Positions 1-36,782 of a DNA stretch of 36,782 nucleotides are shown here, piece by piece. Position numbers and translations under genes: made by a program. The stretch lies in the NCBI GenBank assembly GCA_024689425.1, contig JAILDN010000068.1, positions 1-36,782 of the forward strand, in the 5' to 3' direction. Source of the stretch: Methanobrevibacter sp. GTDB taxonomy: Archaea; Methanobacteriota; Methanobacteria; Methanobacteriales; Methanobacteriaceae. The notes below the pieces were generated by a model that worked only from the letters and a program-made list of their open reading frames with translations, searched no databases and had not been told where the DNA came from. The first letter of the stretch is position 1; the number at the start of each line of letters is the position of its first letter.

Positions 1-88
1 GGCATAATAAAAACTTTTACTCCACCTATTTATTAAATTTAACTATTTTTAAGCAAAATTAAAAATTACAAACTAATTTTCATTAAAA

Positions 89-120
89 AATTTCAAATCA
101 ACAAAGTTTTTGAAAGAGTC
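89..120 (+). repeat. 32-base dispersed repeat, left copy
   Basis: This 32-base stretch is repeated exactly, in inverted orientation, at 35849-35880. Within it lies a small dyad (TTTCAAA ... TTTGAAA, 7-base arms, 11-base spacer). The flanking bases of the two copies are only loosely alike, so the conserved unit seems to be about 32 bases. It could be a solo end of an insertion element or a dispersed regulatory or structural repeat; the sequence alone does not decide. Confidence 0.8.
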
Positions 121-249
121 AAAATATTCATAACCACAATACTACAAAACCATATTAAAACAAATATGTTAAATATTTGCATGAAAAATTTTCACTTCAA
201 AAATACCTTACCAATTATTTTTTATGTATGAAAAAATAATGTAATAATA
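121..249 (+). promoter_or_regulatory. Upstream region of mcm with a 13-base palindrome
   Basis: This AT-rich leader precedes the MCM start. It contains a perfect dyad at 182-194 (TGAAAA, central A, TTTTCA). TA-rich sequence at 210-230 could be the TATA box. No ribosome-binding site is visible before the ATG at 250, which fits a short-leader or leaderless transcript. Any role of the dyad is a guess. Confidence 0.35.
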
Positions 250-2256
250 ATGAAATCTACTACTAAATCACAAACATCAATTGCGAAGTTTGAAGAATTT
301 TTTGCAACATCATATAAGGATGATGTGTTTGAAATTCTTGAAACATACCCGGATAATAGATCCCTAACTGTAGATTACACTACATTAGAAGTGTTTGATC
401 CAGACTTAGCAGATTTATTGATAGACAAACCAGAGGAAGTTATTGAAGCAGCACAAATTGCAGTCAAAAATATTGATCCATTAGCCAAAGATGCTGATTT
501 AAATATTCGTTTTAAAAATGTAACTAACATAGTTCCATTGAAAACTTTATTAAGTAAATATATTGGAACATTTGTTTCTGCAGAAGGTATTGTAAGGAAA
601 ACAGACGAAATTAGGCCTCGTATTGAAACTGCAGTCTTTGAATGTAGAGGCTGTATGAGATTACATGAAGTCGAACAAACTTCCGATAGAACTATTTTAG
701 AGCCATCATTATGTGGTGAATGTGGAGGAAGGTCATTCAGATTGCTTCAAGAGGAATCCCATTATATAGATACCCAAACTGCAAGAATGCAAGAACCTTT
801 AGAAAATTTATCCGGAGGAACAGAGCCAAAACAGATGTTGATGATTTTAGAAGATGATTTAGTAGACGAATTAAATCCGGGTGATAAAGTAAGAATTACC
901 GGTACTTTAAAGACCTTCAGAGAAGAAAGAAGCGGTAAGTTTAAAAATTATATTTATGTCAATCATATTGAACCTTTAGAACAAGAATTTGAAGAACTCC
1001 ATTTATCTGAAGAAGATGAAGAACGAATCTTAGAATTAGCAAACGACCCTAATATCTATGAAAAAATTATTAAATCAACTGCACCATCAATTAAAGGATA
1101 TAGGCAAGTAAAAGAAGCTATTGCACTACAATTATTTGGAGGTTCTACAAAAAAACTTGCAGATGAAACTAGATTAAGAGGAGATATCCACATCCTTATT
1201 GTTGGGGACCCAGGTATCGGTAAGTCCCAAATTCTTAAATATGTATCAAAATTAGCTCCAAGAAGTATTTATACAAGTGGTAAAGGTACTACTGGAGCAG
1301 GTTTAACTGCAGCTGCCGTTAGAGATGAATTAGGTGGCTGGTCATTAGAAGCAGGTGCATTAGTATTAGGAGACCAAGGTAACGTTTGTGTTGACGAGCT
1401 CGATAAAATGAGATCAGAAGACCGTTCAGCACTTCACGAGGCTCTAGAACAACAGACTGTTAGTATTGCAAAAGCAGGAATTATGGCAACATTAAACTCA
1501 AGATGTTCTGTTCTTGCTGCAGCAAACCCTAAATTTGGAAGATTCGACAGGTTTAAGGTTGTTGGTGAACAGGTTGATTTACCTGCCCCAATTATTTCCC
1601 GTTTTGACTTGATGTTTGTTATTGAAGATAAACCAAGCAGGAAAAAAGATTCAGAATTGGCAGAACACATTTTAGAAATACACAAATCACATAAGATAGA
1701 TTATATAATTGAACCGGATTTGCTTAGAAAATACATCGCATATGCCCGTAAAAATATTAATCCAGTGTTAACTGAAGAAGCAAACGATGTATTAAAAAGC
1801 TTTTATGTAGATACAAGAAACAGCAGCAGCAATACAGAAGAAAATTCATCAGTACCAATTACTGCAAGGCAATTAGAGGCAATCATACGTTTATCAGAGG
1901 CCAGTGCAAAAATCAAATTCAAAGAATTTGTTGAAAAAGAAGATGCAGAAAAAGCTATTAAATTACAAATGTACTGTTTAAAAGAATTGGGTGTTGACCC
2001 AGAAACCGGTGAAATCGAAGCTGATATCATTAGTGGTGGAAAACCAAAATCTGAAAGAGACAGAATGACCCTAATTATTAATGAAGTAAAACTCTTAGAA
2101 GAAGAGTATGATGGTGAAGCCCCATTATCCACATTAATACGCAATATGGAAGAGAATCATGGTGTTAGTGAAGATAAAGTGGAAGCTCTTGTTAAAAATT
2201 TAACACAAAAAGGTATTCTTTACACACCAAGACACGGATATGTGAAAAGAGTCTAA
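250..2256 (+). CDS. mcm: Replicative DNA helicase MCM
   Basis: This is the archaeal replicative helicase, a hexameric 3'-5' ATPase that unwinds DNA at the fork. The 668-residue product has an N-terminal domain with a zinc site (CRGC at about 131-134 and CGEC further on), the Walker A motif GDPGIGKSQ near 315, the Walker B motif VCVDELDKM near 380, the arginine-finger motif SRFDLMF near 450, and a C-terminal winged-helix tail. The length is normal for archaeal MCM. The ATG at 250 has no clear ribosome site. It is followed by aIF2-beta, NMD3 and TyrRS genes on the same strand, a block of archaeal information-processing genes. Confidence 0.97.
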
Positions 2257-2327
2257 CAATAACTTAATAAATGATTAAAACCATATTTAATATATTATAC
2301 TTATACTAATTTTTACGGAGTGATAAT

Positions 2328-2735
2328 ATGGATAAATATGAAGATTTATTAGAAAGAGCAATAGACCAATTACCTCCCGAAGTATTTGAACACAAAAGAT
2401 TTAAAATTCCTAAAGCTTATTCAGATATCCAAGGTAATAGAACATTCATCAAAAACTTTAAAGAAGTGAGTGAAGGTTTAAACAGAGACCCTCAACATTT
2501 ATTAAAGTTCTTAATGAGAGAATTAGGTACTGCAGGTAATGTAGATGGTGCTAGAGCCATATTACAAGGTAAATTTACTCATTACTTAATCAATGAAAGA
2601 ATTGAAGATTATGTTGACAAATACGTTATTTGTCACGAATGTAACAGACCAGATACTAAAATTATAAGAGAAGGCAGAATATTCTTATTGAAATGTTCTG
2701 CATGCGGTGCAACAGCCCCATTAAAACAATTATAA
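2328..2735 (+). CDS. Translation initiation factor aIF2, beta subunit
   Basis: The 135-residue product is the beta subunit of the heterotrimeric archaeal factor that brings initiator Met-tRNA to the small ribosomal subunit. The whole domain is present: an N-terminal helix, the central alpha-beta domain (containing [17 protein letters not shown]) and a C-terminal zinc ribbon with CHEC at about 103-106 and CSAC near 124-127. The ATG at 2328 is preceded by a GGAGTGAT ribosome site at 2317-2324, and a TA-rich promoter lies around 2290-2306. It sits 71 bases after mcm and probably has its own promoter. Confidence 0.97.
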
Positions 2736-2770
2736 TTTTTTATCTTTTTACTTATTTTTAAATGATTTAT

Positions 2771-3814
2771 ATGTTTTGTATAGAGTGCGGAAGCGATAAT
2801 AAACAAATGATTGGTGAAATCTGCATTGATTGCTTTTTAAAAGATTTCAAAATGATTGAAATTCCAGAAAATATTAATGTAGAAATATGCAGTCATTGCA
2901 ATAGCCGTTTAGAAGAAGGAAAATGGCATGAATCATTTATTCCGGAAGAGGAAATTATCTATCGCGCACTTGAGAGAAACATACAAATTAATGACTTGGT
3001 TGAAAATGAAGAAATAAACCTTGAAATTGAGCAGATGAAAGGAACAATAGCTGATTGTTATGTTGAAGTTGTTGGAGAAGTATATGGAGTTTCAATTAAC
3101 GAAACACACGATATTTCAGTTAGGATATTAAAAACTGTGTGTCCAACATGCAGCAAACTTCAAGCAGGATATTATGAGGCAGTTATCCAATTTAGGGCGG
3201 ATTCAAGAGAAATTAAAAAAGAAGAATATGAAAAAGCCGATGAAGTAGTTGCAAGAACTTTAGATAAACAATCAAAAGTTGATAAATTAGCATATTGCCC
3301 GCAAATAGCTAAACTAAAAGAAGGATATGATTATTACATCGGATCTCTAAAGACCGGCCGTAAAGTTGCTGAAGCCTTGAAAGAAGAATTCGGCGGAGTA
3401 ATCAAAGAATCACCACGACTTATAAGTGAAGACAAATCAACTGGAAAGGGACTTTATAGAATCTGGATTTCAATTAGAATTCCTGAATTTGAAATATCCG
3501 ACATTGTAAAATATGATAATAAAATAATCCAAGTAACTGATATAGATAAAAATAGAGTTGTTGGAACAGATATTAAAACAGATAAAAAACATAATATTCC
3601 TTTAAAGAATATGGCAGATATCAAACTTGTTAAAAAATCTAGCGATATAGAAACAACAACTATCATTTCAATGTCTCCAAAAATAATTCAGATTTTAGAT
3701 CCAAGTGATTATTCTGCTGTTGATTTAGAAAGGAAAAATTGCTTTAGCGATTATAATATTGGTGATGAAATCAAAATTATCAAAATTGAAAATTATATTT
3801 ACTTAATTAAGTGA
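2771..3814 (+). CDS. Archaeal NMD3-like protein (large ribosomal subunit factor)
   Basis: This matches archaeal NMD3, a homologue of the eukaryotic 60S export adaptor; in archaea it is thought to act in late large-subunit assembly. The 347-residue product begins with zinc-binding pairs (MFCIECG, then CIDC, then CSHC) and has a later CPTC pair; the middle contains the family-like stretch [16 protein letters not shown] chose ATG 2771 because family members start MFC..CG; an in-frame ATG at 2762 would add three residues. No ribosome site is seen for either. The stop overlaps the tyrS start region, suggesting co-transcription. Confidence 0.85.
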
Positions 3815-4782
3815 TGAAGATGAATATTGAAGAAAAAATTCAGTTAATCGAGCAAGGAACCTTAGAAGTTATAGACACAGAAGAATTAAAAAAAGTACTT
3901 GAAAAAGATGAACCTATAGCTTATACCGGTTATGAACCTTCAGGTAAAATCCACTTAGGACATGCAGTAACTGTACAAAAGCTAAAAACCTTGCAAAAAT
4001 TAGGTTTTAAAATTAAAATATTGCTTGCAGATTATCATGCATTCTTAAATGGAAAAGGAACAGTTGAAGAAATAACAGAAACTGCAGAATACAATAAAAA
4101 ATGTTTCCAAGCATTAGGTCTTGATGAAACAACAGAATATATTTTAGGCTCATCATTCCAGTTAGAAAGTGATTATGCTGATAAAGTTTATCAATTAGCT
4201 ACATTAACTACATTAAAAAGAGCAAGAAGAAGTATGGATCAAGTAAGCCGTGCAGACGATAATCCAAAAGTAGCTAGTGTAATTTATCCCATTATGCAAA
4301 CAGTCGATATGGCAGCGCTAAAAGTCGATATTGCCTTAGGCGGAATGGAACAAAGAAAAATCCAAATGTTAGCACGTGAAAACCTAGAAAAAATTGGTGA
4401 AAATGTTCCTGTTTGTATCCACACCCCATTATTACACGGCCTTGATGGAGATGCTAAGATGTCATCAAGTAAAGGCAATTATATTGCAGTGGATGATAGT
4501 GTTGAAGAAATTACCAAAAAAATCAACAAAAGTTACTGTCCTCAAGGAGAAATTGAAGGCAATCCAATGATTGAAATTGCAGAAACCTTTGTTTATCCAA
4601 ATCAAGATACATTATTAATTAAAAGAGCTGAAAAATTCGGTGGAGATATCGAACTAACTCACGACGAATTAATCAAAGACTTTGGTGAAGGAAACTTACA
4701 TCCAATGGATTTGAAAAATGGAATTAAAGATTTCTTAATTGAATTCTTTGCCCCTGTAAGAGAATACATGGAGGAAAATTAA
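3814..4782 (+). CDS. tyrS: Tyrosyl-tRNA synthetase, archaeal type
   Basis: The enzyme charges tRNA-Tyr with tyrosine in the cytoplasm. The 322-residue protein is the short archaeal/eukaryotic-type class I synthetase: YTGYEPSG in the tyrosine pocket, the HIGH motif as HLGH near residue 50, and the KMSKS loop as KMSSS near 215. No S4-type C-terminal domain is present, as expected for archaea. The ATG at 3814 overlaps the NMD3 stop; GTG 3811 and ATG 3820 are in frame and cannot be excluded (the GTGATG before 3820 could act as its ribosome site). A small gene follows with no gap. Confidence 0.96.
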
Positions 4783-4986
4783 ATGCCAAATATGGAAGAA
4801 TTTGAAATGGGATTACCGAATGGTGTTGGAGAAGCAATGCTTGCACATGCCATTGAAAAATTTGATGTTAAACTTGAACATACTGAGTTCGGTCCAAAAC
4901 TCATCGGTTCATATGAAGAACTTGAAAAAACAAAAGAATTTCTTGCAAATGCCATTCAAGAAAGATTAAAAGAATTGGAAGGATGA
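4783..4986 (+). CDS. Small conserved-looking acidic protein downstream of tyrS
   Basis: This is a 67-residue soluble protein with no membrane segment and no motif I can name. It starts at the base after the tyrS stop and has a GGAGGAAAA ribosome site ending inside tyrS, so it is almost certainly translated and co-transcribed with tyrS. The sequence (for example NGVGEAMLAHAIEKFDVKLEH) predicts a compact mixed helix/strand fold with a C-terminal helix rich in Glu and Lys. The function is unknown; its position suggests a translation-related role, but that is only context. Confidence 0.85.
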   Translation: MPNMEEFEMGLPNGVGEAMLAHAIEKFDVKLEHTEFGPKLIGSYEELEKTKEFLANAIQERLKELEG

Positions 4987-5030
4987 AATTCTTTCCACAT
5001 TTACTATTTTTTTATCATTTGTAAATTTTT
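4987..5030 (+). terminator. Oligo-T terminator after the tyrS operon
   Basis: A T-rich tract including TTTTTTT at 5007-5013 follows the last gene of the plus-strand run and precedes genes on the other strand. Archaeal RNA polymerase terminates at such T tracts, so this is a plausible terminator. No strong hairpin accompanies it. Confidence 0.4.
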
Positions 5031-5109
5031 GATACAATCTTATCAATACATATCAGGGTACTTTGATAGTTTACTTGAAAAAATAAGAGAAATCCAAACA
5101 AGAAATAAA

Positions 5110-5132
5110 ATACTTAAAAAAAAGAAAAAAAT
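5110..5132 (-). terminator. T-rich terminator of the small zinc-ribbon gene
   Basis: Read on the minus strand, the sequence directly after the stop at 5137 is a nearly pure T tract interrupted by one C, the usual form of an archaeal intrinsic terminator. Confidence 0.4.
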
Positions 5133-5136
5133 GGAG

Positions 5137-5250
5137 TTAGTCTTCAGAAGACCAGTCCATAAAATTATTTACACCCAATACATACCAACATTCAGGACAC
5201 ATTTCTTCACTATCATCAACCATTCTTCCGCAAGCTGGACATTCCCACAT
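5137..5250 (-). CDS. 37-residue zinc-ribbon (rubredoxin-like) protein
   Basis: On the minus strand an ATG at 5250 opens a 37-codon reading frame that encodes two CxxC pairs (CPAC at 4-7 and CPEC at 18-21) followed by a short hydrophobic/aromatic tail ending in SSED. A GGTGATT ribosome site lies 5 bases upstream of the ATG, and a TA-rich promoter lies near 5299-5308. After the stop, the minus strand runs into long T tracts (5110-5132), a good terminator. The cysteine spacing and size fit a minimal zinc ribbon or rubredoxin-like domain. The partner and function are unknown. The frame is short, but ribosome site, motif and terminator agree. Confidence 0.75.
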   Translation of the reverse strand: MWECPACGRMVDDSEEMCPECWYVLGVNNFMDWSSED

Positions 5251-5314
5251 AACAATCACCTTTAAAAAATAAACATATCTTAATAACAATATATGTATCC
5301 ATTATATAAAAATA

Positions 5315-5893
5315 TTATGGAATGCAATCAGGACACAGACCAACGCATGAAGCTACGGCTTTTTTAATATCTGAAGAAACCTTATTAACACCATTATTTG
5401 CATCAATTATCTCATGATTGAAGTTTTTAATTATTTCCAAGTAATTCTCTTTAACTTGAGTTAAAAATTCTTCATTTTCAAACTCGTCTTCACCAGAGGT
5501 TCTACTTACAGATTTATTAACATCTAAATCAAGGAGTAAAACAAGATCGGGGGTTTTTGCATATTTATTGATTTCGGCTATCCAATCTGCAGGTTCCTGG
5601 TATGCCAAACTGGAAATAAATGATCTGTCAGATAATATAACCTTCTTTTCATCGGATAATTTATCCATTATTAACATCCTATCTGCTGCAAAAAGCAATC
5701 CCAATGTCTTTTGAACTCTATCAGTAGTTGCATCACTTCTTTGTAAAATTCTTCTAATTAATTTACCTACTTCAGAGTCAGTTGGCTCTACCACTGTTTC
5801 TACTTCATAGCCATTAGCTTCCAGCCATTCTTTAAGCAGTTTTATTTGGGTGGATTTTCCAGCACCATCAATTCCTTCAAAAACAATATACAT
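5315..5893 (-). CDS. tmk: Thymidylate kinase (dTMP kinase)
   Basis: The enzyme phosphorylates dTMP to dTDP for DNA synthesis. The 192-residue protein starts with the P-loop FEGIDGAGKST (residues 5-15), has the DR(S/Y) region (LSDRSFISSLAYQ near 87-99) and the substrate-binding EP segment (VEPTDS near 36). The size is typical. The end is unusual: the last ten residues hold three cysteines (C183, C187, C190), which could bind a metal or be an accidental extension. It is divergent from the U32 genes, with 105 bases between the starts. Confidence 0.95.
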   Translation of the reverse strand: MYIVFEGIDGAGKSTQIKLLKEWLEANGYEVETVVEPTDSEVGKLIRRILQRSDATTDRVQKTLGLLFAADRMLIMDKLSDEKKVILSDRSFISSLAYQEPADWIAEINKYAKTPDLVLLLDLDVNKSVSRTSGEDEFENEEFLTQVKENYLEIIKNFNHEIIDANNGVNKVSSDIKKAVASCVGLCPDCIP

Positions 5894-5998
5894 AAAACTA
5901 CTTTGATTAAAATATTATTTAAAAATATAGACTTCACTATAAATAATACAAAAAACATATCTTAAATTACTAAAAATTATTAAAGGTGTAAATAAAAA
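5894..5998. promoter_or_regulatory. Divergent promoter region between tmk and the U32 gene pair
   Basis: These 105 AT-rich bases must hold both promoters. A GGTG element at 5985-5988 is the likely ribosome site for the plus-strand gene, about 10 bases before its ATG. I could not choose single TATA boxes with confidence because the whole stretch is TA-rich. Confidence 0.4.
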
Positions 5999-8491
5999 AT
6001 GGTTTTATCAGAATTATTGGCTCCCGCAGGCTCTTACGAAGTTCTAGTAATCGCAGTTAATGCAGGAGCTGATGCAGTTTATTTTGCTGGTCAAAATTAT
6101 GGTGCAAGAGCATTCGCTAAAAATTTTACATTGGAAGAAATCGAAAAGGCAGTTACATATGCTCACTTAAACAATGTGAAAGTTCATGTTACAGTCAATA
6201 CCCTTGTAAATAACTTTGAAATAATTGATGTCATACAATACCTATTTAAATTATACCAACTAGGCGTAGATGCAGTCATTGTGCAGGATTTTGGAATAAT
6301 ACAACTTTTAAAAACATTAATTCCAGATTTAGAAGTACACGCATCAACACAAATGGCATTGAGTAATTATACTGCAATAAAATGGGCTTATGAAAATAAC
6401 ATCAAAAGAATTGTCCTTCCGCGAGAAAAGTCAATTGAAGATATTAAAAAAATTCACAATCAGCTTAAAAAAGACAATATGGGCTTGGAGCTGGAAGCTT
6501 TTGGTCATGGAGCACTGTGTTATTGTGTTTCCGGAAATTGCTATATGTCTTCATATAATAGTGGTAGAAGTGGAAACAGAGGTGCTTGTGCACAGCCTTG
6601 CAGAAGAGAGTATCGTCTAAAATACAGAGGATACAACATTGGAAACGGATTTTTATTATCAACACACGACCTTGCAACCTATAATAACCTAAAGGCCATT
6701 TCAGATGCAGGAATCACCTCTTTAAAATTAGAAGGAAGAATGAAATCCGGAGACTATATCGGAACCATAGTTAACAGTTACAGAAACATTATTGATGGAA
6801 ATCCCGGAGATTGGAAAAAAGACTTACACCTTGTTTTCAATAGGCAATTCACCAACGGATACATCATGAACGACCAACCTGGAGATGTTATGGGAAGAGG
6901 AAGTTCTGGCCATGAAGGACTCTACATTGGAGATATAACCAACATTGACGGGACTAAAGTAACAATAGAAATTAAAAACAAAGAAATACCAGTTATTTTA
7001 GAAAAAGGAGATGGAATAGCCTTTAAATACAATGGAAAAATTAAAGGAATTTACCTTGAAAATATTATAAAACAGGATGAAAACGAAATCATTATTGACA
7101 CTACCCGCTTAGTTAAAGTTGGAACTGAAGTGTTCATCAGTTATTCAGCCAAGACTCATGAAAGCCTCAAGCAATTTAAAAATGAAACCATTAAAAGCAA
7201 AATACCTATTTCAGTTACATTCAACTTCCAAAAAGACTTAACAGCTTCAATTAAAGTGGAATACTACTTGGATGATGAATTAATTAATTTCAGACATAAG
7301 GGAATTGCAAGGTTTGAAGAAGCTAAAAACAGACCAATAACGAAAGAATCAATAATAAAACAACTTGAAAAAACTGGTGGAACGCCATTTTACATGGAAA
7401 ATATCAAGTTTAATGATATGCCAAATAACCTATTCATCCCGATTAGTGGATTGAATAAAATCAGAAGAGAAATCCTTGATAAAGCTCAAGAATTACTATT
7501 AAACCATTACACACCAACTAAAAAATCTGTTAAAGCCACAAGAAAAAGATTGCAAGAATTTGAAGATAATTACAATACTTATGAAAACAGAAGAAATACA
7601 AAAACAAAATTATCATTGTTTGCAAATGATTTAAGCCAAGTTAAAGCAGCAAATGGGTTTGATTTGAAAAGAATTTATCTAGATGCAAATTGCCTATATA
7701 ATAATCCTGATGATTACTACGCAAATATTAAGGACATTTTAAAAGAAGCTATTCAAATGGCTCCTGAAATCGAATTGGTTTGGGTATTAACATCATTTAT
7801 TAATGAAAAAGAATTGATTAGGACCAGCGAAATAGTTAAAGAATTAGAAAATGAAGGATTCATCATATCAGTGATGGGGGACTCCCCTGGAATGGAGAAG
7901 ATATTCGATTGTGCAATTTATGGAAATCACAACCTAAACGTTTGGAATTCCTATGCTGTTGAGAATTTATCAAAATTTAACGGCCTTATTTTATCATCTG
8001 AACTTTCAGGTAAAGAAATCAAAGAGATTACTAAGAAAAACTACATTAAAAATACTGATTTAGAAATGATTGTTCATGGTAATTTAGAAGTGATTGTTAG
8101 CAAGGATGACTTTTCCAATTTAAATGAAGGAAGAGATTTCATCATTGGGAATAATGCCGATTATGCGACCTTAGAAGATAAAAAAAGGAAAAAATTCAAA
8201 TATAAAATTTTCTTTGATTACAACAAACAAAGCCACATCTTAAATAAGGATTGTCTATGCTTGATTGAAGAAATAAATGAAATAAAAACTTTAAACTTAG
8301 ACAATTTAATTATTGATTGTAGATATTCAAATGAAAAGTACACAAAAAGCATTTTATCAATTTATAATGATAGTTTAGGCGACATTTCCCAAGAAGATTT
8401 GACTAAATTCAAATATGACATAATGGATTTATCCCAATCATACATCAATAAAGGAAATTATATTGAAGGAAGATTACATGAAGATACCTGA
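5999..8491 (+). CDS. U32 family protein, first of a tandem pair (RlhA/TrhP-like)
   Basis: The N-terminal 300 residues are a clear peptidase U32 domain: LLAPAGSYEVL at the start, HASTQM near 120, and the family signature FGHGALCYCVSGNCYMSS near 168-185 followed by GRSGNRGACAQPCR. Several members once called collagenase-like are now known to hydroxylate tRNA or rRNA (TrhP, RlhA in bacteria) and probably bind an Fe-S cluster through these cysteines, so an RNA-modification role is more likely than proteolysis here. The protein is long (830 residues) with a large C-terminal region like the extended RlhA group. The ATG at 5999 follows a GGTG site. It overlaps the next gene by 14 bases, which encodes a paralogue. 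Confidence 0.88.
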   Translation: MVLSELLAPAGSYEVLVIAVNAGADAVYFAGQNYGARAFAKNFTLEEIEKAVTYAHLNNVKVHVTVNTLVNNFEIIDVIQYLFKLYQLGVDAVIVQDFGIIQLLKTLIPDLEVHASTQMALSNYTAIKWAYENNIKRIVLPREKSIEDIKKIHNQLKKDNMGLELEAFGHGALCYCVSGNCYMSSYNSGRSGNRGACAQPCRREYRLKYRGYNIGNGFLLSTHDLATYNNLKAISDAGITSLKLEGRMKSGDYIGTIVNSYRNIIDGNPGDWKKDLHLVFNRQFTNGYIMNDQPGDVMGRGSSGHEGLYIGDITNIDGTKVTIEIKNKEIPVILEKGDGIAFKYNGKIKGIYLENIIKQDENEIIIDTTRLVKVGTEVFISYSAKTHESLKQFKNETIKSKIPISVTFNFQKDLTASIKVEYYLDDELINFRHKGIARFEEAKNRPITKESIIKQLEKTGGTPFYMENIKFNDMPNNLFIPISGLNKIRREILDKAQELLLNHYTPTKKSVKATRKRLQEFEDNYNTYENRRNTKTKLSLFANDLSQVKAANGFDLKRIYLDANCLYNNPDDYYANIKDILKEAIQMAPEIELVWVLTSFINEKELIRTSEIVKELENEGFIISVMGDSPGMEKIFDCAIYGNHNLNVWNSYAVENLSKFNGLILSSELSGKEIKEITKKNYIKNTDLEMIVHGNLEVIVSKDDFSNLNEGRDFIIGNNADYATLEDKKRKKFKYKIFFDYNKQSHILNKDCLCLIEEINEIKTLNLDNLIIDCRYSNEKYTKSILSIYNDSLGDISQEDLTKFKYDIMDLSQSYINKGNYIEGRLHEDT

Positions 8492-10847
8492 GTTATTGGC
8501 CCCTGTTGGATCTATGGAACATTTAAAAATCGCGATTAATGCGGGTGCCAGTTCTGTTTATTTGTCTGGAAAGGATTATGGTGCTAGAAAGTATGCCCAA
8601 AACTTTACATTAGATGAAATTGCCGAAGCAGTAAATACGGCACACCTATTCAATGTTAAAGTTTATGTTACTGTAAACACCCTAATTAAGCAAGATGAAA
8701 TCGAAGATGTCCTGAATTATTTGAATGAGTTATATGCAATTGGCGTTGATGCAGTTTTAGTCCAAGATTTGGGCTTAATTGAGTTAATCAACAAGTACAT
8801 TCCCAAACTAAAAATCCATGCGTCAACACAAATGACTGCGGAAAACCAAAGAAAGATAGATTATCTCGAAAGTAAAAATGTTAAAAGAGTAGTTTTGCCA
8901 CGTGAAATGAGGAAAGAAGAAATAGCTAATATCAAAACAAAAATGGAGCTTGAAATCTTTGCTCATGGAGCACTCTGTTATTCATACTCAGGGCAATGCC
9001 TAATGAGCAGCTTTAAAGGTGGAAGAAGTGGAAACAGAGGGACATGTGCCCAACCATGCAGACAGAAATACAAACTAACCACTTCCAAAAAGGCAGACTA
9101 TTACTTATCCCCTAAAGATTTATGTTTATACAATAAATTAGAAGAAATATCAAAGCTGAACATCAAATGTATTAAAATTGAAGGGCGAATGAGAAATAAA
9201 GAGTATTTGGCAGTTGTTGTAAGCAGCTACAGAAAAGCCCTGAATAAACTAAAAAGTAATAAAATTACAAAAACTGAAGATTTAAACCTTGTATTTAACA
9301 GAGGATTTACAGAAGGCCAATTCTCCAGCACATATCAAAGAAGCAAACGGTCAGGCCATTTAGGCTTAAAGATTGGTAAAGTCATTGATGTTAAAAAATC
9401 CCAAATTGCCATAAAACTTAAAGATGACCTCAATACAATCCCCGAAAAGGGAGACGGCGTATTGCTTATTAAAAATAGTGATGATTATGGGATGGAAATA
9501 TCCCAAAATCCTATGATAACCACTTTAAACCATTTCAATAAAGGAAAAATAAAACAAATCAAAGACTTGGCCCGGAAAAATAAAGTGTTAATTATTAAAA
9601 AAGTTCGCCAAAATAAGAAAAGCAGCTTTGATTTAACCAATTCAGAAGTCTATCTAACAAAAAGAAATTCACTGAATAAATTAGTTAAGGAAATAGAAAA
9701 TAAGGGAAGCAGTTTTGTAAAATCCAAATTGATTTTAACGTTTTCACTTAAAAATAAATATCCTCAGTTAAAAGGGCGTTTGACCCTTGCAAATCACAAG
9801 GAAGTAACCTATGAAGTAAGTGGAACCACTAAATTTGAAACACCTCTGAAAAGAAACGTTACTGCCGAAACAATTAAAAAACAGCTTTCAAAATTAGACA
9901 ATTACCCCTACCAAATTACACAAATCAACATGAACTATGATGGAAGCCTATTCATTCCGATTAAAGAGATTAACAAAATAAGAAGAGAGCTATTTGAAGG
10001 CCTAAAAGAGGAGATTAACAGAATATATCAAAACAAAAAAGAAAAAATTAAATTAGAAAAACAAGAATTAAAAAGAAGTGAGGAAATTAACCTTTCATAT
10101 TATACCAATAATTTAGATGATTTAAATGAATTAAATGATATAAAAAGAGTTTATTTGGAAATACCACCAACAGACAGCATTAACTTTATGGTTAATTTCT
10201 TAAAAGAAGCTTTTGAAATAAGTTATAACAAAGAATATGAATTGATCTGGAAATGGCCGGATATTGCTCATGATGATCTAGTTAAATCCTTAAACAAAGT
10301 TAGAGGAATTCTGAATAAGATTCATTTAAACTTAAAAATAATGTCAAATGATTTTAATGGCCAATATGGTCCTTATTCAATGAATATCACAAATACCGAA
10401 ACCATTGATGCACTTAAAAATTATGAAATTGTGACATTATCTCCAGAATTAACCAGAAAAGATTATGGAGATATTTTAAGTAATTGCAGCGATAATGGAA
10501 AAATCGAAATATTGGTGCAAGGGCCAGTTGAGCTTATGAAGACCAGATATGGATTTAAGGAAAATATTGAAAATGCATGTTTAGCTGATAAAAAAGACAA
10601 TTTCTATCCAATCCATAAAAGTTTATCTGGCGAAGAATTAATAATTTTCAATTCAGAAGAATTATCATTAATTAATAAGATTAACGAATTAAAATCATTT
10701 GGATGCGTAAACTTCTCAATAGATGGGCGCTATAAAGATAAGGACTATAAAAAAATAATTGATATTTACAAATCAGCACTAAATGGGGAAATTAGAATTA
10801 ATGAACTTGTTAAATACTCACCCAAAAACACTATCGCGAATTATTAG
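8478..10847 (+). CDS. U32 family protein, second of a tandem pair
   Basis: This 789-residue paralogue of the preceding gene has the same order: LLAPVGSMEHL at the start, HASTQM, the signature FAHGALCYSYSGQCLMSS, then GRSGNRGTCAQPCR, and a long C-terminal region with a matching LFIPI..INKIRRE segment. The ATG at 8478 lies inside the end of the first gene and is preceded by GAAGGAAG; an upstream in-frame TTG at 8463 is less likely. The two genes are probably translated together and may form a heteromeric or sequential RNA-modification system, which is an inference from the overlap. The C-terminal halves are more diverged than the N-terminal domains. Confidence 0.87.
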   Translation: MKIPELLAPVGSMEHLKIAINAGASSVYLSGKDYGARKYAQNFTLDEIAEAVNTAHLFNVKVYVTVNTLIKQDEIEDVLNYLNELYAIGVDAVLVQDLGLIELINKYIPKLKIHASTQMTAENQRKIDYLESKNVKRVVLPREMRKEEIANIKTKMELEIFAHGALCYSYSGQCLMSSFKGGRSGNRGTCAQPCRQKYKLTTSKKADYYLSPKDLCLYNKLEEISKLNIKCIKIEGRMRNKEYLAVVVSSYRKALNKLKSNKITKTEDLNLVFNRGFTEGQFSSTYQRSKRSGHLGLKIGKVIDVKKSQIAIKLKDDLNTIPEKGDGVLLIKNSDDYGMEISQNPMITTLNHFNKGKIKQIKDLARKNKVLIIKKVRQNKKSSFDLTNSEVYLTKRNSLNKLVKEIENKGSSFVKSKLILTFSLKNKYPQLKGRLTLANHKEVTYEVSGTTKFETPLKRNVTAETIKKQLSKLDNYPYQITQINMNYDGSLFIPIKEINKIRRELFEGLKEEINRIYQNKKEKIKLEKQELKRSEEINLSYYTNNLDDLNELNDIKRVYLEIPPTDSINFMVNFLKEAFEISYNKEYELIWKWPDIAHDDLVKSLNKVRGILNKIHLNLKIMSNDFNGQYGPYSMNITNTETIDALKNYEIVTLSPELTRKDYGDILSNCSDNGKIEILVQGPVELMKTRYGFKENIENACLADKKDNFYPIHKSLSGEELIIFNSEELSLINKINELKSFGCVNFSIDGRYKDKDYKKIIDIYKSALNGEIRINELVKYSPKNTIANY

Positions 10848-10870
10848 TTATCAAATGCTCTAGGTAAAGA

Positions 10871-10916
10871 CCTATTTATATATAAATGTTTAAATTAATG
10901 TAAGGGTTTGGTTAAA
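10871..10916 (+). promoter_or_regulatory. Promoter of the MutS-like gene
   Basis: A strong TATA element (TTTATATATAAA, within 10873-10885) lies about 35 bases before the ATG at 10917, leaving a very short leader. The gap to the U32 pair is 69 bases, so the gene has its own promoter. Confidence 0.6.
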
Positions 10917-12842
10917 ATGGAAGGAGACTTACATACATTGCAAGAAATAAAAGGAATAGGAGATAAACTCTCTGAAAAGATAATAAGGAGTGTTGGGGGC
11001 GAAGAAGAACTCCAAAAAATAATTGAAAATGAGGACGTTGAAAAAATAATAGCTATTGATGGAATTAGCCAAAGGAAAGCAATCTCTATAATGAATCAAT
11101 TATTAAATAATCAGAGCTATGAGTTTATTAAAAGCGATAGGGCAATGGAGATTTATGAAGACATAATTAATAAGATCATATCATATTCCAATACATCATA
11201 CTCCAAAAACAGAATACTGTTATTATCTCCTTCAAAAGACATTAAAAAAATCAAAACCCAAGTAAAATTCATTATGGAAGCTAAAAAACAAGTTTCCCAA
11301 ATGCCAATTATCAAATTAAGAGGTTTGATGAAAAACCTAAAAGAGCTTGAGGAGCCAAAAGCGGAGTATGATGCAAGCAAAGTAATTTTAGTTGAAAGTG
11401 AAGAAGATAACTCCTACTTAACTGATTTAGGCATTAACCAATATTACCCCATTTTAACCGCAAGCGATTCCCCTTTACTTAGAGAGGAATTGATGAACTA
11501 TGATTTAATTTTTTATGTTTATTCACAAGGAATCCTTGACTTTGAAGGAATGCCGAACCTTGTGATGATTAATATTGAAGAGAATGATTATGAAATTGTT
11601 CCGGAAAAAATAATTAATTTCTTCTTGCAAAATCAAGATACTTTCCAAAGAGTCCATGAAATTCAAAAGATTAGAAATAAAGAAAGTGTACTTGGCCAAA
11701 TCATTCCAATAATTGATGAACTGAATATTGTTGACAAAAAAGAAGTTGACATTGACGAAGTTGTCAATTCTTTAAAATATGAGATGGATGAAGAGTTGGA
11801 GAACTCCATTAAAAGTATTGATCTTGAAGGAGATGAAATTCTCAACCTATTAAACAATAACTTTCCAGAAAAGATTAGTAAAATATTTGACGAAATTATA
11901 AGTAAACGTAAGAAAATAATCAAAGAAAAAACTGGAATAGATTTTGATCCATACCTCAGAAAGTATCCGATTGAAATTGATGATGAAGAAGTTGAAAGGG
12001 TAAAATTAGAAAGGTCATCTAAAAAAGAAAATGATATTTTCGATATTAAAAAAAGCGCTGCAATACAGTTAAATGCAATAAAACAAAAAGCAATCCATGA
12101 AGTAGAAGATGTAATCAAATTTGACTATGAATTTTCACTTGGAAGCTTTGCATATGAATATGAATTGACAGAACCAGAATTTACAAATGAAATCAAATTA
12201 AAAGGTGCACTACACTTAGATTTATCACTTCAAAAAGAAAATGACAATATTCAAAAAATAGATTACGAACTAACAGAAAATGAGAATATTGCACTCCTAA
12301 CAGGAGCAAATAGTGGTGGAAAGACCACACTGCTTGAAACACTAACTCAAATTTCTATAATGGCACAGATGGGACTCCCAGTTAGTGCGGAGCAATGTGA
12401 AATAAAATTATTTGATGAAATATACCACTTCTCTAAAAAACGATCACTTGATGCAGGAGCATTTGAATCCTTCTTAAATGTATTTATTCCAATAGTAACT
12501 ACAGAAAGTGAAAAATTAGTTTTATTGGATGAACTTGAAGGTATTACTGAATTAGAAGCTGCAGTTAAAATTATTTCAACATTTATTGATATGATTAAAG
12601 AATCAAACTCCTATGGAATAATAGTTACCCATATGGCCAGAGAACTAATGAACTATGCTGATGTTAGAGTAGATGGAATAGAAGCAAAAGGATTAGATGA
12701 AAATTATAATTTAATTGTTGACAGAACACCAAAAATGAATTTCCTTGCTAAAAGTACTCCAGAATTGATTTTAAAAAGAATATATGAAAAATCCGATGAT
12801 GAGTTAAAAATAGTTTATGCAAGAATTTTAGAAAAATTCTAA
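10917..12842 (+). CDS. MutS-family ATPase with HhH N-terminus (MutS2/MutS5-like)
   Basis: The 641-residue product has two helix-hairpin-helix-like DNA-binding elements in the first 60 residues (IKGIGDKLSEKII and IDGISQRKAISIM), a long helical middle rich in Glu and Lys, and a C-terminal MutS ATPase domain: Walker A GANSGGKTT near 463-471, the SAGAF-like segment DAGAFESF, Walker B LVLLDELEG near 533, and a T-H motif IIVTHMAREL. It lacks the mismatch-recognition domain of MutS1 and any Smr nuclease domain. Archaeal proteins of this type are poorly characterised; roles in recombination or branched-DNA handling are proposed for relatives. I used ATG 10917; a TTG at 10908 is in frame. Confidence 0.85.
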   Translation: MEGDLHTLQEIKGIGDKLSEKIIRSVGGEEELQKIIENEDVEKIIAIDGISQRKAISIMNQLLNNQSYEFIKSDRAMEIYEDIINKIISYSNTSYSKNRILLLSPSKDIKKIKTQVKFIMEAKKQVSQMPIIKLRGLMKNLKELEEPKAEYDASKVILVESEEDNSYLTDLGINQYYPILTASDSPLLREELMNYDLIFYVYSQGILDFEGMPNLVMINIEENDYEIVPEKIINFFLQNQDTFQRVHEIQKIRNKESVLGQIIPIIDELNIVDKKEVDIDEVVNSLKYEMDEELENSIKSIDLEGDEILNLLNNNFPEKISKIFDEIISKRKKIIKEKTGIDFDPYLRKYPIEIDDEEVERVKLERSSKKENDIFDIKKSAAIQLNAIKQKAIHEVEDVIKFDYEFSLGSFAYEYELTEPEFTNEIKLKGALHLDLSLQKENDNIQKIDYELTENENIALLTGANSGGKTTLLETLTQISIMAQMGLPVSAEQCEIKLFDEIYHFSKKRSLDAGAFESFLNVFIPIVTTESEKLVLLDELEGITELEAAVKIISTFIDMIKESNSYGIIVTHMARELMNYADVRVDGIEAKGLDENYNLIVDRTPKMNFLAKSTPELILKRIYEKSDDELKIVYARILEKF

Positions 12843-12964
12843 AAAAAATAAGCACCAATACACTAAAAAATACACCATTACTTAGAACATGAAAAGAATT
12901 TTGAAGTTTCATAAAAATAAATTAAATACTCATTAATACATTTTTTAATTTTGTTATTAAAAAA

Positions 12965-12990
12965 TTTAGGTATGCCTAAAAATTTATATA
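12965..12990 (+). promoter_or_regulatory. DtxR-like operator plus TATA box before the methyltransferase gene
   Basis: A dyad TTTAGG-TATG-CCTAAA (12965-12980) abuts a TATA box TTTATATA (12983-12990). The half-site resembles that of DtxR/IdeR-family metal-dependent repressors (TTAGG...CCTAA). A site covering the BRE side of the TATA box would block TBP/TFB binding. The same arrangement occurs before the ferredoxin gene at 36218-36243, which makes chance less likely. The assignment to a metal regulator is an inference. Confidence 0.5.
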
Positions 12991-13042
12991 GTATTCCATA
13001 CAATTTATTATATAAGTCAAAATAACTAATGGAGGAATACTT

Positions 13043-13825
13043 ATGAACTTAGAAGGTGTCGAAAAAACAATGCTTTTAACATTATTTGCTAAAGCACAGT
13101 ATTCACAAGAAAAAAATCCTAAATTCTATGATGAAAAAGCAATAGAAGTCATATCTAAAATAGAATACGACTTCACAGTTGCAAATAAAGATAGAAAAAT
13201 GAAAATGGGAGTAATTGGAAGAACAATAGTACTTGATGAAATGGTGTCAGATTATATTAAAAAGCACCCACATTGTACAATAATTAATATTGCATCAGGA
13301 ATGGATACAAGATTTAACAGATTGGATAATAATCACATTAGGTGGTATAATATCGACCTAGAAAACTCTGCTAATTTTAGACTTAAATATATTAGGGATA
13401 GTGACCGAGTCAAAACTCTCACTTACTCAGCAATGGATGAAAAATGGGTAGATGAAATTAAAATAGAAAGTGGCAATGTATTATTTATAATTGAAGGATT
13501 GACAATGTACCTACAAGAAAAAGATGTTTCAGATATCTTAAAAATCATTAATGCAAATTTCATGCATTGTACAATCTTTATGGAGATAATGCCACCAAGT
13601 TCCGTTAAACATACTAAAGAAATATCAGTAGAAGAAACAAATTCTGAATTTACATGGGGACTTCAAAAAGGATATGAATTATTAAATATCAATCCAAATT
13701 TTAAATGGATTAAAGATGTAAATCTATTCGATGGAGTAAACAAATATAAACCTATTTTTAAATTATTTACTTGGATTCCATTGATTAGAAATAGAATGGA
13801 TTACATTGCAGTACTTGAAAAATAA
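13043..13825 (+). CDS. SAM-dependent methyltransferase, LCMT/TcmP-like family
   Basis: The 260-residue protein resembles the leucine carboxyl methyltransferase fold family, which includes O-methyltransferases of natural-product pathways such as TcmP. The SAM-binding motif reads NIASGMDTRFNRL near 83-95 (family form GAGLDTRxxRL), followed by the acidic strand YNIDLE and the later IIEGLTMYL motif typical of this family. It starts at ATG 13043 with a GGAGG site 8 bases upstream. The promoter carries the possible metal-responsive dyad at 12965. Two ABC exporter genes follow, suggesting that a small molecule or peptide is methylated and exported, but the link is only positional. Confidence 0.8.
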   Translation: MNLEGVEKTMLLTLFAKAQYSQEKNPKFYDEKAIEVISKIEYDFTVANKDRKMKMGVIGRTIVLDEMVSDYIKKHPHCTIINIASGMDTRFNRLDNNHIRWYNIDLENSANFRLKYIRDSDRVKTLTYSAMDEKWVDEIKIESGNVLFIIEGLTMYLQEKDVSDILKIINANFMHCTIFMEIMPPSSVKHTKEISVEETNSEFTWGLQKGYELLNINPNFKWIKDVNLFDGVNKYKPIFKLFTWIPLIRNRMDYIAVLEK

Positions 13826-13846
13826 GCACATATCATAAATTCATGA

Positions 13847-13881
13847 ATGAGAATTGTTGTTTTACACACAACTATTCTCAT
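13847..13881. terminator. Stem-loop between methyltransferase and ABC genes
   Basis: Two 14-base arms (13847-13860 and 13868-13881) pair with one mismatch around a 7-base loop. The hairpin starts 21 bases after the methyltransferase stop and is not followed by a clear T run on the plus strand. It may attenuate or process the transcript between the methyltransferase and the ABC genes, or be a terminator. Confidence 0.45.
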
Positions 13882-13989
13882 AAATACTTTAATTTGAACT
13901 ACCACCATAAAAGTCAAGGTATTCTTGTACATTTAAGATAAACAATAAAATATTTAATTATCTTGTTCAAGAATATTATTAAGAGTAAA

Positions 13990-15669
13990 ATGAAAAAATT
14001 TGTTAAATTCGCATTTAAACGACATAAATTAAAAGTTTTTTTGATATTAATATTTTCAATATTACAAACTTATTTTCAATTAAGCATTATTAAGTTATTT
14101 GAAACCGCTTTAAAACACATGGAAAATAAAGAAATAGCTTTATTAAATGCTGATGGACAATTAATGATTATTTATTCAATTATATTAATTTCTTTAATGA
14201 TTGCAATAGTGTATTTGGTAAACAATATTACAATTGCAATCGGTCATGAGAGTCGTGAGAAAATATTTCATATTATGAACCGTTTACCTCCAAAAGAATT
14301 TAATAAATTCTCAAGTACAGATTTAATGAATAGAACTACAAGAGAAGTCTATTTACAACAAAATTTTATCCAAATATTTTTAAAAAAAATTTTAGTCATA
14401 CCCTTCGTTACAATAGGCATTATCATTGAAATTGCATTAATAGACATAGAATTTGCCATACTTCTCACAATTTTTACCGTGATTTTCGATGTTTTAATAA
14501 TTTATAAACTAAAAAAAATCACAACGTTCTATTTTGAAGTTAAAAAAAGTTATGGGAGAATCAATCTTTTATTCAGAGAAAAAATTACTGGATTAAAAAC
14601 TATAATGGTATTAAAAAAGGATTATTTTGAAAAAAAGAAATTTAATGAAGCAATCAGTAACTCATATGAAAAAAGTTTGAGCTTTCAACTAAGCCAATAC
14701 TACATTCCCCCATTACTTATTTTAATTTCTGATTTATTTATTGTATTTTTATTAATGTATTTATTTGATTATTCCCTTAACCCCGCCATAACCATCATAA
14801 ATCATAGCAGACATTATGATACGTTCGTTGAAATAGTAGTTATTCTTCAATACCTGATGTATTATGCCACCACCTTATTATCAATGCATGATTTTATAGA
14901 ATACTTGCCTAAAGGCTATTCTTCATCAAAGCGTATCGAAGAAATGCTTGATCTTGAAGAGAAAATTATTGAAAACAAAAACAAAACATTGAAAAGCAAT
15001 TTTAAAGGAATTGAATTTAGAAATGTATCATTTGGAAATAATGGCGATGAAATAATTAGAAATGTCTCGTTTAAAATCCCTGATAAATCAAGGTAGCTAT
15101 TGTCGGACCATATTCAAGCGGGAAAACTGTTTTAATGTATTTGCTCAATAGACTATATGAGGCAGATGAAGGCGAAATCCTGATTGGCGGATATGACATT
15201 AATGATTTGACATCCGAGGAACTTAAAGGCAAAATTAACTTTGCAATACAGAAGAATTTCATATTTCATGACACCGTCTACAACAATATTGTTCTGGGAG
15301 ATGAACTAATCACAAAAAGCGATGTTTATAAAGCCTGCGAGGCAACGGGCTTATCTAGTGAATTTAATGATGAATTTAATTTAGATACATTAATTTTTGA
15401 AAACGCTTCTAATTTGAGCAATATCCTTCAAAAAAAGATTATGCTGACCAGAAGCATTGTGCGTGACAAAGATATTTACATTTTCGATGAATATGATTAT
15501 CGTGTTGAAAATAAAACAAATATCATTTTAACTAAAAATATTGAACAGATTAAAGATATTGACCACATTATCGTTTTTAGATAAAAGTCAAGTTGTAGGA
15601 GAAGGCAATCATGAAGAATTACTCAATACCTGTTTAGTTTATAAAGAATTATATGTGGGGGATAAGTAA
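13990..15669 (+). pseudogene. ABC exporter subunit 1, broken by two frameshifts
   Basis: The frame encodes a membrane domain (about residues 1-300, with hydrophobic segments at the start and in the middle) and an ABC cassette, but is interrupted twice. At about 15091 one base is missing just before the Walker A region: the frame stops at TAG 15094, while the next frame continues VAIVGPYSSGKTV. At the T5 run 15574-15578 one base is extra: the cassette ends prematurely at 15584, while the original frame resumes with DKSQVVGEGNHEELL and ends at 15669. Ignoring the two errors gives about 559 residues. The cassette is also degenerate: the signature LSGGQ reads LSNIL and no switch histidine is seen. 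Either a decaying gene or assembly errors in a real one. The ATG at 13990 is the likely start; TTG 13963 is in frame. Confidence 0.8.
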
Positions 15670-15670
15670 T

Positions 15671-17266
15671 ATGAAACCTCGAAAAACCCTATTCCATTTT
15701 TACAAATTATTATACGAGTATAGATTCAGGATACTGCTTTCAATTATTATACTTTCCGTATCGACATTTTGTATTACTTATATTCCAAAAATCGCCGGAG
15801 AAACTATAAACTATTTCTTAGACGGCTCAGCTAAAACCGACTATGGAAATATTTTTGAGAATTTAATATATCTATTAGCATTATATGCCCTAGGATACCT
15901 TTTAAAATTGCCCGCATCACGAATAATGATTTTTGTTGGTGAAAAAACTGCTTACAAGTTAAGGATGAGATTATATGATGTATTGATTAGTGCAGATTTA
16001 AAGCAAATATATGCGAATACCTCCGGAAACATCATGAGTAGGCTCAATAGTGATTTGATGAATGTAAGGACATTCATAATCTATAATCTATCCGAATATT
16101 TTGGAATATTAATAACCCTAATTTTCACAATAGATTTAATTATCTCAACCAATTATGAATTGGGCTTAATTTACATAGGATTATTGCCAATAGCCGCAAT
16201 TATTATATACTATTTTGATTTAAGATCAAAGCCAAATTATAAAAAACATCAAAACGAAATGGGAAACCTGATTGGGTACATGGGTGAAAGCGTCCACAAT
16301 CATACAGCAATCCTATTATATCATTGTCAAGATTATGTTGAAAGAAAATTTGAAAAAATAAATGATGATGTTGATAAATACTACAAATCATCAAGATTAT
16401 CCACAGGAACCATTCCCCCATTTGCACAACTTTTCATAAACCTTGGAAACATCTGCGTTTATATACTTGGAGTTTATATGTTAATCAATCATAAAATATT
16501 ACTGGGTACCTTGTTAAGTGTAATATTATATGGTAAACTATTAAATAAACCACTTTTAAGAGCAAGCGCTCTTTTAACATCATTGCAAACATCATTAGCA
16601 AGCCTTGAAAGAATCATGGAAATTATAAAAACCCCAAATCCTAACCCTAAAGGATCAATTAAATTAGATAGCGATGTTAAACCATCCATTGAATTTAAAA
16701 ATGTTAATTATGGAAATATCATTAATGACTTGAATTTTAAAATAAATCCTGGAGAGCTTGTTTCCATTACAGGTCCGATAAGCTCAAACAAAACCACATT
16801 GATGGAATTATTAATAAGATTATATGAAATTGATTCCGGCGAAATATTACTTGACAATATTGATATTTACAAAATAGAGCCGGACAGTTATAAAGATATT
16901 TTTGGATATGTTCCAAGTGAAAAATGGATTTTTGAAGGAACGATTGCTGAAAATATTGGATACAGACTAGAGGATTATACTTTAGATGATGTTAAAAAAG
17001 TATGTGAAATCGTTGGTTTAACTGAAATTATTGAATCAAAATCAAATAAATATGAAACTAAAATTTCAGACGAAAAAAATACTATCAGCAATAGTGAAAA
17101 AGAACTGGTTTGTATTGCAAGAAGCATAATTGGAAATCCTAAAATACTAATTTTAGAGGACGTACATACTGATATCAGCAATATAATTGATGGGAAAACC
17201 GTATTTATTATCACAGACGATGAAAAAATCATTGCCATGTCCGATAAAGTACTAAAACTAGAATGA
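15671..17266 (+). CDS. ABC exporter subunit 2 (fused membrane and degenerate ATPase domains)
   Basis: The 531-residue half-transporter has an ABC-exporter membrane domain with about six hydrophobic spans (residues 1-300; EKTAYKLRMRLYDVL is the usual coupling region) and a nucleotide-binding domain from about 335. The domain is strongly altered: Walker A is GPISSNKTT, with Asn for the Gly before Lys; the signature LSGGQ is replaced by ISNSEKE; Walker B is ILILED; and the switch histidine of the AHR motif is Asp (IITDDE). Together with subunit 1 this would be a heterodimer with poor ATPase sites. The ATG at 15671 is one base after the end of subunit 1, with a GGGGG site upstream; ATG 15653 is in frame. 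Confidence 0.85.
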   Translation: MKPRKTLFHFYKLLYEYRFRILLSIIILSVSTFCITYIPKIAGETINYFLDGSAKTDYGNIFENLIYLLALYALGYLLKLPASRIMIFVGEKTAYKLRMRLYDVLISADLKQIYANTSGNIMSRLNSDLMNVRTFIIYNLSEYFGILITLIFTIDLIISTNYELGLIYIGLLPIAAIIIYYFDLRSKPNYKKHQNEMGNLIGYMGESVHNHTAILLYHCQDYVERKFEKINDDVDKYYKSSRLSTGTIPPFAQLFINLGNICVYILGVYMLINHKILLGTLLSVILYGKLLNKPLLRASALLTSLQTSLASLERIMEIIKTPNPNPKGSIKLDSDVKPSIEFKNVNYGNIINDLNFKINPGELVSITGPISSNKTTLMELLIRLYEIDSGEILLDNIDIYKIEPDSYKDIFGYVPSEKWIFEGTIAENIGYRLEDYTLDDVKKVCEIVGLTEIIESKSNKYETKISDEKNTISNSEKELVCIARSIIGNPKILILEDVHTDISNIIDGKTVFIITDDEKIIAMSDKVLKLE

Positions 17267-17536
17267 TTATTCCAATGTGGCGACATTTTATCAAAGTTAG
17301 TAAATGCTATTTTACGAATTAATGAAATGATAAAAAGGAGAGTTCCTATTTGAAAATACACTTTATAATCTGAGAATATAAATTTAAAAGCATCAATTAC
17401 TTCATCGTAAAATAACTACACCATTCACTAGATATATATTAATATTTTATGAACAAATATATTTATAGATAAAATTTTTTTCTATTGTTTTAATAATTTG
17501 ATTATAGTCATTGCTAAAGGAAAGGAGATAAAAAAC
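17267..17536 (+). promoter_or_regulatory. Non-coding gap with the promoter of the deaminase gene
   Basis: These 270 AT-rich bases contain no convincing gene. A TATA-like stretch lies at about 17456-17467 and a near-ideal ribosome site AAAGGAGAT at 17521-17529, 7 bases before ATG 17537. Confidence 0.5.
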
Positions 17537-18004
17537 ATGGTAGATGAAAAATCCATAACTGAAAATAATGCAAATCGTATGAATAAAACTGAATATTATC
17601 TTGCAATTGCTTTTTCTGTATCAAAAAGAAGTACCTGTCTAAAAAGACGATATGGGGCAGTAATTGTCAATAATGATGAAATAATCAGTACTGGTTATAA
17701 TGGAAATCCAAGAGGGGATGAAAACTGTTGTGATAGAGGAAACTGTCAGAGAATGAACCTCCCATCCAATTCAGGCAACTATAATGATTGCTTTTCAGTT
17801 CATGCTGAACAAAATGCCATGATTAGTGCAAGCAGAAATGAAATGCTTGGATCAACAATTTATCTAGCTGGAGAAAAGTATGATGATGGAACTTGGGTAG
17901 AAATTGAAGATGCAGAACCCTGTCCAATATGCTTTAGAATGATAAAAAACTCCGGAATTGATAAAATAGTTAGTAAGAAAGGGATTTTAAAACTACGTGA
18001 TTAA
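17537..18004 (+). CDS. dCMP/cytidine deaminase family protein (ComEB-like)
   Basis: The 155-residue protein has the zinc-dependent deaminase signature: HAEQNAMI near 94-101 and PCPICF near 130-135, giving the His and two Cys zinc ligands and the catalytic Glu. The N-terminal RRYGAVIVNNDEIISTGYNGNPRG segment and an additional Cys-rich stretch (CCDRGNCQR) are typical of deoxycytidylate deaminases, which convert dCMP to dUMP for thymidylate synthesis. The ATG at 17537 was chosen over longer frames because of the AAAGGAGAT site. It stands alone between the ABC genes and the convergent MATE gene. Confidence 0.88.
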   Translation: MVDEKSITENNANRMNKTEYYLAIAFSVSKRSTCLKRRYGAVIVNNDEIISTGYNGNPRGDENCCDRGNCQRMNLPSNSGNYNDCFSVHAEQNAMISASRNEMLGSTIYLAGEKYDDGTWVEIEDAEPCPICFRMIKNSGIDKIVSKKGILKLRD

Positions 18005-18081
18005 CTTAAAATAATAGATATCATTAGATAGAATAGTCACTATGAGAATTATCCTGATTTCTATTGATTAATTAGATAAAA

Positions 18082-18110
18082 AAGAGTTAAAAAGGATTAA
18101 TAATCCTTTT
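18082..18110 (-). terminator. Terminator of the NRPS-MATE operon
   Basis: A perfect 9-base stem (18090-18098 with 18102-18110, loop AAT) overlaps the MATE stop codon. On the minus strand it is followed by two T-rich tracts (TTTTTAACTCTTTTTT). The mirror side also has TTTTT, so it may stop transcription from both directions between the convergent genes. Confidence 0.65.
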
Positions 18111-19836
18111 AATTTTTAATTGTAATTACAGTACTGTTCAAACCCAATACTCTTGAGTAATCGATTTTATCTGCAATTTTATTTAAAACACTAATATTGT
18201 CAAATTCTAAATCATCCTTTTCAACTACTGGATTGAAGTCAATTCCAGTGTCTTTTATGGATACCAATATGTTATCATCATTATTTCTAACAATAACATC
18301 AATAGCATCAACGCTTTCGTTGGTGTTAATGATATTTACAAGCATTTCCTCAATAGCTAAACTGACAAAAGCAGCTGATTTGTTTCCAGATAGATACTCT
18401 TGGACTTCACGAGCTAGATTAACAGCCTCTTTAACATCCCCATTTATGGTATGCTCAAATACTTTTTTTCCGTCATTGTGCTTGTTAATAAAGAATCCTG
18501 AATATTCTCCATTCGTCTTTCTGTTAATATATGTTGAATAGGTAATGATGAACAATATTGTAAATGCCTCGGCAATTGCAAATGAAATCCAAATTCCATT
18601 TCCTCCAATCAAGAAAGACAATAAAACTGCAAACCCAATTGGACAAATAAACCCTTCAAGTAGTGAAATTATTGTAGATAATTGATTTTTCTGAATTGAT
18701 TGAGCATAGAAAGTATATAAAAAGGTTATTGCTGTTCCAACATAACTAATTGCAAAAATTCTAATAGCATTCAATACAATAGGAACATCAGAAGGATTTT
18801 TAACACTATACAATAATAGCAAAGCCTGCGGATAAACAACAAATAAAGCTGATAACACCAAACTTGCAGCCACTACAATCTTTAGAGATCTTTTAATTAT
18901 GTAATTTACACCAGAATAATCTTCTTCCTTAAAGTAAACAGACACAATTGGAGACATTGTCTGTGCAGTTCCAATTAAGAAGATGTACAATATAAATAAA
19001 CTATTATAACAGATACTAAAAGCAACGATACCAGATTTTCCAATGTACATACCTACAAGAATATTTACGAGGAATAATTTTAAAGTTAAGTATAATTGGG
19101 TGGATGAAGATGAAAATCCAGATTTCACGATTCGTTTTAGATAATCAAATAAGGATTTTACTTTTAGTTTTATAAATCTTAATGTGCGTTCTGGTTTAAA
19201 GAAATAATATGAAATAATAATTGAACCTACAATATATCCTGTCGAAGTTGCCAATGCAGCACCTGAAAGCCCCATGCCTAAAAATTTAATGTAAATAAAA
19301 TCACAACAAAGATTAACAATATTAGCTATTAGTATTGCTCTAAAAGGCAATGTTGGAATACCATCTGCGCGTATAAAGTAAGATAAACTCATCATATAAC
19401 ATAAAAACGGCATTCCAATAATTAATGCAATGAAAAATTGATTAACACTAGGGGCCAACTCCGGTTGTGATATACATAATAATTGTGAAATATTATTTGA
19501 AAACAACAATCCAAAAATCGTGATTAATAGGCCTATCGATAAAAGTGATGTAACGGATACGGAAAAATAACTATTACTTTTCTCATCATCGAATTCCGCT
19601 TTTGCAACAGAACAAAGTACACTACCCCCCAACCCAATCATCCAGTAAATGAGATTAACAAATGTAATAACTGGAGCTACACTCTGAATAGGAGCCAGAT
19701 TTCCCGCTCCAATCAAAAAACTTACAATTAATCCATCTACAAAAAGACAGATATTTCCAGCCATTGAAGTGAATAATGTTGGAAGGAAAAATTCCTTAAA
19801 TTTACTTCTCAATAAATTATAGTTTCTTTCATACAT
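18109..19836 (-). CDS. MATE-family exporter fused to an anti-sigma-type ATPase domain
   Basis: Residues 1 to about 440 form a polytopic MATE/MOP transporter (about 12 hydrophobic spans; N-terminal VDGLIVSFLIGAGNLAPI). Residues 462-575 are a cytoplasmic HATPase domain of the RsbW/SpoIIAB type: N-box LAIEEMLVNII with Glu497 and Asn501, and G1 box VSIKDTGIDFNP with Asp529 and Gly531. The ATP-lid glycines present in the stand-alone kinase nearby (GGLG) are missing: the equivalent segment reads FDNIS. The tail may therefore bind a STAS partner without working as a kinase (inference). The start ATG 19836 has a GAGGT site and lies 10 bases after the NRPS stop, so exporter and synthetase are made together. 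A longer in-frame start at 19872 would overlap the NRPS. Confidence 0.92.
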   Translation of the reverse strand: MYERNYNLLRSKFKEFFLPTLFTSMAGNICLFVDGLIVSFLIGAGNLAPIQSVAPVITFVNLIYWMIGLGGSVLCSVAKAEFDDEKSNSYFSVSVTSLLSIGLLITIFGLLFSNNISQLLCISQPELAPSVNQFFIALIIGMPFLCYMMSLSYFIRADGIPTLPFRAILIANIVNLCCDFIYIKFLGMGLSGAALATSTGYIVGSIIISYYFFKPERTLRFIKLKVKSLFDYLKRIVKSGFSSSSTQLYLTLKLFLVNILVGMYIGKSGIVAFSICYNSLFILYIFLIGTAQTMSPIVSVYFKEEDYSGVNYIIKRSLKIVVAASLVLSALFVVYPQALLLLYSVKNPSDVPIVLNAIRIFAISYVGTAITFLYTFYAQSIQKNQLSTIISLLEGFICPIGFAVLLSFLIGGNGIWISFAIAEAFTILFIITYSTYINRKTNGEYSGFFINKHNDGKKVFEHTINGDVKEAVNLAREVQEYLSGNKSAAFVSLAIEEMLVNIINTNESVDAIDVIVRNNDDNILVSIKDTGIDFNPVVEKDDLEFDNISVLNKIADKIDYSRVLGLNSTVITIKN

Positions 19837-19846
19837 CTTTAAACCT

Positions 19847-22800
19847 CTAAACACTAAAGAAATCAAGATCATCTAAGAACTTGACAAAATTATAAATGTA
19901 TTCTTCAGATATAAATGGCCATTTAATGCCTAAACGATATAATGCCTGAATAGTGTAGGTATTGTCTACTGGCAACCAAATCTTTTTAACCTTTCCAGAA
20001 CCAATTGATGTTATGAGACCAGAAACGCCCTCCTGTTTAGATTTATCAGCTAACGCTTGATCCAAAGCATTTTGATAGTCCTCTTCTTCAGCAGGTTCAA
20101 TATCAAATCCTAAAGGCTTGATAATTTCAATAATGTCACCAAAAGAAACACTATGATAATCATATGGATGGAACACTGTACACTCTTTAGGTGTTTTTGA
20201 AAGATTTACAATAGCTTTTGCGGTAATGTCGATTGGTGAAAATTCCACATTGCTCATTAACATTGAATAAGGCATTTTTCCAATTGTTACAAATGCTTTC
20301 AAACGATTAATGAATCCATTTGTTTCAAAGTTAATTTGGAATTCACTATCTGAGCTTCTTGCCATCAAGTTTCCAACTCTCATGATTTTAACATCCAAAT
20401 CGTCATTCACTGCAGCTTCCAATACAGCACGTTCTGCCAAGAATTTTGAATTGAGATACTGGTTGTCTACTGCCTGACCTATAAACAAATCATTTTCAGT
20501 AAATTTAACATCAACCGGAGGATAATTGTTTATACTTTCACCAGCAATACTGTATGTTGAAACCTGAACATATTTTGCATTTTTCATCTTTGCAAATTTA
20601 AGTCCGTTAATTACACCACCAAGGTTAATGTCTTCAATATCTGTTCCAGAAGAGAAGTGTTTTACATTAGCTGCACAGTTAACTACAGTATCAATCTTTT
20701 CGGAAACAAGATTTTCAAAGTCTTCAGGGTTAGTGATATCACCTTCAATAATGTGCAACCTTTCAGAGAATGCATCCTTATATTCATTGGAGAAATAATA
20801 GAATAGCAATGATTTTAATCTTTCTTCACCACTTAACACTTTATTTGCCCTTATGAAACAATAAATATCACCATTTTCATTTTCTAACAATTCACGTAAG
20901 ACATGAATTCCTAAAAATCCAGTAGCTCCCGTAAGTAAAACATTACCAAGACTATCCTTGATTTCACCTTTGCTGATTGTTTCAAGATTGTTTTTCTTAA
21001 GCAAGGCATTAATTTGGGAATAATCATAGGTCAATTCTGATTTCTTCTCCAATGTTTCATCAGATAAAATAAACTCAGATAATGCTCTTGGAGTTGGATT
21101 TGAAAATACATCACCATAATTCAAGTTATAATTATGGTTTAATGCTTCCATAGTAATTTTTGTAACAAGTAAGGATGTTCCACCTATTTCAAAGAAACTG
21201 TCTGTGGCACTTACTTCATCAAGCCCTAAAATTTCAGCAAATAAGTTTGCAAAGAATGCTTCAACATCATTTTCAGGAGCAACATATTCCGTAATTAAGA
21301 CAGGTTCAGGCAAGTTTCTCAAATCGGTTTTACCGTTAACGGTTTGAGGCATTTCATCAAGTTCCATATAAACTGTTGGAACCATATAATATACCAGTTT
21401 TTCAGCAAGAGATGCCTTCAAATCATCAATATTAATTGAATATCCGTTTTCTTCACGATTTTCATCTTTATAATCATCATGAACTGTGAAATAAGCACAT
21501 AAGTGGTCATTACCCTTAATTTTTCTTACAACCACCGCAACGGATTTGATTCCAGGATATTTTGAAAGATCTACTTCAATTTCTCCGATTTCAATTCTCA
21601 AACCTCTAAGTTTAATCTGATTGTCCATTCTTCCAAATACATAATAGTCACCATCTTCAGTAACTTTAACGAAGTCACCAGAACGATAGAATCTGATTCC
21701 ATTAATTACTTCATAGGCCTCTGCATTTTTCTCAGGACGGTTCAGATATTCTCTTGAAACACCTTTTCCTGCAATATACAATTCCCCAATGACATTTGGA
21801 GGTAGAGGATTTGAATCAAAATCCATAACTCTCTCATGAACATTGAATAGTTCCTTTCCAATATGGATATCTGGACTTTCAAGTAGCTGACCGTTACAAT
21901 AAACCGTAGTTTCAGTCGGCCCATACATGTTGAATAGTTTTCCATTTGAATTTTCGCTGAGCAATTCATATAATCTTTTGGAGAATGGTTCTCCCGCATG
22001 AATATATACTTTAAATCCATACATTGTTTCCTGCATTGCTTCAATTTCCAGATACTGTAACAGGCGTGAAGGAGTTGCAATGTAAACATTGGCCCCGCTT
22101 CTGTGAATCAAGTCCATCATTTCAATCGGATCCTTGTATTCCACATCATTTGCAAACACCATAGGAACACCATTTAACAAAGATCCCATCAGTTCCTGTT
22201 GGAATACATCAAAAGCAACTGTTGTTGTTGATAAAACCTTATAATCTTCTTTTTCAAGATTGTGTACTAATTCATATGTACAGACATTTCTTGGGTCCGG
22301 ATAAACGAAGTTTGCAATGTTTCCGTGCTCCAGGATAACTCCTTTAGGAAGTCCTGTTGAACCTGAAGTGTAAATAAGGTATGCCATGTTGTTGGCATGT
22401 ACATCAGGATTAGGATTTGAAGTGTCTTCATGTTTAAGCAGTTCATTAACATCCAATAGGTTTTCAGAGTACTCACTTAAATCAATGCATTTTTTCTCAA
22501 TTACATCATCCACAATTATGAATTTTGATTCACTGTCAGTCAAGACATGCTCAATTCTTTCAGAAGGATATTCTGAGTCCACAGGAATGAATGCTGCACC
22601 AGATTTTAAAATACCGAATATGGATGCAATCACATTACTGTTCCTATTCAATATGAACATTACCCTGTCTTCAGGACCGACACCTTTTTCAATAAGGCTG
22701 TGGGCAATTCTGTTTGCTTTCTTATTTAATTCATCATAAGTGAATTCACCGTCGGTAGCATATAGGATAACCCTATCAGGATGCAATTCCGCTTGATTTT

Positions 22801-25800
22801 CAAATATCTTATTCAATCTGTCTTCTGGAATTTCATCATATTCCAAATCATCAGCACTCCAATCATCATTTTCAATGATTGAAATATCTTTCATCAAAGT
22901 AGTCTGATCGAATGTTTGGAACTTGTTTAAGACAATGCGGATACAATCAAGGAAAGTACTAATTAAAGTATCTGAGTACAATTGGTCGTTGTATTCACAG
23001 AAAATTCTGTATTGGTTATCTACTTCAACCACATTAAGACTTATTTTAAATTTCAATCCTTCATAATCAAGTGATTGTCTTTCGACACTCATTCCACCGA
23101 TTTCAATGTCTTCAATGATTTTTCCATGATATGCGTATAATATCTCCGGAGTGATATCAAATTCATTTGAAATTTCAGTTAAAGGATATGAAGAGTAAGT
23201 CAATACATTCAACCATTCCCCATTAACATATTCGAAATATTCCTTAATAGTCAAATCAGAATTTAACTTTAATGCTAAAGGAAGGGTTTTAACCATCATT
23301 GCCAATGTTTTTTGCTGGTTTGGATTGAACCTACCATTGGTAATTGTAGCAATAAATGTATCTCTTTTATAAACAAATTTGTTTAAAACAAATGAAGTTG
23401 CCGCCAGGAATAAATTATTTTGACTGATGTTTGATTTCAAACAGAATTCATCAATAGCTCCTTTATCTAAGAAAACATCCTCAATTGCTGCTTTACCTTT
23501 TGATTCATCACCATTAATGTCCTGTGCAATCACAGTTGCATCATCAAATTCTTTTATTTTGTTAAAGAAGAATAGTTCTGCTTCTTTGTATAAGCTAGAT
23601 TGTTCTGTTTTGATTTCGTTCAATGAATATTCAAATCCGTCAAGCTCTTCAAGTTCATAGTCCTTTCCATCATAGATTTTAGCAATTTCATCAAATAATA
23701 TGTTAAGTGAAGTTCCGTCAACAATAATATGGTGGAAATCGGCCAGAAGCATTGAATCTCCAACTATCTTGAATCTGAACAGTGGCCCTTCTTCCAGTTT
23801 GAATGGCTGTACAAATTCATCCAAATCAACTTCCTGAACCATTTCAATCATATCATCAACTTTCAAATCATCCCTTCTCTGTTGGTAAACTTCACCGTTC
23901 TCCATTACAATTCTTGTCTTTAAATATGGGTGATTTTCAATAGCTGTGATTATTGATGACTTGAGTCTTTCTGCATCGATACCTTCACTGAATTCCATTT
24001 TCTTTGGAAGATTGTATGCTGTGTTTTCAGGGTCTTTAATACAGTCAAAGTAAACTCCAAGCTGATTTGAAGTCAATGGATACAATTCCTGAATATCCTC
24101 TGTTTCATCATCGACAATGTTCATTTCAGAAGCTATTTTTTCAATTGTCTTATGGCTCAATATTTCTGTAACATTCATCTGAGCATTCAAATTGCTGTAG
24201 ATTGCTGAAGTCAATTTAATTACAGACAATGAAGTCAATCCTATGCTGAACAAGTCCGTATTTACACCAAACTCATCAATGCCTAAAATTTCAGAAACCA
24301 TGTTGAATAGTTCCTTTTCAATATCTGTTCTTGGTTTTATGAATTCATCAATGTCAATTTCGGGATCAGGCAAGTTTTTAAAGTCTGTTTTTCCATTAGG
24401 TGTTTTTGGAAATTCATCAAGTTGTGTGAAATATGACGGAATCATATATTCAGGCAATGAATCAGCCAAGTGCTGTTTTAAATCATCTAAGTCATTATAT
24501 TCTGTTGCTGTGAAATAAGCACATAAATGTTCTATTGAATTGATTTTCTTAACTACAACTTTTGAGAGAGTCACATTTTCATAGTTTGCAATGGCCCCTT
24601 CAATTTCGGACAATTCTATTCTTAAACCTCTGAGTTTGATTTGAGTATCATTACGTCCTAAAACATACAGCTCTCCATCATAGTCTTTCTTACCTAAATC
24701 TCCAGTGTTATAATATGGAATGTCATTTAATTGCATGAATACCTTCTCTGTCTGTTCAGGATTATTCAGATAACCTCTTGCAATTCCCGCACCTCCGACA
24801 TAAATTTCACCGGATACATATGGAGGTAGCTGATTTCCATCAATATCCATTACCTTATCCACAACATTCAGCATTTTCCATCCTGCAGTTACATTAGGAG
24901 AGTCAATTAGTTTATAATGTGAAGCTATTGTTACCTCTGTTGGCCCATATGAGTTGTAAATGTCTGCTGAAGTGTATTTTGACAATCTATCAAATAACAC
25001 TGGAGGGAATCCTTCACCACCTACAACAATAACCTTGCAGTTGCCAATAACTTCCTGAATTTCTTCAAGTTGCAAGTATTCGAGCAGTCTTGTTGGTGTT
25101 GAACCAAAACCTTCAGCACCAGTTGTTTTAAACAGTTCTACCAATTCCAAAGGATCAATTGCCTGTTCATCATTAGCGAATACCACCGGCAGACCATTCA
25201 GTATTGTTCCGAAGATTTCCCTTAAAAATACAATGAATGAAACAGTTGAAATTGAAATGAACTTATTACACTTATGATTTAACTCATAAATTGGAACATT
25301 TTCCTCAACATTAGCTATATAGTTTGAAATTCCCCTGTGAGTAATCATTACTCCTTTCGGTTTTCCAGTTGATCCTGAAGTGTAAATTAAGAAACAAAGA
25401 TTATCTGGAGTTAAATTAATCTCAGGATTAGAATCATCGTCTTCTGATAGTAATTCATCAACATCTATCGTATTTTCACCATCATATTCTATTTCAGATG
25501 AGGTAATGACAAACTTTGAGTCACTATCTTCAAGAATTTGGTTGATTCTGTTTTTCGGATAATTTGGATCGATTGGAATGAATGCCGCCCCCGCTTTGAC
25601 AATACCCAAAACGGCAGCAATCAAATCACTGTTTCTTCTCATCATAAACATTACTCTATCTTCAACATTAACCCCTCTTTTGATTAAAGCATTGGCAATT
25701 CTGTTTGCTTTTTTATTTAACTCATCATAAGTTAGTTCGCCGTCTTCAGCATAGAGTATTGTTTTATCAGGATTTTCAAGAGCAATGTTTTCAAATATCT

Positions 25801-27664
25801 TATTTATGATTCCTTCATTTGCAAGTTCGATTTCAAAGTCTTCATCCAATTCCAAAGTCTTGCAAATGGAAATGTTTTTAAGCAATACATCATCTGATGC
25901 GAATTTATCGAATAAAACATCCATTGCATTTAGGAATTCATCCATTAATTCCTTTGAATAGAATGATTCATCATAACTGATGTTGATCTTTCCACTTTCA
26001 AAGTTGAATACTAATTTATAATCTTTAGTGTCATATTCATCTTCAAAGAAAAGGATTTCACTTTCAAAGTCTAATTTTCGATTGTTTAAAAGAGGATAAT
26101 TTTTATATTCCTCAAAGCATTGTTTAAAATCGTCAAAAAACTCACGAACTGTCAAATCCGTATTAAAATGATAACCCGCAGCCACACGATTGTATGCAAT
26201 TAGAATATCTTTTGAAAATGAAAATTTGGTTAAGTTATACAGAAAAGTCGCAAGCAAGAATTTTTCCTTTGATAAACGGTACTTGTTAGCTATATTTTTT
26301 AATTTATCAATATCAACAGGTTTAGAGATTATCTTAAAGTTCACCTTATCCCCACTGACATCTGGTGAAATCGCAGTTGGATGATCAAATGAATTTATTA
26401 AATTGTTATAATAATTTTCAGCGTTGAAAAAGTCTATAACATCCACATTATAATCCCTGCATTTTTTAGATGAATCTTTATTAATTTGTTTTACTAAACG
26501 TTTAAGGCCTGATGCCATTGCATCTATTTCCTTTGAGCTAAAACAGGATTTGTCATATTCAATGAATATTGACTGCAATCCTTTTTCATCAGAATAGTTC
26601 TTGTTTATTCTGAAGTGAAGTGGGAATTTAATATCCTTTTGAAGTGTTAGGAACTTTGAATCCTGATCTGTGGAATTTGATACAATTGAAATCATTGAAA
26701 TGCAGTCAGGATCAATTCCTACATTTCTTAAATCTGTTGTATATTCACTGAATTGCAGTTTTGCATGACCCAACCCTTCTTTTAAAATGGATTTTGAATA
26801 TGCAAGCAATTCATCGAAAGTTAACTCTTCATCATACTCAAGTCTTAAAGGAATTGTATTTACAAACATTCCAAGCGCATCGCCTTGTCCAAAGTATCTT
26901 CCGTGAACGGATGTATTCAATACCAAATCTTTAAACAATTCATTGTCTTTTTTAGATTTTGATAGATATAAAAAATTAATTGCCAACGCAGTGACAAAAG
27001 GGGAATACCCTAAATCAGGAGTATTATCTAAAAGAACTTCAAGATACCCAAGCTGTGAATCATCAAAGGAATACCAATCCTGAGAATAATCTTTTAATGT
27101 TTCCAACCAGTATTGCTTATCATCACTGGCTTCACCAGATTTCAAATAGTCCAATTCCGCATTGACATATGTTTCATAGGAATAATCTATTGGAACATAT
27201 TCATCATTGTTTTTATAAGCTTCAATGCATTTTTCAATTTCTTGCGGAACGATTGAGTAAAGTGATGTTCCATCAAGCAAAATGTGTTGAACAACACCAA
27301 TAAGAACACATGAAGAATCTGTTTTTAAAACTGCCCATTTATACAATGGAGAATCAAAGATATCGTCAAATGGTCTATCCAGATAGTCTTTAATAAATTC
27401 ATCAAGATTACCGTCTGGAACGTCAAATGTTTCAACATTTACATCAACGTCAACGTAATACTGTTTAAAGTCACCCGAATCATCATGTTTGATTTGCAAA
27501 TTTAAATAATTGTGAGAAACAGATTCAATAGCTAATTTTACTTTTTCAAAATCCCCTAAATCATAATCTTTTCTAAACTTAAGATAAAATGAATCGTTGT
27601 GAGGATTATTTATTTCAGAAAACAACAACATTTTTTGAGATGAAGATAAATCAAATAAATACAT
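19847..27664 (-). CDS. Two-module nonribosomal peptide synthetase with terminal thioester reductase
   Basis: The 2605-residue enzyme reads: C1 (1-420; QHILLDG with catalytic His127 and Asp131), an extra C-terminal C-domain lobe without the HHxxxDG motif (about 430-605), A1 (615-1095; YTSGSTGKPKG 761-771, Lys1092), T1 (Ser1145 in GLTSL), C2 (1195-1601; HHIIVDG 1311-1317), A2 (1616-2115; YTSGSTGLPKG, GPTETT, Lys2112), T2 (Ser2164 in GGTSL) and a reductase domain R (2241-2600; TGATGFLG 2245-2252, YxxxK 2403-2407). R domains release the chain as aldehyde or alcohol using NAD(P)H. A1 lacks the usual amino-anchoring Asp (Ile811 instead); A2 has it (Asp1819). I start at ATG 27664, just before LSSSQKMLL, the normal C-domain beginning, with a TATA box about 25 bases upstream; a frame extension to 27706 is possible. 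It is divergent from the regulatory operon and co-oriented with its exporter. Confidence 0.96.
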   Translation of the reverse strand: MYLFDLSSSQKMLLFSEINNPHNDSFYLKFRKDYDLGDFEKVKLAIESVSHNYLNLQIKHDDSGDFKQYYVDVDVNVETFDVPDGNLDEFIKDYLDRPFDDIFDSPLYKWAVLKTDSSCVLIGVVQHILLDGTSLYSIVPQEIEKCIEAYKNNDEYVPIDYSYETYVNAELDYLKSGEASDDKQYWLETLKDYSQDWYSFDDSQLGYLEVLLDNTPDLGYSPFVTALAINFLYLSKSKKDNELFKDLVLNTSVHGRYFGQGDALGMFVNTIPLRLEYDEELTFDELLAYSKSILKEGLGHAKLQFSEYTTDLRNVGIDPDCISMISIVSNSTDQDSKFLTLQKDIKFPLHFRINKNYSDEKGLQSIFIEYDKSCFSSKEIDAMASGLKRLVKQINKDSSKKCRDYNVDVIDFFNAENYYNNLINSFDHPTAISPDVSGDKVNFKIISKPVDIDKLKNIANKYRLSKEKFLLATFLYNLTKFSFSKDILIAYNRVAAGYHFNTDLTVREFFDDFKQCFEEYKNYPLLNNRKLDFESEILFFEDEYDTKDYKLVFNFESGKINISYDESFYSKELMDEFLNAMDVLFDKFASDDVLLKNISICKTLELDEDFEIELANEGIINKIFENIALENPDKTILYAEDGELTYDELNKKANRIANALIKRGVNVEDRVMFMMRRNSDLIAAVLGIVKAGAAFIPIDPNYPKNRINQILEDSDSKFVITSSEIEYDGENTIDVDELLSEDDDSNPEINLTPDNLCFLIYTSGSTGKPKGVMITHRGISNYIANVEENVPIYELNHKCNKFISISTVSFIVFLREIFGTILNGLPVVFANDEQAIDPLELVELFKTTGAEGFGSTPTRLLEYLQLEEIQEVIGNCKVIVVGGEGFPPVLFDRLSKYTSADIYNSYGPTEVTIASHYKLIDSPNVTAGWKMLNVVDKVMDIDGNQLPPYVSGEIYVGGAGIARGYLNNPEQTEKVFMQLNDIPYYNTGDLGKKDYDGELYVLGRNDTQIKLRGLRIELSEIEGAIANYENVTLSKVVVKKINSIEHLCAYFTATEYNDLDDLKQHLADSLPEYMIPSYFTQLDEFPKTPNGKTDFKNLPDPEIDIDEFIKPRTDIEKELFNMVSEILGIDEFGVNTDLFSIGLTSLSVIKLTSAIYSNLNAQMNVTEILSHKTIEKIASEMNIVDDETEDIQELYPLTSNQLGVYFDCIKDPENTAYNLPKKMEFSEGIDAERLKSSIITAIENHPYLKTRIVMENGEVYQQRRDDLKVDDMIEMVQEVDLDEFVQPFKLEEGPLFRFKIVGDSMLLADFHHIIVDGTSLNILFDEIAKIYDGKDYELEELDGFEYSLNEIKTEQSSLYKEAELFFFNKIKEFDDATVIAQDINGDESKGKAAIEDVFLDKGAIDEFCLKSNISQNNLFLAATSFVLNKFVYKRDTFIATITNGRFNPNQQKTLAMMVKTLPLALKLNSDLTIKEYFEYVNGEWLNVLTYSSYPLTEISNEFDITPEILYAYHGKIIEDIEIGGMSVERQSLDYEGLKFKISLNVVEVDNQYRIFCEYNDQLYSDTLISTFLDCIRIVLNKFQTFDQTTLMKDISIIENDDWSADDLEYDEIPEDRLNKIFENQAELHPDRVILYATDGEFTYDELNKKANRIAHSLIEKGVGPEDRVMFILNRNSNVIASIFGILKSGAAFIPVDSEYPSERIEHVLTDSESKFIIVDDVIEKKCIDLSEYSENLLDVNELLKHEDTSNPNPDVHANNMAYLIYTSGSTGLPKGVILEHGNIANFVYPDPRNVCTYELVHNLEKEDYKVLSTTTVAFDVFQQELMGSLLNGVPMVFANDVEYKDPIEMMDLIHRSGANVYIATPSRLLQYLEIEAMQETMYGFKVYIHAGEPFSKRLYELLSENSNGKLFNMYGPTETTVYCNGQLLESPDIHIGKELFNVHERVMDFDSNPLPPNVIGELYIAGKGVSREYLNRPEKNAEAYEVINGIRFYRSGDFVKVTEDGDYYVFGRMDNQIKLRGLRIEIGEIEVDLSKYPGIKSVAVVVRKIKGNDHLCAYFTVHDDYKDENREENGYSINIDDLKASLAEKLVYYMVPTVYMELDEMPQTVNGKTDLRNLPEPVLITEYVAPENDVEAFFANLFAEILGLDEVSATDSFFEIGGTSLLVTKITMEALNHNYNLNYGDVFSNPTPRALSEFILSDETLEKKSELTYDYSQINALLKKNNLETISKGEIKDSLGNVLLTGATGFLGIHVLRELLENENGDIYCFIRANKVLSGEERLKSLLFYYFSNEYKDAFSERLHIIEGDITNPEDFENLVSEKIDTVVNCAANVKHFSSGTDIEDINLGGVINGLKFAKMKNAKYVQVSTYSIAGESINNYPPVDVKFTENDLFIGQAVDNQYLNSKFLAERAVLEAAVNDDLDVKIMRVGNLMARSSDSEFQINFETNGFINRLKAFVTIGKMPYSMLMSNVEFSPIDITAKAIVNLSKTPKECTVFHPYDYHSVSFGDIIEIIKPLGFDIEPAEEEDYQNALDQALADKSKQEGVSGLITSIGSGKVKKIWLPVDNTYTIQALYRLGIKWPFISEEYIYNFVKFLDDLDFFSV

Positions 27665-27751
27665 ATTTGCCCTAAACTTTATTTTAAATATATATTTGTT
27701 GAACAAAATATTTAAGATAATAGGAATTATATAATTAATATAGTGATTAAT
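27665..27751. promoter_or_regulatory. Divergent promoter between the NRPS and the STAS-kinase-phosphatase-PPTase operon
   Basis: The 87 bases hold a minus-strand TATA box (plus-strand 27684-27697) about 25 bases from the NRPS ATG, and a plus-strand TATA-like box (27725-27738) close to the STAS ATG. No ribosome site is seen on either side, so both transcripts are probably leaderless or nearly so. Next to the NRPS TATA box is a perfect 13-base dyad, TTTGTT-G-AACAAA (27695-27707), a candidate operator that could control both directions. Confidence 0.55.
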
Positions 27752-28051
27752 ATGAACATTACTAAAAATTACAATGAAAAAGAATTAACATTATCAATTG
27801 AGGGTCGTATTGACACCATCACTTCACAAGACCTTGATAAAGAGATTAATGAAGAACTTGGTAATTTTGATTCATTAATTATGGATTTTACAGATTTGGA
27901 ATACATTTCAAGTGCAGGGCTTAGAGTTTTGATTGCAACCCAAAAGAAATTAAAACCTGAAAACGTGCCATTCGTTATCAAAAACGTTAATGATACTGTT
28001 GGTGAAATATTCAGAATGTCCGGCTTCGATAAAATATTAAAGATAGAATGA
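27752..28051 (+). CDS. STAS-domain anti-anti-sigma-type protein (RsbV/SpoIIAA-like)
   Basis: The 99-residue protein is a single STAS domain. It carries the family pattern IEGRIDTITS at the start and YISSAGLRVLI near 51-61; Ser54 matches the serine phosphorylated in SpoIIAA/RsbV. In bacteria, the unphosphorylated form binds the anti-sigma kinase and frees the sigma factor. Here no sigma factor exists, so another partner must be controlled. The ATG at 27752 is preferred over an in-frame GTG at 27743 because of the TATA spacing. The stop overlaps the next start by 4 bases (ATGA), indicating coupled translation with its presumed kinase. Confidence 0.93.
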   Translation: MNITKNYNEKELTLSIEGRIDTITSQDLDKEINEELGNFDSLIMDFTDLEYISSAGLRVLIATQKKLKPENVPFVIKNVNDTVGEIFRMSGFDKILKIE

Positions 28052-28425
28052 ACTCAATAACTCTAAAACCAGAAAAAAGTGAATTATACACTTTAAATGA
28101 GTTTATTTTAAATGAACTTGGAGAAAAAAACATTAAAGTCGATTTAATTGTTGAAGAGATATTCGTCAATATTGTCGATTACTCAAAAACAGATTTTATA
28201 ATCGTCAATGTTGAATTTAACAAACCAACATTGACAATCGAATTTATCGATAATGGAATTGAATTCAATCCCCTTTTAAAAGAAAATCCTTCCCTACCCG
28301 ATAATATTGAGGAAGCACAGATTGGAGGGTTGGGAATTTTTTTAACTAAAGAAATAGCAGATGAATTAGATTATAATTACAACAATGGTAAAAATTACTT
28401 GAAAATTATTAAAAAAGTGGAATAA
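28048..28425 (+). CDS. Anti-sigma-type serine kinase (RsbW/SpoIIAB-like HATPase)
   Basis: The 125-residue protein has the full GHKL ATP-binding set: N-box VEEIFVNIVDYS (Glu37, Asn41), G1 box FIDNGIEFNP (Asp68, Gly70) and G2 box IGGLGIFLTK (Gly93-Gly96). Such proteins phosphorylate the STAS partner on serine. The pattern around DxGxxFNP is close to that of the domain fused to the MATE exporter. It overlaps the STAS gene by 4 bases and the phosphatase gene by 1 base. In an archaeon its natural target beyond STAS is unknown; the exporter tail, the NRPS or a transcription factor are candidates. Confidence 0.93.
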   Translation: MNSITLKPEKSELYTLNEFILNELGEKNIKVDLIVEEIFVNIVDYSKTDFIIVNVEFNKPTLTIEFIDNGIEFNPLLKENPSLPDNIEEAQIGGLGIFLTKEIADELDYNYNNGKNYLKIIKKVE

Positions 28426-30320
28426 TGAACAATAAGATAAAACAAATTGCAATACCATTCATATTAATGTTAATATTTAATTTAGGGGTTTTTTATCTAA
28501 CCCATGGGAGAAGTTTTTCAGAAGGATTGAGCCCCCATGTTGGGATATTATTAATATCCGGATTAATATTCGGACCATATGGTGCAATCGGATCAGCTGC
28601 AGGAAATTATTTATGTGATTTAATAGTAGGTTACAGCCCAGCATCTTCTCTGATATCAGCTATCGTTAGTTTTGGTGTGTCTTACCTTGCATATAAATTA
28701 TGGTACAATAAATACAAAAGACGTGCTGAAGGTACAAGACCAAAATTGAACAATACAACAAATATCATCTTGTTTATAGGCATAATCTTTATTTGTGGAG
28801 CGTTGTATTCATTATTGCATGGAAAATTGCTTTATATATTATATCCAAACACCATCCCAATAAATAATCTTATTGAATTTAGATACTTCCTGAACTTTGT
28901 TAATTCATCAATTATCTTTGGGATAATTGGAATGTGGATTTCAAATAAAACTGATCTTATTTATATTCCAAAACCATCTAAAAAAGAAGTTAATGAAAAA
29001 TTATACGAAATTTTAGGAATATTATTGGTATCTACTTTAATATTAACAGTGATAATTGATTATTGGATTACCTTAGACAACAATATCGTCATTGCTGAAT
29101 TTATAATCACTACTTTAATTTTATTTGCCTACCTTTCAAAACCGATTAATGTTGATGTGAATCCAATAAATTCCAAATCCATACCCGAAGAAATAATGAA
29201 CATATTCCACTTAACAGTACTATTCATCATAATTATGGGCATTTTAATATCCTATGATCCCACAGTAATTATCGCCATTGAAGAACTTTTCCAATTAGAT
29301 TTTAATGAGATTGTACCTTCAATTATGGTATTAATAGACATTTTACTCATAATTTTCATTATCCCATCAATCAGCGTTTTGAAATATATTGAAATCAAAG
29401 TCATTGAACCAATCCTTTCATTTTCAAAAATTGAAGATTTTATCCATGAAAATGAAAAGATTGAATCTGATAAATTAGTAAGCATCTATTCTGATTATAT
29501 CAATAAAGAAACTGAAATTGGAACACTTGCTCGCTCATATACGGATTTAATTAACTTCAACAACAACTATATTGAAAATATTCGTGAAATTGAAGGTGAA
29601 AAAGAGCGCATCAAAGCAGAACTCGACATTGCAACAAGAATTCAGGCTGCAAACCTACCAACCGAAGCCCTTAAAAATGAAAATTATATTGTTAATGGTT
29701 ATTCAAAACCTGCAAAAGAAGTTGGGGGAGACTTTTTTGATTATTATCAATTAAACGATGACAATTTGGCCATCGTAATCGGAGATGCATCAGGCAAAGG
29801 TGTTCCAGCAGCAATCCTTGCAATGATAAGTCAATTCACAATAGAACAATTACTTAAAAGCGAATTAAATCCTTCCAAAGTTCTATACTCCATGAACAAC
29901 AAATTATGTGAAAACAATTCAGAATCAATGTTTATGACATTATGGCTTGGAATATACAACAAAACAACTAAAAAATTAACATTTTCAAATGCGGGACACA
30001 ATCCCCCACTAGTCAAAGAAAATGGGGAATTTAAATACCTGAATATTGACAGCGGTATCGTTTTAGGAATTATAAATGACTTTGAATATACCGAAGAAGA
30101 AATAACCTTAACAAATGAAATAGTAGCATACACCGACGGTATAACCGATGCCAACAATAATAACCATGAAATGTATGGGGAAGATAGACTTTTAAACTTC
30201 TTTAATGAATTTAAACTTGATAATGATCCAATCCGACCACTATTAAATGATATTAATGACTTCACTAAAGATGCAGAACAATATGATGACATGACATTAT
30301 TATATTTAAAGATAAAATGA
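28425..30320 (+). CDS. Membrane-bound PP2C/SpoIIE-type serine phosphatase
   Basis: The 631-residue protein has an N-terminal membrane region with about nine or ten hydrophobic spans (residues 5-325), including a glycine-rich FGPYGAIGSAAGNYLCDLIVG stretch reminiscent of ECF substrate-binding (S) proteins, then a HAMP-like linker (about 325-385), the helix ELDIATRIQAANLP, and a C-terminal PP2C domain with all metal-binding segments: VGGDFFDYY, IGDASGKGVPAA, NAGHNPPLV, YTDGITDA and DDMTLL. In bacteria such RsbU/RsbP-like phosphatases dephosphorylate the STAS protein in response to a signal. The membrane region is therefore the probable sensor. Overlaps of 1 base upstream and 4 bases downstream show tight coupling with the kinase and the PPTase. 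Confidence 0.93.
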   Translation: MNNKIKQIAIPFILMLIFNLGVFYLTHGRSFSEGLSPHVGILLISGLIFGPYGAIGSAAGNYLCDLIVGYSPASSLISAIVSFGVSYLAYKLWYNKYKRRAEGTRPKLNNTTNIILFIGIIFICGALYSLLHGKLLYILYPNTIPINNLIEFRYFLNFVNSSIIFGIIGMWISNKTDLIYIPKPSKKEVNEKLYEILGILLVSTLILTVIIDYWITLDNNIVIAEFIITTLILFAYLSKPINVDVNPINSKSIPEEIMNIFHLTVLFIIIMGILISYDPTVIIAIEELFQLDFNEIVPSIMVLIDILLIIFIIPSISVLKYIEIKVIEPILSFSKIEDFIHENEKIESDKLVSIYSDYINKETEIGTLARSYTDLINFNNNYIENIREIEGEKERIKAELDIATRIQAANLPTEALKNENYIVNGYSKPAKEVGGDFFDYYQLNDDNLAIVIGDASGKGVPAAILAMISQFTIEQLLKSELNPSKVLYSMNNKLCENNSESMFMTLWLGIYNKTTKKLTFSNAGHNPPLVKENGEFKYLNIDSGIVLGIINDFEYTEEEITLTNEIVAYTDGITDANNNNHEMYGEDRLLNFFNEFKLDNDPIRPLLNDINDFTKDAEQYDDMTLLYLKIK

Positions 30321-30949
30321 TTAAAGTAGCTTATCTCGACGTTAGTGATTTAAATTTGTCAAAAGCATATAAATTACTGCCCAAAAGCAGAAGGGACAAA
30401 ATGAACAAATTTAAATTCGATAAAGACAAAAGACTTAGTGCTGGAGCATATCTGCTTTTAGATAAATTGCTGAAAGAAGAAAAAATTACCCAACCTAATT
30501 TTAAAATTGGAATATACGGAAAAGCATACATATCCAACCATGAAAATATTCATTTTAATTTAAGTCATTCCGGCAAAATGGTTTTATGTGCAATATCTGA
30601 CATGGAAGTTGGAGTAGATATTGAATATATTGATCCCACAATTGATTTAAACATAGCCAAACATTACTTCTACAACAGAGAATATGAAAATATCATGAAT
30701 GCACAAAACAGACCTGATGAATTTTTCAAGTATTGGGTTTTAAAGGAAAGCTACATGAAATATACTGGCCTTGGAATGAACTTAAAACTGGACAGCTTTG
30801 AAATAATAATTGAAGATGAAATTAAACTTAAAAATGACAACAAAAACTTAAAATTTAATTTGTTTGATATTGAAAATTATAAAATTGGAATAGCCAGCCA
30901 CTACAATGTATCTGAGTTACTAGAAATAAATATTAACGAATTATATTGA
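30317..30949 (+). CDS. 4'-phosphopantetheinyl transferase, Sfp type
   Basis: This enzyme transfers the phosphopantetheine arm from coenzyme A to the serine of carrier domains. The 210-residue protein has the Sfp-type signature: FNLSHSG at 80-86, GVDIE at 99-103 (Mg-binding Asp and Glu) and WVLKESYMKYTG at 140-151. Archaea of this group need no fatty-acid carrier protein, so the two T domains of the neighbouring NRPS (Ser1145, Ser2164) are the natural substrates. It overlaps the phosphatase gene by 4 bases (ATGA), so activation of the synthetase is co-expressed with the signalling proteins. Confidence 0.94.
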   Translation: MIKVAYLDVSDLNLSKAYKLLPKSRRDKMNKFKFDKDKRLSAGAYLLLDKLLKEEKITQPNFKIGIYGKAYISNHENIHFNLSHSGKMVLCAISDMEVGVDIEYIDPTIDLNIAKHYFYNREYENIMNAQNRPDEFFKYWVLKESYMKYTGLGMNLKLDSFEIIIEDEIKLKNDNKNLKFNLFDIENYKIGIASHYNVSELLEININELY

Positions 30950-30963
30950 ACTATAACACCTCA

Positions 30964-30990
30964 ATTGCTTTTTTTATCAAACACAATTTC
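30964..30990 (+). terminator. T-run after the PPTase gene
   Basis: A TTTTTTT tract (about 30969-30975) follows the PPTase stop by about 20 bases and probably ends the four-gene operon. The rest of the gap to 31140 is AT-rich with no gene I can support. Confidence 0.4.
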
Positions 30991-31142
30991 CCCATTAGTT
31001 AAATGACTTAATTTTCTGAAAGGGTTATTTTACAAGTGAATTTATTGAGTAAGTAGAAACATTAAAATGATTATATCAATTTCTTTCTTTTATTTTATTA
31101 GTTGATTATTTTTGAGTAATAAACTGTGGAATTGACAATATG

Positions 31143-31176
31143 GAGTATATATATTACTAATTACATACTCATAGTC
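31143..31176 (+). promoter_or_regulatory. TetR-gene promoter with overlapping imperfect dyad
   Basis: TATATATAT (31146-31154) lies about 25 bases before ATG 31177, the spacing of a leaderless archaeal start. An imperfect inverted repeat (GAGTATATA at 31143-31151 and TACATACTC at 31162-31170, one mismatch) covers the TATA box and start region, a fitting place for autorepression. Confidence 0.5.
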
Positions 31177-31764
31177 ATGAAAGAATTTAGCAGCACTGAT
31201 GAAAAGATTATCAAGGCCACATTCGGAATTCTTCAAAGGGAAGGCTTCGCCAAGGCGACTACCAAAAAAATTGCTGCCGAAGCGGGCGTGAATGAAGTAA
31301 CAATTTTTAGAAACTTTCAAAACAAGAACAATCTGGTTGAGATTACAAAAAATTATTATCTGCAGTTATTAATTGATAAATTAGAGGAAATATTTGAATT
31401 TAAAGAAGATGAAGGAATCGAAGAATATCTCAAAATTTCTTTTTTTGGCATTTTAAATCTTTCAGATGAAGATTTCAACATAATCCGAATAGCCATGGAA
31501 GAAGTAAGGGAAAATCCTGAGAATCAACTTTTAATATCTGAAATCACTGATGTGATATTAAATAAATTAGAAGAATTTTTCAAATTGAAAATAGAAAAAG
31601 GTATAATTAGGAAAGTTAATCCAAAATCCTTGGCCATCATGTGTTTTGGCATCCTATTCCACTCTGTCATATTATGGAAGATTTATAATAAGGATCTTGA
31701 CTTTAAAACAAATTATTATGCAGATGACTTGATAAATATAATGTTTGAAGGTATTAATCCGTAA
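31177..31764 (+). CDS. TetR-family transcriptional regulator
   Basis: The 195-residue protein has an N-terminal TetR helix-turn-helix (residues about 8-55: IIKATFGILQREGF, TTKKIAAEAGVNEVTIFRNF) and a helical C-terminal ligand domain. Such proteins usually repress an exporter or small-molecule gene and let go on binding a ligand. I chose ATG 31177, which fits the TATA box 25 bases upstream; a longer frame from TTG 31126 would begin with unrelated hydrophobic sequence. It follows the NRPS locus but is separated from it by about 230 bases. The perfect palindrome at 31861-31880, just past the gene, is the likely operator. Confidence 0.92.
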   Translation: MKEFSSTDEKIIKATFGILQREGFAKATTKKIAAEAGVNEVTIFRNFQNKNNLVEITKNYYLQLLIDKLEEIFEFKEDEGIEEYLKISFFGILNLSDEDFNIIRIAMEEVRENPENQLLISEITDVILNKLEEFFKLKIEKGIIRKVNPKSLAIMCFGILFHSVILWKIYNKDLDFKTNYYADDLINIMFEGINP

Positions 31765-31860
31765 AAGATGGTGCTGAAACATCAATAAGTTTATGATTTC
31801 TTGAATAAAAGCTCAATTTTTAAAATAAACTTTTATCCATTCTTTTTTTATTACTTAACT
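31765..31860 (+). other. Gene-free spacer
   Basis: A T-rich tract (TTCTTTTTTTATTAC, around 31839-31853) may terminate the TetR transcript. Nothing else is recognisable here. Confidence 0.3.
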
Positions 31861-31900
31861 ATGTAAGTGGGTACTTACATTCGAAAATCTTTATATAATA
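31861..31900 (+). promoter_or_regulatory. Candidate TetR operator with adjacent TATA box
   Basis: ATGTAAGT-GGGT-ACTTACAT (31861-31880) is a perfect 8-base inverted repeat with a 4-base centre, the typical form of TetR-family operators. A TATA box TTTATATAA follows at 31890-31898, and the first downstream ribosome site AAGGTGAT is at 31971-31978. The site would place a regulator just upstream of TBP/TFB binding. Confidence 0.65.
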
Positions 31901-31982
31901 TCTGTTTCATATTATTAATATAATTATAAATCGAATTTAAAAAAAATCAAGACAAAATTCAATTTAACTTAAGGTGATAAAT

Positions 31983-32065
31983 ATGGAATTCATAAATAAT
32001 TTTTACTTTAAAAGCTATTCTTCTTATTGATCAGTACCCTCTTATTTGGAGCTGCTTTAATCTGA
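31983..32065 (+). pseudogene. Frameshifted small membrane peptide downstream of the TetR operator
   Basis: ATG 31983 has an excellent ribosome site (AAGGTGAT, 31971-31978), but the frame stops after 15 residues at 32030. In another frame, from about 32012 to the TGA at 32063-32065, lies a hydrophobic run (LFFLLISTLLFGAALI) that would make a single membrane segment. A one-base change near the AAAA run at 32010-32013 would join them into a peptide of about 27 residues. It may be a broken or miscalled small membrane protein, or the 15-residue frame may be a real leader peptide. Confidence 0.4.
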
Positions 32066-32101
32066 AAACCTTAAAAAATAATAATATAGGAGAATCAAAA
32101 A

Positions 32102-32284
32102 ATGAAGATGCATAAAATTTGTCCAAGATGCGGATCTAGAAATGTCGACTGGATTATCCCTCAAAATTGGTCACAATGCGTTTGCAAGGACTGTGATTAT
32201 ACCGGACCAATCATTGAAGGAAACAATGAGTTAGCCGAAGAGATTCATGAAGCTTATGTAGAATCCTTAAAAGATGATGAATAA
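32102..32284 (+). CDS. Small zinc-ribbon protein
   Basis: The 60-residue protein has CPRC at 8-11 and CKDC at 28-31, a zinc ribbon of the kind found in many small methanogen proteins, followed by an acidic helical tail (NELAEEIHEAYVESL). A GGAG site lies about 9 bases before ATG 32102; a second ATG two codons on is also possible. It is 25 bases before the next gene and probably in the same operon downstream of the TetR operator. The function is unknown. Confidence 0.82.
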   Translation: MKMHKICPRCGSRNVDWIIPQNWSQCVCKDCDYTGPIIEGNNELAEEIHEAYVESLKDDE

Positions 32285-32308
32285 AAAAAATATTTGGAGT
32301 TGAGCAAT

Positions 32309-33112
32309 ATGTTAGGTTTAGGCAATAAAAATCAAGATGATGAAACTATCAAAAATCCCCCTAGTGATGATTCATATCCACTGATATCCATATTGTTTTC
32401 AAAAAATAACAAAATGAGTGCAAATGCATTGTCACTTACAATACTTGATTTAATCGAAAAAGGTCAAATCAAATGCGATATTGATTTGGAAGATTCATAT
32501 GAAGTAGGTAAGAAATTAACTGCTAGAGATATGGAAATCATGAAGAAAATTACTCTTAGAATAGCAAATAAAGGAGAGTTGAAGACTTCCGAAACACAGG
32601 CAATTAAACTGCTCAAAAACATGAATAAAAATAAGAAATTCAACTTGAAAGATATGGCAAAACAAAGCAACATTACTTCAGTTGCCAATAAGTTTGAAGA
32701 TGATTTTAATGAATTTGTAAACGCCCTTAAAAGTGAAAACGGATATGATGGTGAAAACTATAATGATATCCTGCAAAAATCTAAATTGACAAGCAAAGGA
32801 AAGCAAATTAAAAAGGAATGGAAAAACTTCCAGAATTATTTGAAATCAAACGACTTAACAGAAAAATATCCTCCAAAGTCTGATGAGGAAAATTCAGCAC
32901 AAATAATCTATGCAGCATGTTTCGACATTGAAAAAGATGCATTGAATATAAGAAAAAACAACACTCCCCTAACAGATCTCATAGATAAGGACGGATATAA
33001 ACTATTGAACATAATATTCAATAATGCATTATTAAATGTAAACAAGAAAAGAAAAGGCACCGGCATATTTTACGGTGTTAATGATAAATATACAATTCCT
33101 GGAGGAGGATAA
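32309..33112 (+). CDS. Protein resembling the cytoplasmic part of DUF2207 membrane proteins
   Basis: The 267-residue protein is soluble, with no membrane span. The opening YPLISILFSKNNKMSANALSLTILDLIEKGQIK and the segment KGKQIKKEWKNFQNYLKSNDLTEKYPPK, then AQIIYAACFDIEKDAL and a glycine end PGGG, recall the C-terminal cytoplasmic region of DUF2207 proteins (winged-helix-like units and a Gly-rich tail), without their membrane part. This is a family resemblance by eye. ATG 32309 follows a GGAGTTGA site; a TTG at 32294 is in frame. The function is unknown; it is probably in the operon of the zinc-ribbon gene. Confidence 0.65.
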   Translation: MLGLGNKNQDDETIKNPPSDDSYPLISILFSKNNKMSANALSLTILDLIEKGQIKCDIDLEDSYEVGKKLTARDMEIMKKITLRIANKGELKTSETQAIKLLKNMNKNKKFNLKDMAKQSNITSVANKFEDDFNEFVNALKSENGYDGENYNDILQKSKLTSKGKQIKKEWKNFQNYLKSNDLTEKYPPKSDEENSAQIIYAACFDIEKDALNIRKNNTPLTDLIDKDGYKLLNIIFNNALLNVNKKRKGTGIFYGVNDKYTIPGGG

Positions 33113-33140
33113 ATCCTCCAACTTACTTATTTTAATATTT
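33100..33140 (+). terminator. Stem-loop terminator at the end of the DUF2207-like gene
   Basis: TGGAGGA (33100-33106) pairs with TCCTCCA (33114-33120) across the stop codon, followed by T-rich sequence. It probably ends the operon. Confidence 0.55.
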
Positions 33141-33259
33141 TAACTAATAAAAAACAATCCAATATATTCTGTTTTTTTGATTAACCAATCTTAAATATTT
33201 AAATTTTTTTAAGAATATAATAGTTTGAGAGATATTTATTAAATTGGAATAGTTGTTAA

Positions 33260-33464
33260 TCTGGATTTAAACAGATATCTGATAAAAAAGTAAATTGGGA
33301 GTTTGGAAAAGAGTTTGAAATGAATGTTTTGCGTGCAAATAATAAAGAACTTGCAACTACATTTGGAAGATGTTGAAACTTCAGAAAATATTTGTGAAAA
33401 TTGTGGTTCTGAAATTTCTTATGATGATGCTTTTTGCAGTGGATGCGGAACAAAAATAATTTAA
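33260..33464 (+). pseudogene. Remnant of a zinc-ribbon protein, frameshifted
   Basis: The frame from 33260 reads as ordinary protein (QISDKKVNWEFGKEFEMN, then LRANNKELATTFGR) with no start codon at its left end, and stops at 33376. A frame one base over carries on with DVETSENICENCGSE and FCSGCGTKII to a stop at 33464; this part has two CxxC pairs, a typical double-zinc-ribbon end. The whole looks like one gene broken near 33370 and lacking its 5' end. A short intact frame, ATG 33324 to 33464 (46 residues), also exists and could still be translated. The rest of the gap 33113-33585 holds only terminators. Confidence 0.5.
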
Positions 33465-33544
33465 TTTTTAACGAAAAGTTATAAAAAAATAAAAGTAAGT
33501 CCGTTCTCAATAAGGGACTCTGTTGATTAAAGCGATTTTTTTAC

Positions 33545-33582
33545 ATAAAAAAAATAAGTGTTGAGGAAGAATTATTTCCTCA
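33545..33582 (-). terminator. Terminator of the AarF/UbiB-like gene
   Basis: A 7-base stem (33562-33568 with 33576-33582) lies just after the minus-strand stop at 33586, followed on that strand by TTATTTTTTTT. This is a clear hairpin plus T-run. Confidence 0.7.
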
Positions 33583-33585
33583 TAT

Positions 33586-35175
33586 CTATACAAATTTCTT
33601 AATGCCAATGACACTTAGGATTATAGCTATTATATAACCGATTAGAGAAATCACCGGCATGTCGAAGACCATTGGTCCGAATGAAACAACTGAAGAACCT
33701 ATTATAAGAGCACATATCAATGCGACTATTGTAACCTTATCGTTAATGTCGACTTCGAGCTTTAATTTAAGTTCTTCGTTTTCAATCTTGTGGATTATCC
33801 TTGTTAGAAGTTTCGGCAATGATTGAAGCATGTGCCCATACATGATTAGGTTGCTTTTCTTGCTTTTAATATAATTTTTAGGGTTGATTTTTTCTCTAGC
33901 AATTTCTGCAGCAACTTTCTTTACTGATGCTAAAACATCGATTTCAGGATCCAGATTGTGTGCAACGGATTCAATCAGTGTCAATCCTCTTGCCATTGTA
34001 ACAAGTTCGTTTGGAAGAATAACTCCATAATCCTGCATAAGGCCAAGCAGTTCATTCAATATTCCATCGAAACGATTAAGTGAAACACCGAAATACCTTC
34101 CAAACAAATCATTCAATTCCCTTTTCAATGTTCTGGTATCAACATCATAATCCAATATGTCCATGTACATTAACTGATTTATCAATCCGTCAACGTCCTG
34201 GTCTACCAATAGCAATATTGCTTCGGAAAGGTTTCGTTTGAATTCCTCATCAAAGGATCCCATCATACCTTCATCAAGGTAACATACAACATTATCTTCA
34301 AGAATCAATATGTTTCCTGGATGAGGGTCTCCGTGGAAAAACCCATCAATGAATAGCTGTTGGAGATAGGAATCAAGGACATTTTTCGCCAAAAGCTTTT
34401 TATCAAATTCATCACCGGTACTTGCATAAACATCATTCAACTTTGTACCATCAATGAATTCCATTGTCAGGACTTTTGAAGTACAGTATTTCGGATATGT
34501 TTCTGGAATGTGAATGTGTGGATTGTCCACAAAATTCATTTCAATGCGTTGCATATTCATGAATTCATTGTTGTAATCGATTTCCTTGTGAATGGAACGG
34601 TCGAATTCATCCATAATTCCCGGCAGGTTTATTTTTCTTAAATCGGCGTTAAATTTATCGGCACGATTGGCAACATATTTCATTATCTTTAAATCAAGGT
34701 CAATCTTATCAGTGATGCCTTCCTTCTGGATTTTGACTGCAACACGTTCACCAGTGATTAATTTTGCTTCATGAACCTGACCGATGGATGCGGTTGCCAA
34801 ATGCTCATGATGAAAATCCTCAAATAAGTCATCAATATTACCTCCGAGTTCCCTTTCAACTATCGCCTTGACCTGTTCATATGTTATTGCCGGATTGTCA
34901 TCCTGCAAGTTAGCCAATTCATTTGCAACCTTTTCTCCGACAATGTCAGGTCTTGTACTTAACAACTGACCTAATTTAATGAAAGTAGTTCCCAATTCCT
35001 GAAGCATAAGTCTTAATTTTATAGGAAGTTCCTCATCCAATAAGAGATTGTCTTCATCAGGAATCTCTTTTGAACGTATTTTGCTTTTTACGGTTTGACC
35101 TAAAATCTTGTCAAAGCCATATTTTTTCATTGCATCTCTGATTTCGCCTAAACGATTTTTTGTTTCTTTATCCAT
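33586..35175 (-). CDS. ABC1/AarF/UbiB-family protein kinase-like protein
   Basis: The 529-residue protein has the family's landmarks: KxGQ motif at 67-70 (FIKLGQLLSTRPDI), the Ala/Ser loop ATASIGQVHEA, Lys148 in AVKIQ, the catalytic HGDPHPGN near 281-288, and the metal-binding segment at 300-303 where LDFG is replaced by LDEG (Asp301 kept, Phe replaced by Glu). Two hydrophobic segments close the protein (about 465-525), as in membrane-bound UbiB proteins. Bacterial relatives support ubiquinone synthesis; methanogens of this group make no ubiquinone, so the archaeal role (perhaps lipid or isoprenoid related) is unknown. It lies 14 bases after the HdeD-like gene and is probably in one operon with it. 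Confidence 0.9.
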   Translation of the reverse strand: MDKETKNRLGEIRDAMKKYGFDKILGQTVKSKIRSKEIPDEDNLLLDEELPIKLRLMLQELGTTFIKLGQLLSTRPDIVGEKVANELANLQDDNPAITYEQVKAIVERELGGNIDDLFEDFHHEHLATASIGQVHEAKLITGERVAVKIQKEGITDKIDLDLKIMKYVANRADKFNADLRKINLPGIMDEFDRSIHKEIDYNNEFMNMQRIEMNFVDNPHIHIPETYPKYCTSKVLTMEFIDGTKLNDVYASTGDEFDKKLLAKNVLDSYLQQLFIDGFFHGDPHPGNILILEDNVVCYLDEGMMGSFDEEFKRNLSEAILLLVDQDVDGLINQLMYMDILDYDVDTRTLKRELNDLFGRYFGVSLNRFDGILNELLGLMQDYGVILPNELVTMARGLTLIESVAHNLDPEIDVLASVKKVAAEIAREKINPKNYIKSKKSNLIMYGHMLQSLPKLLTRIIHKIENEELKLKLEVDINDKVTIVALICALIIGSSVVSFGPMVFDMPVISLIGYIIAIILSVIGIKKFV

Positions 35176-35189
35176 ATTAATCCCTTAAT

Positions 35190-35690
35190 TTAATTAGATT
35201 CAGCAATGCCCGCTGTTAAAAACAGTATTCCTTCCATAATCAAACATATTCCAACGATAATTGCAACGTATAATGGTGATGCAATTGCCGCAAAAGCAAA
35301 ATAAACAACAACTATTCCTAAGATTAAAATAAGTACTGATGCCAGTCTGGATATTGTATCTAATCCGAAGACAATTCCGAAAATACCTGCAAATATCAAT
35401 ACAAATGCAATCAGGTAGAAGTGAAATCCAACAAGGAAAGACAATGCATCTATTTCATATATGAATAATAATCCGAATAGAATTGCACATATTCCAATCA
35501 ATATATTCAGCAATGAAACATGAGCCATCATGCTCCATACAGAAAATCCGTCAATAATGCAAGCAAATCCGAATGCTATTAAACATATTCCTGCAATCCA
35601 GGATACTGCTTCTGCACTATACATCGGATATACTGCAAAAAGTATACCCATAATTATAAATAAAATTCCAAGTATTTTCTTATAATCCAT
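35190..35690 (-). CDS. HdeD-like (DUF308) six-helix membrane protein
   Basis: The 166-residue protein is almost entirely membrane spans (about six), with repeated helix pairs such as GILFIIMGILFAVYP and GICLIMEGILFLTAG, the pattern of the HdeD/DUF308 family. The bacterial member is linked to acid stress; no biochemical role is established. I chose ATG 35690, with GGAG 9 bases upstream; in-frame ATGs at 35699 and 35705 sit on or before that site. A TATA-like tract precedes it (about 35712-35722). Confidence 0.85.
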   Translation of the reverse strand: MDYKKILGILFIIMGILFAVYPMYSAEAVSWIAGICLIAFGFACIIDGFSVWSMMAHVSLLNILIGICAILFGLLFIYEIDALSFLVGFHFYLIAFVLIFAGIFGIVFGLDTISRLASVLILILGIVVVYFAFAAIASPLYVAIIVGICLIMEGILFLTAGIAESN

Positions 35691-35705
35691 AAATTTCATC
35701 TCCAT

Positions 35706-36217
35706 TAATTATTATATAAAAAATATTATTTATTCTTTAGGCACAGAATATTTTAGTGTTAAAATAACACTATTCATCATTATTATCTTAACTGCAATAA
35801 TACAAAGCAGAGAAGTATTTTCAGTATTAAAATAGTAAATATTTTTTAGACTCTTTCAAAAACTTTGTTGATTTGAAATTATTTGAGGAAATAACAATAT
35901 TGATTTATAAATCTAAAAAACTTCATAAAAGGGATTTGCCCGTATACTATACAAAATAGTTACTACTTTTGCTCTCAAAATATAATATACAAATAAGAAG
36001 CATATATACTTCAAAAGTTGGGAATCACTTCATTTTTAATAGCCCTGATTTTGAATTGATTATACAAGCATACCCCCACATATTGCATTTGGAAAATGGA
36101 CTGTACAAATGATTACAGGCCAGACTAGGAAAAATTGAGGAAAATTTTCTTAAATTAACTATTTTTGAGGGCCTGAATTTTTTTGTTTTCAACAGGATTT
36201 TGATTAACGAACAAAAA
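35706..36217. other. Gene-free stretch of about 500 bases
   Basis: I see no supportable gene. The stretch holds the promoter of the HdeD-like gene, the right copy of the 32-base repeat (35849-35880) and an isolated TTTAGGCAC half-site (35736-35744). Short frames on both strands have no ribosome site or recognisable motif; the region could contain decayed coding sequence. Confidence 0.5.
35849..35880 (-). repeat. 32-base dispersed repeat, right copy
   Basis: This is the exact reverse complement of 89-120, with the same internal TTTCAAA/TTTGAAA dyad. It sits in non-coding DNA as the left copy does. The pair encloses core genes (mcm, tyrS), so it does not by itself mark a mobile island. Confidence 0.8.
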
Positions 36218-36243
36218 TTTAGGTGTGCCAAAATATTTATATG
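36218..36243 (+). promoter_or_regulatory. Metal-box-like site plus TATA box before the ferredoxin gene
   Basis: TTTAGG-TGTG-CCAAAA (36218-36233) is followed two bases later by TTTATATG (36236-36243). The layout copies that at 12965-12990: the same TTTAGG half-site, the same distance to the TATA box. The right half-site is imperfect. A DtxR-type metal regulator is the natural suspect for a ferredoxin gene, but this is an inference. Confidence 0.5.
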
Positions 36244-36291
36244 ATTGAATCCTAAAATGATATATAGTTAAAAATTAAGGAGATTTTAACT

Positions 36292-36567
36292 TTGAGGCAT
36301 CGCAGAGGACCATCATCAATAGGACTTGAGATTGGCAAATTAATTTTTTCAGAACTTTTAAATGCTAAATACAAATCTCGATGGCGCATAGGAAATAACA
36401 TTAAACAATGCAATCTGTGCGGGAAATGCGAATTAATCTGTAGTTCAAATGCAATAAAGGTAAGCAGGCATGACAAAACTTGGACATTAAACAATATGCG
36501 ATGCAATCAATGTTTGAGATGTGTCATGTCATGTCCCGTTCATTGTTTAAAACAGGTCAGATTATAA
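36292..36567 (+). CDS. Small 2x[4Fe-4S] ferredoxin-like protein
   Basis: The 91-residue protein carries two CxxCxxCxxxC clusters: CNLCGKCELIC near 42-52 and CNQCLRCVMSCP near 73-84. It could hold two [4Fe-4S] clusters and carry electrons at low potential. The N-terminal 40 residues are basic and partly hydrophobic (RHRRGPSS, then IGLEIGKLIFSELL), reminiscent of NuoI/EchF-type subunits that dock on a membrane complex. The start is TTG 36292 because the ribosome site AAGGAGA (36277-36283) is ideally spaced and no ATG is available. The promoter has the possible metal box at 36218. Confidence 0.85.
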   Translation: MRHRRGPSSIGLEIGKLIFSELLNAKYKSRWRIGNNIKQCNLCGKCELICSSNAIKVSRHDKTWTLNNMRCNQCLRCVMSCPVHCLKQVRL

Positions 36568-36570
36568 TTT

Positions 36571-36729
36571 TTTAGGCATATAAAAATTTAATTTAATTAA
36601 ACGCCTTTTAAATAATTTGTTTTGCCTAAATAATTTCAAATATTCGTTTAATTTATATATTAAAACTTTTTAATATATTATTGCTGAGTTAATTTTTGTG
36701 AGTAGATTATATATTGGGAGGTTTTTTTT
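36571..36729 (+). promoter_or_regulatory. Promoter region of the gene at the right edge
   Basis: TTTAGG (36571-36576) and its inverse CCTAAA (36625-36630) frame a 48-base AT-rich spacer. A TATA-like box TTTATATATTA lies at 36652-36662, and a GGGAGG ribosome site at 36716-36721. The separated half-sites may belong to the same putative metal regulator, which is weaker here than at the two compact sites. Confidence 0.35.
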
Positions 36730-36782
36730 ATGGGTCGCAGACATAGGCACGGCAGAACACCTAACTTATTACGCTTGTTAGC
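36730..36782 (+). CDS. Start of a gene running off the right edge
   Basis: ATG 36730 stands 8 bases after a GGGAGG ribosome site. The 17 complete codons visible encode a very basic start, MGRRHRHGRTPNLLRLL. It recalls the basic beginning of the neighbouring ferredoxin (MRHRRGP...), so a related protein is possible, but too little is present to name it. Confidence 0.7.
   Translation, partial: MGRRHRHGRTPNLLRLL

Follow-up and report, generated by a model that had tools for sequence, protein, structure and literature searches.

Because archaea lack sigma factors, the target of partner switching in these organisms is an open question. The locus described here poses it in a definite form, since genes for a STAS protein, an RsbW-like kinase and a PP2C phosphatase lie beside those for a nonribosomal peptide synthetase (NRPS) and a MATE-family exporter; on which product would the switch act? 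The window, the whole stretch of 36,782 nucleotides analysed, is carried as contig C96 by a 94%-complete Methanobrevibacter genome of 1.75 Mb (G000). The features are listed below with the basis of each assignment in brackets.

18109..19836, minus strand: MATE-family exporter with a C-terminal RsbW-like domain, a 12-helix membrane part followed by an alpha/beta domain (Pfam MatE, AF2)
18112..18471, minus strand: exporter-borne RsbW/SpoIIAB-like domain, residues about 468-587 (Pfam fragment, phmmer, hhalign, Foldseek)
19847..27664, minus strand: NRPS with the order C-A-T-C-A-T-R, ending in a thioester reductase (Pfam, NCBIfam, motifs)
27665..27751, no strand assigned: divergent intergenic region with a conserved, TATA-like TTNAACAAAATATTTAA element (14 homologous regions aligned)
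27752..28051, plus strand: STAS protein, RsbV/SpoIIAA-like (Pfam STAS, TIGR00377)
28048..28425, plus strand: soluble RsbW-like serine kinase, HATPase_c_2 (Pfam, motif counts)
28425..30320, plus strand: membrane-anchored SpoIIE-type PP2C phosphatase (Pfam SpoIIE, hydrophobic segments, PP2C motifs)
30317..30949, plus strand: Sfp/AusB-like 4'-phosphopantetheinyl transferase, PPTase (Pfam ACPS, NCBIfam AusB)
31126..31764, plus strand: TetR-family regulator adjoining the operon (Pfam TetR_N, 5.1e-11)

The open reading frames were re-found in place and each gene was confirmed by Pfam or NCBIfam, so the genes and coordinates given in an earlier note on this DNA stand. The same is true of the junctions it described: 10 bases lie between the NRPS stop (19847) and the MATE ATG (19836) on the minus strand, and the divergent genes for the STAS protein, RsbW-like kinase, PP2C phosphatase and PPTase overlap in turn by 4 bases (28048-28051), 1 base (28425) and 4 bases (30317-30320). 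Most MATE homologues begin at MYERNY, which supports the start at ATG 19836 and leaves a longer frame from ATG 19872 unsupported. The NRPS begins at ATG 27664 and not at TTG 27706. The TTNAACAAAATATTTAA element may act as a promoter. Elsewhere in the window, a deaminase gene weakly similar to a phage-defence dCTP deaminase model lies beside the MATE gene (17498-18004), an ABC exporter gene is in two frames (13963-15584, with a stop at 15096 and a restart at 15135), indicating a pseudogene or an assembly error, and two U32 peptidase/collagenase-like genes are in tandem, the start of the second within the first (5999-10847).

In their classes and motifs, the phosphatase, STAS protein and kinase agree with RsbU-RsbV-RsbW and SpoIIE-SpoIIAA-SpoIIAB of Bacillus. 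The STAS protein (Pfam 4.9e-16; TIGR00377 above cut-off) has the phosphorylatable serine of a partner-switching antagonist in an ISSAGLR-type motif, YISSAGLR, and this serine is kept in 65/65 sequences. The soluble kinase matches HATPase_c_2 at 1.5e-13 and has all of the N, G1 and G2 boxes of this class of serine kinase. The phosphatase, which has the PP2C motifs of the SpoIIE/RsbU type, matches Pfam SpoIIE at 1e-44 over residues 445-630, and its hydrophobic N-terminal region (about residues 4-327) is a candidate sensor. A second STAS gene is found in the window genome away from the window (G000:C49:24155-24424). Unlike the Bacillus systems, the locus has an additional RsbW-like domain without a G2 box on its exporter, and we found no sigma factor that could be the alternative partner of the kinase. 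Sigma-70 region 2 (Sigma70_r2, PF04542) had no match in the 94%-complete window genome, and thus the classical output of the switch is absent. A scan for sigma-70 promoters gave results at chance level and is irrelevant for archaea.

A direct candidate for the target, a point left open in the earlier note, can be recognized on the exporter itself. The MATE protein matches Pfam MatE at 4.6e-22, with two stretches above the PF01554 cut-off, and scores 117 bits against TIGR00797, under the cut-off of 147.4. AF2 modelling of the full-length protein (pLDDT 87) places helices over residues 7-440, in agreement with the 12 transmembrane helices of a MATE exporter, and an alpha/beta domain after them. 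Compared with a plain MATE, the protein has about 130 extra residues, and at its C-terminus is an RsbW/SpoIIAB-like domain, the key feature overlooked in the earlier note. A search of the whole protein against Pfam at 1e-3 did not pick up the C-terminal domain, and the tail was therefore analysed as a separate fragment and by profiles. As a fragment it matches HATPase_c_2 weakly, at 5.3e-5, under the gathering cut-off of the family. Compared with free RsbW kinases using phmmer, its best match is at 7.7e-8, and its own neighbour kinase is matched at 7.5e-6; profile-profile comparison of the exporter domain with the free kinases gives 97.3% (hhalign, E 2.6e-11). Assignment of the tail as a STAS domain was rejected (hhalign <2%). 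Modelled alone, the domain has a pLDDT of 76, falling below 60 in the stretch from G1 to G2, and the top 15 PDB matches of this model in Foldseek are all anti-sigma-factor kinases (SpoIIAB, UsfX, RsbW), the best being SpoIIAB 1l0o at 5.5e-6. The AF2 model, the match to 1l0o and the hhalign result together predict an RsbW/SpoIIAB fold. Among sequences of solved structures the sole match is SenB/LvrC 9qih, with an E value of about 0.1.

The N-box (EExxxN) and G1 (DxG) are retained in the exporter domain, with E508, E509, D541 and G543 invariant in 19 aligned fusions. The G2 glycine box (GGxG), which an ATP lid requires, is present in 0/70 distinct exporter domains compared with 57/57 distinct free kinases. 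Judged by these motifs, the exporter domain is probably a pseudo-kinase; we do not class it as a kinase, and it would act as an RsbW partner at most. It also has a conserved C-terminal hairpin, RVLGLNSTVITIK, that the kinases are without. In the tree the exporter-fused domains group as a single clade (UFBoot 99), separated from the kinases (UFBoot 100), and their dN/dS is about 0.05-0.13, about as low as in the transporter part, with synonymous sites near saturation. The domain has a single origin and is under strong purifying selection. MATE proteins beside other NRPS classes (class 2) have a far more degenerate tail in which both the N-box and G1 are lost; its profile comparison with the first-class tail (49%, E 1.7e-4) is suggestive. 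Eight further MATE fusions of about 575 amino acids (L168-L173, L184, L185) have partly degenerate tails, and no NRPS is labelled in the fetched stretches.

Whether this combination of genes is an accident of one genome can be judged from relatives. Condensation domains are found in 79, SpoIIE in 85 and PPTase in 86 of 139 Methanobacteriaceae genomes. The statement that NRPS genes are very rare in archaea therefore does not apply to this family, as was already known: rumen surveys describe hundreds of methanogen NRPS clusters (PMC8241843). Over the 139 genomes, NRPS co-occurs with SpoIIE (Fisher p 4e-19) and with PPTase (3e-20), p-values that overstate independence because the genomes are related. 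SpoIIE is present in 58/59 genomes with a MATE fusion, and the PPTase gene immediately follows the phosphatase gene in 37 genomes. Altogether the arrangement was seen again in tens of genomes, which is more than chance would give.

Gene maps were drawn for 60 relative loci, of which L039-L058 were chosen by SpoIIE near an NRPS or PPTase. Four gene orders keep one set of genes: the window's own divergent layout, seen in Methanobrevibacter (L039-L047); a colinear NRPS-MATE-STAS-RsbW-SpoIIE operon in three other genomes (L096-L098); MATE-STAS-PPT-RsbW-SpoIIE (L094); and STAS-RsbW-NRPS-MATE-PPT-SpoIIE (L095). Retention of the set while the order is shuffled argues for function. Among 26 non-identical NRPS and MATE pairs for which 1.8 kb or more of upstream sequence is visible, a sample selected partly by SpoIIE proximity, STAS is found in 23/26, the kinase in 21/26 and the phosphatase in 19/26. 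When loci were found by MATE similarity alone and had enough flank, the full set of STAS, kinase and phosphatase was beside the NRPS in 14/20; one more has STAS only, and five have no switch within about 2 kb, two of these having switch genes farther away (L137, and L157 on the same contig as L056). In the visible sequence of L116, L132 and L141, pairs of fusion MATE and NRPS are without switch genes. The earlier note had proposed that the neighbourhood would be accidental if relatives regularly lacked the switch. They do not, given the 14/20 loci with the full switch, and a minority without it nearby, such as L116, L132 and L141, does not alter this. The neighbourhood is supported as a conserved functional unit.

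It has been suggested by Leahy et al. 2010 that the NRPS genes of M. ruminantium are of bacterial origin (PMC2812497), and so the switch genes could have come along as baggage when a bacterial cluster was acquired horizontally, and do no regulatory work today. This is scarcely credible when the catalytic motifs are retained in most copies, dN/dS is mostly <0.2 and the gene content has been retained through rearrangements in several genera.

A different possibility is that the switch is transcriptional. The kinase would have as its second partner a transcription factor, such as a TFB paralogue or a TetR protein, and the domain on the exporter would be only a sink for STAS that gives feedback. 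Most known partner switches end in transcription (PMC8256260), the NRPS and the switch operon share an intergenic region with a conserved element, and a TetR gene adjoins some loci. In addition, lauric acid raises the transcripts for NRPS, MatE and PPTase together in M. ruminantium, with log2 changes of +1.26 for PPTase mru_0514, +1.20 for MatE mru_0069, +1.64 for MatE mru_0352 and +1.06 for NRPS mru_0351 (PMC5816558). These published RNA-seq data lend weak support to shared control of the cluster genes; they establish co-regulation of the transcripts and do not give its cause. However, the module has no transcription factor as a constant neighbour. Apart from those for NRPS, MATE, STAS, kinase, phosphatase and PPTase, each recurring gene is found in at most 15 of 61 stretches. 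The genome also has no sigma-70 family match. We consider a transcriptional output unlikely overall, but with a real chance of being correct. TetR was rejected as a constant part of the module, its homologues being in 8/61 surveyed stretches; the commonest extras among those profiled in the 61 stretches are an M24 peptidase, YcaO and an alpha/beta hydrolase.

Loci without an NRPS help to separate the exporter from the other possible targets. At L175-L177 (G128, G012, G102) the same MATE fusion is found with kinase, phosphatase and STAS genes and no NRPS in the stretch. Because fusion and switch occur together without an NRPS nearby, it is the exporter that constantly partners the switch. This bears on the interpretation in the earlier note, in which the conserved neighbourhood places production, carrier activation and export under joint control by phosphorylation, without a known direct target. 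The part of that claim concerning a conserved functional neighbourhood holds. Phosphorylation control of NRPS production and carrier activation is not directly supported; only the exporter is physically linked to the switch: the PPTase and NRPS are without a partner-switch domain at this locus, the NRPS-free modules point to the exporter, and at L079-L081 and L084 STAS, kinase and PPTase are kept with no phosphatase nearby. The position of the PPTase gene right after the phosphatase gene in 37 genomes and the intergenic region common to the NRPS and the switch operon would fit joint control, which we nevertheless regard as highly improbable.

Four genomes (L182, L187-L189) have a MATE protein with a degenerate RsbW-like tail together with STAS, a GH3-family amide ligase and two SpoIIE genes. 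The ligase, of 711 amino acids, has an intact C-terminal RsbW kinase domain. This is a sister module without an NRPS, in which a second biosynthetic enzyme has gained its own kinase domain. In Methanobacteriaceae, anti-sigma kinase domains might have become a general attachment for direct control at the protein level: carried on exporters (MATE) and biosynthetic ligases (GH3), such RsbW-like domains would allow one STAS/phosphatase circuit to gate both the making and the export of small molecules without a transcription step. We advance this tentatively, rating its chances at somewhat below even. Tandem SpoIIE pairs are also seen at L190-L198, with no MATE fusion or NRPS labelled in the fetched stretches.

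The NRPS has two AMP-binding, Condensation, two PP-binding and one thioester reductase domain in Pfam (NAD_binding_4, 1.2e-37). Its second C domain has HHIIVDG, corresponding to HHxxxDG, and the first QHILLDG; with the carrier serine and the reductase motif LLTGATGFLG, the protein has the C, A, T and terminal R domains of an NRPS with reductive release, and its product is predicted to leave as an aldehyde or alcohol. The closest named NCBIfam model is AusA (aureusimine, NF047350), at 1067 bits against a cut-off of 2500. Like AusA/AusB, the best-named NCBIfam matches, the locus combines two modules ending in a thioester reductase with a dedicated PPTase. It differs in that both proteins fall below the curated cut-offs, the NRPS has an extra N-terminal C domain, and its first A domain is without Asp235. 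Here, as in most homologues checked, from several genera, Ile replaces this residue (code IVR..GSIA), which suggests that the substrate is not an ordinary alpha-amino acid. The codes of the two A domains, IVR(G/S)(I/V)GSIA and DVQ(I/V)IAMVC, were read by pairwise alignment to a GrsA segment, and we know of no citable code that matches either.

The PPTase (Pfam ACPS 1.8e-14; NCBIfam AusB 1.8e-24, below cut-off) has the GxDxE and WxxKE motifs of the Sfp type as GVDIE and WVLKES. The window genome has one detected SpoIIE and one detected PPTase, both at this locus, and at least one further NRPS (an ORF of 6,909 codons) as well as three NRPS-bearing contigs open at both ends. The description of the locus as self-contained is thus not tenable: several NRPS loci have to share the single detected PPTase and SpoIIE. 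In other genomes, moreover, a STAS-kinase-phosphatase-PPTase operon lies away from any NRPS (L060-L073).

From these results we propose a sigma-factor-free partner switch with the peptide exporter as its output, a model that we hold equally likely to be right or wrong. The membrane SpoIIE-type phosphatase would sense a signal and dephosphorylate STAS, and the soluble RsbW-like kinase would re-phosphorylate it. Unphosphorylated STAS would leave the soluble kinase and bind the RsbW-like domain on the MATE exporter, and this binding would license export. A short peptide aldehyde or alcohol made by the NRPS would then be let out of the cell only in the presence of the signal. Through the operon's PPTase, the sole one detected in the genome, the activation of each NRPS in the cell would also be coupled to the switch operon. 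As the exporter domain keeps the fold, N-box and G1 and has lost G2, it is expected to bind STAS but not to phosphorylate it. Against the exporter model, control in trans has to be supposed for fusion pairs with no switch genes nearby (L116, L132, L141), and the degenerate class-2 MATE tails, with neither N-box nor G1, would not have to bind STAS. Bound nucleotide takes part in the GHKL partner contacts of SpoIIAB, and without G2 a domain may be a poor nucleotide binder. The C-terminal hairpin conserved in the exporter domain also sets it apart from the kinases.

Some of these observations would suit a regulatory or docking domain that works independently of STAS, either by sensing nucleotide state or by linking the pump to the NRPS or to its product. 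In favour of this, the domain conserves the N-box and G1 and is kept where switch genes are absent nearby (L116, L132), a degenerate form persists on other NRPS-linked MATE proteins, and the conserved extra hairpin is absent from the kinases. However, the fusion without an NRPS is still beside STAS, kinase and phosphatase genes at L175-L177, 58/59 fusion genomes have SpoIIE, and loss of G2 speaks against a nucleotide sensor. We judge this explanation unlikely as well.

The exporter model, if correct, has parallels among known systems. BtrU/V/W of Bordetella (type III secretion) and SypA/SypE of Vibrio fischeri also have a non-sigma output, and BtrU/W act on the secretion process (PMC8256260); the module of the window differs in being archaeal and NRPS-linked and in having the RsbW-like domain on the output protein itself. 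SLC26/SulP transporters likewise are membrane transporters with a cytoplasmic domain of partner-switch type, a C-terminal STAS domain, whereas here the kinase-like partner and not STAS is fused to a MATE protein. In the literature searched, which included few subscription journals, neither a MATE-RsbW fusion nor an archaeal partner switch of known target turned up. A scan of genome contigs for the fusion gave 48 loci, all archaeal, with search patterns derived from archaeal sequences. None of 60 plasmid records with MATE matches covered at least 80% of the query, and the plasmid MATE matches listed all end by residue 437, before the fused domain. The fusion is thus new within the literature and collections searched (archaeal genomes and plasmid records), and we do not claim that it is restricted to archaea.

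The locus is not wholly new, since parts of it were described by Leahy et al. 2010, and it is a variant of partner switching in which the exporter is the likely target. It provides a concrete proposed target for archaeal partner switching, with which the role of archaeal RsbV/RsbW/SpoIIE becomes testable using two small soluble domains. It also indicates possible signal-gated export of natural products in rumen and gut methanogens, organisms relevant to methane mitigation. If the model is true, manipulating the switch could reveal methanogen peptides. RsbW-domain grafting as a general device, if borne out, would be a class of partner switching undescribed in the literature searched.

The closest precedent is M. 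ruminantium M1, for which Leahy et al. 2010 report clusters mru0066-0071 and mru0512-0516, with NRPS, MatE, antagonist, phosphatases, PPTase and kinase, and propose sensing, regulation and export (PMC2812497). The proximity of NRPS genes to MatE, serine phosphatase and anti-sigma antagonist genes in this species, mentioned in the earlier note, is borne out by that account. As in the window, one M1 locus has an NRPS with a terminal reductase, MatE, an anti-sigma antagonist and a serine phosphatase; a second has an antagonist, PPTase, phosphatase and RsbW-type kinase, so that the parts described there are spread over two loci, compared with a single place and an intact fusion in the window. We found no mention of an RsbW-like domain on MatE in the accessible text (PMC2812497). 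The gene order and two clusters of another genome in our set, G019, are consistent with M. ruminantium M1, and its MATE gene (L055) is split into two frames, one of 486 amino acids and an RsbW-like frame of 92 amino acids, that overlap by 4 bases.
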